Below are positions 1 to 64,000 of a DNA stretch of 64,000 nt, in pieces. The first letter of the stretch is position 1; every line of letters starts with the position of its first letter. Location: the NCBI RefSeq assembly GCF_002954405.1, contig NZ_MQWC01000005.1, positions 62,001 to 126,000 of the forward strand, written 5' to 3'. A program made the position numbers and the translations under genes. This stretch comes from Salinibacter sp. 10B. GTDB taxonomy: Bacteria > Bacteroidota > Rhodothermia > Rhodothermales > Salinibacteraceae. The notes below the pieces were generated by a model that saw only the letters and a program-made list of their open reading frames with translations, did no database searches and had not been told where the DNA came from.

Positions 1-882
1 CCGGGCGATGTCTTCGACGGGGGCAAGCAATCCGCCGGAGGCCCGAACCGGGTAGACGTACGGAGCCACTGGCGTGCCGTCTCCTTCATACCCCATCGGG
101 ATGTACTCTCGAAGCGAGTCCCTCCACGCAAATGTGGAGCGACGCATTCCCAGCGGTCTTAAGACCTCCTCTTCCATGTGCGTCGCGAAATCACGCCCGC
201 TCACCTCTTCGATGAGGAGCTCAAGCAAGTTGAACCCGACGTTGGAGTATAAGAATTCCGAGCCGGGAGGTCGGATCAGCCGAGCCTCACGGGTCAGATA
301 GTCGCGTAGGGAGGGGCGAGAGCTCTGAGGAGCATACTCCGCTCCTTTTCCGATGGGGCCCAGGGGAAGACCGGCCGTGTGGCTCAGCAACTGGCGGACG
401 GTTACCTTTTGCGCGGCGTACTCCGTGTCCGGGAACGTCCAGTCCTCAAGATACTGATGCACGGGCGCATCCAAATCGATTCGACCGTCCTCGACCAATC
501 GCATAACGGCCCAGGCGGTGACCGACTTCGAGATGGATTCCACGCGGCAGACCGCCTCCACAGTCATTTTCCGGCCCGACCCGGCATCTGCGGTGCCGTA
601 GGCGCCGGACCATACCAGTGTGCCTTCATGAATGAGGGCCATGCTTGCCCCGGGAATCTGGTATTGCTCCACCAGTTCGGGGACGCGGCGATTGAGATGC
701 GCAGTGAAGTGCTCAAGAGAGGAGAGTGGCTCAACAGGCGATTGAACACACCCACTTAAGAAAAACGCAAGCATTAGAACGGTGACCGCTGCTATTTGCC
801 AATGGGCTCGCCTGCTTGCAATCTTTCGAAACCGCGTGCCATTCGGTTCACAACGTCGAGTATTCGGAAATAGATCTGACAT
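1..882 (-). CDS. Class C beta-lactamase-like serine hydrolase lipoprotein (3' end outside the window)
   Basis: The minus-strand frame stays open to the window edge, giving 294 codons with the C-terminus missing. The N-terminus has a basic stretch, a hydrophobic segment and the lipobox LSGC, so the protein is probably an exported lipoprotein. The catalytic Ser-x-x-Lys appears as SISK in VESISKSVTAW, and a Tyr-x-Asn motif as YSN in LYSNVGFNL; both are typical of the serine beta-lactamase/DD-peptidase fold. The third (KTG-like) motif would lie beyond position 1. The start at 882 follows AGGGAACCTT on the minus strand. An internal ATG at 774 would leave almost no n-region before the lipobox. Members of this family are mostly esterases or peptidases of unknown substrate, so antibiotic resistance should not be assumed. 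Confidence 0.85.
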   Translation of the reverse strand, partial: MSDLFPNTRRCEPNGTRFRKIASRRAHWQIAAVTVLMLAFFLSGCVQSPVEPLSSLEHFTAHLNRRVPELVEQYQIPGASMALIHEGTLVWSGAYGTADAGSGRKMTVEAVCRVESISKSVTAWAVMRLVEDGRIDLDAPVHQYLEDWTFPDTEYAAQKVTVRQLLSHTAGLPLGPIGKGAEYAPQSSRPSLRDYLTREARLIRPPGSEFLYSNVGFNLLELLIEEVSGRDFATHMEEEVLRPLGMRRSTFAWRDSLREYIPMGYEGDGTPVAPYVYPVRASGGLLAPVEDIAR

Positions 883-1273
883 AAGGTTCCCTCGCGGCTC
901 CTGACGTTCGTCTCCTTACTGCCACTGTCACGCGGTGGCGAGGATACAGCAGGACGGTCCCGCCGAAGTGCGGTCTTCAGTGACGGGGTTCTCGGCCGTC
1001 GTATTTTTGTAGGCGATGGCCCCTCCAACTGGGGCGGCCCGCCTAACTGGGGCTCAAACACTTGTACAATATAGCCACGATTCCGTCTTGGCTGCCAGTG
1101 AAATGCAGTTCTCATCGTAAGGAAAAGGAGCAGCCACAAAGGGGTGGACTCCTGCGCGATGCGGAGACATTCAACTGCATGCATCTGCCGCCCGAGCCGT
1201 GTGGGGATCCTTGACAGAATAGGCTGGCAATATGGTTGACGCGTTGGGTGGGGGACGACCTAATACCAAATAC
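883..1273. other. Intergenic, no gene seen
   Basis: This is about 390 bp between the divergent lipoprotein start and a transposase remnant. The open frames in it have no recognisable domain and look like noise. No tRNA, terminator or clear promoter could be identified by eye. Confidence 0.4.
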
Positions 1274-1666
1274 TTAGGGTAGTTGTGCATTCGAGGTATC
1301 TATCAGATACTGATACCCGGTCAGGGGCGGGACCGCCTCGTCGGTGTAGCTGTGGAGCTTTTCGCTGACCCTTTCTTTCAGCTTGGAGAGCGTCTGGTGC
1401 AGATGGAACGCGAGGTGATCTTTCAGGTCCTCCCAGAACCGCTCGACAGGGTTGAGTTCCGGGCTGTAGGGGGGTAGAAAGATCACCCGAACGTTCTCCG
1501 GTATCGTGAGCTTGTTGGCCTTGTAAAACCGGCCGTTGTCCAAAGTCAGAACGTTCAAGCTCTGGGAGTACGCCGACGAGAAGCGGTGTGCTGGGGCTGT
1601 TACCGCCCAAAGTGCATGATGACCATTTGTAAAGGGCATAAGTTCGTTGAGGTGCGAAACACGCAC
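1274..1666 (-). pseudogene. IS630-family transposase fragment (C-terminal half)
   Basis: The frame encodes the C-terminal half of an IS630/Tc1-type DDE transposase. The second catalytic Asp region is seen as LTLDNGRFYKANKL. The classic LPPYSPELNPVERFWEDLK block carries the third acidic residue. The helix-turn-helix and the first catalytic Asp are absent, and about 50 bp upstream the ArsR-family gene begins, so the 5' half has been deleted. No terminal inverted repeats were identified. It is a dead IS remnant. Confidence 0.85.
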
Positions 1667-1697
1667 ACAGATTGGTCTCTAGTACTAATACGATTGT

Positions 1698-1717
1698 ATT
1701 CAATTGATTAATTGAGT
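1698..1717. promoter_or_regulatory. Candidate ArsR-family operator (copy 1)
   Basis: An A/T-rich palindrome, ATTCAATTGATTAATTGAGT (TCAATT...AATTGA), ends one base before the ATG of the ArsR-rhodanese gene. A nearly identical palindrome lies just after the same gene at 2447. Position and form suggest autoregulation by the adjacent ArsR protein. This is inferred from sequence only. Confidence 0.6.
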
Positions 1718-1718
1718 G

Positions 1719-2393
1719 ATGGAAGATAAGCAGAAGCGTGCGTTCAAGGACGAGATTTACGAGCAGTTCGCCCGCATGGGCAAGGCATTCTCCAGTGCTT
1801 CTCGCCTGGAGTTGATCGATCTATTGGCGCAGCGGGAGCGCACTGTGGACGAGCTGGCAGAGGAGACCGAGATGTCGGTGGCCAACACGTCGCGCCACCT
1901 GCAGGTGCTGAAAGGGGAGCGCCTCGTGCGCCGACGAAAGGAGGGAACCCGCGCGTACTACACGCTCGCCGACCCGGAGGTGTACCGCGCCTGGAAGGCG
2001 GTGCGATCACTCGCCGAGACGCGTCTAGCGGAGGTTGAGGAAACGGTCAAGCGCTACCTGTCCGACCGCGACGAGATGGAGGCACTTTCCCAAGAGGAAC
2101 TGGAGGAGCGCCTAGAGCGAGACGACGTTCTCGTCCTTGACGTGCGGCCGGAGGAAGAATTCGAGGCCGGCCACATACCCGGGGCGCGCTCGATTCCGGT
2201 GGACCAACTGGAGGAGCACCTGGACGAACTGCCCGAGGACCGGGACATTGTCGCATATTGCCGAGGACCGTACTGCGTTTATTCCGACGACGCGGTTCGA
2301 AAACTCCAGGAGAAGGGTCGCAATGCACGGCGTCTTTCGGAGGGCCTCCCGGACTGGCTCGTTGAAGGCCGATCGGTCGAGCACGGAGGGTAG
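1719..2393 (+). CDS. ArsR-family regulator fused to a rhodanese domain
   Basis: This is a 224-residue fusion. Residues ~10-95 form an ArsR/SmtB winged helix (ELAEETEMSVANTSRHLQVL is the recognition helix region). Residues ~125-215 form a rhodanese domain with VLDVRPEEEFEAGHIPGA and the active-site loop AYCRGPYC, whose first Cys is the expected sulfur acceptor. ArsR-rhodanese proteins are usually persulfide or redox-responsive repressors. I chose the ATG at 1719; the GTG at 1716 overlaps the palindrome that ends immediately before it. No Shine-Dalgarno sequence is present, so the mRNA may be nearly leaderless. The downstream palindrome at 2447 suggests it also controls what follows. Confidence 0.9.
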   Translation: MEDKQKRAFKDEIYEQFARMGKAFSSASRLELIDLLAQRERTVDELAEETEMSVANTSRHLQVLKGERLVRRRKEGTRAYYTLADPEVYRAWKAVRSLAETRLAEVEETVKRYLSDRDEMEALSQEELEERLERDDVLVLDVRPEEEFEAGHIPGARSIPVDQLEEHLDELPEDRDIVAYCRGPYCVYSDDAVRKLQEKGRNARRLSEGLPDWLVEGRSVEHGG

Positions 2394-2446
2394 TTTGTCA
2401 TATTCAGGCTTCAGCCTACCACAAGTGGAGAAGCTTTACGTCTTAT

Positions 2447-2466
2447 ATTCAATTGTTCAATTGAGT
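2447..2466. promoter_or_regulatory. Candidate ArsR-family operator (copy 2)
   Basis: ATTCAATTGTTCAATTGAGT contains the perfect dyad TCAATTG-TT-CAATTGA and differs from copy 1 at only three positions. It is 16 bp before a 50-codon ORF and upstream of the outer membrane protein pseudogene and MFS gene. It is probably a second binding site of the same regulator. Confidence 0.6.
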
Positions 2467-2482
2467 ACAGTGATGCAGCGTC

Positions 2483-2635
2483 ATGGGTACTATTCACCCA
2501 AGAGCGGTCGGCCAGGACAAAGAATACCACGGGTGGGTCGACGATATAGCGTTACTCGAAATAACGTTACTCGGACTGGTTGATTGTACCGGCGTCGATG
2601 ACACTCGTCCCGTTCTGGCAGCTGAGGCTGACTGA
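2483..2635 (+). CDS. Small acidic ORF downstream of the second palindrome (50 aa)
   Basis: An ATG-initiated 50-residue frame begins MGTIHPRAVGQDKEYHG and ends in an acidic tail (VLAAEAD). No domain was recognised. The only support is its position directly after the candidate operator and its acidic composition, which matches the proteome. It may be a peptide of the ArsR-controlled transcript or chance coding in a leader. Confidence 0.25.
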   Translation: MGTIHPRAVGQDKEYHGWVDDIALLEITLLGLVDCTGVDDTRPVLAAEAD

Positions 2636-2702
2636 ACACTCACCGGGGCTGATTGACGCTATAACGCCGTTCGCTGTTCAGTAAAATCAACAATTTCAAG
2701 TC

Positions 2703-3253
2703 ATGAGGTCGGTTGCCTCAATTCTCACGATCGCCGCACTCCTCGTCTTTGTAGGCCCCGCTCAGGCTCAGACGGACGCTCGCCACGTCGATCTCGAAGT
2801 CGAGCCGTTGGCCTATGCCTTCGGCGGTGCTGGGTGGCACGTCTACCATGCAGGCCGTTGGAAGTACGAGATCGAAGTCTTCGGCCTCGAGATCCCTGAA
2901 TCCCTTCCCGAAAACGACAGCTTCACCGCCTCCCCGCTGGGGGCCGAGTTGCACTTCGAGCGTTTCTCCGGCGAGGCTTCCGGCGGCTTCTACATTGGTC
3001 CCAGACGGGGATCGTTCGCCTCGACCTCGCCCACCAGGGCAGCGGGACGAGCGAGCAGCGTCTTCGGTACTCGATCGGGGTGCGGGGCGGGTATCAGTAG
3101 TATCCGGGTCTTGGCAACCACTACGTAAGCCGGGTGATTGGGGGCTCGTACACTCTGAATAGCGAGCCGATCACCATTGGTGGAGACACCTTCGAGAGCG
3201 GGCCTGTCGATCCGTGGGGCACCGTCGGCATTGGATGGATCTTCTTCAGGTAG
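2703..3253 (+). pseudogene. Outer membrane beta-barrel-type protein, frameshifted and with an in-frame stop
   Basis: The first frame gives a clean signal peptide (MRSVASILTIAALLVF...AQAQ) and about 99 barrel-like residues up to GGFYIG. At 2998-3003 the reading frame must shift by one base (GGTCCC-AGACG; one C appears to be missing) to continue as QTGIVRLDLAHQGSG. That frame runs on through GVRGGYQ, hits TAG at 3098-3100 where the context suggests Tyr, and continues to GTVGIGWIFFR before a stop at 3251. Alternating residues and the terminal aromatic fit a small outer membrane barrel. Two independent lesions argue for a genuine pseudogene. Confidence 0.7.
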
Positions 3254-3476
3254 GTGACAAGCCACTCCTGAGTTGTACGCATTTCTATAATCACGAACGC
3301 CTTGATCCATGAGCATAGAAGCGAGAACGACCAGCGAGTGGCCCTCTGAGGAAGATCTCGTAGACCTGGAGGCTGGGGGCGATCGCTGTGCCGTCAGCTA
3401 AAGAAGGAGCGTTCCAGCCCTTGGAGAACCGGAATCCGTAGATGCTCCATTCACCGATACTGTCAATAAGCGCTCC

Positions 3477-4760
3477 ATGAAGTCTCCTGTTCACGGCATA
3501 CGAGCCAACTGGAAGCAGTTCGTCCTGCAGGTCCTCACCGTCTTTGCGGTGGGGCTCACGATGGGCGCTGAGCGGAACGTGGTTCCTCTCATGGGAGAGG
3601 AAATCTTCGGCGTCGAGTCGTTTCTGGTCATCGGGACCTTCGTGGTGAGCTTCGGCCTCGTGAAGGCGATCTTGAACCTCTATTCGGGAAAGTGGGCGGA
3701 CGCCTACGGCCGGCGGCCGGTGCTCATTGCCGGGTGGCTCTCGGCGGTGCCGATTCCCTTTCTGCTGATCTACGCCCCGAGTTGGGGGTGGGTCGCGCTC
3801 GGCAACGTCCTACTCGGGGTCAACCAGGGCATCGCCTGGAGCATGAGCATGATTTCGAAAATCGACCTGGCCGATTCGAAGGAGCGCGGCCTGGCTGCCG
3901 GCATTGACGAAGCCTTCGGCTACACCGGCGTCGCCATCGGGGCGTGGCTCACCGGCGTGATTGCCGCCCACTACAGCCTCCGCCCGGAGCCGTTTTACTT
4001 CCTGTTGGGGGTGATTGCCCTCGCGCTCCTGATCGCCGCATTCCTGATCGAGGAGACGCTTCCGTATGCCCAGGCCGAGGCCGATAAGAGGGCCGGCACT
4101 GATCGCGACGATGCTGAGCTGCCGTTCTGGGACATCGTGAAGCGGGCCACCTACCAGGATCGTACGCTGTTGGCCGCCGCCCAGGCCGGGCACGTCGAAA
4201 ACTTCGTCGACACGCTCCTGTGGATCGCCGTGCCCATCTTTCTGGCCGGACACGGCCTCGGCCCCGCCGAGATTGGGGTCGTGGTCGGCGTGCACAGCGG
4301 GTCCTATTTCCTCCAGGTGTACACGGGCCGCCTCGGAGACCAGATTGGACGCAAGCCGCCGATTGTCGGTGGGCTTCTTCTTGCAGGGGCCGGTGTGTTG
4401 GGGATGGTGCTGGTGGAGGGGTATGCCCTTTGGATTCTCTTCTCCGGCCTGTCGGGGGTGGGCATGGCGCTGCACTATCCCAACCTGATTTCCGTCGCAA
4501 GCGACGCCTCCCATCCGCTCTGGCGATCCACCGGGCTCGGCGTCTACCGCATGTGGCGTGACCTCGGATATGCCGTGGGGGCGATTCTCATCGGACTCAC
4601 CATAGACTTCTCTTCGATCGAGACGGCGTTCTATGGGGTGGCCGGGGCGATGTTTGTCTCCGGCATTTACGTTCTGTGGCGGATGGAGGAGACGCATCCG
4701 GAATTCGGCACGCATGTCTCTGCGACGCGACCTGAAGAGAGCGAGTTGGGCGCCGAATGA
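3477..4760 (+). CDS. MFS transporter
   Basis: This is a 427-residue, roughly 12-helix major facilitator protein. The conserved loop 2-3 motif appears as GKWADAYGRRPVLIAG (residues ~65-82), and its C-terminal-half equivalent as GRLGDQIGRKPPIVGG. A hydrophilic central loop follows EETLPYAQAE. The substrate is not predictable. It precedes a methyltransferase gene by 52 bp and probably forms an operon with the next two genes. It may be under the ArsR-type regulator upstream, which would fit efflux of a metalloid, sulfur compound or lipid-active molecule; that link is inference. Confidence 0.85.
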   Translation: MKSPVHGIRANWKQFVLQVLTVFAVGLTMGAERNVVPLMGEEIFGVESFLVIGTFVVSFGLVKAILNLYSGKWADAYGRRPVLIAGWLSAVPIPFLLIYAPSWGWVALGNVLLGVNQGIAWSMSMISKIDLADSKERGLAAGIDEAFGYTGVAIGAWLTGVIAAHYSLRPEPFYFLLGVIALALLIAAFLIEETLPYAQAEADKRAGTDRDDAELPFWDIVKRATYQDRTLLAAAQAGHVENFVDTLLWIAVPIFLAGHGLGPAEIGVVVGVHSGSYFLQVYTGRLGDQIGRKPPIVGGLLLAGAGVLGMVLVEGYALWILFSGLSGVGMALHYPNLISVASDASHPLWRSTGLGVYRMWRDLGYAVGAILIGLTIDFSSIETAFYGVAGAMFVSGIYVLWRMEETHPEFGTHVSATRPEESELGAE

Positions 4761-4812
4761 CTGAGAGCCTCCTGTCCTACAATTGTACTTCGCATAAGGA
4801 GCTGATAACGCC

Positions 4813-5499
4813 ATGACGTCTGACTCTGTGCGTTCGCCGACCGCTTCCCCTGGATGGATGCGCTGGTGGAACCGGACTCGATACCAGCTTTACGCCCCGA
4901 TTTATGACTGGGTCGCCCGGCCACTCGAAGAGGGCCGCAAGCGGGCCATCGAGCAGGTCGCGCCTTCCTCCGACGACCGCATCCTGATCCTCGGAAGCGG
5001 ACCCGGCTCCGACCTGGAATATCTTCCGCGGGAGGCCGAAATCACCGCGGTCGATGTAGTCCCGGAGATGGTGCGTCGGACGACATCGAAAGCGGAAGCG
5101 CTCGACATGAACGTGGACGCACAGGTTGGAGACGTGCAGGCACTTTCCTTCGAGGACGATTCGTTCGACGTGGTTCTGCTGCACCTCATTCTTTCGGTGG
5201 TGCCGGATCCGAAAGCTGCCGCCGCCGAGGCGGCCCGCGTCCTTGCGCCGAACGGACGCGTGTCGATCTACGACAAGTTCGTTCCTTCGGGAACGGAGCC
5301 GTCCCTGCTCCGGCGTGCGCTCAACCCACTCGCTCGATTCCTGTTTTCTGACCTCACCCGCGAGCTCGATCCCTTACTCTCTCAGGCCGGCCTTGAGGTC
5401 GCGACTCCTCGCAAATCTTCCCTCGGTGGGCTTTACACCGCAGCGGTGGCGCGTCCCATTCACGCTGTAGACACTGGAGACCGAACGGCTTCCGAGTAG
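4813..5499 (+). CDS. Class I SAM-dependent methyltransferase
   Basis: The protein has 228 residues with a Rossmann-type SAM site. Motif I is ILGSGPGSDLEYLP (residues ~57-70), followed by ITAVDVVPEMV (motif II acidic residue) and DVQALSFEDDSFDVVLLHLIL (motif IV). It resembles the UbiE/PmtA-like small methyltransferases acting on quinones or phospholipids. The N-terminal YAPIYDWVARPLEEGRKRAIE is typical of phospholipid N-methyltransferase relatives. It lies between the MFS and sterol desaturase-type genes, so a lipid substrate is plausible but unproven. Confidence 0.85.
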   Translation: MTSDSVRSPTASPGWMRWWNRTRYQLYAPIYDWVARPLEEGRKRAIEQVAPSSDDRILILGSGPGSDLEYLPREAEITAVDVVPEMVRRTTSKAEALDMNVDAQVGDVQALSFEDDSFDVVLLHLILSVVPDPKAAAAEAARVLAPNGRVSIYDKFVPSGTEPSLLRRALNPLARFLFSDLTRELDPLLSQAGLEVATPRKSSLGGLYTAAVARPIHAVDTGDRTASE

Positions 5500-5562
5500 C
5501 CTGAGGTTAGGTACGGATCACTTACGGCGCTATTCCTCACTCTCGAATCACGATCGTTATCC

Positions 5563-6459
5563 ATGCCTGCTCTTCTCGACGCCCTGCAACAGACCCAGAC
5601 CATTGCCATGCTCGCGGGGCTGGCGGCCTTGATGCTCTGGGAGCATGCCCACCCGTTTTTCGACTACTTTCGAAAGGCACCCAAGGAGCGCGGCGTGCAC
5701 GCCCTTCGCAACCTGCTGTTGGGCGGGCTCAACGCGGGCGTCATCTCTCTGGTGTTCGTCGGGCTGTGGGGGGCAGCCGCCCTCTGGGCCGACCAGCAGG
5801 GCATCGGCCTCCTCCACTGGGCGGAGGCCGCGGCGGGCCTGCCGACCTGGGCCCACGCCCTCGGGGCGGTGCTGCTGCTCGACTTTTGGATGTACGTGTG
5901 GCACCGCATCAACCACGTGATTCCGTTCTTCTGGCGGTTTCATCGCGTCCATCACCACGACCCGAAGATGGACGTGACAACGGCCAGTCGCTTTCACGTC
6001 GGGGAGATTATTCTCTCGTCCCTCCTGCGGCTCGGAGTCATCGTCCTGGTCGGCGTGCATCTCTGGGAACTGGTCCTCTACGAAACGGCGATGTTTGCGG
6101 TCGTGCAGTTCCACCACGCCAACATCGCTCTGCCCGCCGGCCTCGACCGCACCCTGCGTGCGATTATCGTGACGCCCAACATGCACAAGGTGCACCACTC
6201 GCGCTGGCAGCCGGAGACGGACTCGAACTACAGCTCGCTCTTCTCCTTCTGGGACCGTTTGGGCCGCACGTTTCGACTCCGTGAGGATCCCTCGACGCTG
6301 GAGTTCGGGCTCGACGGGTGGGACGCGCCGGAGGACCAGCGGTTTGCGGGCCTGCTGTGGGCGCCGCTCAAAACCGTCGACTCCGACGAGGATCTACGCT
6401 CGAAGACAGTGTCGGTGGAATCCCCGTCTCGCGAAGGCGATTCCGCCCGCACGGAGTGA
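5563..6459 (+). CDS. Fatty acid hydroxylase / sterol desaturase family protein
   Basis: The protein has 298 residues with several membrane segments and the three His clusters of the family: WHRINH (HxxxH), HRVHHHD (HxxHH) and MHKVHHSRW. These bind a di-iron centre and support hydroxylation or desaturation of lipids. Length and motif spacing fit a complete enzyme. It follows the methyltransferase gene by 63 bp on the same strand. The C-terminal ~50 residues are low-complexity and acidic. Confidence 0.85.
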   Translation: MPALLDALQQTQTIAMLAGLAALMLWEHAHPFFDYFRKAPKERGVHALRNLLLGGLNAGVISLVFVGLWGAAALWADQQGIGLLHWAEAAAGLPTWAHALGAVLLLDFWMYVWHRINHVIPFFWRFHRVHHHDPKMDVTTASRFHVGEIILSSLLRLGVIVLVGVHLWELVLYETAMFAVVQFHHANIALPAGLDRTLRAIIVTPNMHKVHHSRWQPETDSNYSSLFSFWDRLGRTFRLREDPSTLEFGLDGWDAPEDQRFAGLLWAPLKTVDSDEDLRSKTVSVESPSREGDSARTE

Positions 6460-6480
6460 GGAGAGGGAGGCTGGCAGAAC

Positions 6481-6819
6481 CAGCTTTCAGGTCTTGGGTC
6501 GACGCAATGGGGCGGGGAGCCGACTGCCGATCTTCTGACCGGAACGTTCTGCCCGGCACTGCTCACGCTCTACACCCGTGAGGCAACGTCTACCGTCTGC
6601 GAAAGGCTCGAAGCAGCGCCGGATCCGGAGGGAGGCATTGAGATCCTTGACATGTTCTGGGACCCGGAAGACTTAAGGCCAGATGGGGCCACCGCCAACC
6701 GCGTGCCCCCTCTTCTCGTCTATGCCGATCTCGTGGCCCTGGCAGATCCCAGGGGGCTGAACATCGCCCGGAAGATTCGAAAAGAACACCTCGGTGGAAG
6801 AATGGCCCCGAAGCGTTGA
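6481..6819 (+). pseudogene. Remnant of an AbiEi-like (type IV toxin-antitoxin) antitoxin
   Basis: One open frame without a start codon reads QWGGEPTADLLTGTFCP (6508 on), then ALLTLYTREA, then VPPLLVYADLVALADP and ARKIRKEHL before TGA at 6817. The WGGE/LTLY and PLLVYADL...GDPR patterns are those of the C-terminal domain of AbiEi-type antitoxins. The N-terminal wHTH is missing and the frame runs straight out of the preceding stop codon at 6457-6459, so this is a 5'-truncated gene. No AbiEii toxin gene follows. Confidence 0.6.
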
Positions 6820-6854
6820 GCGCTTCCTAAGCCGAAGGATGTCACCAGAAAGAA

Positions 6855-7800
6855 GTGCATCCCGATCACATGTTTCGTAGTTGCTGCTCTCCTCTCGACC
6901 TCGACGGCGAGCCGATGCCGATCGAGACCTTCCGCGACCTTTACCACGTGCCCGGCTTCAAATACGAGTACGTGAATGGGCGGGCGGACATCTCCGTGCA
7001 GCGTTCGGCACACGCCATCGTCGCGGCGCCCACAGGTCGGATCGTGGAGCAAACTGACCGTTCGTTGCCCGACGACGTGGAGATGGATTCGGCAGCCGGC
7101 ACGCCTGTTGGGGACCTCGAATCCCTCTGGGTAAACGCCTTTGCCCGGACGCTGGACTACTACGGCTGGGCCATAGAGGACATCCGCGACGACGCGCGTA
7201 AAAGTCTCGACAGGCTTTTCGGAGAAGAAGCCCTTCACCCTGCGTCCCTTGTTGCGCATTGGAGGGGCGATCTCGCAGCTTCTCGTGAACCAGGCCAAGA
7301 CCCGGCCGCTGATCGACTTCTTGTGCGTGCGCCGGCACCTGCGCCGGAGGGGCGTAGCCAGGGCGCTCGTCCATCGGGGGGCTCGCCGCCTGAAGGAAGA
7401 AGCGGGTGCGAATCACCGAGTGACGCTCTGCAGCGGATACCTGCTTGCCAACCGCGAGAGCGCAGCGTGGCACGAAGCGGTCGGCTTTGTGGAGCTTCCC
7501 GACTGGCTCGTCCTAACCCACCGTTATCGGCGTCTGCAGCACAACCTCCGGCGGGGTCTCGTGCGGGACGTGTTTGGGGCAAAGCACCGGGCTGAATCCC
7601 TACAGGCTACCCTGGGCGAGATGAAGGAGGAGAGGCGGAGCGACCCGCTGGCCTACTCGCCCTCTCGGTGGCTTGACCCAAAGGAGGAGCCTACCGATGA
7701 GGAGGAGCGTACTGGTGAGGAGGGCACCTCCCTCGGAAGCCGGATCGACGGGCATCTGGAATCCCATTTCGACCGGCTTGATGGGTTGGGGCCTGTGTGA
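6855..7800 (+). pseudogene. GNAT-family acetyltransferase split by one frameshift
   Basis: The first frame encodes MHPDHMFRSCCSPLDLDG...YGWAIEDIRDDARKSLDRLFGEE. The frame then shifts by +1 within GGAGAAGAAG (7221-7230) and continues KPFTLRPLLRIGGAISQLL into a GNAT core. The acetyl-CoA loop is VRRHLRRRGVARALVHRGA, followed by NRESAAWHEAVGF. The N-terminal part is not recognisable alone. The C-terminus is Glu-rich. Everything outside the single shift is well preserved, so it is either a recent pseudogene or a sequence error. Confidence 0.65.
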
Positions 7801-7941
7801 GAGGCGAGGCTGTTGGTTGCTATTTCCAGGTCGTTCGACGCCCACCTCAAAGAAACCACACGGGGTAGTGGCAAGTGTTGTCACCACGTAGTGACAATAA
7901 ACCCAACCGGGCGACAGTCCAGCTCAATTCTCCCTCCGCTT

Positions 7942-8790
7942 ATGCAATCTTTTGAAGAGAAGGGCCTTCCGGCCCTGCCGCTAACACATGATCTCATCCG
8001 ATCGGTAGGCCGGTTGCATGAGTACCGGGGACGGGAACAGCTGTACACGCAGCAGGCCCGCCAGGAGCTCGATACGTTGAAGGAGGGGGCAGTCGTCCGG
8101 GGCGCCGAGTCTTTAAATCGAATGGAAGGGATGGAGGCAGCTCCAGAGCGAATCAAGAAACTGATGGATGAAAGCGCGGCTCCGGAAACGCGCTCTGAAC
8201 AAGCCATTGCGGGCTATCGGGACGTTTTGCACACCATCCACACCCATCACGAAGGCATTGAGCTGTCGAATGGCGTTGTGCGACAGTTTCACCGGGATCT
8301 GTTCAAGTACACCAGCATCGGCGGCGGAGATTGGAAGTCGGCCTGCATCAACATCATTGAAGAACATCCCGACGGCACGGAGGCGGTTCGGTTCCGAACC
8401 GTGCCTCCACACCGAACGCCTGAGTGTATGGAAACGCTTCACGCCCAATTTGCTCGGGCGTGGACGCAGGGGGAAGTGGATCCGCTTCTTCTCATTGCAG
8501 CGTATGTTCTCGACTTTTTGTGCATCCACCCGTTTCAAAGCGGCAACGGTCGGATGGCCCGCCTTCTGACACTCCTGCTTCTTTACAAGGCCGACTACGG
8601 GGTGGGGGAGTACATCAGTTTGGAACCTATTGTCGAGGACAGCCAGGAAAGCTACTATGACGCCCTGTCCCGTTCATCCCAAGGGTGGCATGAGGCGAAG
8701 CACGATCTTTGGCCCTGGACCGACTATTTCCTCGGAATGCTCCTGTCCGCTTACGAGGAGCTTGAGGACCGGGTGAGTGTTCGCGACTAG
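7942..8790 (+). CDS. Fic-domain protein (putative AMPylator), C-terminally shortened
   Basis: The Fic motif is intact as HPFQSGNGRMAR (His at residue ~196), giving the catalytic His and phosphate-binding Asn/Gly/Arg. Upstream, SLNRMEG (residues ~57-63) sits where class II Fic proteins carry the inhibitory S-x-x-x-E-G helix. Glu and Gly are kept but the usual Ser position is Leu. I chose ATG 7942 because the longer frame from 7813 adds unrelated sequence. The frame continues past TAG 8788 with RGAKTQRILDTLEEVHDGF, which looks like the start of the winged-helix domain found in many Fic proteins, so the C-terminal DNA-binding domain has been lost. Confidence 0.85.
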   Translation: MQSFEEKGLPALPLTHDLIRSVGRLHEYRGREQLYTQQARQELDTLKEGAVVRGAESLNRMEGMEAAPERIKKLMDESAAPETRSEQAIAGYRDVLHTIHTHHEGIELSNGVVRQFHRDLFKYTSIGGGDWKSACINIIEEHPDGTEAVRFRTVPPHRTPECMETLHAQFARAWTQGEVDPLLLIAAYVLDFLCIHPFQSGNGRMARLLTLLLLYKADYGVGEYISLEPIVEDSQESYYDALSRSSQGWHEAKHDLWPWTDYFLGMLLSAYEELEDRVSVRD

Positions 8791-8900
8791 CGAGGGGCAA
8801 AGACGCAGCGGATTCTCGACACGCTCGAAGAGGTCCACGATGGATTCCGCGGGAGGGAGAAAGAGGGGGGAGGCCACGCCATGCTCGCTGGCAGGGCAAA

Positions 8901-9191
8901 TTACCAATCGGTATGTGCGATGGTGGTGCGACGGGCCTTCTCGTCTGGATGGACCTTCCCCTTGAGTACAATCACACCGATCCATCTCGAATCGGTAAGG
9001 TCCATGTCGTTATTAGGGCGGGCCTCGCCACGTGCATGAGAGCCGTAGACGATAAGCTTTTTGAGACGATCTGAGTACATCTTCTCAGGAGCAGGTTTCG
9101 CATCTGCGAGTGCCTCTCGGACCGGGGAAGAAAATGGCGAGGCGTCGGGCTTCGGTGAACAGGGAAGAGGAACGTCCGCAGGTTGGATCAT
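8901..9191 (-). pseudogene. MNT-type nucleotidyltransferase fragment
   Basis: SDRLKKLIVYGSHARGEARP followed by NNDMDL is the signature of the minimal nucleotidyltransferase fold (G-S-x10-D-x-D). Immediately after it the frame changes quality: TDSRWIGVIVLKGKVHPDEKARRT keeps a family-like LKGKVHP.EKARRT block displaced by a few residues, and the rest of the domain is missing. It resembles the intact MNT protein at 11422-11823. No HEPN partner is next to it. Confidence 0.65.
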
Positions 9192-9786
9192 CGAAGAATC
9201 ACTCTTGAAAAGCGGCTACGATGGAATGCCGTGCTTGGTGCTGTGAGGCACGTTGCGGACCATCCGAGCCCCCGGCTCGTTTTCTGCAAAGTCGATTGGC
9301 CTCTCACCACCAAGGCCGTATCAGTTACCCTCTGGTAGACAGCTGATTTTACCAGGGGCAATCGGGGGATAATGAAGGTTTGGGGGAGCTCTCTTGCTTG
9401 GAGCTCTCTTGCTTCGGAGGGCTGCGTATTAAAACCGCTGATCATCGCTCATAACTGGGAAGGCAAAGGTCAGGTAGAACGGCCGGGCGGATCTGCGAGG
9501 GTTTGGGGGGAATCGAAAAGCGCCCTGAGAGAAGCAGAAGCAATCAACCCCGAACGTCGCGTCCACTCGGGGCGTGCCAAGCGCTGGGACAGGTGCAGAG
9601 CAGATGATGAGCGTCATGGCCTCCGATAGCTCCGGAGAAAGGGGGATTGGCCCGCCCCGTACAAGAGCCCCAGGGCCAGGCCATGAGGGATTCTTTTTCC
9701 CGTGAGCGCTGCTTCGGATCCATTTGGAAATCAGAGGAAAGCCGCTCTCTTCTCAAGGCAGGCGGTAGGTTCTCGGTAATCCCAAA
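9192..9786. other. Intergenic, no gene seen
   Basis: About 595 bp without a supportable gene. There is a direct repeat of GGAGCTCTCTTGCTT (9386-9415), two adjacent copies, and nothing else recognised. Confidence 0.4.
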
Positions 9787-10599
9787 ATGCAAAACTCGAA
9801 TCGACGACCCCTTCAGTTGATGACTCGTCACTTCCGCCTGCTTTTTGCGCCGCTCCTCTTAGCGATTCCGCTATTGCTGGCGGGGCCGGATGCCGGAGTA
9901 GCCCAGCCTACGGCCGACAGCACAGACAAGGACGTTCTGTACGTTCCGACGGCCCCGTCGGTGGTGAGAACAATGCTTGAGGTTGCCGGCGTCACGGAAA
10001 GGGATGTCGTGTACGATCTCGGCAGTGGGGACGGGCGCATGCCGATTATGGCCGCCAAGGAATTTGGGGCGCGGGGGATCGGGCTCGAAATTGATTCTGC
10101 TCTGGTTGCGGAGGCCCGAGGAGAGGCCCAAGTGCAAGGGGTGTCCGACAAGGTGAAGTTTCGGCAGAAGGACCTCTTTAGCGCCGACCTCAGTAAGGCC
10201 ACGGTCGTGACCCTCTATCTCGGGCCGGCGATCAATGTCAGGCTCCGACCAAAGCTTCTTAGAGAGCTGGATCCCGGGGACCGAATCGTTTCCCACGACT
10301 TCCGGATGGGAGAGTGGGCCCCCGACTCGACCGTTAACGCTGGCCGGGGCAATACCGGGAACGAGACCGTCTACCTCTGGATCGTGCCCGAAAAGGTTCA
10401 CAAAGACCTCCGAGACACGCCGATGAGCCGGAGGCAAACTGATGGGGCGGTTCCACGCTCCACCCCCAGTTCTTCATCCCCGAGTTCTTCATCGAATCGG
10501 GTTCGTCAAACGACTGCTTCCTTGACTGAGCCGACCGGATCGGCCGCAAAGGACAGAATCCGTGCAAACCGAACGGTTCGTTCGGCCTCTGCTCCTTGA
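9787..10599 (+). CDS. Exported SAM-dependent methyltransferase-like protein
   Basis: A signal peptide (FRLLFAPLLLAIPLLLAG...GVAQ) precedes a class I methyltransferase core: YVPTAPSVVRTMLEVAGV, motif I VYDLGSGDGRMPIMAAKEFG, the acidic IGLEID, and YLGPAINVRLRPKL. This family of secreted or periplasmic methyltransferase-like proteins is widespread; substrates are unknown. The last ~70 residues are Ser/Thr/Arg-rich and low-complexity. An alternative start at 9820 (MTRHFRLL) gives a more typical signal peptide; neither has a clear ribosome binding site. Confidence 0.8.
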   Translation: MQNSNRRPLQLMTRHFRLLFAPLLLAIPLLLAGPDAGVAQPTADSTDKDVLYVPTAPSVVRTMLEVAGVTERDVVYDLGSGDGRMPIMAAKEFGARGIGLEIDSALVAEARGEAQVQGVSDKVKFRQKDLFSADLSKATVVTLYLGPAINVRLRPKLLRELDPGDRIVSHDFRMGEWAPDSTVNAGRGNTGNETVYLWIVPEKVHKDLRDTPMSRRQTDGAVPRSTPSSSSPSSSSNRVRQTTASLTEPTGSAAKDRIRANRTVRSASAP

Positions 10600-10778
10600 A
10601 GGACCCGCCGGTCGTCTCGATAGAAGGAATACGTGCTCCGGCAGCGGCCGAGAGGAAGCTGGGCCGCCTCCTCGTTTTCAGGTCCAAAAGCGACTTGGGA
10701 TGGGGGGCAAAGATCAATTCGGTTCTTCGCTGCTCGTCGGAGGGGAATCCTCTCCTCTTCTTGGGCTAGCGCATCAGC

Positions 10779-10907
10779 CTAAGCGAGCGATGCTCGCATG
10801 TCAGCAATGGTAAGCGCCGGATATTCCTCGGTGATTTCCTCGGGAGAGAGGCCCTCGGCCAGGGTGTCGAGAACGACCGATACCATCACACGCGTCCCCT
10901 TGATTCA
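10779..10907 (-). pseudogene. DUF433-type antitoxin fragment
   Basis: The minus strand encodes GTRVMVSVVLDTLAEGLSPE, then EITEEYPALTIADMRASLA and TAG at 10779. This is the C-terminal half of the small DUF433 antitoxin family (GTRxxVxxVLxxLAxGxSxEEIxxxYPxLT). The upstream frame meets a stop just before IKGTRV, so the N-terminal half is gone. From the internal ATG at 10886 it would give only 35 residues. No DUF5615 toxin gene was found beside it. Confidence 0.6.
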
Positions 10908-11032
10908 GGGTTTTCCATGACAGATGTCCGGATCCGTTGTGATGTGTTCTTCCCACAGGGCCATACTGGAAGGGGGCGTTTCGTAAGTTTATGGCCGTTC
11001 AGTAGAGAGACAGAGGAGAAGTTTGCTCGCTC

Positions 11033-11425
11033 TCAACGCTGGAGAATTTTCTCTTCCACTGCATTGACGAAGCGCTCGGCCTCCTCAACGAGTTGGACTG
11101 CCTCCGACCTGTCAAAGTCTGAAAATACATCATAGTCCGCTTCTCCGCGCATTGACTCAGCGGTGGTAAGGATCCCTCCAACTTCCTCGCTGACTCGTTC
11201 GGTGCGAACGAAATGATAGCCAAACCGCCGAATAAGGCTGGCGTGAGTGCTTGGTGTCTCTTCCTTCGTGAGAAGAGCCGCGCGAGTGGCGCTAAAGACA
11301 GCGTAATAGGCCCGGTTGATGGTCGCCTCCGCCGAACCGTTCTCCAGAAGAAGCTCCGCGTCAGACAGTGCTCTGCGAGCCTTCTCGATCAGGGCTCGGA
11401 TGGTTTCTTCATTTTCTGAGCTCAT
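11033..11425 (-). CDS. HEPN-domain toxin of an MNT-HEPN toxin-antitoxin pair
   Basis: This is a 130-residue all-alpha HEPN protein. The central helix NRAYYAVFSATRAALL is typical of the UPF0332/HEPN branch, followed by STHASLIRRFGYHF and a long C-terminal helix. HEPN proteins paired with MNT proteins act as RNases or have been shown in one family to be neutralised by polyadenylylation. Its ATG overlaps the stop of the MNT gene by 4 bp (11422-11425), so the two are translationally coupled with the antitoxin first. Confidence 0.85.
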   Translation of the reverse strand: MSSENEETIRALIEKARRALSDAELLLENGSAEATINRAYYAVFSATRAALLTKEETPSTHASLIRRFGYHFVRTERVSEEVGGILTTAESMRGEADYDVFSDFDRSEAVQLVEEAERFVNAVEEKILQR

Positions 11426-11823
11426 CGGGTCTGCGTGGCGGTCTCTTCGGAAGGAGGAGCCGGCCCGGAGGAAAGCGTCTCCAAGAGGTCAATGCCTTCT
11501 GCTTTCGCAGATTGGACGAGCGGCCGGCGATCGTCTTCGAAGTCTTCTGCGCTCATGTGGACGAAGGATAGCGCCGTATCCTGATAAGCGGCGGCTCGTG
11601 TTGCAATTCGACTGGTGCGTTTGGCCTCCTCGTAGGATCTGACGGGCCCCTCAAGCACGACGAGCAGGTCGACATCGCTTTCAGGCCGGGCCTCTTCCCG
11701 AGCATAAGAGCCGAAGAGAATGAGGTGCTTTAGGCGAGAGCCGTAGAGATCCAGTAGGGATTCAGCCGCCCAGCGAAGAACCCCCCGGGTCTTTTCTGGA
11801 ATGGGAGGGAGCGTGTTGTCCAT
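11422..11823 (-). CDS. MntA-like nucleotidyltransferase antitoxin
   Basis: The minimal nucleotidyltransferase signature is complete: KHLILFGSYAREEARPES followed by DVDLLVVLEG, giving G-S-x10-D-V-D. The third acidic position lies further on near TALSFVHMS. The full short domain is present, about 133 residues. I chose ATG 11823 (MDNTLPPIPEK) because GGAG lies 8 bases before it; a start at 11856 would add 11 residues. It is the first gene of the pair with the HEPN gene and probably modifies and inactivates it. Confidence 0.85.
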   Translation of the reverse strand: MDNTLPPIPEKTRGVLRWAAESLLDLYGSRLKHLILFGSYAREEARPESDVDLLVVLEGPVRSYEEAKRTSRIATRAAAYQDTALSFVHMSAEDFEDDRRPLVQSAKAEGIDLLETLSSGPAPPSEETATQTR

Positions 11824-11856
11824 TGGCTGGAACTCCAGGGGCTGGAGCGATGACAA

Positions 11857-12582
11857 AAAGCGGACGATCCCATCTTTTGATGACTACCTGTTGATGGAAG
11901 ACACCTCTTCTCCGAAAGATCCGAATGCACGTTCGAGAGACGGTAGTGCCGTTATTGCACAGAAAGCCCCCCTCCCTACAAACCCCGGAATTTTGCCTAT
12001 CCCCGGGGGTGTTGAGCTCCGTGGATGGATTTGTTTGGGGCGGGGCGGCGTCGATTGGATGGTTGTGTTGTTAGCTTTGCAATAACGGAAATGGTTTAGA
12101 TAGGTGTGATTTTGGGCACGCGAGGGCGAAAATCGTCACGTATCGGACTGATTTCAGAGCTGAAAGCGGCTTCTTTCTCCCCTCGCTACGCGTCTTCTCC
12201 GTATCCGGACTGTCGCCGCAGGTGGCCTGGAGAACACGAGGGACGGAGTCCCTCGATGGAACGGAGTCCCTCAATGGACAGGAGCATTCCTCCTTAAGCA
12301 AGTGGAGGTGGAAAGAGGCTTTACCTGGACGATGCCCTGAACCTGGAATTCGATATGAAGTGAGAAGCTCTGGAGGAGGCCCGTTCCTACGAGAGGCATG
12401 GTTGGAGCTCCCGCAACAAACACTTCGCGGGTTACACCGGAAAGAAGTGCTTTCGCATCATACAGCAGAACGTCTCGGACCCGGTCGTCCGCAAGGGTGA
12501 CCTCGGTAAGGGTGGTTTCCGGCGGGCCCAGCTACGTGCACGGAAAGTGCCGGCTCTCCGTCAGAAGTAAAGAATCCTGTCA
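11857..12582. other. Intergenic with decayed coding remnants
   Basis: About 725 bp with no intact gene. Around 12240-12290 the unit ACGGAGTCCCTCNATGGA occurs twice, after a partial copy (GGACGGAGTCCCTCGATGG). From about 12313 to 12570 a plus-strand frame with one TGA reads ALNLEFDMK, stop, EALEEARSYERHGWSSRNKH, suggesting a decayed gene that I could not assign. Confidence 0.35.
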
Positions 12583-12855
12583 TCACTCCGTGCTCGTCTC
12601 TCGCAATCGACCGCCGAAGTGATATGCGTGACGGCTTCCCACTCTGCGAAGCCACGTTCGTCCTCTTGCGTCCGGTCGTCGCTCTATGAGACGGTCAAAT
12701 GCCGCACGAGCATTGGCGTCAATCTCGTAGTCTTCTGTCTCAACATCGATGACAACGAATTTCTGAGCGTCCTTCTCAACGTCAACCTCGGGACGAACCA
12801 CCCGCTCGAAGATTTCATTGCCACGATCGGCGAGTCCAGATTTTTCCTCGGACAT
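12583..12855 (-). CDS. Small hypothetical protein, antitoxin-like
   Basis: A 90-residue acidic protein beginning MSEEKSGLADRG. It contains FVVIDVETEDYEIDANARAA and ends WLRRVGSRHAYHFGGR. The pattern D(V/I)ET.DYEID...A..RL..R.PDA....RVG.R...FGG recalls short proteins encoded next to protease- or toxin-like partners in cyanobacteria, but I cannot name the family with certainty. The start at 12855 is preferred over 12867 by the natural N-terminus. No partner gene is adjacent. Confidence 0.55.
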   Translation of the reverse strand: MSEEKSGLADRGNEIFERVVRPEVDVEKDAQKFVVIDVETEDYEIDANARAAFDRLIERRPDARGRTWLRRVGSRHAYHFGGRLRETSTE

Positions 12856-12879
12856 GACGGGCTGCAATCGCCTGTTGGC

Positions 12880-13188
12880 AACCAGTTGGATAAACTTACT
12901 ACGACGACCGCCGGAGATCTTTCCTCAGAGAACCGAAAAGACAAAGGGGAGAAACTCCACCCTACGCTCAGTTCGAGCCCCCCTATCCCCAATCTTGACC
13001 TCAGCCCCGAGGAAATCATCCAGGCGATCCTGAAGGAGGGAGCGCGAGCCACCCTCTCCAACCAGTGGCGCCTGGCCCGTCGTCGCGTTCAGCGAGAGAG
13101 TCGCATCGAGCTTCTCGGCCCGAATGGCCCCGAGGTTCTCGCTTGCCTCACCGAGCACCGGGACGTGGTGGATCTCGACTGGCAGTGA
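12880..13188 (+). CDS. Possible hypothetical protein fragment
   Basis: In the plus-strand frame ending TGA at 13186-13188 the C-terminal ~60 residues look protein-like: LSPEEIIQAILKEGARATL, then RIELLGPNGPEVLACL and TEHRDVVDLDW. No convincing ATG exists near the start; the open frame enters from the opposite-strand gene. It may be a 5'-truncated gene. The overlapping minus-strand frame at 12925-13197 looks less natural. Confidence 0.3.
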   Translation, partial: NQLDKLTTTTAGDLSSENRKDKGEKLHPTLSSSPPIPNLDLSPEEIIQAILKEGARATLSNQWRLARRRVQRESRIELLGPNGPEVLACLTEHRDVVDLDWQ

Positions 13189-13266
13189 AACCGGCAATGA
13201 GACGCTTGTCTTATCTTACAGCGTCCTCCTTGAGATAGGCCGGGAGAGAGCCTTCTCGGGTGATGG

Positions 13267-13336
13267 CCCTACAGGGTGGGGGTGCCCTACAGGGTGATGT
13301 GGATGGGAGGCAGGGGGCGCATCCCATCCACATCAC
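13267..13336. promoter_or_regulatory. Direct repeat and 15-bp hairpin ahead of the ArdC gene
   Basis: CCCTACAGGGTG occurs twice, at 13267-13278 and 13285-13296. It is followed by a perfect 15-bp inverted repeat: GTGATGTGGATGGGA (13294-13308) and TCCCATCCACATCAC (13322-13336) with a 13-base loop. The right arm ends 19 bp before the ATG of the antirestriction gene, just upstream of its GAGG ribosome binding site, so the structure could be an operator or an mRNA hairpin controlling translation. Confidence 0.6.
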
Positions 13337-13355
13337 ACCCAAGAGGGCTTTTCCA

Positions 13356-14411
13356 ATGACTACGAAAGCGACTTCGAAAAAGAGATCTTCCAGCAAGACA
13401 CCGTCCGGCAAGAACGGATTCAATCTCTACCAGAGCGTCACGGATCAAATCATAGAGCTCATCGAAACGAGCCAGGCTTCCGGCCGGGAGCTCCCGTGGC
13501 ACCGAGCGGGGGCAGATATTTTCCTGCCGGTCAACGCCACGACGGGGAGCCGGTACCAGGGAATCAACGTCGTCTCGCTCTGGGCCTCCGCCGAGATCAA
13601 CCGGTTTACGACCGGCACGTGGGCAACCTACAAGCAGTGGCAGTCCATCGGCGCGCAGGTCCGAAAAGGCGAGAGCTCAACACTCGGGGTCTTCTACAAA
13701 AAGTACGTGCCGAACCGGAAATCAGAGCCCGCAGCTGCGGAAAAGCTAAGCGGCAGGTTCGAAGACAGGGGGGAAGAGAACTCCGGCAGGGACGACTCCG
13801 GCGACGGGGATCCTGGGGAGAAGCCCAGGGCTCGGTGGTTCGCTCGGGCTTTCCGGGTCTTCAACGCCGATCAGGTCGATGGATACGAGCCTGACGAGCA
13901 CTGCGAGGAGCTTCCCGAAGAGAGCCTCGTAGAGCGCATCGAGCAGGCAGAGACGTTTGTGGAGACGACCGGTGCCACGATCGGGCACGGCGGCGGCCGG
14001 GCCTACTACAATCCGAGCGGTGACTACATCCAGATGCCGGGAGAAGTGCGGTTTCGGGATACGGAAACGAGTACGGCGACAGAAGGCTACTACGCAACGC
14101 TCTTCCACGAGCTTACCCACTGGAGCGGGCACAAGGGGCGCTTGGGCCGGGACCTCACCGGGCGGTTCGGAGGCGCCTCCTACGCGATGGAGGAGCTCGT
14201 GGCTGAGTTGGGTGCGGCGTTTCTCTGCGCGGAGTTGGGGATTTCCGCCCAGCCGCGCGAGGACCACGCCGGCTACATCGCGCACTGGCTGGAGGTGATG
14301 CGGAAGGATGCGGCTGCTATCTTTACCGCAGCCGCGAAGGCGAGCGAGGCAGCAAGGTACCTGAGTGGAAGCGAAGACGAGGAGCGTGTCGGAGAAACCT
14401 CTTCAGAATAG
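13356..14411 (+). CDS. ArdC-like antirestriction protein (ssDNA-binding plus zincin metallopeptidase)
   Basis: Residues ~20-130 form the ArdC N-terminal (DUF1738) ssDNA-binding domain: YQSVTDQIIELIE, PWHRAG, GINVVSLW and TYKQWQSIGAQVRKGE. Residues ~200-340 form a zincin-like peptidase with HELTHWSGH (HExxH plus third-ligand region) and ELVAELGAAFLCAELGI. ArdC proteins protect incoming plasmid DNA from restriction, so this is a sign of a conjugative or integrated element. The start at 13356 has AAGAGGG upstream; a longer frame from 13260 would run through the hairpin. The linker at residues ~125-160 is low-complexity and charged. Confidence 0.88.
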   Translation: MTTKATSKKRSSSKTPSGKNGFNLYQSVTDQIIELIETSQASGRELPWHRAGADIFLPVNATTGSRYQGINVVSLWASAEINRFTTGTWATYKQWQSIGAQVRKGESSTLGVFYKKYVPNRKSEPAAAEKLSGRFEDRGEENSGRDDSGDGDPGEKPRARWFARAFRVFNADQVDGYEPDEHCEELPEESLVERIEQAETFVETTGATIGHGGGRAYYNPSGDYIQMPGEVRFRDTETSTATEGYYATLFHELTHWSGHKGRLGRDLTGRFGGASYAMEELVAELGAAFLCAELGISAQPREDHAGYIAHWLEVMRKDAAAIFTAAAKASEAARYLSGSEDEERVGETSSE

Positions 14412-14507
14412 GGGGACTGGCTTTCTGTGCTCGTCACACCAACGAACCGTCTCGGCGGAAAAGGATTCTTCCAGCACACGTCCCATCTGTCAGAAGAGTG
14501 TTTGTCT

Positions 14508-14756
14508 ATGGCCACGATCACACTGACGGGCGTTCCGGACAAATGGAAGGAGCGCCTCCAGGTACTTGCCGACCGGGAGAGGCGTAGCCTCAACCAGTAG
14601 GCAATCTAGCTTCTGAAGCGTGCCGTCCATGAGGAGACAACCGGATTCGACCGGGCCTATCAGCGCTTCCGCGAGAAGCAGGGGGAATCGCCGCTGGAGC
14701 AAGGAGACCTGAGTGGCCTTCGGAGCGAGAAGGGAGGCCGTCCTGTGGGCATGTAA
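14508..14756 (+). pseudogene. Ribbon-helix-helix (FitA/VapB-like) antitoxin with two nonsense codons
   Basis: ATG at 14508 starts MATITLTGVPDKWKERL, then QVLADRERRSLNQ, TAG, AI, TAG, LLKRAVHEET and a tail to GRPVGM with TAA at 14754. Replacing the two TAGs gives SLNQ-x-AI-x-LLKRAV, the usual second helix of RHH antitoxins. Both lesions lie six bases apart within that helix. No PIN toxin gene follows. Confidence 0.75.
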
Positions 14757-15145
14757 CGCCCGCCTCGTAGGAGATACCGCCAAATCAAAATCGAGGGCGA
14801 GAGATTGATACTCAGTTGGACGAAATCGCAACAGAAAGAGGCCGCTCTGAGAATTGATCGCTTCGAAGAAAACCAATCCCCAGGTCTGAGATCGCCCTCG
14901 TCCCCTGTGTCACGTCAAAACGTGATTAGCCGAAGCCGACGGCCACCTCTGCGACTCTACCGGTTCCGGATAAGTGCCAGTTTCACACTGGAGCGATTGC
15001 CTTCGGTCGGCAGTGCAAAAACACAGGGGTACATCACCCCAAATCGGAATCAGAACCACCCCTATCACTCACTCCTCGGGGCTGTCTACTTTTAGTTGCA
15101 CGCCTCGCGCAGAACGACCGTATCCTCTACCAACTAGACAACATC
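14757..15145. other. Intergenic, no gene seen
   Basis: About 390 bp after the dead antitoxin. No PIN-domain remnant or other gene could be recognised on either strand. Confidence 0.4.
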
Positions 15146-15766
15146 CTAGCCACACTCGGTGTGTTCGGCCGCCTCGACCTGCCGCCACGCCCATCGGGCT
15201 CGCTCTGTTTCAGTACCGGCTGGTAGATCACTGGAGCGAGTATAGACTGGCACGTCGATTTGAACGACGCCATCCCGTGTATGCTCACCCGAAGCCCCTA
15301 AGGCTCTCAAGTATCGAAGGACACCCGTATTCTCGGCAAGAACGTATCCTCGGAAGAAGTCTATCCCTTGTGCTCCGGCATACTTACTTATGGCCGCCAT
15401 AAGCATCGATCCGATTCCCTTCCCCTGATAAGCATCGATGACTACAATTGCCGCCTCTGCTATCGAGGGACTTTTCACGAGTCGAACGTACCGCGCAATA
15501 CCGATTCCAGGCGTACCATCACGGTGGCAATCCACCGCCCCAAGTGCCATATGAGAGTTGCCGTCCACTTCTGTAAGGTACCGGAGTTCGGCCTCACTAG
15601 GATAGAACTTGGGCGTAAAAAAACGGCGGTACGTCGTTTCCGCCGACATCGATCGCAAGCCCTCGAGGATCCGCTCCCGATCATTCTGGGTGACCGGTCG
15701 GATACACACGCTCATGTTCCCAACTGTGACGGTACGTGGGAAATAGGTGTGCGGAAAAGTATTCAT
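15146..15766 (-). CDS. GNAT-family N-acetyltransferase
   Basis: The protein has 206 residues. The core reads SVCIRPVTQNDRERILEGL (strand 1 and helix 1), TTYRRFFTPKFYPSEAELRYL, AEAAIVVIDAYQGKGIGSML (strand 4 and the acetyl-CoA pyrophosphate loop Q-x-x-G-x-G) and AENTGVLRYLRALG. The YRRFF/ELRYLT pattern matches the branch found fused to acyl-CoA synthetase-like protein acetyltransferases. The gene is isolated on the minus strand. Confidence 0.85.
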   Translation of the reverse strand: MNTFPHTYFPRTVTVGNMSVCIRPVTQNDRERILEGLRSMSAETTYRRFFTPKFYPSEAELRYLTEVDGNSHMALGAVDCHRDGTPGIGIARYVRLVKSPSIAEAAIVVIDAYQGKGIGSMLMAAISKYAGAQGIDFFRGYVLAENTGVLRYLRALGASGEHTRDGVVQIDVPVYTRSSDLPAGTETERARWAWRQVEAAEHTECG

Positions 15767-15989
15767 TCCTCAGTATTGCATAGTAGGCTCGTCAAGCTTG
15801 CATGCCCGCACTGACGATAAGTGAGGACGTTACGTATGTAGACACCGAATTCATCGGACTGTTCTAAGGGGTCAGAAATGGTACCTGAGCGTATCCAGCA
15901 AAATGCTCTTTCATTACGAGGTCTGGGAGACATGAGCACCCGAGAGGGAATGAGCACCTTGATGTAGTCAGCACCGCTCCTGAAAGCAG

Positions 15990-16625
15990 CTACGCGCCGG
16001 TCGGCCCGATGTGTGTGGAGGAGGCCTCCGGTTCGAAAGCGGCCCGAAAGAGTGACTTCGCAATTTTGCGACCGCCCTGCTCGCTCGGCTCGATCTGCTG
16101 GGTGTAGTCCTCCCTGCTTGTGCACACCCGGCGCAGATCGATCACCGGACACTCGTGGTCCAAGGCCGCCTGGAGGATTACGTCGTTCCACATCGTAAGC
16201 GCGGCGTCGATGACCCGCTGCTGCCCACCGTGTTCGTCAAAAGCGCCATTGTAGATGGTGCAGACCGTGGTGGGCAGCCCGGCCTGGAGGACTTCTTTCA
16301 AACATCTCCGATATGCTTCCGCAAAGCGCTCGACCGCGAGGCTCAGCTCAGCGAGCGCCTCGGACACGTGTCCCACCGGCTCCTCCAGCACGGGAATCTC
16401 CATCACGGCATCGTTTCCCCCAACGCTAAGAACCGCGCGGGTTGCCCCTTCCGGCAGTCGATCGAGTTGACTCCCAATGCCTTGAGTGGCCGCTCCGTCC
16501 ACGGCCAGGAGCGTTGCCCGATCCTCCTCCGGCAGCAGGCGAGACAGGTGATCAATGACGGCGGGACCGCCGGAGGTATACGCGCCGTTGTCGAGGGTCG
16601 AATCGCCAAGAAGCGCGAGGTGCAT
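15990..16625 (-). CDS. SGNH/GDSL hydrolase
   Basis: The N-terminus MHLALLGDSTLDNGAYTSGG contains the GDS block with the nucleophile Ser. Block III appears as SVGGNDAVMEIPVLEEP (G-x-N-D). The C-terminal Asp/His block is less clear: ECPVIDLRRVC offers Asp, and the usual DxxH His is replaced by a region ending in HIGPTGA. I chose the ATG at 16625 because the GDS block should lie near the N-terminus; a start at 16727 would overlap the upstream gene. There is no signal peptide, so it probably acts in the cytoplasm. Confidence 0.8.
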   Translation of the reverse strand: MHLALLGDSTLDNGAYTSGGPAVIDHLSRLLPEEDRATLLAVDGAATQGIGSQLDRLPEGATRAVLSVGGNDAVMEIPVLEEPVGHVSEALAELSLAVERFAEAYRRCLKEVLQAGLPTTVCTIYNGAFDEHGGQQRVIDAALTMWNDVILQAALDHECPVIDLRRVCTSREDYTQQIEPSEQGGRKIAKSLFRAAFEPEASSTHIGPTGA

Positions 16626-16701
16626 TTGCGGAGTGGGGCCGAGTGTTTGTTGTGGTTGCGAGGGGGGCAAAAGACTGGACACCAGGATACCAGGTATAGC
16701 G

Positions 16702-17052
16702 TCAAATCTCCTCGCTCCGAATTTCACCTTGAACGGTGTCTACCACGATGCTGTGGTGCTCCACGTCGAACCATTCATGGAAAACCTCCAGGGTTCTCGG
16801 CTCCGGCCACAGCGCCGGGTCGGCAAACCACCCCGCCAGCTCCGATTCGAAAAGCGCCTCGTAGTTGGCCTCCACCCACCGCTCTACTGACTCTGGTCCA
16901 TCTGCGTCTTCGTCGGCGACTAAGTAAACAGTCCGGTCGGTTCGAAGGGCCTCCTTCGTAATCCCTGGGTCGTCGTCGTACGGATCCGCATCGTTGATCC
17001 ACCGGACCATGGGACCGCGATACTTGAGTAGGATGGCTCCTCGGTTAATCAT
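16702..17052 (-). CDS. Conserved-looking hypothetical protein (116 aa)
   Basis: This acidic protein begins MINRGAILLKYRGPMVRWIN. It includes RTVYLVADEDADGPESVERW and a C-terminal block HEWFDVEHHSIVVDTV. The many acidic and aromatic residues and even coding quality suggest a real cytoplasmic protein of a family I cannot name. It is transcribed in the direction of the SGNH hydrolase gene, 76 bp upstream of that gene's preferred start. Confidence 0.6.
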   Translation of the reverse strand: MINRGAILLKYRGPMVRWINDADPYDDDPGITKEALRTDRTVYLVADEDADGPESVERWVEANYEALFESELAGWFADPALWPEPRTLEVFHEWFDVEHHSIVVDTVQGEIRSEEI

Positions 17053-17206
17053 CGGCGTCGATGCAGCAATGAGAGACGTTGTGATCGGGAGTCTCAGGGA
17101 TGCCCGTAAGGATAGATGAGGTCAGACGGGAAGGACCACGTTCAAGGCGGAGTGTCTCGCGTGAGACATCGAGCAATCCTCAGGTCGGCTTCGGCGAAAG
17201 AGAAAT

Positions 17207-18367
17207 TCAGACCACGTCCCGGAGAGCCCACACGTCCTCACTTGGATTGTACTCGTTCACGCTCGACCCGCCAAGACCGGTGTCCTCCAGAATCCCTGCG
17301 TGCTTCAGGATGCTTTTCATCTGGTAGAAGGTGGTCGAGCGGTAGTGAATCGGCTCCACACGGTCCCATTGAACCCGGCCGCGATCATCGAGGATTTCGG
17401 CGCTTCGTTTCGGATGAAAGAAAAGCGTCGGCGTGCGGTCGTGGTCGAGCGCGTCGCAGGCGCGGACGAGCTGAGGCATTGTGGCCGAGCTGTCTGCTTG
17501 TTTTAGGCCGCGGACGATGAGGCGCACCATTGGCTCTTGAAGAAGTAGAATACGCAGGGCCGCGCCGGCACGGGGCATCACGTCCGCAAGCGTGGAATGG
17601 ATCGCCTTCGGATGTATACTGCTCCACTCTGCGAGAGAGGTGTCAAGAATGTCCCCAACGGCCGCTCCCGTGGGGGTGAGGCGCACGCCGTTTCCCTGGA
17701 TGCGGAGGAGGCCGAGCGTTTCGGCGCCGCGAAGCGCGCCTTTCCACCGCTTCGGCAACGCCTCGTACGGCTCGATGATGTTCGGGAGTTTGGCCGTGTT
17801 GTATAGCGGACCGGGTTCAAGTGCAATCGCCCATGCGAGGTAGTGCGTGGGAAGGTTGTATGTGAACGTGCTCCATTCCTGCGTGCGGACGCCGGTGTCG
17901 AGCTGGCGGCGGATCGACTGATACGGATCCCGCCACGGCTGGCGGGCCCTGGGCCAGACGAGAGGCTCGGCGCTCTCCTGGTTCGCCGAGGCGGCAAGAA
18001 GGCCAATATTCTTTTCTCGGAGGCGCTCGACGGTGGGTTCGCTGATCCGATCGGCAGGAGCGCTGAGGAAGCTATACTGCACGCCGTCCTGGTACATCTC
18101 CGCTTGGGCCGCGCCCTTCAGCAGGTCGCCGGTTCCCTTGGCCTCGACGGCTAGGAGGCTTTCCCCGTCGTCGAGCCGACCGACCAGATCGGGATGACGG
18201 GCATCTTCACCGACCTCAAGGGTGATGCGCTGGTAGGGATCCAGTCCGCCGTGCTCCAGGAGCGTGTGGTGTGCGTCGGTGAAGAGGTGCAGCACAGAGC
18301 CGCCGTCGGGGAGAGAGGTCGACGTCAGAAAGGAACGGACCCGTTCGACGACGGCGGGTTCAGTCAT
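17207..18367 (-). CDS. PD-(D/E)XK-like nuclease-domain protein of unknown role
   Basis: The protein has 386 residues. Near residue 55 it has HPDLVGRLDDGESLLAVEAK, fitting the PD...(D/E)-x-K core of restriction-type nucleases, followed by GAAQAEMYQDG as the helix carrying a Gln. The middle (residues ~180-270) resembles winged-helix segments: RWKGALRGAETLGLLRIQGN and LTPTGAAVGDI. The C-terminus has another (YQMKSILKHAGILED). This layout suggests a DNA-cleaving or DNA-sensing accessory protein, possibly for defence; no named family was recognised. It stands alone, convergent with nothing, between a hypothetical gene and the Xre-RES pair. Confidence 0.55.
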   Translation of the reverse strand: MTEPAVVERVRSFLTSTSLPDGGSVLHLFTDAHHTLLEHGGLDPYQRITLEVGEDARHPDLVGRLDDGESLLAVEAKGTGDLLKGAAQAEMYQDGVQYSFLSAPADRISEPTVERLREKNIGLLAASANQESAEPLVWPRARQPWRDPYQSIRRQLDTGVRTQEWSTFTYNLPTHYLAWAIALEPGPLYNTAKLPNIIEPYEALPKRWKGALRGAETLGLLRIQGNGVRLTPTGAAVGDILDTSLAEWSSIHPKAIHSTLADVMPRAGAALRILLLQEPMVRLIVRGLKQADSSATMPQLVRACDALDHDRTPTLFFHPKRSAEILDDRGRVQWDRVEPIHYRSTTFYQMKSILKHAGILEDTGLGGSSVNEYNPSEDVWALRDVV

Positions 18368-18497
18368 CGGAAGAACGACTCACGCAATGGACAGTGGGCA
18401 GAGGTCTTTCGAAATGGAACCGTCACAGTTCCTCCACAATAACTGGGTCTGTCAATGCGTACCGGTTCAGCGATAGGGAGACTTCCCCTAAAAAAGC

Positions 18498-18533
18498 GAA
18501 AAGCCCGCCTCGGGGCTGCCGGGCAGGCTTTTC
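18498..18533. terminator. Rho-independent-type terminator hairpin
   Basis: GAAAAGCCCGCC (18498-18509) pairs with GGCAGGCTTTTC (18522-18533) with one mismatch and a G/C-rich loop. The A and T runs on both sides make it usable in either direction. It separates the nuclease-like gene from the Xre-RES region. Confidence 0.6.
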
Positions 18534-18896
18534 TAAAGCATCGCGCTACGTCGTGTCTCAAACGCAGAGCACATCTTTAGTGTGATGCTCTGGACCTACA
18601 ATACGCCCCCCGCCAGTTCCAGTCAAGAGGGAAGTGCAACGGGGTGGTGAAATCGGGGCCCCTCACACATGGCTGCACATGGGCTTTTCGAACAGGCCCT
18701 GACATCTCGGATGAGCCTCGATGTCTGGAGGGCCTTGACCTCTTGCAGATGCAGTCTTTCCCAGAGCATTCCTTGTAAGGAGCCCCAGAGCACTCCATCT
18801 TGAGAGCACTCCTTGAAGACGCTCCGCGAGGGCACTCTTTTTGCAAACGCATTCTTTCTCACAGACGGTTTTTCCAAAAACACGTCCGACGCTACC

Positions 18897-19190
18897 ATGA
18901 GCGATGATAGCACCCACGACCTTGGCGGCCCGAGCCCGGCCGGACGCCCGGGCGGCTCCGCCGGCACCGGCGAGTTTCTGGAGGCCCGAGCTACGATTTA
19001 TCGTGAGGACGGGGGCCTCGATCATCTCCAGCTGGAAATCTCGGCCCTGAACTTCCGCCGCAAGCCAGAGGCGGCCCTCATCGGCGCGCTCAAGGAATCG
19101 AACGCCGGGCTCGAGGGAGCCGAACAGATTGAGGTGGAGATCGGGGGCGAAACCCTCACGCTAAAACAAACCGGCTGGGAGATTCAGTAG
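18897..19190 (+). CDS. Small hypothetical protein (97 aa)
   Basis: It begins MSDDSTHDLGGPSPAG and has a flexible, Gly/Pro-rich first 25 residues, then an ordered part: IYREDGGLDHLQLEISAL, ALIGALKESNAG and EVEIGGETLTLKQTGWEIQ. The start at 18897 is preferred because the longer frame from 18813 adds residues unlike the rest. It lies 135 bp before the Xre antitoxin gene on the same strand. No function is assigned. Confidence 0.5.
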   Translation: MSDDSTHDLGGPSPAGRPGGSAGTGEFLEARATIYREDGGLDHLQLEISALNFRRKPEAALIGALKESNAGLEGAEQIEVEIGGETLTLKQTGWEIQ

Positions 19191-19325
19191 AGAAGGCCAC
19201 CAGAACGGAGGCGCCTCTCCGTAAAAAAGAATTGTGGGGAGAGCTGGCCACCTTCTGGATCACTGACCACTAGACCTGGTTCCCTCAAATGAAATGTGCT
19301 CGCTCCCACTTGAAATAATTTTGCC

Positions 19326-19760
19326 ATGAGCGCCACGATCCCGCTTCCAAGGAGCCAAGACGCCGGGGATTTTCCTGAGCTTGGGGCCGGTGGACCGGCC
19401 GGTCTCGTCTCAGCCGTGCGTGAGGGCATTCCAACCGGTCGCTTCGACGCCCTGAAGACACTCGTGGGCGTCTCGACTGAAATGCTCACCGAGGTGGTCG
19501 GCATCAGCCCTTCCACCCTGAGCCGCCGGCGCAAGAAGGGCACCTTCAACAAGGACGAGTCCGAGCGCATCCTGCGCATTGCCCGTATCGCTCTTCGGGC
19601 CGTCGACGTCCTCGATGGAAAGGATAACGCCCAGAAGTGGCTCACCGAACCGGCGCGTGCCCTCGGCGGAGAGAAGCCCCTGGAGTTTGCCGACACCGAG
19701 CCCGGGGCCCGAGAGGTTGAGCGGCTTCTCATTCGCCTGGAGCATGGGGTCTATAGTTGA
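19326..19760 (+). CDS. Xre/MbcA/ParS-type antitoxin of a RES toxin
   Basis: This 144-residue protein has the Xre-like helix-turn-helix (STEMLTEVVGISPSTLSRRR) and a C-terminal DUF2384 (MbcA/ParS) domain, NAQKWLTEPARALGGEKPLE, ending in REVERLLIRLEHGVYS. These are the defining features of antitoxins encoded before RES toxins. It lies 63 bp upstream of the RES gene. The antitoxin probably represses the shared promoter and blocks the toxin's active site with its C-terminus. Confidence 0.9.
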   Translation: MSATIPLPRSQDAGDFPELGAGGPAGLVSAVREGIPTGRFDALKTLVGVSTEMLTEVVGISPSTLSRRRKKGTFNKDESERILRIARIALRAVDVLDGKDNAQKWLTEPARALGGEKPLEFADTEPGAREVERLLIRLEHGVYS

Positions 19761-19823
19761 ACGGCGTCTACAGCTGAGCCATCAAACCGGTTGACGTTTC
19801 TGTTCTGACGATAGTACGGACTG

Positions 19824-20282
19824 ATGACGCGCGTCTGGCGGATCGTAAAGGAGAAATTTGCAGATTCAGCCTTTAGCGGAGAGGGCGCGCGCCGGGCCGG
19901 CGGGCGGTTCAACAGCCCCGGCCATCCGGTCATCTACACTTCCGGGTCCCTCGCCCTGGCCGAGCTGGAGATCCTGGTCAACCTGCCAACAGACCGGCTC
20001 CTGGCGAGCTACGTGGCCTTTTGGGCGCAGATCCCAGACGGGCGGATCGACACGCTTGGTCGAGATCAGCTTCCCGACGGATGGCGAGAGGCGCCAGCCC
20101 CCGACTCTGCCAAAGAAATCGGAGACCAGTGGCTCCAGTCGGAGAGGTCGTTGGCCCTTCGGTTGCCCAGTGCCGTCGTCCCGGCCGAGGACAACATCCT
20201 CATCAACCCCAACCACCCGGCCTTTGGGGAGGTGGAAACCGAGGGGCCGTTCGATCCGGAGATTGATGATCGCCTTCAGTGA
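19824..20282 (+). CDS. RES-domain toxin (NAD+-degrading)
   Basis: The protein has 152 residues. RES-domain residues are seen in VWRIVKEKFADSAFSGEGAR, RAGGRFNSPG, VIYTSGSLALAELEIL and the C-terminal ILINPNHPAF. Arg in GGRFN, Tyr in IYTS and Glu in LAELE correspond to the conserved polar residues of the family. RES toxins deplete NAD+ by phosphorolysis or hydrolysis. It is complete in length and paired with the Xre gene directly upstream. Confidence 0.9.
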   Translation: MTRVWRIVKEKFADSAFSGEGARRAGGRFNSPGHPVIYTSGSLALAELEILVNLPTDRLLASYVAFWAQIPDGRIDTLGRDQLPDGWREAPAPDSAKEIGDQWLQSERSLALRLPSAVVPAEDNILINPNHPAFGEVETEGPFDPEIDDRLQ

Positions 20283-20440
20283 CCTCTTCTAACCTGGGGT
20301 AAGGTTAGACCTGAATGGGAAGGAGTCAGAAGAGAGACAAAGAGGGGATTGGAAGTACTTATTGCGCCGGAACGTCGCCGCACTGCAGGGAGTGACCTGA
20401 GTGTTCAATGTGTTTTTCGGGTCCAAACCTCCCTCACTCC

Positions 20441-20614
20441 ATGTCTGACGCGCCACAAAACGTCAAAATCACCGGCATTCGCATTCCCTTCCTTGATCTC
20501 GTGTGGCTTCTGACAAAAGTGGCCCTTGCGTCGATTCCAGCCGCACTGCTCGTCGGTCTTATCTACGCGATGATCTATGCCCTTCTGACCGGAAGCATCG
20601 CTGGGATCGGGTAG
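20441..20614 (+). CDS. Small membrane protein (57 aa)
   Basis: It begins MSDAPQNVKITGIRIPFLD, followed by two closely spaced hydrophobic stretches (LVWLLTKVALASIPAALLV and GLIYAMIYALLTGSIAGIG). Small Bacteroidota membrane proteins with the pattern IxxTGIRIPFxDLxxxLxK are common and of unknown function. The start at 20441 gives the natural N-terminus; the longer frame from 20408 adds a short Cys-containing extension. Confidence 0.65.
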   Translation: MSDAPQNVKITGIRIPFLDLVWLLTKVALASIPAALLVGLIYAMIYALLTGSIAGIG

Positions 20615-21021
20615 CCAGGCAGGAGGGTGGAATCCGGTAGTAGGAGAGGTCCAAAAGAGGCCTACAGCCACGTCTGCCCAAAACCTCCAGGGCCTGTCCC
20701 TCAGGATCTGCTCCTCAGTTCGGAGAGGAATCATCCATTGGAGGGCAGCAGAGGCGTTTTTGTTGTGCTTTAGATCAGCTAACCAATTCCCGAACACTGT
20801 CGACTCCTGACTTAGGGAAAACGTCTGCAGTTTGGTCAGAGGTCTCTCTTGAAGTTCCATTGTAGCACTCTCATCTTGCACCTGCACCTCGCCAGTAGCG
20901 GACGCTCGGTGTCCGCTCTTTAGGGATCCTCTGCTATCTTGATGGAACCGAGGCGACTGGATGACGCATCGGTCATCGAGGCAATGCTTCCCCGCATCTC
21001 TTCTGCATCTTCAAAGAGGTT
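20615..21021. other. Intergenic region with a hairpin ahead of the WYL regulator gene
   Basis: No intact gene is supported. An inverted repeat AGCGGAC (20897-20903) / GTCCGCT (20911-20917) followed by CTTT could be a terminator or an operator 100 bp before the WYL gene. TATCTTG at 20935-20941 resembles the Bacteroidota -7 box. A minus-strand frame (20405-20887) begins plausibly but loses protein-like quality. Confidence 0.4.
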
Positions 21022-22071
21022 ATGAACACGGACCTGCGTTCTACGTCCATCGGCAGACAAAGCCAACCTACCCATCTCAAACTCCTCGCCCTTCTCAGAG
21101 ACGGAGAGTCTTTAACGCAGGCCGAGATGACCGAGCGACTGCCGATCAACTCAAAGCGGCAGGCCCGCCGCCTGATTGAGAAGCTTGAAGGAGCCGATGT
21201 GCCCCTCGAGTCAAGCCAGAGGGGACAGGAAAAGGAGTACCGCCTTCCCCCTGAAGAGTGGGAGACGCGCCTTCGTTTGGACTTGACCGAGCAAGAGGCT
21301 TTGGCATTGCTTTTGGCGGCCTGGGCAGCAGGATCAGGACTTGGCCCCGCACCCCTGAAAGAGGCCCTTAGCAAAGCGACCCGTGGCTTGATTGAAGGGC
21401 TCCCTGCGTCGGTAACGACCTTCGAGCCCAGCTCCCTCATGGACCACATTCACTTTGGGGAGGCCGCTTCGGTGGAAGTCGACCCGGAGGTGTTTACCGA
21501 TCTGGTCGACGCACTTTCTAACCGGCGGGCGATCGAGATCGACTACTACTCCGCGAGTAGCGATCGGCGCTACGAAGGACGAAAGATCGACCCGTTAGGT
21601 TTGGCCGTGCGCGGAGACGCCTGGCTCTGTGTGGCCGAGGACCACCGGAGCGGCGAGCGCCGGGACTTCAACCTTACGCGCATCGAGGCGGTCCGGCCCC
21701 GGCGTCCCGACAGCAACGGAGGGGACTACCGGATTCCAGAAGACTTTGACCTGGAGCTCTATTTTATCGACCGGTTCGAATCCCTTGATGCGGAAGAGGT
21801 TTACGAGGTGCGTCTTCTGGTTGAGCCCGAGGCGGTGCCCTACTTCCGGTCGAAGTCCTACCACCGGACGCAGCAGATCCACGAGGAGGCCGCCGGTGGC
21901 GAGGGGGCGGTCATCTCCTACGAGGTGGCGGGTCTCGAAGAAATCGCCTCGTTCGTACGGTCCTGGGGGCCCCGAGTGAAAGTGCTCCAGCCGTCGGAGC
22001 TTGCGGACCGCATTGCTCGGGAGGCACGCCGAATGGCCGCCCAATACGAGGAAGACCCGCCCGCGCCCTGA
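21022..22071 (+). CDS. WYL-domain transcriptional regulator of the CRISPR-Cas locus
   Basis: The protein has 349 residues. An N-terminal winged helix (QPTHLKLLALLRDGESLTQA, ERLPINSKRQARRLIEKLEG) is followed by a WYL domain (RAIEIDYYSASSDRRYEGRK, then IDPLGLAVRGDAWLCVAEDH) and a WCX C-terminal extension (IASFVRSWGPRVKVLQPSEL). WYL regulators sense ligands and often sit next to defence loci. It lies immediately upstream of cas6, same strand, so control of cas expression is likely but inferred. Confidence 0.88.
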   Translation: MNTDLRSTSIGRQSQPTHLKLLALLRDGESLTQAEMTERLPINSKRQARRLIEKLEGADVPLESSQRGQEKEYRLPPEEWETRLRLDLTEQEALALLLAAWAAGSGLGPAPLKEALSKATRGLIEGLPASVTTFEPSSLMDHIHFGEAASVEVDPEVFTDLVDALSNRRAIEIDYYSASSDRRYEGRKIDPLGLAVRGDAWLCVAEDHRSGERRDFNLTRIEAVRPRRPDSNGGDYRIPEDFDLELYFIDRFESLDAEEVYEVRLLVEPEAVPYFRSKSYHRTQQIHEEAAGGEGAVISYEVAGLEEIASFVRSWGPRVKVLQPSELADRIAREARRMAAQYEEDPPAP

Positions 22072-22182
22072 CCAATTTGAGCGCCCAAAAGAGACCGGAC
22101 GCCGGATGTCCGGCCTGGAGGCAAGCCTCCATATGTTGGCTGATGAATCGACGGTTGACTTCGAATCCATCGGGCTCCCGTT

Positions 22183-22563
22183 ATGCCAGAGGGTATCTCA
22201 CAGGCCAACCCGGAGGCATCTTCGATCAAAGGGTCGATCAAGAGCGACCGTGCGCCGAGGGAGACCTGGGCGGTGCACGTGCGGTTTGCGCCCTCAGAAG
22301 GACGCAGGCTCCGCCGTCCGGAGCCGACGAGCTGTCCGGGCGAGGGTCCCCTCTGGACCGAGCGGCCCATCCTCATGGAGCGGGCCGACGGGACCTACGA
22401 GCTGATCGGCACCTCCGGAAATTTGGACGGGCTGGCCCGGTGGGTTCTCAGCTTTGGGACGAGCGCCGAGGTCCGAGGCCCTGACCGGCTCCAGCGCCGG
22501 GTGGCTGCTCAGGCCCGGCGCATAGGACGGAAGTACCCTGAAGACCGCGACTGTAAGAACTGA
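22183..22563 (+). CDS. WYL C-terminal (WCX)-like protein, probably a truncated second regulator
   Basis: The protein has 126 residues. The middle TWAVHVRFAPSEGRRLR and the C-terminal LARWVLSFGTSAEVRGPDRL and QRRVAAQARRIGRKYPE match only the WCX extension of WYL proteins. Neither the helix-turn-helix nor the WYL core is present. It lies between the full regulator and cas6 on the same strand. It is either the 3' remnant of a duplicated regulator or a stand-alone ligand-binding partner; its reading frame is intact. Confidence 0.55.
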   Translation: MPEGISQANPEASSIKGSIKSDRAPRETWAVHVRFAPSEGRRLRRPEPTSCPGEGPLWTERPILMERADGTYELIGTSGNLDGLARWVLSFGTSAEVRGPDRLQRRVAAQARRIGRKYPEDRDCKN

Positions 22564-22642
22564 AACCGACACCTCACGAGAACGAAGCTATTCGAGAGAG
22601 ACGTTTTTAAATCGCACCCTTTGGGACAAACTGACGACACCT

Positions 22643-23323
22643 ATGCGACTCAATCTGACACTTTCTCCCAACACCGATCCGGTTCCGTTCAATCACCTGC
22701 ACAAGCTCACGGGCACGCTACACAAGTGGCTCGGGTCGGAGAACGACCTGCACGACGGGCCCAGCCTGTACAGCGTCGGCTGGCTGAAGGGCGGGCATGG
22801 GGAGGATGGAGCCCTGCAGTTTCCCGATGGCGTGCGCTGGCGTCTTAGCTTCTGGGAGGATGGGGCTGCGAAAACCGCATTGGAGGGCATTCTGCAGGAT
22901 CCATCGGTCTTTGCCGGAATGCGAGTCGTGGAGGCCCAGCAGCAGACGACGCCTGCGTTTTCAGGTGGCTACCGCTTCGACGTAGACGCGCCGGTCATTG
23001 CCCGCCAGCGCCGCGAGGATGGGAGCCGCGAGTACCTGATCCACGACGACGAGCGGGCCGACGATGCCCTCACCCGCACCCTGCGCGCCAAGATGAAGGC
23101 GGCCGGGCTCGACCTCGATCCGTCAGAGGCGCAGGTACGGTTCGATCGGGGGTACAAGGGAGCCGACACAAAACTCGCGACCATCGAAAAGGGGGGGCAT
23201 GAGATTGACCACAAGGGTAGCGTGTGTCCGGTGATCGTGGAGGGGCCGCCCGAGGTCTCACGCTTTGCCTGGAACGTGGGCGTAGGGGAGCTTACCGGAA
23301 GTGGGTTTGGTGCGCTGAAGTGA
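22643..23323 (+). CDS. cas6: CRISPR endoribonuclease Cas6
   Basis: This 226-residue RAMP protein cuts the pre-crRNA within each repeat. The N-terminal strand MRLNLTLSPNTDPVPFNHLH and HKLTGTLHKWLG supply the first ferredoxin fold; the His in that helix region is a candidate catalytic base. The C-terminal Gly-rich loop is VGVGELTGSGFGALK, typical of Cas6. It is the first cas gene, followed 42 bp later by cas5. Cleavage 8 nt before the repeat's 3' end would leave the handle ATTGAAAG. Confidence 0.9.
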   Translation: MRLNLTLSPNTDPVPFNHLHKLTGTLHKWLGSENDLHDGPSLYSVGWLKGGHGEDGALQFPDGVRWRLSFWEDGAAKTALEGILQDPSVFAGMRVVEAQQQTTPAFSGGYRFDVDAPVIARQRREDGSREYLIHDDERADDALTRTLRAKMKAAGLDLDPSEAQVRFDRGYKGADTKLATIEKGGHEIDHKGSVCPVIVEGPPEVSRFAWNVGVGELTGSGFGALK

Positions 23324-23365
23324 CGCCATCGCGATGAGCAACACACTTGAATAGATTCTACACCT

Positions 23366-24157
23366 ATGTCCAACTCACTCAACCTTTCTTTCTTTTTAGA
23401 GCCGCCAGACCTGGATACGACAGCACTCTTGGAGATTAGGGCGCTGTCGCCGTTGTCAATGACTGCCACCCAGCCGGGCACGTACTATCGCAGTCAACCA
23501 GCCCCAACTGAGGCTATGCTGTTTGGGCTGCTCGAAAACGCCCTGGGATGGCACTTCCCAGAGAAGGTGCGCTCCACCGTTTTGAAGAAACTGCGCTCGG
23601 AGGCGAAAAGCGAACTTGGGCGTGGGCATCCACAGAAAAAAGAGCCGTGGATCACGGGCGATGACGACTCGGAATCCGGATCCGGCTTCCTGAGTCTCCT
23701 CCAGCATCATCTTGAGTTTGAGATGTCGGTGTTGCCGGACACGGTACACTTCGATGATCTCTGGGCTCGGCATGCACGTGGGAGTGGGACGGAATTTCCA
23801 GGTGGAAGTCGTCACTACGACGTGCGACTCGAACGCGTGGTGAGTCTTGAGCGGAGCGATGACATCAAGTTTGGCGACTACTCCAGTTACAAGATCCGCG
23901 ACCCGGACGCTCTTCCGGATGTCGAAGAGGGGGACAAGGTGCACGTGAAGGCGCTTCGACCGCAGTATCCCCAATACTATACCAGCCCGACGCCCCGCGA
24001 GTACGTCATTCCGGAAGGACCGTACCGGTACCGCGTGCGCACGACAGAAACGCTGGCGACGCAAATCGAAGACGCGCTCGACGACCCGGCGGCCCCGCTC
24101 TATCTCGGGAATAACGACGGATGGGTGGAAGCCGAGTGGGAGGTGATGAACCAATGA
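23366..24157 (+). CDS. cas5: CRISPR-associated protein Cas5
   Basis: This 263-residue RAMP protein of the Cascade complex is expected to cap the 5' handle of the crRNA. The N-terminal core reads LEIRALSPLSMTATQPGTYY and PTEAMLFGLLENALGWHF, a Cas5 signature (P-T-x-x-x-x-G-x-L-x-x-x-L-G). The C-terminal half is acidic and rich in Tyr/Pro. Its stop overlaps the ATG of the next gene by 4 bp (24154-24157), indicating translational coupling with the large subunit. Confidence 0.85.
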   Translation: MSNSLNLSFFLEPPDLDTTALLEIRALSPLSMTATQPGTYYRSQPAPTEAMLFGLLENALGWHFPEKVRSTVLKKLRSEAKSELGRGHPQKKEPWITGDDDSESGSGFLSLLQHHLEFEMSVLPDTVHFDDLWARHARGSGTEFPGGSRHYDVRLERVVSLERSDDIKFGDYSSYKIRDPDALPDVEEGDKVHVKALRPQYPQYYTSPTPREYVIPEGPYRYRVRTTETLATQIEDALDDPAAPLYLGNNDGWVEAEWEVMNQ

Positions 24158-25728
24158 ATCAGACCACGACACCGATGAAACCCGACAAGACCGAGTCCCC
24201 GACTCTCGTTTTCGATCATCCTTATCCGCGCTACGGACTGGCCGCCGCACTCGTGCAAGTGGGCGTGGGGCGGGAGTGGAAAACACTGCTCGATCAGCCC
24301 GAAGCTCTTCTGGACGCAGCCCAGGTTGCGATTCGCGATGGTTTGCAACGCTTCCGTGTGCATACCAGCTGCGATTTGGACACGGACCGGGAGCTACAGT
24401 ATCGCTGGCTCTCGAACGAGGAGCTAGAAACTGGGGGTCAGAAAGCGGAGGACGGATATTACATTGCCCCGCATGTCGTGATCGACGATCGTAACTCGCG
24501 CTACCTGATCCGGGAGGCCCGATCTACGCTCGACGAACTTCAGAACGAGGAAGAGATCGATCCGCAGGCGTCGGTGAAGATGAAGCGCTCTTTTGCCCCG
24601 TTTACGTCGAAGCTAAATCAGGGGACGAAGACCCTCTCAGAACCGAAGTCTACAAAACTGGAGGCCGTATTCTCGCTGGTGGCGGCCCTCACATCCTTGA
24701 AGCCTGCCGCGCAGGTGGATTTCACCAACCAGGTGATGATTCCGGATCTGGATCTGGAGGGGATGATCCGGTTCGTTCGGCTTTTTCGAAGCATGAAGGA
24801 CAAGGAGACGGGCGAATTTTTGACCCTCAACCGATCGGAGGACAGCAATCGGAAACGTCCCCCGCTCTTCGAGGGCAACTACCCCGATGCCCCTGGCAGC
24901 AGCGCCTTCGGTCCGGTTGGGCTTATGGGGGCAATGGGGCAGTGGGCGAAGCGGGCCGGCCGGCTGGATGAAGCGCGTGACGTGCTAGACCAGATGGCCG
25001 GAAATCCGGTCTACCTCGTCAGCTACGATGGCGGGCTGATGCGACAGGAGTTCGTCGGACACCACGCGGCTCGGCTCGCCGAAGAGCAAGACCTTCCGGC
25101 CGTCATCGCCAGTTTGTATCGGATCCGGTTTTACAACGAAGACGACAATCGCCCGGACAGCACCAACCGGCAGAGCTTCTTCCGAATGGCGGGACGGTTT
25201 CTGCAGCTCTACACCCAGCCGGCCTTCTGCGATTTCCTTGCCTTTCGAGTCCAGTACGACCGTGTTTTCTCACCAATTCTAACCGACTACTTTATGAATA
25301 AGCAAGCCATCGACGCCGACATCGTGCAGTCCGCACGAGCGTACGGCGCGTACCTCAACGATGTCGCCTACCATATCGCCCGCCAGGAGGTGGAGGAAAA
25401 CGACGAGCAGGACGGCGGCGGCACGGGCCGAAATCTGTACGAGGCTAAGACGCGGGCGCTGGCGCAGCTTGAAAGCACCGCCATGAGCGCTCGCCGTCCG
25501 TCAGCTCTCTTCGCACAACTCAACGTCGACGCCGGGCGCCAGTCAAACCGCGACGTGCCCGCGGCGGCGGAGCGCTTCCTGGAGGCCACGAATGCGGGAG
25601 AAATCGACTTCGACACCGCGAAGGACCTCGTGCTGGCGTACATGCGACTCCGATCTGAAAATGGGTCTGAAAACGCGCAATCCGAGGACGACGATTCGGA
25701 CGATCCCTACATGGAGGACGGTGAGTAG
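24154..25728 (+). CDS. cas8: Type I-B Cascade large subunit, Cas8 (Cst1-like)
   Basis: This 524-residue protein is identified mainly by position between cas5 and a Cst2/DevR-type cas7, and by size. The N-terminus has LVFDHPYPRYGLAAALVQVG; the centre has MGAMGQWAKRAGRLDEARDV and LVSYDGGLMRQEFVGHHAAR. No clear zinc-finger Cys motif was seen. Cas8 subunits recognise the PAM and recruit Cas3. The start at 24154 (overlapping the cas5 stop) is preferred over 24121. Confidence 0.75.
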   Translation: MNQTTTPMKPDKTESPTLVFDHPYPRYGLAAALVQVGVGREWKTLLDQPEALLDAAQVAIRDGLQRFRVHTSCDLDTDRELQYRWLSNEELETGGQKAEDGYYIAPHVVIDDRNSRYLIREARSTLDELQNEEEIDPQASVKMKRSFAPFTSKLNQGTKTLSEPKSTKLEAVFSLVAALTSLKPAAQVDFTNQVMIPDLDLEGMIRFVRLFRSMKDKETGEFLTLNRSEDSNRKRPPLFEGNYPDAPGSSAFGPVGLMGAMGQWAKRAGRLDEARDVLDQMAGNPVYLVSYDGGLMRQEFVGHHAARLAEEQDLPAVIASLYRIRFYNEDDNRPDSTNRQSFFRMAGRFLQLYTQPAFCDFLAFRVQYDRVFSPILTDYFMNKQAIDADIVQSARAYGAYLNDVAYHIARQEVEENDEQDGGGTGRNLYEAKTRALAQLESTAMSARRPSALFAQLNVDAGRQSNRDVPAAAERFLEATNAGEIDFDTAKDLVLAYMRLRSENGSENAQSEDDDSDDPYMEDGE

Positions 25729-25793
25729 TCGGCAGCAGCACCGCACCTTTTCCTCTCTTTTTACTTCACTTGACGACACAACTTCTACCATTT

Positions 25794-26723
25794 ATGGAAA
25801 ACGTAAAAGGCATTTCCGTCACGCTTCTCTCACCGATGTCCAATCACACGGCCAACGGAGGAGAAAAACTCCTCGGCAACGCGTCGTCCATTAAGCGACG
25901 GCCCGACGGTCGGGTGTACATCTCCGGTCAAATGCAGCGACACGCGCTGTTCAGTGCGATCGAACGCCTCAATTTAGAGCACGACAACCGGGGCGACACC
26001 TACGTATCCAATGGCGACGGAACGACCAATCAGATCCAAAAGGATCTCCGTGCCGACATGGGCGGGTTCATGCACCCGTCGCAGGGCAGCTACTCGGGCC
26101 GCCGGACCGCGCCGGTGAGCGCGACGTTCGCCGTGGCCAAAGAGGAGAGCGACGTGGGACGCGACCTGCTCATCCGCATCAAGCAGAACACCAACGAAGA
26201 GTCCGAGCAGAAGCAGGCGCTTGCCACCAATGAGTTCAGTCAGGACGACGACATGCAGATGAGTTTCCATCTGGACGTGTCGGCCCTGTCGGTGAGCAAG
26301 GCGTTCACCTACGAAGAGGAGCGCCACGTCGAGACGAACTACGTAAAGCACGTTGACGAGGCTGAGCGGACACGCCGCGCAGAACTGTTTCTGGAGGCCA
26401 CTCGGTTTCTGAACGACTACGCCAACCAGGCCCGGAATGCGACCACTGGGGAGCCGCAGGAAGCGCTCATCGTGCTGGATTCCCGGCTGTCCCGAAAGGC
26501 ATCACGCTTCTTCGACATGAGCGAGGCGGAGCGGGAAAACCTCTTCGCGGAGCTCGATGCGCGAGATGCCAAGTACTTCTACGGCGACGATACCACCACC
26601 GACGGCAAGAGTGTGTTCGAGGCATACGATGCTGCGCTGGACGCCATCGACAGCCTTTACGATCCGACGGAGGGAGCCGAGCCGGTGCCCTTCAACGAGT
26701 TCGCTCAAAAGGCGGAGGCCTAA
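25794..26723 (+). CDS. cas7: Cas7 backbone subunit (Cst2/DevR family)
   Basis: The protein has 309 residues. The N-terminal VKGISVTLLSPMSNHTANGG, EKLLGNASSIKRRPDG and VYISGQMQRHALFSAIERL are hallmark Cas7/Cst2/DevR sequences. Cas7 polymerises along the crRNA spacer. The DevR branch has been reported as autoregulatory in Myxococcus. I chose ATG 25794 since the longer frame from 25770 adds eight residues without homology. cas3 starts 4 bp after its stop. Confidence 0.9.
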   Translation: MENVKGISVTLLSPMSNHTANGGEKLLGNASSIKRRPDGRVYISGQMQRHALFSAIERLNLEHDNRGDTYVSNGDGTTNQIQKDLRADMGGFMHPSQGSYSGRRTAPVSATFAVAKEESDVGRDLLIRIKQNTNEESEQKQALATNEFSQDDDMQMSFHLDVSALSVSKAFTYEEERHVETNYVKHVDEAERTRRAELFLEATRFLNDYANQARNATTGEPQEALIVLDSRLSRKASRFFDMSEAERENLFAELDARDAKYFYGDDTTTDGKSVFEAYDAALDAIDSLYDPTEGAEPVPFNEFAQKAEA

Positions 26724-26726
26724 CCG

Positions 26727-28997
26727 ATGAACCCGATTCTTGCCAAAACCAACGGCATCACGCTGGAGGAGCACACGCGACATGTCGTTGAGCAGGCCCG
26801 GGCGTGGCTCGATGCGTTTCCGTTTCTGGAATCGAAATATCAAGAGCGAACGGGAGCGGCGCTTCGCCCTCAGCTTCTGAAAGCGGCCGAGGTGCACGAT
26901 CAGGGCAAGCGCCACTCCACATGGCAGACGGCCTGTCGCAAAGATGCGAAGGAAGGCGGCTCGCGGCACCTGATGACGGCAGACCTACGTCACGAGTTCG
27001 CGTCGCTCGATTATGCGGACACGAGGGGAATTGACCTGACACTGCCGGAGCGTGCCGCAATTGCCGCTCACCACGGAAAGCTGAGCTACGACCGGCGGGC
27101 ACGGAAGCGGTGGAAGAACGACGGCGAAGGACAGTTCGAATATCTGTGGGATGAGTTTTGCGAAGAGGATGGTCGGTGGACAATAGATCCACCGCCCAAT
27201 CTCGCAGAGAAAGCCTTGAACGAGCGGTTTCGTATCGCCGGGGTTCGGTCGCTTCTCCGCCTTGCCGACACGCGGGCGAGCATTCAGGAGAAAGAGTCCC
27301 AGAACTGGGTGCCTGATCCCGAAGAGCTCCAGTTCGCGTACGAGTTTCCGTATGACTCTCCGCGCGGAGTCCAGGAGGTCGTTACAGAGGCGACTGAGGA
27401 CGATGGTCGGGACGACACCGCCATGATTCTGCGGGCCCCGACGGGGAGCGGAAAAACCGACGCGTCACTCCTCTGGGCGCAGCATCAAATCAATGCCGGA
27501 AAGGCCGACCGGTGCGTCATTGCCATGCCCACGCGGTTTACGTCCAACTCATTGTCGGTGGACGTGGACGAAAACGTGAGCAAGACGGGGCTCTACCACT
27601 CCAGCGCGTGGCACGCCCGGTACGGGGAAGGAGTGGGGGAGGAAGACGAGGATGCCCGTCACCGTGCCGGGGAGATGCACCGGATGGCGCGGCTGTTGGC
27701 GACGCCCGTCACGGTGTGTACGATCGACCATCTCTGTGCGGCGCTCACCGGCACGCGAGAGGATCACTTTGCCATCTTCTACCACCTGTGCAACAGCTGC
27801 GTGGTGATCGACGAGGCGGACTTCTACGATCCTTTCGTGCAGGCGAATCTTGAGGTACTGCTCCACGTGCTGCGCCACTTCGACGTGCCGGTACTGGTCA
27901 TGAGTGCGACCGTGCCCGACGCCGCCAAAGACTTCTACAACATCGGCACACTGGAGGAAGACACGTCGGATTTAGACCGCACGCGCTGTTACATCAAAGA
28001 CGCGGGTGAGGCGGACGAGCCTGATGAAATCGTAGACGTGCTTCGACCGATTGCCCGCCAGGACCCCCCCACGGCCATTTTGTACGCCAACACCGTGAAG
28101 AGGGCGCTGGCGTACTACGACTGGTTTCGAGACAATACCGACGTTGAGCCCATTCTGTACCACTCTCGTTTTACGGAGCCGGGCAAGAAAGGTGTGGAGC
28201 AGAACCTGCTCGACGCGTTGGGACAGGAGGCCTGGGATGAAGGGACTGCAGAAGGGGTGGCAGTGCTCACCCAGATCGGCGAAATGAGCTTGAACATTAG
28301 CGCGCCGGTGATGGTGAGCGAACTCTGCCCGTACGACCGCTTGGCCCAGCGTGCCGGACGGCTGGGGCGATTTGAGGGCATGGACGTGGGCACGCTCCAC
28401 GTCGTGACGCCGACGAAGGAGGGCAACCTGTATCCGGCCCCGTACGGTGAGTTTGATCAGGACGAGTACGAGTGGCATCCAGGACGAGCCCTCGTTCAGA
28501 CGCGGGAAGCCCTTCAGTTCGAGCCGCACTCGGCGCGAGACTTTATCGATGCGGTGGACGAACTCTATCCCAATGCAGAGTCCTTTTCACCCTCAGACGA
28601 CCGCATCAAGACCAACCGCAAGCGACTCGTGCAACACTTGAAGGATGATTGGCTCATCGTAAGTGCCCGTCACTCCGACGAAGAAACCGAGTCCACGGAT
28701 GATTGGCTCAGCCGGGATATTCCATCGCAAGCAACCGTTCTTACGGCCTGTCCCGATCGGTTCGACACATACTCCGAGTATCGGGCCTTCGAACAGGAGT
28801 ACGGAGTGTCGGTCCCTATGTATCATGTGCAGCGGGACGACCGGGAGCAGCGTCCGGATCTGCCACCGGTTCAGAAAGTGGCCGTCGAAGTGGCTGACGA
28901 AACAGAAGAGGCCTGGTATTCTCCGGCGTACTCCCCAACAGAAGGCCTTATACTCGATCAAAAACGAGGGCGCTCGATGAACGACCGATGTTTGTAG
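26727..28997 (+). CDS. cas3: CRISPR helicase-nuclease Cas3 (HD-helicase fusion)
   Basis: This 756-residue protein has an N-terminal HD nuclease domain, AAEVHDQGKRHSTWQ (HD at residues ~57-58) and AAIAAHHGKLSYD. The superfamily 2 helicase follows with Walker A LRAPTGSGKTDASLLWA (~residue 237), Walker B VVIDEADFYDP (~residue 360), motif III VLVMSATVP and motif VI YDRLAQRAGRLGRFEG. All expected catalytic motifs are present. It is recruited by Cascade to degrade target DNA. Its stop is followed directly by the leader of array 1. Confidence 0.93.
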   Translation: MNPILAKTNGITLEEHTRHVVEQARAWLDAFPFLESKYQERTGAALRPQLLKAAEVHDQGKRHSTWQTACRKDAKEGGSRHLMTADLRHEFASLDYADTRGIDLTLPERAAIAAHHGKLSYDRRARKRWKNDGEGQFEYLWDEFCEEDGRWTIDPPPNLAEKALNERFRIAGVRSLLRLADTRASIQEKESQNWVPDPEELQFAYEFPYDSPRGVQEVVTEATEDDGRDDTAMILRAPTGSGKTDASLLWAQHQINAGKADRCVIAMPTRFTSNSLSVDVDENVSKTGLYHSSAWHARYGEGVGEEDEDARHRAGEMHRMARLLATPVTVCTIDHLCAALTGTREDHFAIFYHLCNSCVVIDEADFYDPFVQANLEVLLHVLRHFDVPVLVMSATVPDAAKDFYNIGTLEEDTSDLDRTRCYIKDAGEADEPDEIVDVLRPIARQDPPTAILYANTVKRALAYYDWFRDNTDVEPILYHSRFTEPGKKGVEQNLLDALGQEAWDEGTAEGVAVLTQIGEMSLNISAPVMVSELCPYDRLAQRAGRLGRFEGMDVGTLHVVTPTKEGNLYPAPYGEFDQDEYEWHPGRALVQTREALQFEPHSARDFIDAVDELYPNAESFSPSDDRIKTNRKRLVQHLKDDWLIVSARHSDEETESTDDWLSRDIPSQATVLTACPDRFDTYSEYRAFEQEYGVSVPMYHVQRDDREQRPDLPPVQKVAVEVADETEEAWYSPAYSPTEGLILDQKRGRSMNDRCL

Positions 28998-29229
28998 GGT
29001 GGCATAATCTCGTCGCCCTCCCTGCTCAAGAATAACTAAGCACCGATTCATTCGCCTATTATCACTGATGATTATGGGTAAACCATTGAACAACAAAACG
29101 ATAGAGGTGGTCGTCACCCTCCCCGGGGTTGACACAGAACCGCGGGGTGACGACTTTAGAAACGCCCAAATGGCTATCACAGCGGCCCTCAGCGTCGCTC
29201 AAGAGGCATTTATGAGGGCGAGAGGTTAG
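28998..29229 (+). promoter_or_regulatory. Leader of CRISPR array 1
   Basis: This is 232 bp between the cas3 stop and the first repeat. It carries TCGTCGCCCTCCC at 29010-29022 and TCGTCACCCTCCC at 29111-29123, the second ending 106 bp before repeat 1. The array 2 leader has the same motif twice with the same spacing. The downstream copy starts a dyad: GTCGTCACCC (29110-29119) and GGGTGACGAC (29145-29154). After it, CCCGGGG, ACCGCGGGG and ACGAC blocks are also shared between the leaders. It should contain the promoter and the integration anchor. Confidence 0.75.
29068..29229 (+). CDS. Possible 53-residue ORF inside leader 1
   Basis: ATG 29068 begins MIMGKPLNNKTIEVVVTLPG and the frame ends in TAAL...AQEAFMRARG with TAG at 29227-29229, one base before repeat 1. 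The C-terminal half would form an amphipathic helix. The other leader shares DNA motifs but not this reading frame, so the ORF may be accidental. Listed because the frame is protein-like and exactly abuts the array. Confidence 0.25.
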   Translation: MIMGKPLNNKTIEVVVTLPGVDTEPRGDDFRNAQMAITAALSVAQEAFMRARG

Positions 29230-30519
29230 CTTCGAATCGGACCTATGAGGTATTGAAAGTTCTCGCGCCTCTTCTGCGGCACACTGCGGATGCTCCTTCG
29301 AATCGGACCTATGAGGTATTGAAAGAATCGCGACGTTGATCATCCGCCTCAGCGTCCGCATCTTCGAATCGGACCTATGAGGTATTGAAAGAAGCAGCTT
29401 TCCTTCATCAAGCGGCTGAATCGGGCGCCTTCGAATCGGACCTATGAGGTATTGAAAGATCCGAAGCCTGCCCCCGATCCGGATTCCTCGACCGGCTTCG
29501 AATCGGACCTATGAGGTATTGAAAGGAGGAGATCATCGTTGAAGCTGATGAACGATCCACGCCTTCGAATCGGACCTATGAGGTATTGAAAGGCCGAGAC
29601 CTGGGACGCGATCGAGAAAGAAATCGAAACTTCGAATCGGACCTATGAGGTATTGAAAGTGAGGCCGCGCGTGATCGGATGCGTGAGATGGGTGTTCTTC
29701 GAATCGGACCTATGAGGTATTGAAAGAGCTGACCCCCCACAGGTGAAGCAGTCCACTTATGCTTCGAATCGGACCTATGAGGTATTGAAAGTCATCATAG
29801 GTAATGCCTGCACGAGTGTCCAGCGCGGCTTCGAATCGGACCTATGAGGTATTGAAAGGATCTTCCATCGGCAGTGGCAGCGCGTGAGGCACTTCTTCGA
29901 ATCGGACCTATGAGGTATTGAAAGTCGTACGAACGCTTGTCTTGGTCTCCAGCCTGATCCACTTCGAATCGGACCTATGAGGTATTGAAAGATAATCTGA
30001 TCCGAAAATGTCAGCAGCAAGGTGAAGCTTCGAATCGGACCTATGAGGTATTGAAAGCATCTTTGACCCCCGCCGCCGCTGCTACTCTGTGAGGCTTCGA
30101 ATCGGACCTATGAGGTATTGAAAGGCGGGCTGTGGATTATCGCCTGGGCCATCGGGCTGACTTCGAATCGGACCTATGAGGTATTGAAAGCGCAACCCCG
30201 CGATAAAATCCTCCCGCGCCTCCTGCTTCGAATCGGACCTATGAGGTATTGAAAGCCTCTCTTCGGCACAAAGAGGACGGCACCGACGTGACTTCGAATC
30301 GGACCTATGAGGTATTGAAAGTTGGTCGAGGCCACCAGGCCCACCATCGAAGACATCCTTCGAATCGGACCTATGAGGTATTGAAAGTACAGCGTCGGTT
30401 CGTGAGGAGTGTCCGCGCCGCACCTTCGAATCGGACCTATGAGGTATTGAAAGTATTCTGATCGGGGATATCGACGAGATCCGGGTCAACTTCGAATCGC
30501 ACCTATGAGGTATCGAAAG
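29230..30519 (+). CRISPR. CRISPR array 1: 20 repeats, 19 spacers
   Basis: Repeats are 30 bp, starting CTTCGAATCGGACC and ending GAGGTATTGAAAG; spacers are 35-37 bp. The first 19 repeats are identical. The last, 30490-30519, has two changes (G to C at position 11, T to C at position 25), as expected at the leader-distal end. That, and the 3' ATTGAAAG that forms the I-B-type crRNA handle, set the direction as plus. Repeat starts are 29230, 29296, 29362, 29429, 29496, 29563, 29630, 29697, 29762, 29829, 29895, 29962, 30028, 30095, 30161, 30226, 30292, 30358, 30424 and 30490. No duplicated spacer was noticed. Confidence 0.97.
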
Positions 30520-30654
30520 CCAGACGATCCTGGACGCGAAATGTCCGGGGTCGGAAGGGAGCGTTTGTAGACTATGGGTGTGTCGGCCGGGACGCGAAAC
30601 GAAGCGGCCCACTCGGCACACCCGTTGTCTGTTGGATCGATCCTCTGTCGGCGC

Positions 30655-31224
30655 ATGTCCGCTCCCAATTCTGCTCCGCCTCGTTCCTCGTTTCGCGTGG
30701 GAGGAATGCTCGTCGGCTACTACGTGCTCTGCCCGCGCAAGGCCTGGCTCTCGATGCGGGGCCTGTGGATGGAGCAGGAGTCGACCACCGTCGCGCTTGG
30801 GCGGCAGATCGATGAGAACAGCTACGAGCGAGAGCAAAAGGAGATCATGCTCACGGCTGAAGCGCCGAACGGCACGCCCCTCATTGGCAAAGTCGACTGG
30901 GCTCGGCTCGACGCCGGCGTCCTCCACGAAACCAAAAAGAGCCCCTCTGCTGAGGAGGCCCACAAGTGGCAACTCCGGTTTTACCTGTGGCTTCTCGCCC
31001 TAAACGAGGTGACAGGACCGCAGGGCGAGCCGTTTGCCGGCGAGCTCAACTACCCGAAGCAGCGCCGCACCGAAGACGTCCGTCTTACAAACGCCCACAC
31101 CGAGCGCTTGCAGGAGATTGTCCAGTCGCTTCAAGCGCTCTCGCGCCAGAAGTCTCCGCCCCCGCGGCGAGAGGAGCGCTCGTTCTGCCAAAAGTGTGCA
31201 TTCGAGGAGCTTTGTTACGGGTGA
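30655..31224 (+). CDS. cas4: CRISPR-associated exonuclease Cas4
   Basis: The protein has 189 residues from ATG 30655. Cas4 trims prespacers and helps select the PAM. YYVLCPRKAWLSMRG carries the first iron-sulfur Cys; CQKCAFEELCYG at the C-terminus carries the other three. The nuclease core is seen in LIGKVDWARLDAG (D) and HETKKSPSAEEAHKWQLRFY (E-x-K and QxxxY). The longer frame from 30574 would begin in unrelated sequence after array 1. It opens the adaptation module with cas1 and cas2. Confidence 0.92.
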   Translation: MSAPNSAPPRSSFRVGGMLVGYYVLCPRKAWLSMRGLWMEQESTTVALGRQIDENSYEREQKEIMLTAEAPNGTPLIGKVDWARLDAGVLHETKKSPSAEEAHKWQLRFYLWLLALNEVTGPQGEPFAGELNYPKQRRTEDVRLTNAHTERLQEIVQSLQALSRQKSPPPRREERSFCQKCAFEELCYG

Positions 31225-31299
31225 GCACCGGGACCGGGTCAGATGCTGCGTCCCAACCTTTCTTTCGTGATTTCAGTTCAAGACCATTCTCCCTTTCCT

Positions 31300-32568
31300 A
31301 TGAAGCGCCCGTACTACCTCTTTTCCAACGGTCGGCTTTGCCGCAATCAAAACACACTCTGTCTTGAACGAGCGACCGACGCCCGCTCTCCCGGGGCCGA
31401 GGTGGCGGGGGACCGGCTTCCTTTGAGTGAGATTCCACACCGAATCAATCCGGAATCGCCGACAGGGGGCGACGGGGCTCCGCAAGGCCAATCGGACCCG
31501 GCCGAAGAACCAGTCGCCACTGGAGCGGGACGGCAGAGAGACGAGGACGCCGCTTCCCAGGAAGAGTCTGGGGCAGTCAGCAACTCATTGACCTCCGACG
31601 ACGGCCAACCCAGTGGAGAATTAACCGGCGAGTCGATTCCATTTCCGATCGAGAGCGCCGAGTCAATCTACTGCTTCGGGGAAATTGACGTCAACTCGAA
31701 GCTGGTGAGCTTCCTCTCGAAGCACCACGTTCCACTTTTCTTTTTCGACTACTACGGCAACTACACCGCCAGCCTCTACCCGAAGGAGCACCTCTTAAGC
31801 GGACGCCTTACCGTCGAGCAGGTACGCCACCACACCAACCAGGAGAGGCGCCTGCGCCTGGCGCGCTCGTTTGTGGAGGCGGCCCTGGCCAACATTCGCC
31901 GCGTGCTTCGCTACTACGCTTCGCGCCTGGAGGAGGGCACCGAAGGGATCGAGGAGGCAATCAGAAAGATCGAGTCGATCAAAAAACGGGCTCAGGAGGC
32001 CGAGGGCCCGGCCACGCTTATGGGACTGGAGGGCCAGGCCCGGCGGCGGTACTACCGGACTTGGCCAACGCTCCTGGGCGGGGCCGGCGAAAACTTCTCC
32101 TTCGAACGGCGCAGCCGACAGCCGCCCTCCAACCCGCTCAATGCCCTGATCAGCTTCGGAAACAGCCTTTGCTACAGCGTGGCACTTCGCCAGCTCTATC
32201 ACACGGCTCTCGACCCGACGGTCTCCTATCTTCACGAACCGGGGGACCGGCGGTTTTCCCTTGCCCTCGACCTGGCAGAGGTTTTCAAGCCGCTTCTGGT
32301 CGACCGGGCAATCTTCCGCCTCGTCAAGACACGTCAGATCCAACCCGACGATTTTGAGGAGCGTCTCGGGGGAGTGTACCTCACCGAAAGCGGGCGCAAG
32401 ACCTTCGTAGAACACTGGGACGAGCGCCTGCGCCAGACGATTGAGCACCGGCGCCTCGAACGTAAAATTAGCTACGAGCGCCTCGTGCGTCTCGACGCCT
32501 ATCGCCTCACGCGTCACCTTTGTGCTCCGGAGGACGACCCGTACGAAGGGTTCGAGATGTGGTGGTAA
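31300..32568 (+). CDS. cas1: CRISPR integrase Cas1 with an 88-residue insertion
   Basis: The protein has 422 residues from ATG 31300; the I-B family is usually about 330. The N-terminus MKRPYYLFSNGRLCRNQNTL and the later ESIYCFGEIDVNSKLVSFLS are normal Cas1. Between them, residues ~25-112, lies a hydrophilic stretch rich in Gly, Pro, Ser, Asp, Glu and Gln with no hydrophobic core. Catalytic residues are present: Glu244 in GLEGQARRRYY, His312 in YLHEPGDRRF, Asp324/Glu327 in ALDLAEVFKP. The reading frame through the insertion is intact. It joins spacers into the leader end of the arrays with Cas2. Confidence 0.93.
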   Translation: MKRPYYLFSNGRLCRNQNTLCLERATDARSPGAEVAGDRLPLSEIPHRINPESPTGGDGAPQGQSDPAEEPVATGAGRQRDEDAASQEESGAVSNSLTSDDGQPSGELTGESIPFPIESAESIYCFGEIDVNSKLVSFLSKHHVPLFFFDYYGNYTASLYPKEHLLSGRLTVEQVRHHTNQERRLRLARSFVEAALANIRRVLRYYASRLEEGTEGIEEAIRKIESIKKRAQEAEGPATLMGLEGQARRRYYRTWPTLLGGAGENFSFERRSRQPPSNPLNALISFGNSLCYSVALRQLYHTALDPTVSYLHEPGDRRFSLALDLAEVFKPLLVDRAIFRLVKTRQIQPDDFEERLGGVYLTESGRKTFVEHWDERLRQTIEHRRLERKISYERLVRLDAYRLTRHLCAPEDDPYEGFEMWW

Positions 32569-32632
32569 TCTTCTGAGTCTGGGCGTCCGGACGGGCTGTC
32601 GCTTTCTCTTTACATCGACACGGGAGCAACCT

Positions 32633-32896
32633 ATGTACTTCGTAGCGGCCTACGACGTCGACGAACGGCGGGTCGGAAAGATGCTTAAGATCTTTCGGCG
32701 CTACCTGACCTGGGTGCAGAATTCGGTCTTTGAGGGGGAGCTGACCGAAGCGCAATTTGCCGAGCTCAAAGCGGAAGCAGAGGCGTTGATGGACCCGGCC
32801 ACCGATTCGGTAATCTTCTGGAACCTGCAGGCCCAGAAGTATTGCGATCGCGAGACGTTGGGCCAAGAGCGGGGAACGACGGGCCGGATGCTATAA
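32633..32896 (+). CDS. cas2: CRISPR-associated protein Cas2
   Basis: An 87-residue protein that bridges Cas1 dimers. It begins MYFVAAYDVDERRVGKMLKI (ferredoxin strand with the conserved Asp) and continues FRRYLTWVQNSVFEGELTEA, matching Cas2. The start at 32633 is preceded by GGGAGCAACCT. The longer frame from 32441 lies in cas1 and is not used. The gene ends 255 bp before array 2. Confidence 0.93.
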   Translation: MYFVAAYDVDERRVGKMLKIFRRYLTWVQNSVFEGELTEAQFAELKAEAEALMDPATDSVIFWNLQAQKYCDRETLGQERGTTGRML

Positions 32897-33151
32897 CCCA
32901 GCGCCTATGACCAGGCGTTCCCGAACGGCGTTCTCGTCACCCTCCCGATCGACCTACTGGGAGAAGGCTTCTGATTCTTAGTCGAGAAATTCTGTTCTAT
33001 ATAAGATACTGAATAGCAATGATTTACGAAGTCTCGTCACCCTCCCGGAGAGAATGCATTACCGACGGGGGACGACAATTGGGGCGGCTTAGACGTCCCG
33101 ATGCCCGCCTGCATTTGCGCTCACGGCCGTTTTTTGGCAATTTGAGGCAGC
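32897..33151 (+). promoter_or_regulatory. Leader of CRISPR array 2
   Basis: TCGTCACCCTCCC occurs at 32934-32946 and 33034-33046, exactly 100 bp apart, the second ending 105 bp before the first repeat. ACCGACGGGGGACGAC (from 33060) is shared with ACCGCGGGGTGACGAC in leader 1. The sequence between and around these blocks has diverged, so the motifs stand out as conserved. GTTTTTTGGCAATTTGAGGCAG lies next to repeat 1 and is A/T-richer than its surroundings. Confidence 0.75.
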
Positions 33152-34839
33152 CTTCGAATCGGACCTATGAGGTATTGAAAGAGCGGCCTTACGGCCTATC
33201 GTTTCGCAAAGAGCGCGGCTTCGAATCGGACCTATGAGGTATTGAAAGCCGAGCGATCCGATCACCGATCCCGTGCAGATCACCTTCGAATCGGACCTAT
33301 GAGGTATTGAAAGAAGGCGTGAGTATTGCCGACGACGGCGAACTGCTCACTTCGAATCGGACCTATGAGGTATTGAAAGTCGAACCCAAGTCGGATATTG
33401 GGTTGAATTTCGCAGACTTCGAATCGGACCTATGAGGTATTGAAAGGGGCCACGGAGGGCGATCTCGAAAAGGTGGAGGAGTCCTTCGAATCGGACCTAT
33501 GAGGTATTGAAAGAACAGGAGGGAGGTCGGGGTCATCAAAGCGAACCTTCTTCGAATCGGACCTATGAGGTATTGAAAGACCATTCACTACGCGGAGTAC
33601 GTCCACGAGGGCACGACTTCGAATCGGACCTATGAGGTATTGAAAGAGGACCTCTCCGGCTCGACCGAGACGGTCACGACGACTTCGAATCGGACCTATG
33701 AGGTATTGAAAGTGGGTGGCGATGGCAGGGTGACTTCAGGCATGGCCTCCTTCGAATCGGACCTATGAGGTATTGAAAGAAGTCGCAGGTAAGGAGGTTG
33801 AGGGCGAGGGCCAGGCTTCGAATCGGACCTATGAGGTATTGAAAGAGAATACTGACCCCTACTGGAACGGTGTCTGGGACTGCTTCGAATCGGACCTATG
33901 AGGTATTGAAAGTTGTGCCATACGATCCAGATGATTAACGAAGAGACTGCTTCGAATCGGACCTATGAGGTATTGAAAGGGCGCCGTCCTTGGCCCCTTC
34001 CAGGTCCGCGGCGAGGCTTCGAATCGGACCTATGAGGTATTGAAAGTGAAGTGATGCGGGAAACCCACCGCGTGCTCGATGCTTCGAATCGGACCTATGA
34101 GGTATTGAAAGTTCTTCAGGATCTGCACGTCCGTGATGATGTCGGACTTCGAATCGGACCTATGAGGTATTGAAAGGTGGCGAAAAGCGGCTGTTCTTCC
34201 ATCCAGACGGTGTCTTCGAATCGGACCTATGAGGTATTGAAAGGGCCCGCCACCCACTGCCCAAAATCCGCCCTGAACGCTTCGAATCGGACCTATGAGG
34301 TATTGAAAGTCGCCTGCCCGTCAGCGTATTTCATGGCAGTAATTCTTCGAATCGGACCTATGAGGTATTGAAAGTGGCGTCCGAATATCGGCGCACCGGC
34401 CGGGAGTTTGCCTTCGAATCGGACCTATGAGGTATTGAAAGCACGTCCCCGTCGCGGTAGGCGTCGAAAAGCTCAAACTTCGAATCGGACCTATGAGGTA
34501 TTGAAAGCGAGTTGCGGGAGGTGGCCTATGGCTAAACTCATTTCCTTCGAATCGGACCTATGAGGTATTGAAAGAATGCCGTCGGCCATCGACTCAGGAG
34601 GGCGTTCACCTTCGAATCGGACCTATGAGGTATTGAAAGAGACAGCTTCTCGACTGGATGGACCGGGTCAGGCTGGCTTCGAATCGGACCTATGAGGTAT
34701 TGAAAGCTACCCGCATTTCTCCGTGAGTGGCATCGAGGGGCGACTTCGAATCGGACCTATGAGGTATTGAAAGTGGCCCCCGGCGCGGAGATCAGCATCT
34801 CACGAGCGACTTCGAATCGGACCTATGAGGTATTGAAAG
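33152..34839 (+). CRISPR. CRISPR array 2: 26 repeats, 25 spacers
   Basis: The same 30-bp repeat as array 1, same strand, spacers 35-37 bp. Repeat starts are 33152, 33219, 33284, 33350, 33417, 33484, 33550, 33617, 33683, 33750, 33816, 33883, 33950, 34017, 34082, 34147, 34214, 34280, 34345, 34412, 34478, 34545, 34610, 34677, 34744 and 34810. All copies, including the last, match the consensus. The distal end has no degenerate repeat; it runs straight into a headless ATPase coding sequence, so the old trailer is missing. Confidence 0.97.
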
Positions 34840-35486
34840 GCATCCTCAGCAACGAGGTCCGCGTAGAACGACGGAGAGCGCTCAAAAGCGAACTCGACAA
34901 GGTGCAGGGCCGCCTCGAAAGCGACGACCTCCGCGGCCTACACGGCCGCCTTGAAGAGGCGCGGCAGGACCTGGAAGAGGCGCAGGCCGAGGTAGACCGG
35001 CTCCAGCAGCAGGCCGAGGCCGCAAAGCTTCTCTACGAGACGCTCACAGAAAAGCGAAGGGAGGCCCGCCGCCAGTATCTCGCGCCTCTCCGAGAGGAAG
35101 TTGAAGAACTGCTCAGCCGATTCTTCGGGGCCGACCGCGCCACCGTGCAGTTTGGGGAGACCTTCGGCGTCGAGCGGTTTAGCCGTTCGGGGGAGGGGAG
35201 CTTTGAATTTGACCAGCTCAGCGCCGGGGCGAAGCAGCAACTGAGCGTCCTCACGCGCCTGGCCATGGCCCGCCTCATCTGCCAGGAGCGTCCCCATCCG
35301 GTGTTTTTGGACGACGCGCTCTCAGACACCGATCCCGATCGATTTGAGGCGATTGCCAACATCCTCCGGAGCGTCGCCCGCGAGATGCAAATCATCATGA
35401 CCACCTGCCACCACGAACGGCACCGGCGCCTGGGGGTGACGACGAAGCGGATGGAGTCCTTGAAGCAGCAGGCCGTAGGAGAATAA
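34840..35486 (+). pseudogene. C-terminal fragment of an SMC/YhaN-like AAA ATPase
   Basis: The frame has about 215 residues: a long coiled coil (RRALKSELDKVQGRLESDDL to VDRLQQQAEAAKLLYETL), then the ABC signature region FDQLSAGAKQQLSVLTRLAM, Walker B with HPVFLDDALSDTDPDRF, and the H-loop IIMTTCHHERHR. The N-terminal half with Walker A is absent. The frame enters from the last CRISPR repeat without a start of its own; the ATG at 34767 is inside the array. Such Rad50-like ATPases are often parts of defence or repair loci. A deletion or recombination has fused the array to it. Confidence 0.75.
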
Positions 35487-35625
35487 CAGCATTACGTTTA
35501 CTTCTCACAGGGAAATCCTTCCTCGACTTCGCGCAGCACACTCGTGAATGGAGAATCGTTCCGGCCGGGTGGACGTAACACGCCTTGGATCTCGTCTTAT
35601 TCTACTGCCCCTAAAAGAGGTCGCT

Positions 35626-35919
35626 ATGAGCAAACTAACAGTGGACATCCCCGACGACGTGGCCTCTTCCCTCCGGCTCCCCCCTGATACGGCTGAGAAA
35701 GAAGTGCGCAAAGAATTGGCCCTCACACTTTATGCTCGACGCCTTCTTCCTCTCGGCAAGGCCCGGAAATTGTCTGGACTCTCTCGTCGGGACTTCGAGG
35801 CACTACTCGGAGAGCGTCAAGTGCCCCGTGACTATACCGAAGAAGAGTTGGAAGAAGACCTGCGTTACGCCTTCGGTAACGACTCCGAATCCTCGTCAAC
35901 TCGAAAGCTCGACGAATGA
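35626..35919 (+). CDS. UPF0175-family antitoxin
   Basis: The protein has 97 residues, MSKLTVDIPDDVASSLRLPP, followed by EKEVRKELALTLYARRLLPL and GKARKLSGLSRRDFEALLGE. This is the characteristic two-part UPF0175 layout with a DNA-binding helix region. The start has AAAAGAGG seven bases upstream. Its stop overlaps the PIN toxin ATG (35916-35919), giving a coupled antitoxin-toxin operon. Confidence 0.88.
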   Translation: MSKLTVDIPDDVASSLRLPPDTAEKEVRKELALTLYARRLLPLGKARKLSGLSRRDFEALLGERQVPRDYTEEELEEDLRYAFGNDSESSSTRKLDE

Positions 35920-36425
35920 CTGTCGTCAGTGATACGTCCGTTCTGATCCACCTCGCTCGGATCGACCGCTTCAATCTCCTTCATCACCTTTTTTCTGAAC
36001 TCACGGTTCCCGAGACAGTCTGGCATGAGACTGTCTCGGAAGGGAAGGGGCAGCCCGGGGCACCAGAACTACAGTCAGCCCGTGCGTCTGGCTGGATCGA
36101 GGTGGCTTCCGTTAATACGGAGACCGGTACCTGGCGACTTCTGCATCAGGCGCTCGACGAAGGGGAAGCCGATGCTCTCGCGTTGGCGAACCAACGAGGA
36201 GCTGACCTTGTGCTTCTCGATGAGTCTGCCGCCCGAAACCGAGCGGAGGACCTTGGACTTCGAAAGACCGGGACCATTGGCGTGCTTCTCCGTGCGAAGC
36301 GGGAAGGTCTGATCGATCGGATCCAACCCGCACTCGACGCATTACGAGCGACATCTTTTTGGATCGATGAGTCGCTCTATCGGCATGCGCTGAATGCTGT
36401 GGGGGAACTTCCGGAGGAGACATAA
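35916..36425 (+). CDS. DUF3368/PIN-domain toxin
   Basis: The protein has 169 residues with PIN acidic residues: VVSDTSVLIHLARI (first Asp), VPETVWHETV (Glu), LDEGEADALALANQRGAD (E-x-x-x-D) and LVLLDESAARNRAEDLGL. GTIGVLLRAKREGLI is the DUF3368 hallmark. It should be an RNase neutralised by the UPF0175 protein encoded just before it. Inside the gene, CCGAGACAGTCT (36010-36021) and AGACTGTCTCGG (36028-36039) form a perfect 12-bp hairpin. Confidence 0.88.
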   Translation: MTVVSDTSVLIHLARIDRFNLLHHLFSELTVPETVWHETVSEGKGQPGAPELQSARASGWIEVASVNTETGTWRLLHQALDEGEADALALANQRGADLVLLDESAARNRAEDLGLRKTGTIGVLLRAKREGLIDRIQPALDALRATSFWIDESLYRHALNAVGELPEET

Positions 36426-36602
36426 TCTCTCAGGACAATTCCCGTAAAGAACCTTCCCAAGCAACCGACTGTCCACAATCATACCGATCTCGGATCGGTG
36501 GAGACGAAATTCTTCGCCTGGCGAGCAAGTACGAAACCTAAGTTGTTAGGTACAGTCGGTTCTCGTCAGTGACTCTGAAATTTGGCTGCCAGATGATCCG
36601 TC

Positions 36603-36875
36603 GTGGGAACAGGAGGTTTTAGCGAAGGAGATCGAAAAAACACGCTTCTTGAAAGTATCGAGTCCGCCCTGTCGTTTTTGGACGTGGCTTCTGTTTCACA
36701 CGCCGGCGCTGTTCGAGCCGGTAGGCTATACGAGGACTTCGAAGACGGCATCATTGGCGAGGCGGCCTCCGAAAGCGGCACAGATGTTATCTGCACACGG
36801 AACGCAGATGACTTCGGGCCGGCCCGTCCCGAGGTGCTCACTCCAAGCGAACTCGCCCATCTCCTCCGACCGTAA
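36603..36875 (+). pseudogene. Truncated PIN-domain toxin
   Basis: The C-terminal part of a VapC-like PIN domain is clear: GRLYEDFEDGIIGEAASESG, then DVICTRNADDFGPARPEVLT and PSELAHL. The N-terminal half with the first catalytic Asp is missing; the preceding residues (MGTGGFSEGDRKNTLLESIE) only partly fit. It lies between the DUF3368 pair and a small antitoxin-like gene. Confidence 0.6.
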
Positions 36876-37130
36876 ATGGCCTCTGTATTCATGCATGATT
36901 TTAGACGATCCCTTCTGGCCCGTCCAGTTACAGAACGGCGTGAGGTCTTGGCGAAGCAGGCCAAGGAGATGAGCGAGCACTACAACGCAACTCGCGAGGA
37001 GCGCACAAGCTGGCAGAGCGGCAGGATCTACGATTATGATTCCGAAGAAACTCCCCCCTCCTCCGAAAACTCCGAGGAGCCGAAGGGCAAGGGGGGAGGC
37101 CAATCGGACGATCTCAAAGAGGTAGATTAA
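36876..37130 (+). CDS. Small hydrophilic protein, antitoxin-like C-terminal segment
   Basis: The protein has 84 residues. LLARPVTERREVLAKQAKEM and SEHYNATREERTSWQSGRIY resemble the short toxin-binding tail (P.eERR..LA.QA..M..HY) found on antitoxins of several families. The N-terminal DNA-binding part is absent, and the C-terminus is a disordered Ser/Glu/Gly-rich tail. It may be the leftover of the partner of the truncated PIN gene just upstream. Confidence 0.35.
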   Translation: MASVFMHDFRRSLLARPVTERREVLAKQAKEMSEHYNATREERTSWQSGRIYDYDSEETPPSSENSEEPKGKGGGQSDDLKEVD

Positions 37131-37227
37131 CGTTCAGGGCCACCTCCTTCGAGACTGTCTCCGGCCCGGCTCCACGTACCGTACCCTCTTCCTTTAATCC
37201 CATTCATCCGCACGCCGACGCTCGTCC

Positions 37228-37899
37228 ATGGAATATACAACCCTCGGCTCGACGGGACTGGAGGTAAGTCGCATCTGCCTCGGCTGCATGAGTTTTGGGG
37301 CCACCGGCTGGAAGGACTGGCTCCTGGATGAAGAAAAAAGCCGGCGGCTCATCGAAGGAGCCATCGAGCGGGGCATCAACTTCTTCGATACCGCGAACAT
37401 GTACTCCCACGGGGACAGCGAGCGGATCCTGGGGGAGGTCCTTTCCGACCACAACCGAGAGGAGATGGTCGTGGCCACGAAGGTGTATTTCCCGCCGTCG
37501 GAGGAGCCGCATCGGCACGCCACGGGACTCTCCCGGAAGACGATCGAGCAGGAGCTACAGAACTCCCTCGATCGGCTTGGCCTCGACACCATCGACCTCT
37601 ACCAGATCCACCGCTGGGACTATGACACCCCAATCGAAGAGACGCTCCGCGCCTTAGACGACGCCGTCCGGCGGGGGCAGGTTCGCTACATCGGGGCCTC
37701 CTCGATGTGGGCCCACCAGTTTGCAGAGGCGCTGAGCCGAAGCGACCATCTTTTCTCTTTCGTCGTTCGACGAACCGAGGGCAGGTGGGCGTGCGTCTCT
37801 GCCCATAATACCGACGTGGTCCCGGGATCGGAAACGAATGTCGTTGGTCCTGATGGGAAGATGCAATCGGTGAGCTACCGCTCTGCCTCCAAAGAATGA
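37228..37899 (+). pseudogene. Aldo/keto reductase, 3'-truncated
   Basis: The first ~175 residues are a normal aldo/keto reductase: LGSTGLEVSRICLGCMSFG, INFFDTANMYSHGDSERILG (Asp and Tyr of the catalytic tetrad), EMVVATKVYF (Lys), IDLYQIHRWD (His) and VRYIGASSMWAHQFAEAL. After SRSDHLF the sequence no longer fits; the NADPH-binding C-terminal ~140 residues are replaced by 45 unrelated residues. The enzyme cannot be functional in this form. Confidence 0.75.
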
Positions 37900-38542
37900 C
37901 CCGTTTTCGCTACGTTTCCTGTGTACAAGGTCAACGGACTTTCCGGAATCCGAAATCGCATGAGTGACTCGCACGCGTCTTCGTACCGGGCGGCACGTAG
38001 TACCCTATGCTTGCCGTCGACTTGTCAAGGACCTTCGTTGAATTCATCCTGGGAAGCTACAAGTACCAGCGAAAGCGAGATGAGAACAGCAAAGCGCGAG
38101 GATGAGATGTCAGACCCCTCACACGAGTACCGCTCACTCGTAGAGTGGTCCCGTGCAAATTTGAAAGGGATTCTGCCATAGGATAAAGCCAGTTATGCAA
38201 TGGCAAATCGACGCCCCGAACAGATCCGACCGAACGTGTCCAGACGTGGTGAGCGTCTACCCGGAGAGGGTTTGATGTATGCGATATTGAGCCGCCCCAC
38301 GTAGCCGCCGACATCGAAGAGGAGGACAGGCGTGAGCGACCGTCAAGCGACGAAAGAAAATGCCGTTTTTCTTGTGTCCAACGAGCGGGTGTTGAGGGTC
38401 GGTAGGGCGATTAATTAGGCCCCAGGTTTTACAAATAGGCTTCGAGGCGTTATGATACTACTACTAATAGAGAATGAAAGTAGCGTCTCACGTCTCATGG
38501 GGAGACGAGTGATATCCCGTTCACCACCGATCTCCTCTCCTA
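37900..38542. other. Intergenic with unassigned remnants
   Basis: About 640 bp after the truncated reductase. Short open stretches occur but none has a recognisable domain or a stable frame. TAATTAGGCC and several A/T-rich segments from 38400 to 38540 probably hold the promoter of the extracellular gene cluster that follows. Confidence 0.35.
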
Positions 38543-39262
38543 ATGTACCGTCTCTTTTTACTTCTTCTCTTCTCGATAGCACTTACCTCAATTCCAACTT
38601 TGGCCCAACCGGCCGCCGACTCTGTAGAGGCGCAAGTCACCTTTGGACTACACGGTGCAGACGGTCAGGGCCGTGACGGGCCGATGTCGAAGTTGAGCCG
38701 TGACCTGGTTGAATTATATTACCAATACCGGGCGTTTCGAAGTACGGGCCGCACTGAGCCATTCGTTTCAGAAGATCAAACTCTTCCGGTCCGAGACTCA
38801 CTCGTCACCATTGATGCGATTGCCGCACAATCCCCGGAAGTTCTACTTGACAGCTTGAGGGCGATAGGTTTGCAGGAGGCAGCTCGCTCCGAGCGCCTCG
38901 TTTCCGGAAAGCTACCAATCTTGAATCTGAACAGAGCCTCTCGCCTCTCGCTCTTGCAGAGCATGAGGGCAGCTAGGTCAAGGTCAGGAGCCCGCAGTGG
39001 AAACGGCGTTTCGGTTCGGGAAAATGAGGAGAAGTCACCAGGAGAAGCAGAGTCGGGACCGAAAAAGGAGCGCAAACCGCAAACCTCGACTGGTTCGACT
39101 GACAGCTTGAAAAACCATGGCATAAGCCCAGAAAGCCAGCAGCAGTCGGCAGATACGGGCGGATGGATTTCTCTTCCGAAGTACTGGCTTGTGGGGGGGG
39201 CTGTATTGCTACTCATCGGTTTTGCCTTAGTGTTTTTTGGAAGCAGCTCTGCCGTGGACTAA
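38543..39262 (+). CDS. Membrane-anchored propeptide-like protein (paralogue of the next gene's N-terminus)
   Basis: The protein has 239 residues: a signal peptide (MYRLFLLLLFSIALTSIPTLAQ), an exported domain, a Ser/Lys/Glu-rich spacer and a C-terminal membrane helix (YWLVGGAVLLLIGFALVFF). The domain, GRDGPMSKLSRDLVELYYQY then PVRDSLVTIDAIAAQSPEVL and LLDSLRAIGLQEAARSERLV, aligns along its length with residues ~45-145 of the adjacent subtilase, the presumed propeptide. The two genes are adjacent and co-directional. It could act as a separate inhibitor or chaperone of the protease; this is inference. Confidence 0.6.
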   Translation: MYRLFLLLLFSIALTSIPTLAQPAADSVEAQVTFGLHGADGQGRDGPMSKLSRDLVELYYQYRAFRSTGRTEPFVSEDQTLPVRDSLVTIDAIAAQSPEVLLDSLRAIGLQEAARSERLVSGKLPILNLNRASRLSLLQSMRAARSRSGARSGNGVSVRENEEKSPGEAESGPKKERKPQTSTGSTDSLKNHGISPESQQQSADTGGWISLPKYWLVGGAVLLLIGFALVFFGSSSAVD

Positions 39263-39320
39263 CTCCTGCCGACCGGGATTTATCAGTTTCACCAAAAGAG
39301 CCTCGAACATTATTTCGGAC

Positions 39321-42300
39321 ATGCAAACAAGTGCCTTTCTGAGAGCCACTATATCTCTTCTCACGTGCATGCTTGTAATTTCTCAAGCATCCGTCTTCGG
39401 GCAAGAGCCTTTAGTCGAGCAACAGGTTCTAAAAGACTTGAAAGGAGAGGACCTAGAGGATCGAGACGGTCCATTTGCGAATCTAGGGTACGACCTTACC
39501 CGTTTGTACCGGTCGTATCAGCAGTTTGAACAGAGGAAAACCGAAGCCGCGTCCTTCAAGCCCAGGTCGTCTTACATCCCCGTTCGGGGAGAGATGGTTA
39601 CGGTTGACTTTCTGGCCCGACGAGGAGAGGCAGAAATGCTTGAAGAGGCGCTCCGCTCACTGAACGGTCAAAGCCTTGCACGAGAGGGTCGCCTCGTTTC
39701 TGTGCGTCTTCCCATAGGTGCACTTTCAGAAGCTGCTCGTCTGGAGTCCTTACACTCGGCTAGGCCCGCCTGGGCGGTCTCTTCCTCTGGAGAGGTTACA
39801 ACTCAGGGCGATTCCGCAATGAAAGCAGACGACGCCCGATCCGAGAGTGGGTTCGAAGGAGGAGACGTGAAGGTCGGCGTTCTTTCTGACAGCTACAACC
39901 AAAGTGGTGCCTCCAGGACAGCCCAGGACGATATCGACAGTGGTGATCTCCCACCTTCGGGCCGGATCGACATCCTGGACGACACTGAGCCTGGGGACGA
40001 TGAAGGCCGGGCGATGATGCAAATCATCCATGACATAGCTCCTGGAGCCGACCTTGCTTTCCACACCGCTTCTGGAGGACAAGCAAACTTCGCTCAAGGC
40101 ATCCGTGACCTGGAAAATGCTGGCAGTTCGGTGATCACCGACGACATCTATTATTTTGCAGAACCGATGTTTCAGGATGGGGTAATTGCCGAGGCGGTCG
40201 AGGACGTGAGTAAGGACGGCGTGGCTTACTTCTCAGCGGCGGGCAACAGGGCTCGACAATCTCATACCCAAAGCTTTTCCTCTTCGGGCTCTTCTGGGCC
40301 AAACGGGGGGACCCTTCATGACTTCGGAGGTGGAGATACTCGCCAACAGGTTTCGATTCCAACAGGAGAGGAGATCTGGTTTTCATTTCAGTGGGTAGAC
40401 CCGTATGCCTCGGTCTCCAGCTCAGGGGTGGGTGCAGATACTGATCTCAACATCTATCTTGTAGACCAAGCGGACAGCATAGTAGCCCGAAGCGAAATCG
40501 ACAATATCGGCGGCGACCCTATCGAGGTGATCACATTTGAAAACGACGGGTCTATTGACGCCGACGGAGACGGCTCAGCCGATACACAGTTCGACCTCCA
40601 GATTGAACTGTCTGAGGGTCCAGCGCCAGACCGTATGACTTACATTTACGGGGGAGGGGACCTCTCAATCGACGAGTATCAAAATCCTGGCCCTTCTACC
40701 TTTGGCCACTACAACGCGGAAGGCAGCCACAGCGTGGCGGCTGCCGCTTATTTCAACACGCCTGAATTTGGTACGGATCCGCCCCAGGTGAATTCCTTCT
40801 CTTCGGAGGGTGGGGTTCCGATCTACTTCGACGACGACGGGAATCGCCTTAGCTCGCAGGAGGTCCGGCAGGTACCGGACGTTACGGGCCCGGACGGAGG
40901 GAATAATACTTTCTTTGGGTCCGACAGCGACGCGGATTCAGACAACTACCCGAATTTCTTCGGCACCTCGGCCGCAGCCCCACATGTGGCAGGCGCCGCG
41001 GCCCTAATGCTTTCGAAGAATCCCGGTCTTCAACCCAGCGAGATATACTCGAAGTTGGAGGATACGGCCATCGACATGGACGACCCGGCGACCTCTGGCT
41101 TCGACGATGGGTACGACCGCCGGACAGGCTACGGTCTTATTCAGGCCGACCAGGCGCTGAGCCAAGTCACCGAAGAGACTCCGCCAACAGCCCCAACCGG
41201 ATTGACGGCAAGTGCAGGTGATCAGGAGGTGAGTCTCTCTTGGGACGCAAACAGCGAAAATGATCTCGCCGGATATAACCTCTACCGTTCAACTTCTTCG
41301 TTTACCGATCCAACAAGCGCCACACAGGTCAACGGATCGCTGCTGACAAGCACCAGCTACACGGACTCAGGCCTGTCCAACGGCACGACATACTACTACC
41401 GCCTCACGGCCGTCGATGAGGCTGGAGCAGAAAGCACGCCATCCGGAGAGGCGAGTGCAACACCCAGCGCCACGACCCGGCCTGCGGTGTCGTTCGTCCG
41501 GTCGGAGTTAGATTTGGACGAGGGACCCGACGCGGTATGGGGAGACTACGATGGCGACGGGGACCTCGATCTCTTCGTGTGCTGCAGTACCCTCTACCGG
41601 AACGATGGCCGATGGAACTTCACGAAAGTCAATGCAGGAATTCGAGACTTTCCAGCAATTATTGACGATCAGGTTATGGGCTCGGCCGATTGGGGAGACT
41701 TCAATGGAGACGGTCGCCTGGACCTGGTCATCGCCGGTTACGAAACGGGAACCAGCGGCACCGCGGAGATTTATCGGAATGATGGAGACACTGACGGGGA
41801 TGGAACCGTCGAGTTCTCTAAGGTGAACGCAGGTCTCAATGACCTCAGTAGGGGCGGGGATATACCGAAACTATCTCCCGAAGCTGGAGGCCTCAAACGC
41901 ACCACCTCACAGTGGGGGGACTACAACAATGATGGTAGGCTCGACCTGATCGTCACGGGTGGCCCGACAAGTGTGTATCGAAACGATGGGGACGGTAATT
42001 TTACGGATATAGACGCTGGGGTAGCAAATGTAAGCTGGGGAAGTTCTCAGTGGGGTGACTATGATGGTGACGGCGATCTAGATCTGGTAGTTTCCGGCCG
42101 CAATGAAGGTGTGCACATATATAAGAATGAGGGAGGTGGGCAATTTGTTGACATCAATGCCGATGTGAAAGATTACACTTTCGGTTTTACAAAGTGGGCA
42201 GATTACGACAATGACGGTGACCTCGATCTAGCAGCTGGAGGATCCGAAGGGATGGGTATTTACGAGAACGAAGGTAGCGATACGTTTCAGAGAGAAAAAC

Positions 42301-44003
42301 CCGGTTTCGGCGGATACTTCATAAGTGATGAACCAAGGTATAACGGGTCTTTATCTTGGGGAGACTATGATAATGATGGAGACTTGGACATTGTAGTCAC
42401 TGGTGAGGTTAGGGCTTTAAGTGGAACTTTTACCGAAGGCGAAAGCTCAGATATATCAGCGATATACGAAAATAAGGGTAATGGGGAATTTTCTTATGTG
42501 GCTTCAGTTTACGAATATGGGTACGGCTATTCTTCGGTAGAATGGGGAGACTATGATGGGGACGGAGATCAAGATTTACTCATGGCTGGGGGACGCACGA
42601 TTGTGGTCCAGAACGGCTTTCCGGAGGAGGTTCGCGCGCGAGCCAGCCGAACATTCAACGGCGCCGCGACCTCCAACGACTACCGGCTCGTCGGCCTACC
42701 AGGAGCAGCAGATCAACCTATCGATAGAGCCGTCGACGGCGATTTTGGAAGTGCTTGGAAGGCTTACTGGGACGATGGGTCCTCTGACGATTATCTCATC
42801 GAATTCGACGACTCGGATACCTTCGATTTTCGAAAGGGCCGGGGATTTTGGCTGACGGCTACTCAGCCCTGGACGACCAGCGAGTCATACGAGGCCTTGC
42901 GACCGAACGGCGATCGAACGGTTTCAATTCCGCTTCATGACGGATGGAATATTATCTCTAATCCTCTGGGTGCGTCTCAATCTTGGGTCGGCATTGAAGA
43001 TGCCACAGGGACCGAACTGCAGCCGATCTTTTACTTCTACGGTAGCTACGGGAGGGCCGATACCATGTGGTCGGCAAGTACGGGTCAGGCCTACTACTTC
43101 TACAATGATCAGAATCTCGATTCCCTTCAAATTCCTTACCCCGAGGTGCCAATTAACGCCAACAAATCCAAGTTCGGACGTCGGTTAGGGGTGGGGGGCA
43201 TGCAGAAGAAGGGATCCCCTTCGGCAGAGATTCCCTCTTCTGCAGAAACGCGCTCCGACCGAGAAGACGCGCTGCTCTCTCTCTCGGCCCGCTCGGTTCG
43301 GACGGAACGTACCTCTTCTACAGTTCGGATCGGTTTCTGCGACTCTCCCAAGCATGGAGATGGCCCTAAAGACGTGATTGCTCCTCCTGGCCAGTTCGAG
43401 GACACGAGCCTACGGATCCGTGCATCCGGCCAACCAGACTCCTCCCGTACCCGACACTTGATGACGGACTGGCGTTCGGGGCGGGAAGAGGAGGAAAAGA
43501 GCGGCGAGACGTTCGACCTTGTGCTTTCCACTAGTACCGACTCGCCAGTCCGATTGGAGGCAGTAAACGAAAAGGCAGTCGGTAACCGCAACGTCACGCT
43601 CCTACATCCGGCCTCTGGAGCGTCTTACAACCTACAAGCCGACGACAAAATCCGTATCGATCCTCAGCAGAAGCAAACTCGTCTTCGCCTCGCGGTAGGG
43701 AGCGCTCGATACGTCAATCAGAAGGAAGAGGAGATCCTACCCAGCGAGATCTCGCTCGACGTTTACCCGAACCCGATTAAGGAAACCGGGACTGTTGAGT
43801 ACACCCTTCCTGAGCCGAAAAACGTTCGGCTCGTCGTGTACGATGTCCTCGGGCGTCAAGTAGCGGTACTGGAAAAAGGTCAGCAAGAAACAGGTCGCCA
43901 TCGTGTGAGAGTAGGTAACGCCAACCTTTCGAGTGGGGTATACTTCGGGCGCCTTACCGCCGGTGGACAAACTCGTACTCAGAAGATTACGGTCGTTCGT
44001 TGA
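39321..44003 (+). CDS. Secreted subtilase with FN3, FG-GAP repeats and type IX sorting domain
   Basis: The protein has 1560 residues from ATG 39321 (signal peptide MQTSAFLRATISLLTCMLVI). Residues ~30-150 form a propeptide-like domain. The peptidase carries Asp190 in VGVLSDSYNQ and Ser550 in FFGTSAAAPHVAGAAALML. At the usual His position the sequence is DDEGRAMMQIIHDIAPGA, with Glu228 leading the helix. It also has the S8 oxyanion-type SAAGN. FN3 spans ~624-714. At least six FG-GAP/VCBS repeats (WGDYDGDGDLDLVVSG type, calcium-binding) span ~720-1095. The C-terminal domain starts LDVYPNPIKETG and ends in GVYFGRLTAG...ITVVR, a type A type IX sorting signal, so it is probably surface-bound or released. 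Confidence 0.88.
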   Translation: MQTSAFLRATISLLTCMLVISQASVFGQEPLVEQQVLKDLKGEDLEDRDGPFANLGYDLTRLYRSYQQFEQRKTEAASFKPRSSYIPVRGEMVTVDFLARRGEAEMLEEALRSLNGQSLAREGRLVSVRLPIGALSEAARLESLHSARPAWAVSSSGEVTTQGDSAMKADDARSESGFEGGDVKVGVLSDSYNQSGASRTAQDDIDSGDLPPSGRIDILDDTEPGDDEGRAMMQIIHDIAPGADLAFHTASGGQANFAQGIRDLENAGSSVITDDIYYFAEPMFQDGVIAEAVEDVSKDGVAYFSAAGNRARQSHTQSFSSSGSSGPNGGTLHDFGGGDTRQQVSIPTGEEIWFSFQWVDPYASVSSSGVGADTDLNIYLVDQADSIVARSEIDNIGGDPIEVITFENDGSIDADGDGSADTQFDLQIELSEGPAPDRMTYIYGGGDLSIDEYQNPGPSTFGHYNAEGSHSVAAAAYFNTPEFGTDPPQVNSFSSEGGVPIYFDDDGNRLSSQEVRQVPDVTGPDGGNNTFFGSDSDADSDNYPNFFGTSAAAPHVAGAAALMLSKNPGLQPSEIYSKLEDTAIDMDDPATSGFDDGYDRRTGYGLIQADQALSQVTEETPPTAPTGLTASAGDQEVSLSWDANSENDLAGYNLYRSTSSFTDPTSATQVNGSLLTSTSYTDSGLSNGTTYYYRLTAVDEAGAESTPSGEASATPSATTRPAVSFVRSELDLDEGPDAVWGDYDGDGDLDLFVCCSTLYRNDGRWNFTKVNAGIRDFPAIIDDQVMGSADWGDFNGDGRLDLVIAGYETGTSGTAEIYRNDGDTDGDGTVEFSKVNAGLNDLSRGGDIPKLSPEAGGLKRTTSQWGDYNNDGRLDLIVTGGPTSVYRNDGDGNFTDIDAGVANVSWGSSQWGDYDGDGDLDLVVSGRNEGVHIYKNEGGGQFVDINADVKDYTFGFTKWADYDNDGDLDLAAGGSEGMGIYENEGSDTFQREKPGFGGYFISDEPRYNGSLSWGDYDNDGDLDIVVTGEVRALSGTFTEGESSDISAIYENKGNGEFSYVASVYEYGYGYSSVEWGDYDGDGDQDLLMAGGRTIVVQNGFPEEVRARASRTFNGAATSNDYRLVGLPGAADQPIDRAVDGDFGSAWKAYWDDGSSDDYLIEFDDSDTFDFRKGRGFWLTATQPWTTSESYEALRPNGDRTVSIPLHDGWNIISNPLGASQSWVGIEDATGTELQPIFYFYGSYGRADTMWSASTGQAYYFYNDQNLDSLQIPYPEVPINANKSKFGRRLGVGGMQKKGSPSAEIPSSAETRSDREDALLSLSARSVRTERTSSTVRIGFCDSPKHGDGPKDVIAPPGQFEDTSLRIRASGQPDSSRTRHLMTDWRSGREEEEKSGETFDLVLSTSTDSPVRLEAVNEKAVGNRNVTLLHPASGASYNLQADDKIRIDPQQKQTRLRLAVGSARYVNQKEEEILPSEISLDVYPNPIKETGTVEYTLPEPKNVRLVVYDVLGRQVAVLEKGQQETGRHRVRVGNANLSSGVYFGRLTAGGQTRTQKITVVR

Positions 44004-44046
44004 CTGCGCTCACCTTACCGTATCTCCTCCAGAAACGGAGTTTGAT

Positions 44047-44505
44047 ATGCGTTCGCACAACCGACTACGTCAAGCTTTTAACCGTCTCCGGATTCTTGCG
44101 GCTGGCATCCTTGTCCTGTGTGTATGCGCCACCGGTGTAGGGTGTGGAGGTGCAGGATCCAACGATGATCCGGGCCCATCTGAGGAGGAAGCGCCTCCGC
44201 CTACGCCTACGGATCTAGAGGGAAATTCGGAAAACTCCCTTGTCGAACTGACTTGGAATGGGGTCAACGACGATGATCTCGGTGGATACAACGTGTATCG
44301 GGACACAGACCCTATCGATGGAGTATCGGGTCTCAGCCCAGAGAACGGTTCTCCAATCTCGAGCACATCGTATTCAGATGAGGAGGTCCAGAATGGAACG
44401 CCCTACTACTACGTCGTGACGGCCGAGGACGAGGACTCCAATGAGAGCGACCCGTCGAATGAGGTTGAAAAAACACCGTTCGATGATCCTCCAAACCGGC
44501 CTTGA
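44047..44505 (+). CDS. FN3-domain lipoprotein
   Basis: The protein has 152 residues. The N-terminus LRILAAGILVLCVCATGVGC ends in a lipobox-like TGVGC. A single FN3 domain follows: PTDLEGNSENSLVELTWNGV, DDLGGYNVYRDTDP, SYSDEEVQNGTPYYYVVTAE. It is close in sequence to the FN3 domain of the neighbouring subtilase (SWDANSENDLAGYNLYRSTS). It lies 43 bp after that gene on the same strand, so they probably share a transcript. Binding to the protease or to a glycan is possible but unknown. Confidence 0.8.
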   Translation: MRSHNRLRQAFNRLRILAAGILVLCVCATGVGCGGAGSNDDPGPSEEEAPPPTPTDLEGNSENSLVELTWNGVNDDDLGGYNVYRDTDPIDGVSGLSPENGSPISSTSYSDEEVQNGTPYYYVVTAEDEDSNESDPSNEVEKTPFDDPPNRP

Positions 44506-45163
44506 TTGCTAGCGCGTATGGTCCTCCTCATGGAATGACACAGTTGACAAGTAGAAATTGGCCGAGGTCCATCCGAAAAGTGAGGTTCGACCGGAAAGTT
44601 GGGCCGATGGGTCGGCTACGAGAAAAAGATTAGATCGAAGCCTGATTAATTTCCTCTTAAACCAACGAGCCCGCCCAACGCAATCGCATCTACACCCTCT
44701 TCAGGTCGTACTCGAAACGCCTTGGACGTTGCGGAACCGGGAGCAAGCAGGCGAAAATCCCCCGGCATTGGGGGATGAGACCAAAGCGAGGAAGCCTTTA
44801 GAATGAGGAGCTTTTTGCCAGGGTCACCATTGCTCTCGTCCACAAGCGACCCAGCCATAGGCGATTCAGTGGAAGGAGTCCTACAGTTAAGAATCGGGGA
44901 CTTCCCTTGCGGCTGGGCTCCTTTGAGCCGAGGTCTTCCAGGCTGAGGAGAGTTTTCAGCCGGGGCAGTCAACCGGGAGATCCCCGCGAGAAAAACGGAC
45001 TGAGAACGTCGTAAATAACGACCGATAATGCAGACATCTGGGAGGAGAGATCACTCCAGCGTACCTGAAAAAGAAGGGCCACAAGAAGCACACAGTGACC
45101 AACCTCTCGTATCACTTGTAATACGTGTTGTACGACCTCCAAGCGACAGCCTCTTCTCAAGCC
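44506..45163. other. Intergenic; carries copy A of a dispersed motif
   Basis: No gene is supported. ATAACGACCGATAATGCAGA starts at 45015 (copy A of a motif also at 45971, 53959, 60146 and 63793). TGTAATACGTGTTGTACG at 45117-45134, ahead of the antitoxin gene, is also found ahead of its paralogue at 54108-54125, so it is probably the promoter/operator of that module. Confidence 0.5.
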
Positions 45164-45370
45164 ATGGCCCAGTTGACCGTTCGGACCGACAACGACCTGA
45201 AGGACCACCTCCAGAATCTGGCGCGACAAGAGAGAAAAAGCACCAGCGACGTCGTGCGCAGCCTCCTGCGGCACTATGTCCAGGACCGAGATCGGGGCGC
45301 GGCTCTTCGAGCCCTCTGGGAGCGGATGCGACAGAGGGCCGAAGAGGCCGGAGCCGAACGAAGGCGTTGA
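45164..45370 (+). CDS. Ribbon-helix-helix antitoxin, C-terminus frameshifted (module copy 1)
   Basis: MAQLTVRTDNDLKDHLQNLA, RQERKSTSDVVRSLLRHYVQ and ALRALWERMRQRAEEAG make up an RHH antitoxin. Compared with its paralogue at 54153, one base change in length near 45350-45362 brings an early TGA. The other frame continues NEGVEDAIESVREKSRDENL to a TGA overlapping the toxin's GTG (45434-45437), the expected coupled arrangement. The DNA-binding part is intact but the toxin-binding tail is lost. The start at 45164 is the conserved one. Confidence 0.75.
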   Translation: MAQLTVRTDNDLKDHLQNLARQERKSTSDVVRSLLRHYVQDRDRGAALRALWERMRQRAEEAGAERRR

Positions 45371-45433
45371 GGACGCAATTGAGTCCGTGCGCGAGAAGAG
45401 CCGGGACGAAAACCTGCCGGCGGGAGGCCAAGA

Positions 45434-45967
45434 GTGAAAGTCCTATTCGACACGAACGTCTTCGTGTCTTCGGTTTTCGGCGGCCTTCCTCGCCAGGTCG
45501 TGGGGCTCTGGTTCGACGGCCGGATTACGCTTTGCCTCTATGAGCCGATTGTAACGGAATACCAGCGGGTCCTCCGAGAGATCGGCGCGGTCAGTGAGAC
45601 GGAGGAGCGTGAGTTGATCGAAGCCTTCGCGTCGGGGGAAGGCGTCCTGTACACGGGCGATCCGCCGTCCATCGGAGGCGTGAGTCCGAATCCGGACGAC
45701 GACAATGCCGAACGGGTTCGGCTTCTCGAATGCGCTCTGGAGCTGGAGGCCGAGCGTATTGTCTCCGGCGATTCGGACCTTCTGGAGCTGAATTCCTACA
45801 TGGGGATTCCGATTCTCACGCCCAAGAGAGCTTTTGGAAGAACTCGGCGAAGCACCCGGCGGGTAATTCTCCGGGAGACGCAAATCCCGAGAGACGCAAG
45901 TCGGCCCAAAGACGAGTGTTGGATTCGACCGGCAAAAACCGGCCAAATGGGCCAGATTTCGCCCTAA
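45434..45967 (+). CDS. PIN-domain toxin with a frameshifted tail (module copy 1)
   Basis: A GTG start gives MKVLFDTNVFVSSVFGGLPR (first Asp) followed by LYEPIVTEYQRVLREIG (Glu), NPDDDNAERVRLLECALE (D-x-x-x) and IVSGDSDLLELNSYMGIPIL. It is a COG1569-type PIN RNase. After ILTPK the frame shifts by one base. The alternative frame reads ELLEELGEAPGG, stop, which matches the C-terminus of the two relic copies at 52721 and 54655. The extra ~45 residues here are therefore non-homologous read-through. The catalytic core is complete. Confidence 0.8.
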   Translation: MKVLFDTNVFVSSVFGGLPRQVVGLWFDGRITLCLYEPIVTEYQRVLREIGAVSETEERELIEAFASGEGVLYTGDPPSIGGVSPNPDDDNAERVRLLECALELEAERIVSGDSDLLELNSYMGIPILTPKRAFGRTRRSTRRVILRETQIPRDASRPKDECWIRPAKTGQMGQISP

Positions 45968-45970
45968 ATT

Positions 45971-45998
45971 ATAACGACCGATAAGGCGAGCTTATCGG
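45971..45998. repeat. Motif copy B with an 8-bp inverted repeat
   Basis: ATAACGACCGATAAGGCGAG repeats the motif at 45015 in the same orientation, so the RHH-PIN pair is bracketed by two copies. Here the core is also half of a hairpin: CCGATAAG (45978-45985) and CTTATCGG (45991-45998) with loop GCGAG. It could serve as a terminator or as a recombination end. Confidence 0.55.
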
Positions 45999-46390
45999 TT
46001 ATCATAGGGTAGAATATTGTCTACTGTGACGGTGGCTGAGTGGTCATCCCCGAGGCGCCTTCGCTCGGCCACATACCTTATAATAAGGTCCTCGATTGGT
46101 AATGCCTACCTCGAACTCCTGCAAGCCCCACATGCTGTTGGGGTGACGATGGCATTTGCAGCAGGTGTGTCTCGGGGTCATATCCCGTCAGTGGACCAAA
46201 GTAACAGACCTTCGATCAGACCTCTTTGCAAATTGTACACTGCCTGAGAACCCGAAGGCCGTCCGTCGGGCCTGCAGTTGCAAATGGGGCACTACCCAAA
46301 ATCACCGGAATCGCTTGCCTTTGCTGCGGTCCAGAAACGCCTAGTTCGCTAAGCGCCAAAGAAACGACCAGTCACCTACTTTCTGAAGCC
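45999..46390. other. Intergenic, no gene seen
   Basis: About 390 bp between the PIN gene and the Doc-partner antitoxin. No supportable coding frame, RNA or repeat was recognised. Confidence 0.35.
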
Positions 46391-46588
46391 ATGAAAACAC
46401 TCACGATCCAGCTCTCCGACGAGACCGCCGACCGCCTGGAGACCCTCGCTGACCAACTTGGAATGTCTTTAGAAGAGGTTGCGCAGGTAAGCATTGACGA
46501 TCAACTCAAACGCTTAGACCGTGGGTACGAGGAAGCCGCAGAAGAGGTGTTGTCGAAGAACGCCGAGCTCTATCAACGCCTTTCGTAA
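46391..46588 (+). CDS. Small antitoxin (partner of the broken Doc gene)
   Basis: The protein has 65 residues: MKTLTIQLSDETADRLETLA, then DQLGMSLEEVAQVSIDDQLK and EEVLSKNAELYQRLS. The N-terminal strand and two helices are RHH-like; the C-terminal NAELYQRLS resembles antitoxin tails that bind Fic/Doc toxins. It lies 71 bp before a doc-like gene. It is intact although its toxin is not. Confidence 0.75.
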   Translation: MKTLTIQLSDETADRLETLADQLGMSLEEVAQVSIDDQLKRLDRGYEEAAEEVLSKNAELYQRLS

Positions 46589-46659
46589 TTGAGGTCTCTC
46601 ATTGTTGGACACTTCCTGGTTGGGCATTCCCCTCCAATCCCTCATAGTCGTCAAATGTC

Positions 46660-46893
46660 GTGCAGTACCTGAGCGTCACCGAAGTTCTTGATCTACATCG
46701 GCGTCTGATCGAAAAATCGGGAGGAAGCCCGGGCCTTCGTGACCGCGGCGCTCTCGTTTCGGCGGTTCGACAACCTCAGATGTAATTTGGAGGAGAAGAG
46801 CTATATTCTTCGACTGCAGAGAAAGCGTCCGCGCTTGGATACGCCCTGATCCCAAATCACCCGTTTATAAATGGAAACAAGCGGGTGGGACGC
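46660..46893 (+). pseudogene. Doc-family (Fic-fold) toxin, interrupted
   Basis: A GTG start gives MQYLSVTEVLDLHRRLIEKS and GGSPGLRDRGALVSAVRQPQ, the N-terminal Doc signature. TAA at 46783-46785 falls between QPQM and FGGEELY, where the family has an ordinary residue. The frame resumes with [20 protein letters not shown] and RVG, the Fic motif, then stops being homologous at about 46893, where a recombinase fragment in the opposite orientation begins. The last third of the toxin is missing. Confidence 0.75.
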
Positions 46894-47067
46894 GCTGCGG
46901 GCAAAGCGATCGACCTTCCAGACTACCACGCAATCGATGGCTCGCTGGCGAGCGGCCTCCATGAGATTGTCCAGTGCGGGCCGCTCCTCCTTGCCCCCGC
47001 TGACACTTTTGTCCCAATACCAGTCGGTGACATTCAGGTCGGCGTGCTCCTCGTCTTCACGCTTCAA
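46893..47067 (-). pseudogene. Serine recombinase (resolvase) fragment
   Basis: The minus strand encodes [40 protein letters not shown] and VDRFARSAS, a central piece of the resolvase/invertase catalytic domain (the VWKxDRFAR block). The N-terminal catalytic Ser region and the C-terminal DNA-binding part are absent. Its edge coincides with the break in the Doc gene. Confidence 0.7.
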
Positions 47068-47099
47068 TCGAGGGGATTGGAAAGCGGAGCGCAGCCGTT

Positions 47100-47426
47100 C
47101 TCTACTGCGAAATCGGAGATGTCACTCGGTTCACCTCTGCAAAGTAGTTCATCGCATACGCGGGGCAGGACCCCCAGTGTGAGGAAAGCGGAGACATTGC
47201 CCGTGGGAAGACGATCAGCAAACAGGGCAACGCCCACGTCAGATCGGTGCTCTACGGCTGTGTAACTGCTGCCATTTGGAACGGCAACACCCGGCCAGTG
47301 CGGAAGCTACTGGCGATCGTGTACGGATGCTGGAATAACAACGAACACTTCAATCCAGCCCACGAGAAACACTTAGAAGCTCGCCAGGCGGAGAAGAAAT
47401 CCAGCGGTAGCGCCTTCGGTGAGTAG
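47100..47426 (+). pseudogene. IS110-family transposase fragment (C-terminal)
   Basis: The frame reads [17 protein letters not shown] (47145-47147), [40 protein letters not shown] and LLAIVYGCWNNNEHFNPAHE, ending TAG at 47424. This is the transposase_20 domain of IS110 elements (E-I-G-D...Y-A-G-x-D-P...G.ISK.GN...R..LY). One nonsense codon and no N-terminal DEDD domain show it is dead. Confidence 0.8.
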
Positions 47427-47840
47427 AATACAGGCCAGAGCTTCGATATGTCGGCCCCGATCTCACGAAAGGGAAAGAAAAAGGGAAGGCTACCACGCCA
47501 GAGAAGAGCGTTAGCCCTTCAGCGCGTAGTAAAGGGACCTTCCTCGATGAATATACCTGCTTTTGATGAAGCTTGACAATCAACTGGGTATCTTGATCTC
47601 TCGCTTCGGCTGGTGTCTTTCCAATCTCACCTTTGAGGTATTGAAAGCCTCCTGTACCATATTGGAGGTCACCAATATCAGGACTTCTACCTCAGTAACC
47701 ACAGTTGACGAATACCCGCTGGTCACCGACAGGTGGAAATTTGGCTATACAGTCGGCATATTAATTTTACCTGTCGTGCCGAGTTCTTGTCGAGGTGGAA
47801 TAGGGGAGCTCTCATCTCTACCCCAACAGTATGTGAGATC
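47427..47840. other. Intergenic upstream of the large secreted protein; carries an orphan CRISPR-like repeat
   Basis: No gene is supported. The only notable signal is the degenerate CRISPR repeat at 47618-47647 and a hairpin just after it, ATATTGG (47659-47665) and CCAATAT (47672-47678). Confidence 0.45.
47618..47647 (+). repeat. Solitary degenerate copy of the CRISPR repeat
   Basis: This 30-bp segment matches the repeat of the two arrays at 25 of 30 positions. The whole 3' part including GAGGTATTGAAAG is identical; differences are at repeat positions 1, 5, 10, 11 and 16. It has the same orientation as the arrays and is about 12.8 kb from the end of array 2. No second copy lies 35-37 bp away. 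It is either an array relic or a stand-alone guide-like RNA. Confidence 0.7.
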
Positions 47841-50800
47841 ATGTATAAACCCACTACTAGTCGAGGAGCGGTTCTCACAATCAGCGTGATCCTCCTAACG
47901 GCCATTGCAATCTGGGGGATTGGACAGACGGTAAGCACACAAGACCAAAGTGGTCAGTTGAAGACCGAGAAGCCGTCTCCATGGCAGAGTTTTGAACCCC
48001 AAGCATCAGGTGTGGGAACGGATGAGGATCCCTTTGCACGTCTCCGCTATCGGTGGATGCGGCTCCGTAACCCAAAGACCGGTCGCATCCCCGAAGACAT
48101 TCGTGAGAAAGAGCTTGTCTTTGCGAAGTCCATGAGGACCGGCGTGAACCGGAAGACAAGTTCGTGGGCCCCGCGCGGCCCTGCCAACGTCGGCGGCCGC
48201 TCCCGAGCGGTGTCCTACGACCGGACCGACACGAATGGAGAGACCATTCTCGCGGCAGGCGCGTCGGGGGGCATGTGGCGCACCACCGATGGGGGACAAA
48301 CCTGGAACCGCACTTTTACGAAAAGTCAGCGGCCGAATGTCACGACCGTCATTCAGGATCCACGGACGGGGAAGGAAGACGTGTGGTACGCAGGTACAGG
48401 GGAGTACTATGGAACGGCCTCATACACCGCTAGAGGGGCTTTCTACCGGGGGGATGGTATCTATAAGTCCACCGATGGAGGACAAACGTGGTCGCCATTG
48501 TCCAACACCACGAGTGAGGAGACCGATTTTGACAGCGTGTTTGACTACGTCTATCGCGTTCGTGTGGACCCGTCCAACACGACCAATGATGAGATTTACG
48601 CGGCAACGTATGGTGGCATTCAGCGGAGCACGGATGGCGGATCGAGTTGGACAACCGTTTTAAGTGGGCTCTCGGGGGATCAAACCTCAATCACGGACCT
48701 GGCAGTTACCACGAGTGGTGTCGTCTACGCCACGATGAGCAGCGATGGGGATACCCGCGGCCTGTATCGGTCAACCGACGGGACGAACTGGACCGAGATT
48801 ACCCCCTCGGGATGGCCCTCTGGTCAAGACACGTACTTTCGGACGGTCGTCGACATTAATCCCTCCGATGAGAGCGAGGTGTGGTTTCTTTCGAATGCGC
48901 CCGGGTATGGACCCGTAGGGGCCGACGGCCAAGGCGATAAAATCGGTCACATTCTCTGGAGGTACGACGCCGATGCGCCTTCGGGAAGCCGGTGGACGGA
49001 CTTTAGCGACTACCTCCCGACACGGGGCGACAATGACGACAACGTGAACGACGGAAAGTACACAGGCGACTTCAATTCTCAGGAGGGCTACGACCTGCTT
49101 GTCGCTGTTCACCCGAGCGACCCGTCAAAGGTGTTCGTCGGCGGGCGCAATCTTTGGCGCCTCGACGTTTCGGGATCCTCCACGGGAGCGGACACCTGGA
49201 TTGGAGGGTATACGCACCAAAACGACAGCTACGCAGACTATAATCCATCGGAGAGCGATCCTCACCATCCTGACCAGCACACCCTTGAATTCCACCCAAC
49301 GGACGGGGACCAAATGCTTGTCGGGAGTGATGGGGGCATACACGAAACGACGGACAACCGGGCCACGGGAGACGGTGGGGTCACCTATACGGATCTGAAC
49401 GACGGCTATGTCACCACGCAGTTTTATCAGGTCTGCCTCAACCCCGACGATAGTGACGACACGATCTTAGGGGGAATGCAGGATAACGGAACCTGGGGAA
49501 TTAAAACCACCAGTACATCTGACGACTGGACTGAACTGCTGGGGGGCGACGGGGCGGAGTGCGAAATTGCCAATCGCCAAAGCGCAAGCGGTGTCGTTCG
49601 GTATCCCTCTAGTCAGAACGGGAATGTCGTTCAGGCTGTCTACGACGCCAATGGTAACTTGCTTTCTTCGGCTTCTGCCACCCCCTCAGGAGCCTCAGGG
49701 CAACTCTTCATCCATCCCTTCGACCTCGATCCGGCAGACCCGACCGTGATGTACTACCCGGGAGGGACGTCCCTTTGGCGAAACACTGATGTCGAAGGGA
49801 CTCCGTCTTCCGGATGGACCGAGTTGACTGGCGCGACGCAAAGCGGATATGTCATCACAAGTGTTCGTGCTTCAGTGAGCAGCTCCAAACACGTTCTGTA
49901 CTACGGGGCCACCGACGCCGACGGAGACGGCACCAGAGAGCCCGCCCGCCTTTTTCGGGTAGACAACGCCAACTCCGTTCCTGCGAGTAATTTTTCTCGC
50001 AATGAATTGCCTACGTCGGGCGCCACGACCTTTCCGGACGGTGGGTACGTCAGCGACATTGCCGTCGACCCCACGGACAGCGATAAGGTTCTGGTCGCAA
50101 TCTCCAATTACGACGTCGTGAGCCTGTTTTACTCGTCAGACGGCGGCCAGTCGTGGACCGACGTTGAGGGAACGCTCGGGGGGACGACAGGTCCCTCGGT
50201 CCGTTCCGTCGAGATTCTTCCTCAGCCCGCGCTCGGTCAGACGACTTATTATGCTGCAACCAGCGTGGGGCTTTACTCGACGACCTCTCTTTCGAGTAGC
50301 ACGACCTGGGATCCGGAAGGGGGGAGCAGTATCGGAAACGTGGTGGTGGAAGACGTTGAAGCCCGAAATTCGGACGGGCTCGTCCTGGTTGGGACTCACG
50401 GCAACGGTGTCTATACCAGCAGCGTGACAGTCCCAGTTGAATTGGCTCAGTTTGAGGCCGACACGGACGGGTCTGCCGTAGAGCTAACCTGGGCCACCGC
50501 GAGCGAAGCGAATAACGCCGGGTTTGAAGTGCGGCACCGCTACCGCAATGAGCCATGGGAAGACGCAGGCTTCGTTGAGGGGGGAGGCACGACAGGTCAA
50601 CCGAACACCTACCGCTTCCGGTTCAAGGATCTATCTCCTGGACAGCACACGTTTCGTCTTCAGCAAGTCGATACCGACGGTTCTGCGACTCAGCTCAAAA
50701 CTCGGACCGTGACGATCTCTCCTGCCGGAGCGTACGAGCTTACGAAACCGTCTCCAAACCCCTTCGCCACCTCCTCAAACCTGCGCCTCACTGTCGATCA

Positions 50801-50993
50801 GACGCAGCACGTCCGCGCCGTCTTGTACAACACCATTGGCCAGCAGGTCAAGACCCCTCTCGATCGGACTCTCTCGGCGAACCGACCCGTAGACGTGTCT
50901 ATCGAAGGGCGCGATCTGTCCAGCGGAATATACTTTCTTCAGGTTCGAGGAGAGACCTTCGATGCGACCCGCCAGATTGTCGTGGCGCGATAG
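47841..50993 (+). CDS. Secreted VPS10/BNR-type beta-propeller protein with type IX sorting domain
   Basis: The protein has 1050 residues. The N-terminal segment GAVLTISVILLTAIAIWGIG is a signal sequence. Residues ~110-820 hold many BNR/sortilin-like blades: GGMWRTTDGGQTWNRTF, DGIYKSTDGGQTWSPL, IQRSTDGGSSWTTVL, SLFYSSDGGQSWTDV. The GxRSRAVSYDRTD entry resembles gliding- or adhesion-associated propellers. Near the C-terminus VPVELAQFEADTDGSAVELT starts an FN3-like domain, followed by the sorting domain KPSPNPFATSSNL ... SSGIYFLQVRGETF. I chose 47841 because the longer frame from 47733 lacks a signal. Function is probably carbohydrate binding, hydrolysis or adhesion; no sialidase catalytic set was identified. 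Confidence 0.8.
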   Translation: MYKPTTSRGAVLTISVILLTAIAIWGIGQTVSTQDQSGQLKTEKPSPWQSFEPQASGVGTDEDPFARLRYRWMRLRNPKTGRIPEDIREKELVFAKSMRTGVNRKTSSWAPRGPANVGGRSRAVSYDRTDTNGETILAAGASGGMWRTTDGGQTWNRTFTKSQRPNVTTVIQDPRTGKEDVWYAGTGEYYGTASYTARGAFYRGDGIYKSTDGGQTWSPLSNTTSEETDFDSVFDYVYRVRVDPSNTTNDEIYAATYGGIQRSTDGGSSWTTVLSGLSGDQTSITDLAVTTSGVVYATMSSDGDTRGLYRSTDGTNWTEITPSGWPSGQDTYFRTVVDINPSDESEVWFLSNAPGYGPVGADGQGDKIGHILWRYDADAPSGSRWTDFSDYLPTRGDNDDNVNDGKYTGDFNSQEGYDLLVAVHPSDPSKVFVGGRNLWRLDVSGSSTGADTWIGGYTHQNDSYADYNPSESDPHHPDQHTLEFHPTDGDQMLVGSDGGIHETTDNRATGDGGVTYTDLNDGYVTTQFYQVCLNPDDSDDTILGGMQDNGTWGIKTTSTSDDWTELLGGDGAECEIANRQSASGVVRYPSSQNGNVVQAVYDANGNLLSSASATPSGASGQLFIHPFDLDPADPTVMYYPGGTSLWRNTDVEGTPSSGWTELTGATQSGYVITSVRASVSSSKHVLYYGATDADGDGTREPARLFRVDNANSVPASNFSRNELPTSGATTFPDGGYVSDIAVDPTDSDKVLVAISNYDVVSLFYSSDGGQSWTDVEGTLGGTTGPSVRSVEILPQPALGQTTYYAATSVGLYSTTSLSSSTTWDPEGGSSIGNVVVEDVEARNSDGLVLVGTHGNGVYTSSVTVPVELAQFEADTDGSAVELTWATASEANNAGFEVRHRYRNEPWEDAGFVEGGGTTGQPNTYRFRFKDLSPGQHTFRLQQVDTDGSATQLKTRTVTISPAGAYELTKPSPNPFATSSNLRLTVDQTQHVRAVLYNTIGQQVKTPLDRTLSANRPVDVSIEGRDLSSGIYFLQVRGETFDATRQIVVAR

Positions 50994-51033
50994 ATCTGGC
51001 TTGACGATAGCATTCTCGAATCCCTACAGCTCC

Positions 51034-51498
51034 ATGACTCAATTTTTGAAGGGAGGGCTGGTTCTGAGTGTCCTGCTTGCGATGGCTGCATGTACCAGCT
51101 CACACACCGACCGTTCGTCTTCAGCGGCAGATGAGGTTGATGATAGTCTGGCCGCGATAGACAGCGTGGAGCATGATCAGGCGCCCGCCCCGCCACCTGG
51201 AACTGCGGAGATTCGGGGAGCTGTTTTGTCGTGTCAGGAAGATGAGCAGGTCCGATGTGAGATCCGTATCGACGAGGTGCTGGGGTATGGCGCTTCTACG
51301 CCTCCGGTGGCTTCCGGCATGCGGAGCGTACTGGTCCGCCCTGCGATATTGCAGAATCGGACCACCCATGATCTTGTCACGATGGGCCTTTGGACGCTCA
51401 GGCTCCGTCACGTCGGAGATCGTCCTCAGTTGGGGAGCGATCAGAAACAGAATTCCACTCCAGCGTGGACGATTACAGAAATAAGAAACTGCTGCTAG
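51034..51498 (+). CDS. Small lipoprotein
   Basis: The protein has 154 residues. The N-terminus MTQFLKGGLVLSVLLAMAAC has a lipobox (LAMAAC), then a Ser/Asp-rich linker and a compact domain with EIRGAVLSCQEDEQVRCEIR and a C-terminal CC pair. It follows the beta-propeller gene by 40 bp on the same strand. No family was recognised. Confidence 0.7.
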   Translation: MTQFLKGGLVLSVLLAMAACTSSHTDRSSSAADEVDDSLAAIDSVEHDQAPAPPPGTAEIRGAVLSCQEDEQVRCEIRIDEVLGYGASTPPVASGMRSVLVRPAILQNRTTHDLVTMGLWTLRLRHVGDRPQLGSDQKQNSTPAWTITEIRNCC

Positions 51499-51803
51499 GA
51501 GACGCAGGTTGTCCGGCTCTGCTTCCAAACAAGCCACGGAAAGATTCTCTCTGGACCTTGCATTATGAATTGGACCTGACCCGTCTTGGTGGATTGGTTG
51601 GTTTGCAGTGAAACTACGCAGACCGCAATCCCCCTCATTCTCTTATCCGACCCACCAGTCCAACTTTTCGGGCGCACCTCGCTTCGGTGATCGACATGGG
51701 AGGGGATGAAGCACGCTGAGAAAGCGTGAACAGCGGGAACCATGTGGGCATTTGTCTTTTTTACAAGTGACAGATGCGCACTGACATCCATACCGTTTCC
51801 CTT
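51499..51803. other. Intergenic before the second Xre-RES pair
   Basis: About 305 bp. GACCCGTCTTGGTGG and similar stretches show no coding quality. The promoter of the antitoxin gene should lie in the A/T-richer segment near 51740-51800 (GTCTTTTTTACAAG). Confidence 0.35.
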
Positions 51804-52229
51804 ATGTCGCAAGCTCTGGCTTCCACGGTTCCCGAAGATGACGGCCTTCGGGTCACAAATGACACCGACGCCGACAATCAGATTCGGGAGGGGTATTCCA
51901 TCAGTGTGGCGACACATCTTCAGGAGGTTCTGGATCTCTCCGACGAGATGATGGCTGAAATTCTGGGACGCTCCCGCCGTACGTACCGGCGCTATCGCAA
52001 CGCCGACAAGCGGCTCGGCCTCTCCGAGTCCGAGCGGCTCTTTCGGTACCTGCGCCTCTTGTCCCGGGGGGAAGAGATCTTCGGCTCCCGGGAAAAGGCC
52101 GCATGGTGGCTGAACGAACCCAATACGGCGCTCGATGGGCGAAAGCCGTTGGAAGTGGCACTGACCGCTCCCGGTGCCGTAGTGGTGGAGGATCTGCTCG
52201 GCGGCCTCGAACATGGATTCCCCCTGTAG
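51804..52229 (+). CDS. Xre/ParS-type antitoxin of the second RES pair
   Basis: The protein has 141 residues. The HTH is seen as VLDLSDEMMAEILGRSRRTY and the DUF2384 domain as KAAWWLNEPNTALDGRKPLE, ending VVVEDLLGGLEHGFPL. It parallels the antitoxin at 19326 but is clearly diverged, so the two pairs are not a recent duplication. The start at 51804 (MSQALASTVPEDD) is preferred; 51774 would add ten residues. It ends 3 bp before the toxin start. Confidence 0.88.
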   Translation: MSQALASTVPEDDGLRVTNDTDADNQIREGYSISVATHLQEVLDLSDEMMAEILGRSRRTYRRYRNADKRLGLSESERLFRYLRLLSRGEEIFGSREKAAWWLNEPNTALDGRKPLEVALTAPGAVVVEDLLGGLEHGFPL

Positions 52230-52232
52230 GCT

Positions 52233-52727
52233 GTGGCGGACCGACAGACGCTCTACCGGATCACACACGAGCGGTACGCCGACGAACCCTTCTCGGGAAA
52301 AGGGGGACTGCACCATCGAAGCCGCTGGGCCTCGAAGGGGCAGCTCGTTAGCTACGCCGCAGGTCATCTCGCTACGGCGACTCTCGAAAAGATCGCCGGC
52401 GTGAAACGGGCCGACCTCCTCACGGAGATGGTCTTCGTGAAGGCCGAGGTTGCCCCAGCGCTCATTGACGAGCTTCCGGAGGAAGACCTACCGGAGAACT
52501 GGGACGCGCTCCCGCCGACCGACGCCACTCGTCGAGTCGGCGACCGGTGGCTTGATAAGCAGGAAAACCCGTTGCTCCGAGTGCCCGCCGTCGTGCTTCC
52601 CGACTGCTACAACTACGTCATGAACGCCGCGCACCCCGACACGGACGCCTTAACCGTTGTGAAAACCACACCGCTCCTTCTCGACAACCGGGTGCTTCGG
52701 CAACTGGGAGCGGGATACCGACCCTGA
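52233..52727 (+). CDS. RES-domain toxin (second pair)
   Basis: The protein has 164 residues: LYRITHERYADEPFSGKGGL, HHRSRWASKGQLVSYAAGHL and ATATLEKIA, with the RES Arg, Tyr and Glu positions, then NYVMNAAHPDTDAL near the C-terminus. Compared with the other RES toxin, GRFNS is replaced by SRWASKG and the Glu lies in TLEKI. The final residues GAGYRP overlap in another frame with a PIN-toxin relic, so its 3' end sits on the joint of an older module. Confidence 0.88.
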   Translation: MADRQTLYRITHERYADEPFSGKGGLHHRSRWASKGQLVSYAAGHLATATLEKIAGVKRADLLTEMVFVKAEVAPALIDELPEEDLPENWDALPPTDATRRVGDRWLDKQENPLLRVPAVVLPDCYNYVMNAAHPDTDALTVVKTTPLLLDNRVLRQLGAGYRP

Positions 52728-52790
52728 CGCCGCGGGAGCTTTTGGAGCAGGTCGGTGAAGCGCCCGGCGAGCAGTTCTCCTGCGAAACGC
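52721..52790 (+). pseudogene. PIN-toxin C-terminal relic
   Basis: In the frame one base off the RES gene, GIPTLTPRELLEQVGEAPGE is encoded across and beyond the RES stop. It matches ELLEELGEAPGG in the shifted frame at 45828 and SRALLEQVGEAPRG at 54679. It shows that a third copy of the RHH-PIN module once stood here. The frame then runs on without homology. Confidence 0.6.
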
Positions 52791-52939
52791 AGGTTGGGCT
52801 CAAACAGAGCCCAAGAAGCACCTACATAGCCCGAACTTCAGGGTCTAATTATACGGCGCGCAGGACAAGGCACCTGGCCCGAGGTCCGCTCGAGGATCTA
52901 ATGTTCAGAGATCGGGCCTTCGAAGGTCGAGGCAGTCCC

Positions 52940-53257
52940 TCAGATCCGCTCGAATCCTCCATCCTGCACTTCGTAAGCCACTCCGCCCACAACAAACACG
53001 TCTCCGATCGACGAGCGGCGAACGCTGTCGCAGTGAAGCTCGATCACGGCACCCGAATCGGCCTTCGACGGTTTGTGCCGCATCAGGCGGAGGGCTCGCC
53101 TAAGTGCCTCGCGGCGACCGGCCGCCTGCACGTCGACGGTCGCCGAGTGCTCGTATTCTTGTTGGCGGTCAGTCCAGGACACGTCGGGCCGCTCCTCGAA
53201 AACGGTATGTCCGGCGCCAGTCTGGGAGTGTTGCCGGTGGTAGACTTCAACGATCAA
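52940..53257 (-). CDS. Hypothetical protein (105 aa)
   Basis: MIVEVYHRQHSQTGAGHTVF, YEHSATVDVQAAGRREALRR and ALRLMRHKPSKADSG suggest a small alpha-beta protein of the type found on plasmids and phages near ardC-like genes; SIGDVFVVGGVAYEVQDGGF is well formed. It lies 66 bp after another minus-strand small gene, probably in one operon. No specific family can be named. Confidence 0.55.
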   Translation of the reverse strand: MIVEVYHRQHSQTGAGHTVFEERPDVSWTDRQQEYEHSATVDVQAAGRREALRRALRLMRHKPSKADSGAVIELHCDSVRRSSIGDVFVVGGVAYEVQDGGFERI

Positions 53258-53323
53258 AGCCGAAGCGGGAGTGTTTAGTGGAATGTGTTTGACGCTGATT
53301 AGAGACCGGGGTGATATCGGAAG

Positions 53324-53509
53324 TTATGCCCGGCTTGCCTCCGTGTATCCCTTGAGGAACGCGTACGCCACGTCGGGGTCGTCGTAAAGGTCTTCGACGG
53401 GACCGATATCCTCGTCGGTGTGGGCTGCTTCGGCGCCCTCGGTCCAGGCAGTGTAGAGTTCGGGCTCGTCGTCCTCATCGTACGGGTTATCCGGCTGTAC
53501 TTCGGACAT
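53324..53509 (-). CDS. Small acidic hypothetical protein (61 aa)
   Basis: MSEVQPDNPYDEDDEPELYT, AWTEGAEAAHTDEDIGPVED and DPDVAYAFLKGYTEASRA. It is strongly acidic, as expected for a cytoplasmic protein of a halophile, with a C-terminal helix. It precedes the 105-residue gene. The pattern A...GF..GY resembles small plasmid-borne proteins; no function is known. Confidence 0.5.
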   Translation of the reverse strand: MSEVQPDNPYDEDDEPELYTAWTEGAEAAHTDEDIGPVEDLYDDPDVAYAFLKGYTEASRA

Positions 53510-53958
53510 TGGGACTCGCGGATTGGGAGGGGAGCGGATGTCAGCGGTTCTGGGCCATGTCTGTAGTGCGGCTGGCCGCTAGGAGAAAAGTCCTCTTGCA
53601 TTCAGGACGGACGTCCGAGACGGTCAGATTCAGGAGTGTCTGCCGACAGGGGATGAGTCGAAGGGAAGCCGAGTCCGACGGTTCCGGCTTCGAGACACCC
53701 GGGGTGCGAGACGGCAGGGGATGCAACTCGACAGGTAAAGAGAACTCTACAAAAACCCGACGGCGGGACAGACCACTGGAACCGTTCGGCGAGCACAATC
53801 TCTCTGAATCCTGTTCTCTGTTGGGTGACCCAATTTTCTGAAAACCTCTTCTGAAAACAGATCAAGCAAAAATACAAGCTCCAGAAATCGGAAAAATAAG
53901 CGGAGCTGCCCACTGCGGTGTGCCAGCCAGAGCCTCCGCTATTCCGACTTGAAATTAG
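53510..53958. other. Intergenic, no gene seen
   Basis: About 450 bp. Open frames on both strands are Arg- and Ser-rich shadows. Nothing else was recognised until the repeat at 53959. Confidence 0.35.
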
Positions 53959-54028
53959 CACCGATAACACGCACTTACTCAAGGAGTTTAGGTCTTGACT
54001 CTCCCGTGTCGTATCTTGATGCGTTGAT
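53959..54028 (+). repeat. Dispersed repeat, copy D (long form)
   Basis: About 70 bp from CACCGATAACACGCACTTAC to GTCGTATCTTGATGCG. It matches copy E at 63793-63862 at most positions, including the blocks CTTACTCAAGGAGTT, AGGTC, ACTCTC and CGTGTCGTATCTTGATGCG. TATCTTG resembles the Bacteroidota -7 promoter element. It lies 125 bp before an RHH antitoxin gene. It may be an IS end, a small non-autonomous element or a mobile promoter. Confidence 0.7.
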
Positions 54029-54152
54029 GAGATGAGAGCCCCCTATCGCAAACTAGACAATGAAGGGACGCCGAATGCCGACAGGGACAAACCCTGCGGA
54101 TCATGTGTAATACGTGTTGTACGCTTTCCCAGCGACGGTCTCTTCTCAATCC

Positions 54153-54440
54153 ATGGCCCGACGAACCGTACGGATCGACGATGACCTGAAGGATCACCTC
54201 CAGACTCTGGCACGACAGGAGGGAGAAAGCTCAGGCGATGTCGTGCGCGGCCTCGTACAGCGGTACGTACAGGATCACGATCAGGGCGCGGCTCTTCGAG
54301 CCCTCTGGGACCGGATGCGAGAGAGGGCCGAAGAGGCCAGAGCCAGCCAAAAAGGCGTCGCGAACGCAATTGAGTCTGCGCGCAAGAAAAGCCGGGATGG
54401 CGCCTGCCGACGGAGGACAGGAATGAAGGAGGAGATCTGA
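54153..54440 (+). CDS. Ribbon-helix-helix antitoxin (module copy 2)
   Basis: MARRTVRIDDDLKDHLQTLA, RQEGESSGDVVRGLVQRYVQ and ALRALWDRMRERAEEARASQ; the full C-terminal tail IESARKKSRDGACRRR is present. It is the closest relative of the gene at 45164, and the upstream 50 bp are also conserved (TGTAATACGTGTTGTACG). It is intact, but its toxin gene is degraded, so it is an orphan antitoxin that might still bind both promoters. Confidence 0.8.
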   Translation: MARRTVRIDDDLKDHLQTLARQEGESSGDVVRGLVQRYVQDHDQGAALRALWDRMRERAEEARASQKGVANAIESARKKSRDGACRRRTGMKEEI

Positions 54441-54720
54441 GATCCCCATAATCGACACGAACGGTTTCGTGTCCTCGGTTTTTGGCGGCTTCCCTCGGCA
54501 GGTCATGGGGCTCTCGTTCGATCCGCCCGTGTAAAGCACATCCTCCTTGAGGCAAAGGCTTTGATCAAGGCGCGCTACTCTCTATCACTGACCACGCCGA
54601 TTGCACAGAGGCCCTACTCTGGTACCCCGCTACGATTGGCTCAGAAAGGCAAATATAGGGATTCCGAAGCTCACGTCGCGGGCGCTTCTAGAACAGGTCG
54701 GAGAAGCACCAAGGGGTACT
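54441..54720 (+). pseudogene. Degraded PIN-domain toxin (module copy 2)
   Basis: The start codon is eroded (CTGAGATC in place of GTGAAAGTC). The frame gives IPIIDTNGFVSSVFGGFPRQ and VMGLSFDPPV, then TAA. A large internal deletion follows, and the C-terminus reappears near 54655 as NIGIPKLTSRALLEQVGEAP. Comparison with 45434-45967 shows that roughly the central 80 residues are gone or scrambled. Confidence 0.7.
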
Positions 54721-54775
54721 TCGGCCGAGGGCCTCTCTCTCATCTATTGTATTCCAAGACACAAAGCCCAGTCAG

Positions 54776-54946
54776 ATGCTCGTTGCCGAAGTCACCACCA
54801 CAGACCTACGGAAGACTAGATACCAGGTCCAGTCGAAGGACGACATTCAGAAAACCCGACAGGGATACAAAATCGAAACGGCCGGTGGGGAAAGCGTGCG
54901 GTTTTCAGAAGAGGAGGTCGAGTCGATCACCGTCGTGGAGGAGTAG
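54776..54946 (+). CDS. Small hypothetical protein (56 aa)
   Basis: ATG 54776 encodes MLVAEVTTTDLRKTRYQVQS, then IQKTRQGYKIETAGGESVRF and SEEEVESITVVEE, TAG. The alternation suggests a small beta-rich protein, and its acidic end and clean frame make it plausible as a real gene. It directly follows the PIN relic. No family was recognised. Confidence 0.45.
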   Translation: MLVAEVTTTDLRKTRYQVQSKDDIQKTRQGYKIETAGGESVRFSEEEVESITVVEE

Positions 54947-55023
54947 GAGAATTCTCGTCGATTTGCCGCCGAACCACCCCGAATAGCTCTCTGGTTCAAG
55001 ACTGTTTCTCAATATCTCCAACC

Positions 55024-55461
55024 ATGTCTTCGTCTTTCGACATTGAAGAGATTGCCCGGCGATTTATACAGGCGTGGAATGCAGGTGAGCGCCACGTCGT
55101 AGACGAATACGCGTCTCCAGACCTGATAGTCTCTTACACCCACTATCCTGAGCCCTACCAAGGGCCGGCGGCATTCAAGGAGATGCTCGCGAAGACCCAT
55201 CATTTCTTTCCCGATCTCAGGGTTGAGATCCGCAACGTGGTCGCCGATGGAAACAAGGCCTTCGTCCGCTGGACGTATCGAGGCACTTTCCAGAACGGAG
55301 AGATGTTTGGAGTTTCTGCCTCTGGTCAAACCGTGGAAGTCACAGGCATGACGATTTACGAAATTGAAGACGGCGTGGTGCAGCGGGAAGAGGGCGTTGT
55401 GGATAACCTTGCCCTGATGCAGCAGCTCGGCCTCTCGCCGGGACGGCCGGACTCGGAGTAG
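55024..55461 (+). CDS. SnoaL-like / ester cyclase (NTF2-fold) protein
   Basis: The protein has 145 residues: IARRFIQAWNAGERHVVDEY, GPAAFKEMLAKTHHFFPDLR, VEIRNVVADGNKAFVRWTYR and VTGMTIYEIEDGVVQREEGV, a standard SnoaL-like polyketide cyclase fold. Small-molecule binding or isomerisation is likely; no pathway neighbours are present. The start at 55024 follows CTCCAACC with no clear Shine-Dalgarno. Confidence 0.85.
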   Translation: MSSSFDIEEIARRFIQAWNAGERHVVDEYASPDLIVSYTHYPEPYQGPAAFKEMLAKTHHFFPDLRVEIRNVVADGNKAFVRWTYRGTFQNGEMFGVSASGQTVEVTGMTIYEIEDGVVQREEGVVDNLALMQQLGLSPGRPDSE

Positions 55462-55672
55462 CTAACTTCAAAAGGCAATGTGATCCTTTAACAGCTCATC
55501 GATTTATCTAAATTTGAGCTCTCTTTCTTAAATAGAGTCGCTTTTCATGCCCCTGATTGATGATACCGGTGCCGTTCACCTCCCTCACCTGTAATGGTGA
55601 CATCTGGGAAGAGTGGCGCCTCCCGCCGGCCGTGTCATTGTCCGTTTCGCCACCAGCCGGTTCAGGACCAGG

Positions 55673-56905
55673 CTATTTCACGACCGTCAGTCGGCGGGTC
55701 TGCGAGGTCTCTCCGGCCTCCAGGCGCAGGACGTAGACGCCGCTGGCCAGATCTCGGACCGAAAGCTGCCGCTTGTGCCGCCCGGCCTCCGTCGGGGCGC
55801 TCCGCACCTGCCGCCCCAATATGTCGTAGAGCTGGAGGCGCGCCTCCCCCTCGGCGGTCGTCTCCGGCACCGCAAAGCGGACAGTGACTCGACTCCGGGC
55901 CGGGTTCGGATACGTCTTCTTGAGCCGAAGCTCCGTGACCCCCCCGCGGGCCACCCGAACCGGATCGGTCACCTCGGCGCTCCCGTCGAGGTCGACCTGC
56001 CGCAATCGGTACTTGAGCGTGTCGGCCGCGTAGGGCAGGTCCTCGTCCACGAACCGGTAGGCCAGGGCCTCGCTCGCGCTTCCGCCCTCGGCCTTGCTTT
56101 CCCGGAAGCCAACCGTCTGCCACTTCGTTACAGAGGAGCCTGCTGCCTTCCGCTGCACCTCAAAGCCGGCATTGCCGCTCTCCGAGGCGGTTTGCCATCG
56201 CAGGCGCACGGCCTCCTCGGTGCCCTTCCCCGCGCGGGCGGCCTCGAAGGCGGCCATCTCCACCGGCAGAGGGCTGGTCGAGCTCCCGAGCGTCCACCGG
56301 CTGAAGGAGCTTATGCCCTGCAGGGTGGCGGTATTTGCCGTCTCATCCTGCGAGGTGATGCCCTTCTCGGCCCAGCTCGTGCCCCCATCGTCCGACTTGA
56401 AAAACACGAGGTTCGACTCGTCAGAGATAGTGCCCAGCTCCGCGTCTCGGTACTCAATTTTCAGATCGGCATTGAGACCAGAGTTCGTCCCGGAGGGGTC
56501 GATGTCGTAGTAGCGCTCGATCGACTCGTTGCCGCCGCCGGTCTGAACGGCGTGGCCGCGGGTGACGGTCACCTCCCCAAGGTCGGCCGAGGCGCTGAGG
56601 AAGGCCCCCAGGCCCGCCGGGTTGGCCGAGCTCGGGCCATTCAGGGCCCGGGTCGCGGTGAGCGTGCCGCCGGTGACGCGGGCCGAGTCGGTTTCGACGA
56701 GGGCGGCGGTCGTGTCCACGCCGCCAAGGTCCATGGTCCCACCTTGCAGGTGCCAGACGCCGCCGTTGGTGACGCGGACGGAGTCGGCCTGGCCGATCAG
56801 GACCTGCTGGGCGGGGGCCGGGAAGGCCCCGGCTCCCGCGAGGAGAAGCGAGAGAAGCGTGCTGGCAAAAAGCCGGGAGGAAAGGAAGCGCTCAGAAACG
56901 GACAT
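55673..56905 (-). CDS. Secreted protein with type IX sorting domain
   Basis: The protein has 410 residues: a signal peptide (FASTLLSLLLAGAGAFPAPAQ), a beta-rich N-terminal region (VWHLQGGTMDLGG, TGGTLTATRALNG), an FN3-like domain starting PLPVEMAAFEAARAG, and a C-terminal sorting domain with KKTYPNPARSRVTVRFAVPE and DLASGVYVLRLEAGETSQTR. It is the last of three minus-strand genes (59888 to 55673) encoding surface proteins. I chose 56905; the longer frame from 57091 overlaps the upstream gene. Confidence 0.8.
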   Translation of the reverse strand: MSVSERFLSSRLFASTLLSLLLAGAGAFPAPAQQVLIGQADSVRVTNGGVWHLQGGTMDLGGVDTTAALVETDSARVTGGTLTATRALNGPSSANPAGLGAFLSASADLGEVTVTRGHAVQTGGGNESIERYYDIDPSGTNSGLNADLKIEYRDAELGTISDESNLVFFKSDDGGTSWAEKGITSQDETANTATLQGISSFSRWTLGSSTSPLPVEMAAFEAARAGKGTEEAVRLRWQTASESGNAGFEVQRKAAGSSVTKWQTVGFRESKAEGGSASEALAYRFVDEDLPYAADTLKYRLRQVDLDGSAEVTDPVRVARGGVTELRLKKTYPNPARSRVTVRFAVPETTAEGEARLQLYDILGRQVRSAPTEAGRHKRQLSVRDLASGVYVLRLEAGETSQTRRLTVVK

Positions 56906-56966
56906 GGGAAGGAGAGGGCTTTGAGCTGAAGCGAAGATCGAGGAGGGACAAGACACCGGCAGGCGC

Positions 56967-58586
56967 TCAGCCCTCGCGCCGCCAGAGAAGCCCGGCGCCG
57001 AAGCTGCCCCCGCCGACCAGCAAGAGCAGGAGGGCCGCCGGCCCCCACCCAGCCGGCAGCGTGGAAGAATGCTGCCGCTCCAGGGCGGCAAGGCGTTCTT
57101 TGATTTCTTTGTTTTCGGTCTTCAGATCGGCGATCTGCTCTTCCTGCCTCTGGTTTTCCCTGCGCTGCTCTTCGAGTTGATCGGCCACGGCCCCGCTACG
57201 CCCGAGTCCAACCGCCACGGAGACCTCCCCGACCGTGGAGGTCTCCTTCGCCGACCAGGCCTGCCCGGCAACCGGGCCGTGCTTTGAACGGCGATACTCG
57301 CTGGGGGCGACTGCCCGCCCGGTGCCGTCCTCTTTGCCGCTGGCGACGATCAGGTCGCCTATTTCGACAGAACCTCGCACCTTCGCCGGCACCTGTCCGA
57401 CAAACGCCACCGCCACGCTGCGGGCGTCCCCCGCTCCGGGAGTGGAAGGGGCATTGCCGGTCACAATCGGCGCCGTCGAGGTGATCATCACCCGGTCGGC
57501 GTTGCCCGTGCTAAGTCGAAGTTTCCCGCTCTTTACTCCCACGAGTTCACCGGCTTCTGGCACTTCCGCGCCCTCGGCGACGGGCAGTTTCTCGGCAAAG
57601 TCTGCCCCCCCGCTATTGAGCTGGATGCCCCCGTTCCCGTCGCCTTCGAGGGCCCCCATGTCGGTATCCCCACTGCCGTAGAAGGTGATGAAGTTGGTGT
57701 TGTCCTGAATGTTGCTGGCGGTTTCCCCGGCCTGGATCGCCAGGACGTCTCCACCGTCCCCTGAATTTGTGTTTTCGACGAGGGCGACGTTGGCTGCTGG
57801 ATTCCCGCGGGCGTCTGCATTTTCCGAACCCTGAATGTGAGCAGCGAATGTGCCCAAGTCGTCGTTAAGAACCCCTTCAATGCTCAGGTTGCCCTTCTTA
57901 TCCAACGTCAGGGCATCGGAGCGCAAAAAACAGCTCCCGTTGGACAGGTCGATATCGCCATTTCCGACGACGAAAACGGAGTTATCACCTGACGTATTGG
58001 TGCGATTGCACTGCCCAATGGAGACGGAATAGTTGGTGGCGGCCTCGGCGGCTACTCCCAGTGCTAAGGAGGCGAGTCCCGAGGCCGTCGAGTTCCAACC
58101 GACGGCTGTGGCGTCAGCGGCATTGGCGGTCGTTCCAGTTCCCATCGCCGTGGCAGAACCGCCGCTGGCGGTCGTTCCAAGGCCCATCGCCGTGGCTTGT
58201 TGGCCGCTCGCGGCTGTGTTGAAACCCATTGCCGTAGCCTGTGCGTTGCTGGCCTTCGTACCTTCGCCAAAGGCGACCGAGCCGTCCCCGACGTTCGAGG
58301 CGTCCCATTCCGTTCCGTCGACCTGCCCGGCGCGGAAGGCGGCTTTGGCCGGGTACCACATCAGCCGCGTGCCGGCGCCGGTGGCTGGAATCGAGTCGTT
58401 TTCGGTGCCGTCGGTAACGAAGGTGCCGGGCATCAGGAGGCTGCCGTTGTGGTTAACCTCCAGGGTGGTGTCGGCACTTGAGTTGACAATCGAGGTCACC
58501 GCCGTCGGGTGCTGGGCCTGTACGGGAGAGGCAAGCAAAAGCAGAATAGCGAAAAACAGGATGGAGGCGGAGGCTCGGGGCTGCAT
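56967..58586 (-). CDS. YadA-head surface protein with coiled coil and C-terminal membrane anchor
   Basis: The protein has 539 residues: a signal peptide, a conserved entry (QHPTAVTSIVNSSADTTLEV), then YadA/Hep-Hag head repeats at ~90-190 (ATAMGFNTAASGQQATAMG, TTASGGSATAMGTGTTANAA). A middle region follows with GGADFAEKLPVAEGAEVPEA. The C-terminus has a coiled coil (QLEEQRRENQRQEEQIADLK) and a single hydrophobic helix with terminal Arg residues (WGPAALLLLLVGGGSFG), not the 4-strand YadA barrel. It is probably a trimeric stalk anchored in a membrane. It is paralogous to the upstream gene. Confidence 0.8.
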   Translation of the reverse strand: MQPRASASILFFAILLLLASPVQAQHPTAVTSIVNSSADTTLEVNHNGSLLMPGTFVTDGTENDSIPATGAGTRLMWYPAKAAFRAGQVDGTEWDASNVGDGSVAFGEGTKASNAQATAMGFNTAASGQQATAMGLGTTASGGSATAMGTGTTANAADATAVGWNSTASGLASLALGVAAEAATNYSVSIGQCNRTNTSGDNSVFVVGNGDIDLSNGSCFLRSDALTLDKKGNLSIEGVLNDDLGTFAAHIQGSENADARGNPAANVALVENTNSGDGGDVLAIQAGETASNIQDNTNFITFYGSGDTDMGALEGDGNGGIQLNSGGADFAEKLPVAEGAEVPEAGELVGVKSGKLRLSTGNADRVMITSTAPIVTGNAPSTPGAGDARSVAVAFVGQVPAKVRGSVEIGDLIVASGKEDGTGRAVAPSEYRRSKHGPVAGQAWSAKETSTVGEVSVAVGLGRSGAVADQLEEQRRENQRQEEQIADLKTENKEIKERLAALERQHSSTLPAGWGPAALLLLLVGGGSFGAGLLWRREG

Positions 58587-58664
58587 GAGAAGCAAGAGGT
58601 CTGTGGTCGAAACGGAAGGGCGTGAGGCCGGGCTCCGTTCGTCGGACCCGTGGGGCGGCGTGTC

Positions 58665-59888
58665 CTAGCGGCGGCGGGCGTGAAGAAGACCTGCGCCCAG
58701 AAGCCCGCCCAGGAGGAAGGCCAGCAGCAGGCCAGCGCTTGAGCCGGTCAGGCCTGCCAGGGCAGAGGGGGAGCGCTCCGCCTCCAGGGCCGCAAGGCGC
58801 TCTTTGATTTCCTCATTCTCAGATCGGATTTGCTCGTTTTCGGCCTTGAGGTCTGCAATCTGATCTTTTTGATTCTGGACCTTCTGGGCCAGTCCCTTGA
58901 CCGCCCCAAGGGCCACCCCGTCGGCGTTGATTGAGTTGATGTGGTCGTCGCTGCCGCCAAGATCGTAGGAAAGCTCCCCGTGAAAGTCTTCGGCCATCGG
59001 GCCGATGTGGCGTGTGCCCTGGCCGTTCCCGTTCTCGTCTTTGTATTCCCAAGTGTTGATTTCCATTGCCTCAACGGCCGCCAGCACAGCGGACGGATCG
59101 ACCGGGCCCACATTCGTCTTGGCCGTGCGGGACGAGGTGGTCGACCAACCCGTTGATGAGCCCGGAATATAGGTCGTTCCTCCGCCTGTGATAACCCGAA
59201 TACCGTTCGTGCTCTTGATGTGGAACGTTTTGCTCCCGGTGATGCCGGAACCGTTCGGGTCGTCAGCTGAGGAGAACTTGTCAGCGGAAGTATCGCTTCC
59301 GTCCGCCCACACAAAGGTATTATCGGACGCAACCTTTGCATTTTCCCCGGCTGTGAGGGAGGAGATTCCGTCTGCAACTGTCGCAGCGCCTAATGCGGTC
59401 GAGAACAGTCCCGAAGCAACCGTTTCGGTCCCCAGCGCCGTGGCCCCAGTTCCCGAAGCCGTCGTTATGTACCCCATAGCCGTGGACCGAGCCCCGCTGG
59501 CCTCGGTGTTCTTGCCGAACGCCACAGAGAGGTCTCCGACGTTCGAGGCATCCCAGGCCTCAGAATTCGGAAGCCCCACTTCCACCTGTCCAGCGCGAAA
59601 GGCAGCCTTGGCCGGGTACCACATCATGCGAGTACCTCCTCCGGTGGCGGGAATCGAGTCGTTTGGAGAGGTCGGGCCGTAGCTTCCTGGCGCGAGGAGG
59701 CTGCCGTTGTAGTTGACCTCCAGGGTGGTGTCGGCACTTGAGTTGACAATCGAGGTCACCGCCGTCGGGTGCTGGGACTGCGCGGGGCTCGGGGCGATGG
59801 CACAGGCGAGACAACCAGCCAGCGTCAGCGCCCCGACGACTCGGCAAAAAGCGTCTCGGGAAAGAATACGACAGAAGTGATGTAGCAT
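58665..59888 (-). CDS. YadA-head surface protein with an S74 chaperone domain
   Basis: The protein has 407 residues. The N-terminus after the signal peptide nearly repeats that of the downstream gene (QHPTAVTSIVNSSADTTLEV). YadA-type repeats follow (ARSTAMGYITTASGTGATAL). At ~255-330 lies a peptidase S74-type intramolecular chaperone domain: SSRTAKTNVGPVDPSAVLAA, EINTWEYKDENGNGQ, HIGPMAEDFHGELSYDLGG. The end is a coiled coil (QKDQIADLKAENEQIRSENE) and a hydrophobic helix ending HARRR. In tail fibres S74 releases itself at a Ser; whether it does so here is unknown. Confidence 0.8.
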   Translation of the reverse strand: MLHHFCRILSRDAFCRVVGALTLAGCLACAIAPSPAQSQHPTAVTSIVNSSADTTLEVNYNGSLLAPGSYGPTSPNDSIPATGGGTRMMWYPAKAAFRAGQVEVGLPNSEAWDASNVGDLSVAFGKNTEASGARSTAMGYITTASGTGATALGTETVASGLFSTALGAATVADGISSLTAGENAKVASDNTFVWADGSDTSADKFSSADDPNGSGITGSKTFHIKSTNGIRVITGGGTTYIPGSSTGWSTTSSRTAKTNVGPVDPSAVLAAVEAMEINTWEYKDENGNGQGTRHIGPMAEDFHGELSYDLGGSDDHINSINADGVALGAVKGLAQKVQNQKDQIADLKAENEQIRSENEEIKERLAALEAERSPSALAGLTGSSAGLLLAFLLGGLLGAGLLHARRR

Positions 59889-60371
59889 GAAAACGGCAAG
59901 CTTTATTCGAAGAGGAGCTTTTCAATTGGTCCCGCACGCCGGACCGGGCGGGAACGGGCGGCGCGTGAGTCCTCCCGATTGACTGGACATTCGGCCACAT
60001 TGCCCGTATTTAATAACACGAAAAAACGCCCGGGATCTTCTCATCGGGACGCGGGAAAGAAAGAGAGATTCTGGGACAGGCAAGAGGAATCGGGATCTTC
60101 GGGCGCTTTCAAACCCGGTTAGTACCGGGGTTCTCGGCCTGAACAATAACAACCGATAAAACAGCCATCTGAATTGAGTCTCAGCCGCACCTCTCTTTTG
60201 ACAGACGAAGGCACCATTTCGGCGTTCTGTCACGCCACGCCCGGAGGGCAGCCGGGAAGGTTTGATCCGGGAGGGCCGGCGCGAGCACGTGCCTGGTCCT
60301 CAGCGGTAATTGTCTCAGAGCCTGACGATGAGTCTTCCTGCCGTTTGTTTCCGCTCGATCCGACGGTTATT
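59889..60371. other. Intergenic; promoter region and copy C of the dispersed motif
   Basis: The promoter of the minus-strand surface-protein genes should lie here. ATAACAACCGATAAAACAGC starts at 60146 (motif copy C; it shares CATCTG with copy A). No intact gene is present. Confidence 0.45.
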
Positions 60372-60692
60372 CTTTTCCGTGGATCAGCGCTCCTCGAGGC
60401 CGGGATGAGTCATCTCCGGGAAGGGAATCGTCTGGTCGTCTGGAAACTGGACCGGTCGGGCACTCCCTCATGGACCTGATCGAGAAGGTCGAAGCCTTCG
60501 ACGAGGAGGGCTGTGAGTTCCGATCCTTGCAAGAGGGGATTGACACGACGACCTCGGCCGGGAAGCTGGTCTTCCACATCTTCAGCGCGCTCGCCGAGTT
60601 CGCCCTGGACCTGATCCGAGAGCGAACGAAGGCCGCCTCAGGGCCGCCCGTAAGCGGGGAAAGACCGGCGCCCCCCCGCCGGCCTTTCCAAG
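60372..60692 (+). pseudogene. Serine recombinase remnant
   Basis: Frame one reads ALLEAGMSHLREGNRLVVWK and LDRSG. A one-base shift near 60455-60462 is needed to continue HSLMDLIEKVEAFDEEGCEF, then TTTSAGKLVFHIFSALAEFA and LDLIRERTKAA. These are the resolvase VVWKLDRxGRS, TSAGKLVFHIFAALAEFERxLIRERT blocks. The N-terminal catalytic Ser and the C-terminal HTH are absent or scrambled. It is a second, independent recombinase relic, unlike the one at 46893. Confidence 0.75.
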
Positions 60693-60854
60693 GTGGCCAG
60701 CGTGGCCGAGGAGGTCGAAACACTCGTGAGATGCGTGCTCGGGGGTGAGGGCGTCCTCCGCGAGTGTCGAAACTGCGGAACGACGGTCTTGGAGGGGCGT
60801 CCCGAGTGCCCGGCGTGTGGTGCCGAAGAAATCGCGACCTATCGACTCACCTGA
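60693..60854 (+). CDS. Small zinc-ribbon protein, haloarchaeal-like
   Basis: The protein has 53 residues from GTG 60693: ASVAEEVETLVRCVLGGEGV, LRECRNCGTTVLEGRPECPA and CGAEEIATYRLT. Two C-x2-C knuckles (CRNC and CPAC) form a zinc ribbon. The form L.ECRNCGTT...CP.CG..EIA.Y.. is common in haloarchaea. It ends 7 bp before the UspA gene, so the two are probably co-transcribed and were perhaps acquired together. Confidence 0.65.
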   Translation: MASVAEEVETLVRCVLGGEGVLRECRNCGTTVLEGRPECPACGAEEIATYRLT

Positions 60855-60861
60855 TACCGAC

Positions 60862-61290
60862 ATGACCGATCTCATCAATGGCCACGTGCTCGTCCCGGTG
60901 GCCAACCCGAACGACGCGCGGACAACCGCGGCAGCTCTCGAACCGTACCACTCCGGCCGAGTGACCGTCTTCCACGTCATCGAGAAAGGAGGTGGCGTCC
61001 CGGACAAGACACCGGTGGAACAATCGGAGACGCTCGCCGCCGAGTCCTTCAAGGCGTTCCAGGAGCAGTTCCCCGACGCTGAACTGGCGACCGACTATCG
61101 GCGAAACGTGGTGGAGAGCATCGTCGAGGCAAGCGGTCGTCTGGATGTCGACGCCATCGCGTTCCATCCCCGGGGAGGGTCGCGCATTGTCCAGTTTCTC
61201 GCTGGCGATCGGTCGCTCAAGCTCATCACGGAGGCCGACCGTCCGGTTATCTCCCTACCCGATTCCGGCTCGGAAGCGCAGGGAGGGTAA
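60862..61290 (+). CDS. UspA-family universal stress protein, haloarchaeal-like
   Basis: The protein has 142 residues: MTDLINGHVLVPVANPNDAR, VTVFHVIEKGGGVPDKTPVE and DVDAIAFHPRGGSRIVQFLA then ITEADRPVISLP. The single Usp domain lacks the classic G-2x-G-9x-G(S/T) in its usual form; GGSRIVQFLAGDRSLKL takes its place, so ATP binding is uncertain. The sequence style is that of haloarchaeal Usp proteins, which fits gene exchange in brine. The start at 60862 lies 8 bp after the zinc-ribbon stop. Confidence 0.85.
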   Translation: MTDLINGHVLVPVANPNDARTTAAALEPYHSGRVTVFHVIEKGGGVPDKTPVEQSETLAAESFKAFQEQFPDAELATDYRRNVVESIVEASGRLDVDAIAFHPRGGSRIVQFLAGDRSLKLITEADRPVISLPDSGSEAQGG

Positions 61291-61505
61291 CTGCGAACGA
61301 CGAAGAGCCCTACACAGCCCGGATTTTCGGCCGCCTGTTATAAGGACCGGTATTGCGGACCTATCAATTCTGGAGCCACGTCCGGAAGCCACCTCCGATG
61401 TACCTGAGAACATATATGACCGAAAACATCATATGGCACATCTGAGCTCTACCCATTGAATGGAGCCGAACGGACCTTCTGACCAGCACCCATGATGACT
61501 CAGGT

Positions 61506-62096
61506 ATGAGATACATCAGAGCAAGCCTAATTCGAGTAGCACTTGTGGTCTGGCTCTCGGTCCCGGAGAGTGTCCTGTCACAGAGTGGAGCGAAGGTAGA
61601 AGGGAAAGAGCCGACAGAGACCACGTTCAAGATTGGCCCACGGATCGGGGTGCCGCTGGGTGATATGTCTGATGTGGGAACGCTCTTTTTCGGAGCGGAC
61701 GCTCGCATCGGCACCGCGATACCCGTCGTTTTTAGCCCATCGATTGACCTCTATCTGGGCACCGGATCTTTGACTGTTCTCACCGTTGACTTGAATGCGT
61801 TTTACGAATTTGGCGCAGGCAATGGGAGATTCGTTCCCTACGTGGGGGGTGGAGTCGCAGTTACGCGTACATCGGGAGAGCCAGCGATCGGAAAAGAGGC
61901 GGATACAGGTATAAATCTCGTCGGGGGAGCACGGATGAGGGCCGGTCCCGTCGAACCGTTCATTCAGGTTAACACAGCAATCGATTCAGCCATCTCTGGG
62001 GACACGCGGCTCGGTCTTGCGGGGGGGTCCTCTTCAGTTTCTAATTTCTTGTTCCTTAGTCTGCCCAAAACTACGCCGCTCTCGCTTCTTCGATAG
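61506..62096 (+). pseudogene. Outer membrane beta-barrel protein, frameshifted in a terminal G tract
   Basis: A signal peptide (MRYIRASLIRVALVVWLSVP) is followed by barrel strands: TTFKIGPRIGVPLGDMSDVG, FYEFGAGNGRFVPYVGGGVA, INLVGGARMRAGPVEPFIQV. The final strand should be GLAGG plus VLFSF. With seven G at 62021-62027 the frame instead reads GGSSSVSNFLFLSLPKTTP to a stop at 62094. With eight G it would read AGGVLFSF and stop at 62042-62044, ending in the terminal Phe typical of outer membrane proteins. It may be phase-variable, a recent pseudogene or a sequence error. Confidence 0.7.
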
Positions 62097-62583
62097 CGTT
62101 CCCGGCTGGACGCCTGTACCTGCTGAACTCTCACTTCGGCTCCGCAAGGGGGCCTCTAGACAAGGAAGGTCCGCTTTCACTCCGCGGCAGTAAAGGATGC
62201 ACGTGCCGCCTTGTCCATTTTAAGCACTGCACTTGTAAACAGCAGAGTGCTCATTTGGATCGGCCAGATCTCCGATCCAAGGGGTCAACTTTATTGGTGA
62301 GACAAATACCTCCGAGTGCTCTGAAGCGGGAGAATGGAGCGGGCCGCCGATGGGCTGGAGCGTCGCCGCAAGGAGGCCCTGAGGAACGTTGCGTCAATTC
62401 CGATACTACCTGCCTTTTAACGCCGATTAGCGACCGAAAAAATATGGACCAATAATGCGAACGTACAGAACGGGATCTACCCTCGTCTGGGTGCGAAATC
62501 TTCAAAGCTGAAGTATCCTTCCTACACCGAAGTGACGTCTATCCGTGGAGCAGGTCGAGGGAGAACAATCAAAGGTTCAGGAC
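62097..62583. other. Intergenic, no gene seen
   Basis: About 490 bp between convergent genes. No terminator with a clear T run, RNA or coding frame was recognised. Near 62261 the direct repeat CGGCCAGATCTCCGATCC contains a short GATC-type dyad only. Confidence 0.35.
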
Positions 62584-63384
62584 TTATTCGCCTGCTGTAG
62601 ACCAGATCTGGGCATCGAGAATGAGAGACTTCTCCCGAGACTGGAGCAGGCCGTACCGCAGAAGCAGCGGCTCACCGAACCCCGAGGGCCAGGCGTAAAC
62701 TGCCCCGAGGACGCCAATGGATTCGCTCGTTGGAGGAGACACTTCTAGAATTAGTTTGGGATCAACCATGCCAGGGATGCTGAGCGTCGTATCCGGTTGC
62801 AGGCGGTCAGTCTCGCTCGGATACTCGTCAGGAGCAAGGCTATCGGGACGGGTAAACGTGTCGACTACCTGCCCTTCTGACCCTACGATCGTTCGCCGCA
62901 AGGTGTCGACCGTCCGGTAAGTGTTCTCGACATCGTACCTGACACGGTTCATTTCGCTTGGGCTTCGAAGAATTCCGGCGACGGTGACGTTGTCAGACGC
63001 CACTACCGTTCGTGACGTGTCGTCCTTGCCGTTGGTCCTGTTGGACTCAGGACCGCTTACAGTCAGAGACACCTCCACGCTTGGGCCGTCGAGCTCCCGG
63101 TTAGCACGAACAAAAAGGACCGCGTCCTCGGTTGCTGGCACTTCACGGGACCATGGGAGGTCCACGCGCTCAACGCTTTGGTCCCCATCAGGGCCCACGT
63201 GCCATACGGTCGACTTGTCAGCACCTCCGGTCACCCGATAGGTGGCTACGGGTGTTTGCTCCTCTTTAGCACTGGGGGACCGGTCGCACCCGCCTGCAAG
63301 GCCGGTTGTCAGAAGCAGAAGGACCAGACCGCAGGTCTTCCCGATGAGGGATGAGAGTCGGTTGGGTGCAATGCAAGAGAACAT
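62584..63384 (-). CDS. Hypothetical lipoprotein
   Basis: The protein has 266 residues. The N-terminus MFSCIAPNRLSSLIGKTCGL VLLLLTTGLAGGC ends in a lipobox (LAGGC). The exported part is beta-rich, for example SVEVSLTVSGPESNRTNGKD and NVTVAGILRSPSEMNRVRYD, with no recognised domain. The start at 63384 gives the best signal; the longer frame from 63465 adds a hydrophilic stretch. It is convergent with the barrel-protein gene. Confidence 0.7.
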   Translation of the reverse strand: MFSCIAPNRLSSLIGKTCGLVLLLLTTGLAGGCDRSPSAKEEQTPVATYRVTGGADKSTVWHVGPDGDQSVERVDLPWSREVPATEDAVLFVRANRELDGPSVEVSLTVSGPESNRTNGKDDTSRTVVASDNVTVAGILRSPSEMNRVRYDVENTYRTVDTLRRTIVGSEGQVVDTFTRPDSLAPDEYPSETDRLQPDTTLSIPGMVDPKLILEVSPPTSESIGVLGAVYAWPSGFGEPLLLRYGLLQSREKSLILDAQIWSTAGE

Positions 63385-63972
63385 GTCGCGTACAGTGACG
63401 GAAGATTTGCGCGAAGATCGTGCTGTGGAATTGTCGGAGGATGAGGGCGGCAGAATGTAATTCAACCGAATGTTTTAGAAGATCGATCAGGTGGCCTGTT
63501 CTACCCTCCCTAACCTGTTGACGCCACGACCGCCCCAACAATGTGTGGCCTGCCTGCGCAGCGGGTTGGGTGACTTCGGCCGCTTGAACCGGCCTGGACG
63601 TAACGACATGGGAAAGCGCCAAGTCAAACGCAAGCCTGAAGGCCTTTCCCGACGAAAGCGCCTCCTCTACGCCTGCATCGAAGGGGCCAACAGAAATCTC
63701 ATTCTGCGTCGTTCGTTGAATGAGCGTGTGACGGTTGTGGAGATCCCGAGAGTAAACATAGACTGCTTTCAGCGCATGTGCCCCCATAACTAAATGACCG
63801 ACAATGCGGACTTACTCAAGGAGTTCAGGTCGTCACTCTCACGTGTCGTATCTTGATGCGCCGATGCATTGAAGACAAGCATGAGCGTTTTTTCCGATGA
63901 GTTGACTTAAAGGCGTTTGTTGATTAGATGGTCAACTGTGCCTATTTAGCCAACAATGGGAGATTCTTCAAA
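63385..63972. other. Intergenic; contains copy E of the dispersed repeat
   Basis: From 63490 to 63790 both strands have open frames without a recognised domain; they may be IS debris. The long repeat copy E lies at 63793-63862. Confidence 0.4.
63793..63862 (+). repeat. Dispersed repeat, copy E (long form)
   Basis: It starts AATGACCGACAATGCGGACT and ends CGTGTCGTATCTTGATGCG at about 63862. It is the near match of copy D at 53959-54028, in the same orientation 9.8 kb away. After the shared 70 bp the two flanks diverge, so the repeat has a defined right edge; the left edges both lie near the ACCGAtAA core. Confidence 0.7.
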
Positions 63973-64000
63973 ATGAAACCGCCGGATGAGGCCGACGCCG
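63973..64000 (+). CDS. Possible gene start running off the window
   Basis: ATG 63973 begins MKPPDEADA and stays open to the end of the window. Only nine codons are visible. The upstream 100 bp are A/T-richer than average and could hold a promoter. Support is weak. Confidence 0.2.

What the first reader, a model, noticed from the sequence alone, without database searches (positions are those of the whole stretch)
28998..33151. Both CRISPR leaders carry the same 13-bp motif twice at a fixed 100-bp spacing
TCGTC(A/G)CCCTCCC occurs at 29010 and 29111 in leader 1 and at 32934 and 33034 in leader 2. Spacing is 101 and 100 bp, and the downstream copy ends 106 and 105 bp before the first repeat. A second shared block (ACCG.GGGG..ACGAC) follows in both, while the rest has diverged. 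In leader 1 the downstream copy is one arm of a perfect 10-bp dyad. Such register conservation suggests a protein (IHF-like bender, Cas1-Cas2 or a regulator) that loops or anchors the leader, with sites about ten helical turns apart. This differs from the single upstream anchoring motif described for other type I systems.
Basis: seen in the sequence. Interest (0 to 1): 0.75.

Follow-up and report, generated by a model that had tools for sequence, protein, structure and literature searches.

The report
Three-site docking module in CRISPR leaders
Upstream of both CRISPR arrays lie three copies of one short DNA word at fixed distances; the same layout recurs in bacteria of other phyla, moves mostly in steps of about one DNA turn and is found only at CRISPR leaders, so it is most likely the landing pad that tells the cell where to insert new immune memories.

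Summary
Both leaders carry TCGTC(A/G)CCCTCCC twice, 101 and 100 bp apart. In 74 distinct type I-B leaders from relatives of this Cas1 (mostly Bacteroidota, some Acidobacteriota and others), B occurs in 69, B' in 66 and A in 63. B-B' is 32-33 bp in 65 of 66. B sits 118-124 or 108-111 bp before the repeat, with at least six switches on the Cas1 tree. A-B distances cluster near 78, 88, 100 and 110. All 46 dyads in 1.01 Mb of cas loci lie at leaders (six at contig ends where an array would begin) and none at cas promoters. Most Clostridium leaders of this clade carry the mirror image: dyad at -180, reversed centre, third site at -55. I read this as a DNA-folding docking module for the spacer-integration complex, related in kind to the type I-F leader inverted repeats. 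That step is inferred; which protein binds was not tested. New variant of a known kind.

The parts
29009..29022 (+). half-site A of leader 1 (TCGTCGCCCTCCC)
   Evidence: A at -221 from repeat 1, 101 bp before B
29110..29123 (+). half-site B of leader 1, left arm of the dyad (GTCGTCACCCTCCC)
   Evidence: position -120; perfect 10-bp inverted arm downstream
29144..29154 (-). half-site B' of leader 1, right (inverted) arm GGGGTGACGAC
29230..30519 (+). CRISPR array 1, 30-bp repeat CTTCGAATCGGACCTATGAGGTATTGAAAG, last repeat degenerate
32933..32946 (+). half-site A of leader 2 (TCGTCACCCTCCC)
   Evidence: -219 from repeat 1, 100 bp before B
33014..33026 (+). IHF-like 13-mer TAGCAATGATTTA (one mismatch to WATCAANNNNTTR) 19 bp before B; same offset recurs in other leaders; no equivalent in leader 1
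   Evidence: consensus match only
33033..33046 (+). half-site B of leader 2, left arm of the dyad
   Evidence: position -119
33067..33076 (-). half-site B' of leader 2, inverted arm GGGGGACGAC (8 of 10 matched to B)
33152..34839 (+). CRISPR array 2, same repeat
22643..28997 (+). cas6, cas5p, cas8c/csp2, cas7/csp1, cas3: type I-B (PGING branch) effector genes; cas6, cas7 and cas3 domains over cut-off, cas5p and cas8 below it
   Evidence: NCBIfam
30574..32896 (+). cas4, cas1, cas2 (adaptation genes) between the two arrays
   Evidence: NCBIfam

Best explanation
The leader carries a three-half-site, double-stranded DNA module (consensus half-site GTYGTCRNCC): a dyad B/B' whose arms start 32-33 bp apart, and a third copy A about 8-10 helical turns away. 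One protein most likely reads all three. I propose it is the spacer-integration complex (Cas1-Cas2, perhaps with Cas4) or a partner that docks it. The leader would be folded, probably by an IHF/HU-type protein between B' and the repeat and again between B and A, so that the two dyad arms and then A contact the complex sitting on the first repeat and mark that repeat as the insertion site. Shown here: the anatomy, its conservation, the fixed registers, exclusivity to leaders, the joint drift of the three sites with Cas1 divergence, and a mirror-image version in Clostridium. Inferred: which protein binds, that folding occurs, and that the output is spacer insertion.
For: B in 69, B' in 66 and A in 63 of 74 distinct leaders. 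B-B' start distance 32 or 33 in 65 of 66. B lies 118-124 or 108-111 bp from the first repeat, with at least six changes between the two registers on the Cas1 tree, plus two arrays at 97. A distance fixed to the insertion point is what an integration complex needs and what a transcription factor does not. A-B distances cluster at 78, 86-90, 96-103 and 105-110. Dyads occur only at arrays: 46 of 46 in 1.01 Mb of cas loci, six of these at contig ends 75-186 bp before the array would begin; in 394 Bacteroidota genomes a strict pattern gave nine sites with the conserved centre, eight 97-120 bp from an array and one at a contig end, and four without it and without an array. Orphan arrays keep the module: L009 in G340, three in G309, so it belongs to the array, not to the cas operon. 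A, B and B' stay 60-62% alike at variable columns within a leader, whereas cross-leader similarity falls to 36-37% as Cas1 diverges. IHF-like 13-mers are enriched at B-19/-20 (19 against 2.9+-1.8) and between B' and the repeat, mostly at -43 (23 against 8.7+-2.9). The genome has three HU/IHF-family genes. Type I-F precedent: Cas2 contacts leader inverted repeats with IHF folding (PMC12259127), and motif phase rather than distance is reported as critical (PMC9602844, citing earlier work).
Against: No binding or acquisition data. Window leader 1 shows no IHF-like site at these offsets. After controlling for relatedness, A is closer to its own B than to the nearest relative's B only 24:17, so coevolution beyond shared descent is weak. 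The step between registers fits 10-12 bp equally well, and A-B values of 96-97 and 105-107 blur the quantisation.
Confidence: 0.65

Rival explanations
1. Operator of a transcription regulator that loops between A and B/B' and controls the array promoter.
For: Three half-sites with one pair inverted and a third about 100 bp away is a classic repression-loop layout. In L111-L115 a TTGACA-N17-TATAAT promoter begins about 10 bp after B' (sequences).
Against: The distance held constant is that to the first repeat, while recognisable promoter elements vary between leaders. No dyad lies at a cas promoter in 1.01 Mb, and none away from an array in 394 genomes except four chance-like hits. No recognisable sigma-70 promoter was found in either window leader.
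Confidence: 0.2
2. RNA element: hairpin or intrinsic terminator at the end of the cas operon, or a folded 5' end of the pre-crRNA.
For: B/B' can pair, and in many Cytophagales a T-run follows the right arm. A boxA-like CTTTGACAT, expected in transcribed leaders, lies between A and B in many Bacteroidales.
Against: Does not explain A or the fixed distance to the repeat. The T-run is absent in the window and several other leaders. Orphan arrays keep the element. In L111-L115 the strong promoter lies downstream of B', so the dyad would not be in that transcript.
Confidence: 0.07
3. Shared ancestry only: the two window leaders are recent duplicates and the rest is drift.
For: The arrays share one repeat, and the best local match between the leaders is this dyad.
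Against: The same anatomy persists in leaders from other phyla whose intervening sequence is not alignable, and a mirror image exists in Clostridium.
Confidence: 0.02

Closest known systems
Type I-F CRISPR leader with IHF sites and inverted repeat motifs contacted by Cas2 (PMC12259127 and work cited there)
   Same: inverted half-sites in the leader; folding by a bender; contact sites on both sides of a C2-symmetric integrase; phase reported to matter (PMC9602844)
   Different: different sequence; here a third direct half-site about 100 bp upstream, B/B' about 80-120 bp from the repeat, IHF-like sites only statistical, and Cas4-Cas1-Cas2 instead of Cas1-Cas2/3
Clostridioides difficile type I-B leaders with two conserved inverted repeat motifs (PMC8406132)
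   Same: same subtype, multiple inverted motifs upstream of every array, function unknown
   Different: in Clostridiaceae leaders with that repeat type (L293-L305) the pairs read TTTGCAGTAAACC/GGTTTACTGCAAA and the dyad described here was not found; identity with the published motifs was not checked because the supplement could not be read
Type I-E leader with an IHF site and one upstream Cas1-contact motif (own knowledge; the Curr Biol 2021 survey is not held)
   Same: phase-dependent upstream motif that anchors the integrase
   Different: single motif close to the repeat; here three half-sites spanning 220 bp
CRISPR J 2025 catalogue of leader motifs (Buyukyoruk et al., cited in PMC12259127 and PMC12814883; not readable here)
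   Same: may already list the half-site as a subtype motif
   Different: whether the three-site layout, the register steps or the mirror image are reported there could not be checked

Membership tests
Type I-B CRISPR-Cas locus | cas6-cas8-cas7-cas5-cas3-cas4-cas1-cas2 with I-B Cas1 | tested here: met
   Cas6, Cas7/Csp1, Cas3 domains, Cas4, Cas1b and Cas2 over cut-off; Cas5p and Csp2 hit below cut-off (PGING branch)
IHF/phase-dependent leader docking module (I-E/I-F kind) | conserved upstream motif at a fixed phase to the leader-repeat junction | tested here: met
IHF/phase-dependent leader docking module (I-E/I-F kind) | bender site between motif and repeat | tested here: inconclusive
   IHF-like consensus enriched in -75..-15, mostly at -43, but absent from both window leaders there
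IHF/phase-dependent leader docking module (I-E/I-F kind) | contact with Cas1-Cas2 and effect on spacer uptake | not testable with these tools
   needs footprinting and acquisition assays
Type I-F leader inverted repeats | inverted repeat pair in the leader | tested here: met
   sequence homology to I-F motifs was not tested, and this is not claimed as a member
C. difficile I-B leader motifs | same sequence motif | tested here: not met
   no such dyad in L293-L302, L304, L305
Intrinsic terminator | GC hairpin followed by a T-run on the transcribed strand | tested here: not met
   for the two window leaders; T-runs do follow in some relatives
Operator of a cas regulator | copies at cas promoters | tested here: not met
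   46 of 46 dyads at leaders, none elsewhere in the loci

The most novel reading that the evidence does not exclude
A three-half-site leader module (dyad plus a third site about nine helical turns away) that works in either orientation: Bacteroidota and Acidobacteriota have single-then-dyad, Clostridium has the reverse complement, dyad-then-single at about the same internal distance (about 90 bp). This would mean that a two-fold symmetric integrase reads a folded DNA shape rather than a directional sequence.
Probability: 0.35. Interest if true: 0.75.

Novelty: new variant of a known kind. Interest (0 to 1): 0.57.

Why it matters
How type I-B integrases, which in many hosts work with Cas4, find the first repeat is little studied compared with I-E and I-F. 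A conserved module with defined registers gives direct tests (5-bp against 11-bp insertions, mutation of A, B or B'), a way to call leaders and array orientation in type I-B, where prediction tools often disagree (PMC12638026), and a natural mirror-image variant that separates sequence direction from geometry.

Tried and rejected
Terminator and promoter scan of the window leaders: nothing on the sense strand at the dyad. Strict dyad pattern in viral contigs: chance matches only, none next to an array in 80 loci. Cas1 N-terminal extension as a reader of the motif: the extra residues are an insertion private to the window's Cas1, absent from relatives that have the same motif, so dropped. Simple Rayleigh test for period 10.5 on all distances: dominated by one mode and uninformative; replaced by counting register changes on the tree, which gives the steps but does not pin the period. 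The most relevant surveys (Curr Biol 2021, CRISPR J 2025, the eLife boxA paper, the I-D leader paper) are not held.

Full report
Check. The four copies stand at 29010, 29111, 32934 and 33034, with spacings 101 and 100 bp and ends 106 and 105 bp from repeat 1. Six exact 13-mers exist in the 4.75 Mb genome, four of them here. Self-matches of this quality never arose in 300 dinucleotide shuffles of either leader. Each leader therefore holds A (direct), B (direct) and B' (inverted). The best local alignment of the two leaders is exactly the 44-bp B-B' element.

Surroundings. The locus is a type I-B (PGING branch) system: cas6, cas5p, csp2, csp1, cas3, array 1, cas4, cas1, cas2, array 2. The last repeat of array 1 is degenerate, consistent with the leader being at the left of the array.

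Relatives. Cas1 relatives were fetched from 80 contigs of species genomes and from 245 genomes of the same class; arrays and leaders were extracted by script. A half-site PWM (GTYGTCRNCC) was initialised from the motif and refined on the leaders. It finds B in 69, B' in 66 and A in 63 of 74 distinct leaders from Rhodothermia, Cytophagales, Bacteroidales, Chitinophagales, Acidobacteriota and a few others. A few A calls at odd distances (124, 136) are probably spurious. Forward hits concentrate at -225..-205 and -125..-105 and reverse hits at -90..-76, with few elsewhere.

Register. B-B' is 32 or 33 in 65 of 66. B to repeat is 118-124 (51 leaders) or 108-111 (15), none in between. Two arrays of G188 have 97 and one array of G005 has 108. 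On a Cas1 tree of 71 rows the 120/109 register changes at least six times, and the A-B class (about 78, 88, 100, 110) at least six times. The shifts are about one turn (10-12 bp); the data do not fix the period more tightly. A-B values of 96-97 and 105-107 exist, so the A-B quantisation is real but not perfect.

Specificity. In 1.01 Mb of loci that mostly include the cas operons, all 46 PWM dyads with the right spacing are at leaders, six of them at contig ends 75-186 bp before the array would begin, and none at a cas promoter. A strict dyad pattern in 394 Bacteroidota genomes gives nine sites with the conserved AT-rich centre: eight have an array 97-120 bp away and one lies at a contig end. 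Four further sites lack the centre and any array; the reversed control pattern gave 16 chance hits in all. Orphan arrays (G340, three in G309) keep the module.

Reader protein. At variable columns A, B and B' are 60-62% identical within a leader. Across leaders the figure falls from 56% (Cas1 over 70% identical) to 36-37% (Cas1 40-50%), so the sites drift together. Against the nearest relative the excess is small (24:17 and 21:12), so most of this is clade-level. IHF-like 13-mers cluster at B-19/-20 and -43 (19 against 2.9+-1.8 and 23 against 8.7+-2.9); the same two offsets score highest in a position-by-position scan anchored on B and on the repeat. The genome has three HU/IHF-family genes. 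Window leader 2 has such a site at B-19 with one mismatch; leader 1 has none.

Mirror image. In Clostridiaceae with a related Cas1 the 44-bp dyad lies near -180. Its asymmetric centre scores higher in the reverse orientation in 10 of 11 leaders, whereas it scores higher forward in 50 of 50 leave-one-out tests in the other phyla. An inverted third half-site sits at -53 to -55 in 8 of 9 leaders of the main group. Read from the other strand, its distance to the dyad is about 90 bp, the same as one of the A-B classes. The whole module thus appears reverse-complemented relative to the array. L303, L307 and L134 have a reversed dyad near -150 without a detectable third site. C. difficile-type leaders have other inverted pairs.

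Mechanism. A fixed distance to the insertion point, absence from cas promoters, persistence at orphan arrays and helical steps argue for a docking module of the integration complex. In type I-F, Cas2 contacts leader inverted repeats with IHF folding (PMC12259127), and phase rather than distance of leader motifs is reported to matter (PMC9602844). I propose that the dyad arms contact the two-fold symmetric complex on the first repeat after one fold, and that A is reached by a second fold. All protein assignments are inferred. The transcription-loop rival is not excluded.

Novelty. Leader motifs with phase and inverted repeats are a known kind, and I-B inverted motifs are known in C. difficile (PMC8406132). 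The three-site layout, its spread over phyla, the register steps and the mirror image were not found in the papers that could be read, but two key surveys could not be read.

Noticed in passing
L063-L074, L085-L096, L103-L105 leaders, B-33 to B-35: A boxA-like CTTTGACAT (resembles the rRNA antitermination boxA) lies at a fixed offset before B in 19 leaders (26 leaders hold it somewhere, 0.6 expected).
   Followed up: partly
L063-L074, L087, L091, L103-L105 at -12; L053, L077, L088 at -16: A fourth half-site (usually GTCGTCGAACGG) abuts the first repeat in Bacteroidales and a few others; it usually keeps TCGTC where A and B have TTGTC.
   Followed up: partly
window 31243-32568: Cas1 carries a low-complexity insertion of roughly 70 residues in its N-terminal part that is absent from the relatives aligned.
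   Followed up: partly
L009 (G340) and L144, L151, L154 (G309): Arrays with the module in genomes where no close Cas1 was found: orphan arrays or more diverged adaptation genes.
   Followed up: no
L111, L113, L114, L115 leaders, about -65 to -35: Strong TTGACA-N17-TATAAT-like promoter starting about 10 bp after B'.
   Followed up: no
L293-L302, L304, L305 leaders: C. difficile-type repeats have another leader pair, TTTGCAGTAAACC ... GGTTTACTGCAAA, about 100 bp apart, and in several a second pair around TTGATATTACTAG.
   Followed up: no
window 34767-35486: ORF at the trailer end of array 2 (its listed start lies inside the last repeats) with weak matches to SMC/Rad50-type ATPases.
   Followed up: no
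window 41537-42584: Seven degenerate 43-nt repeats inside a 1588-aa ORF, reading like DxDxDGDxD calcium-binding (FG-GAP/VCBS-type) repeats.
   Followed up: no
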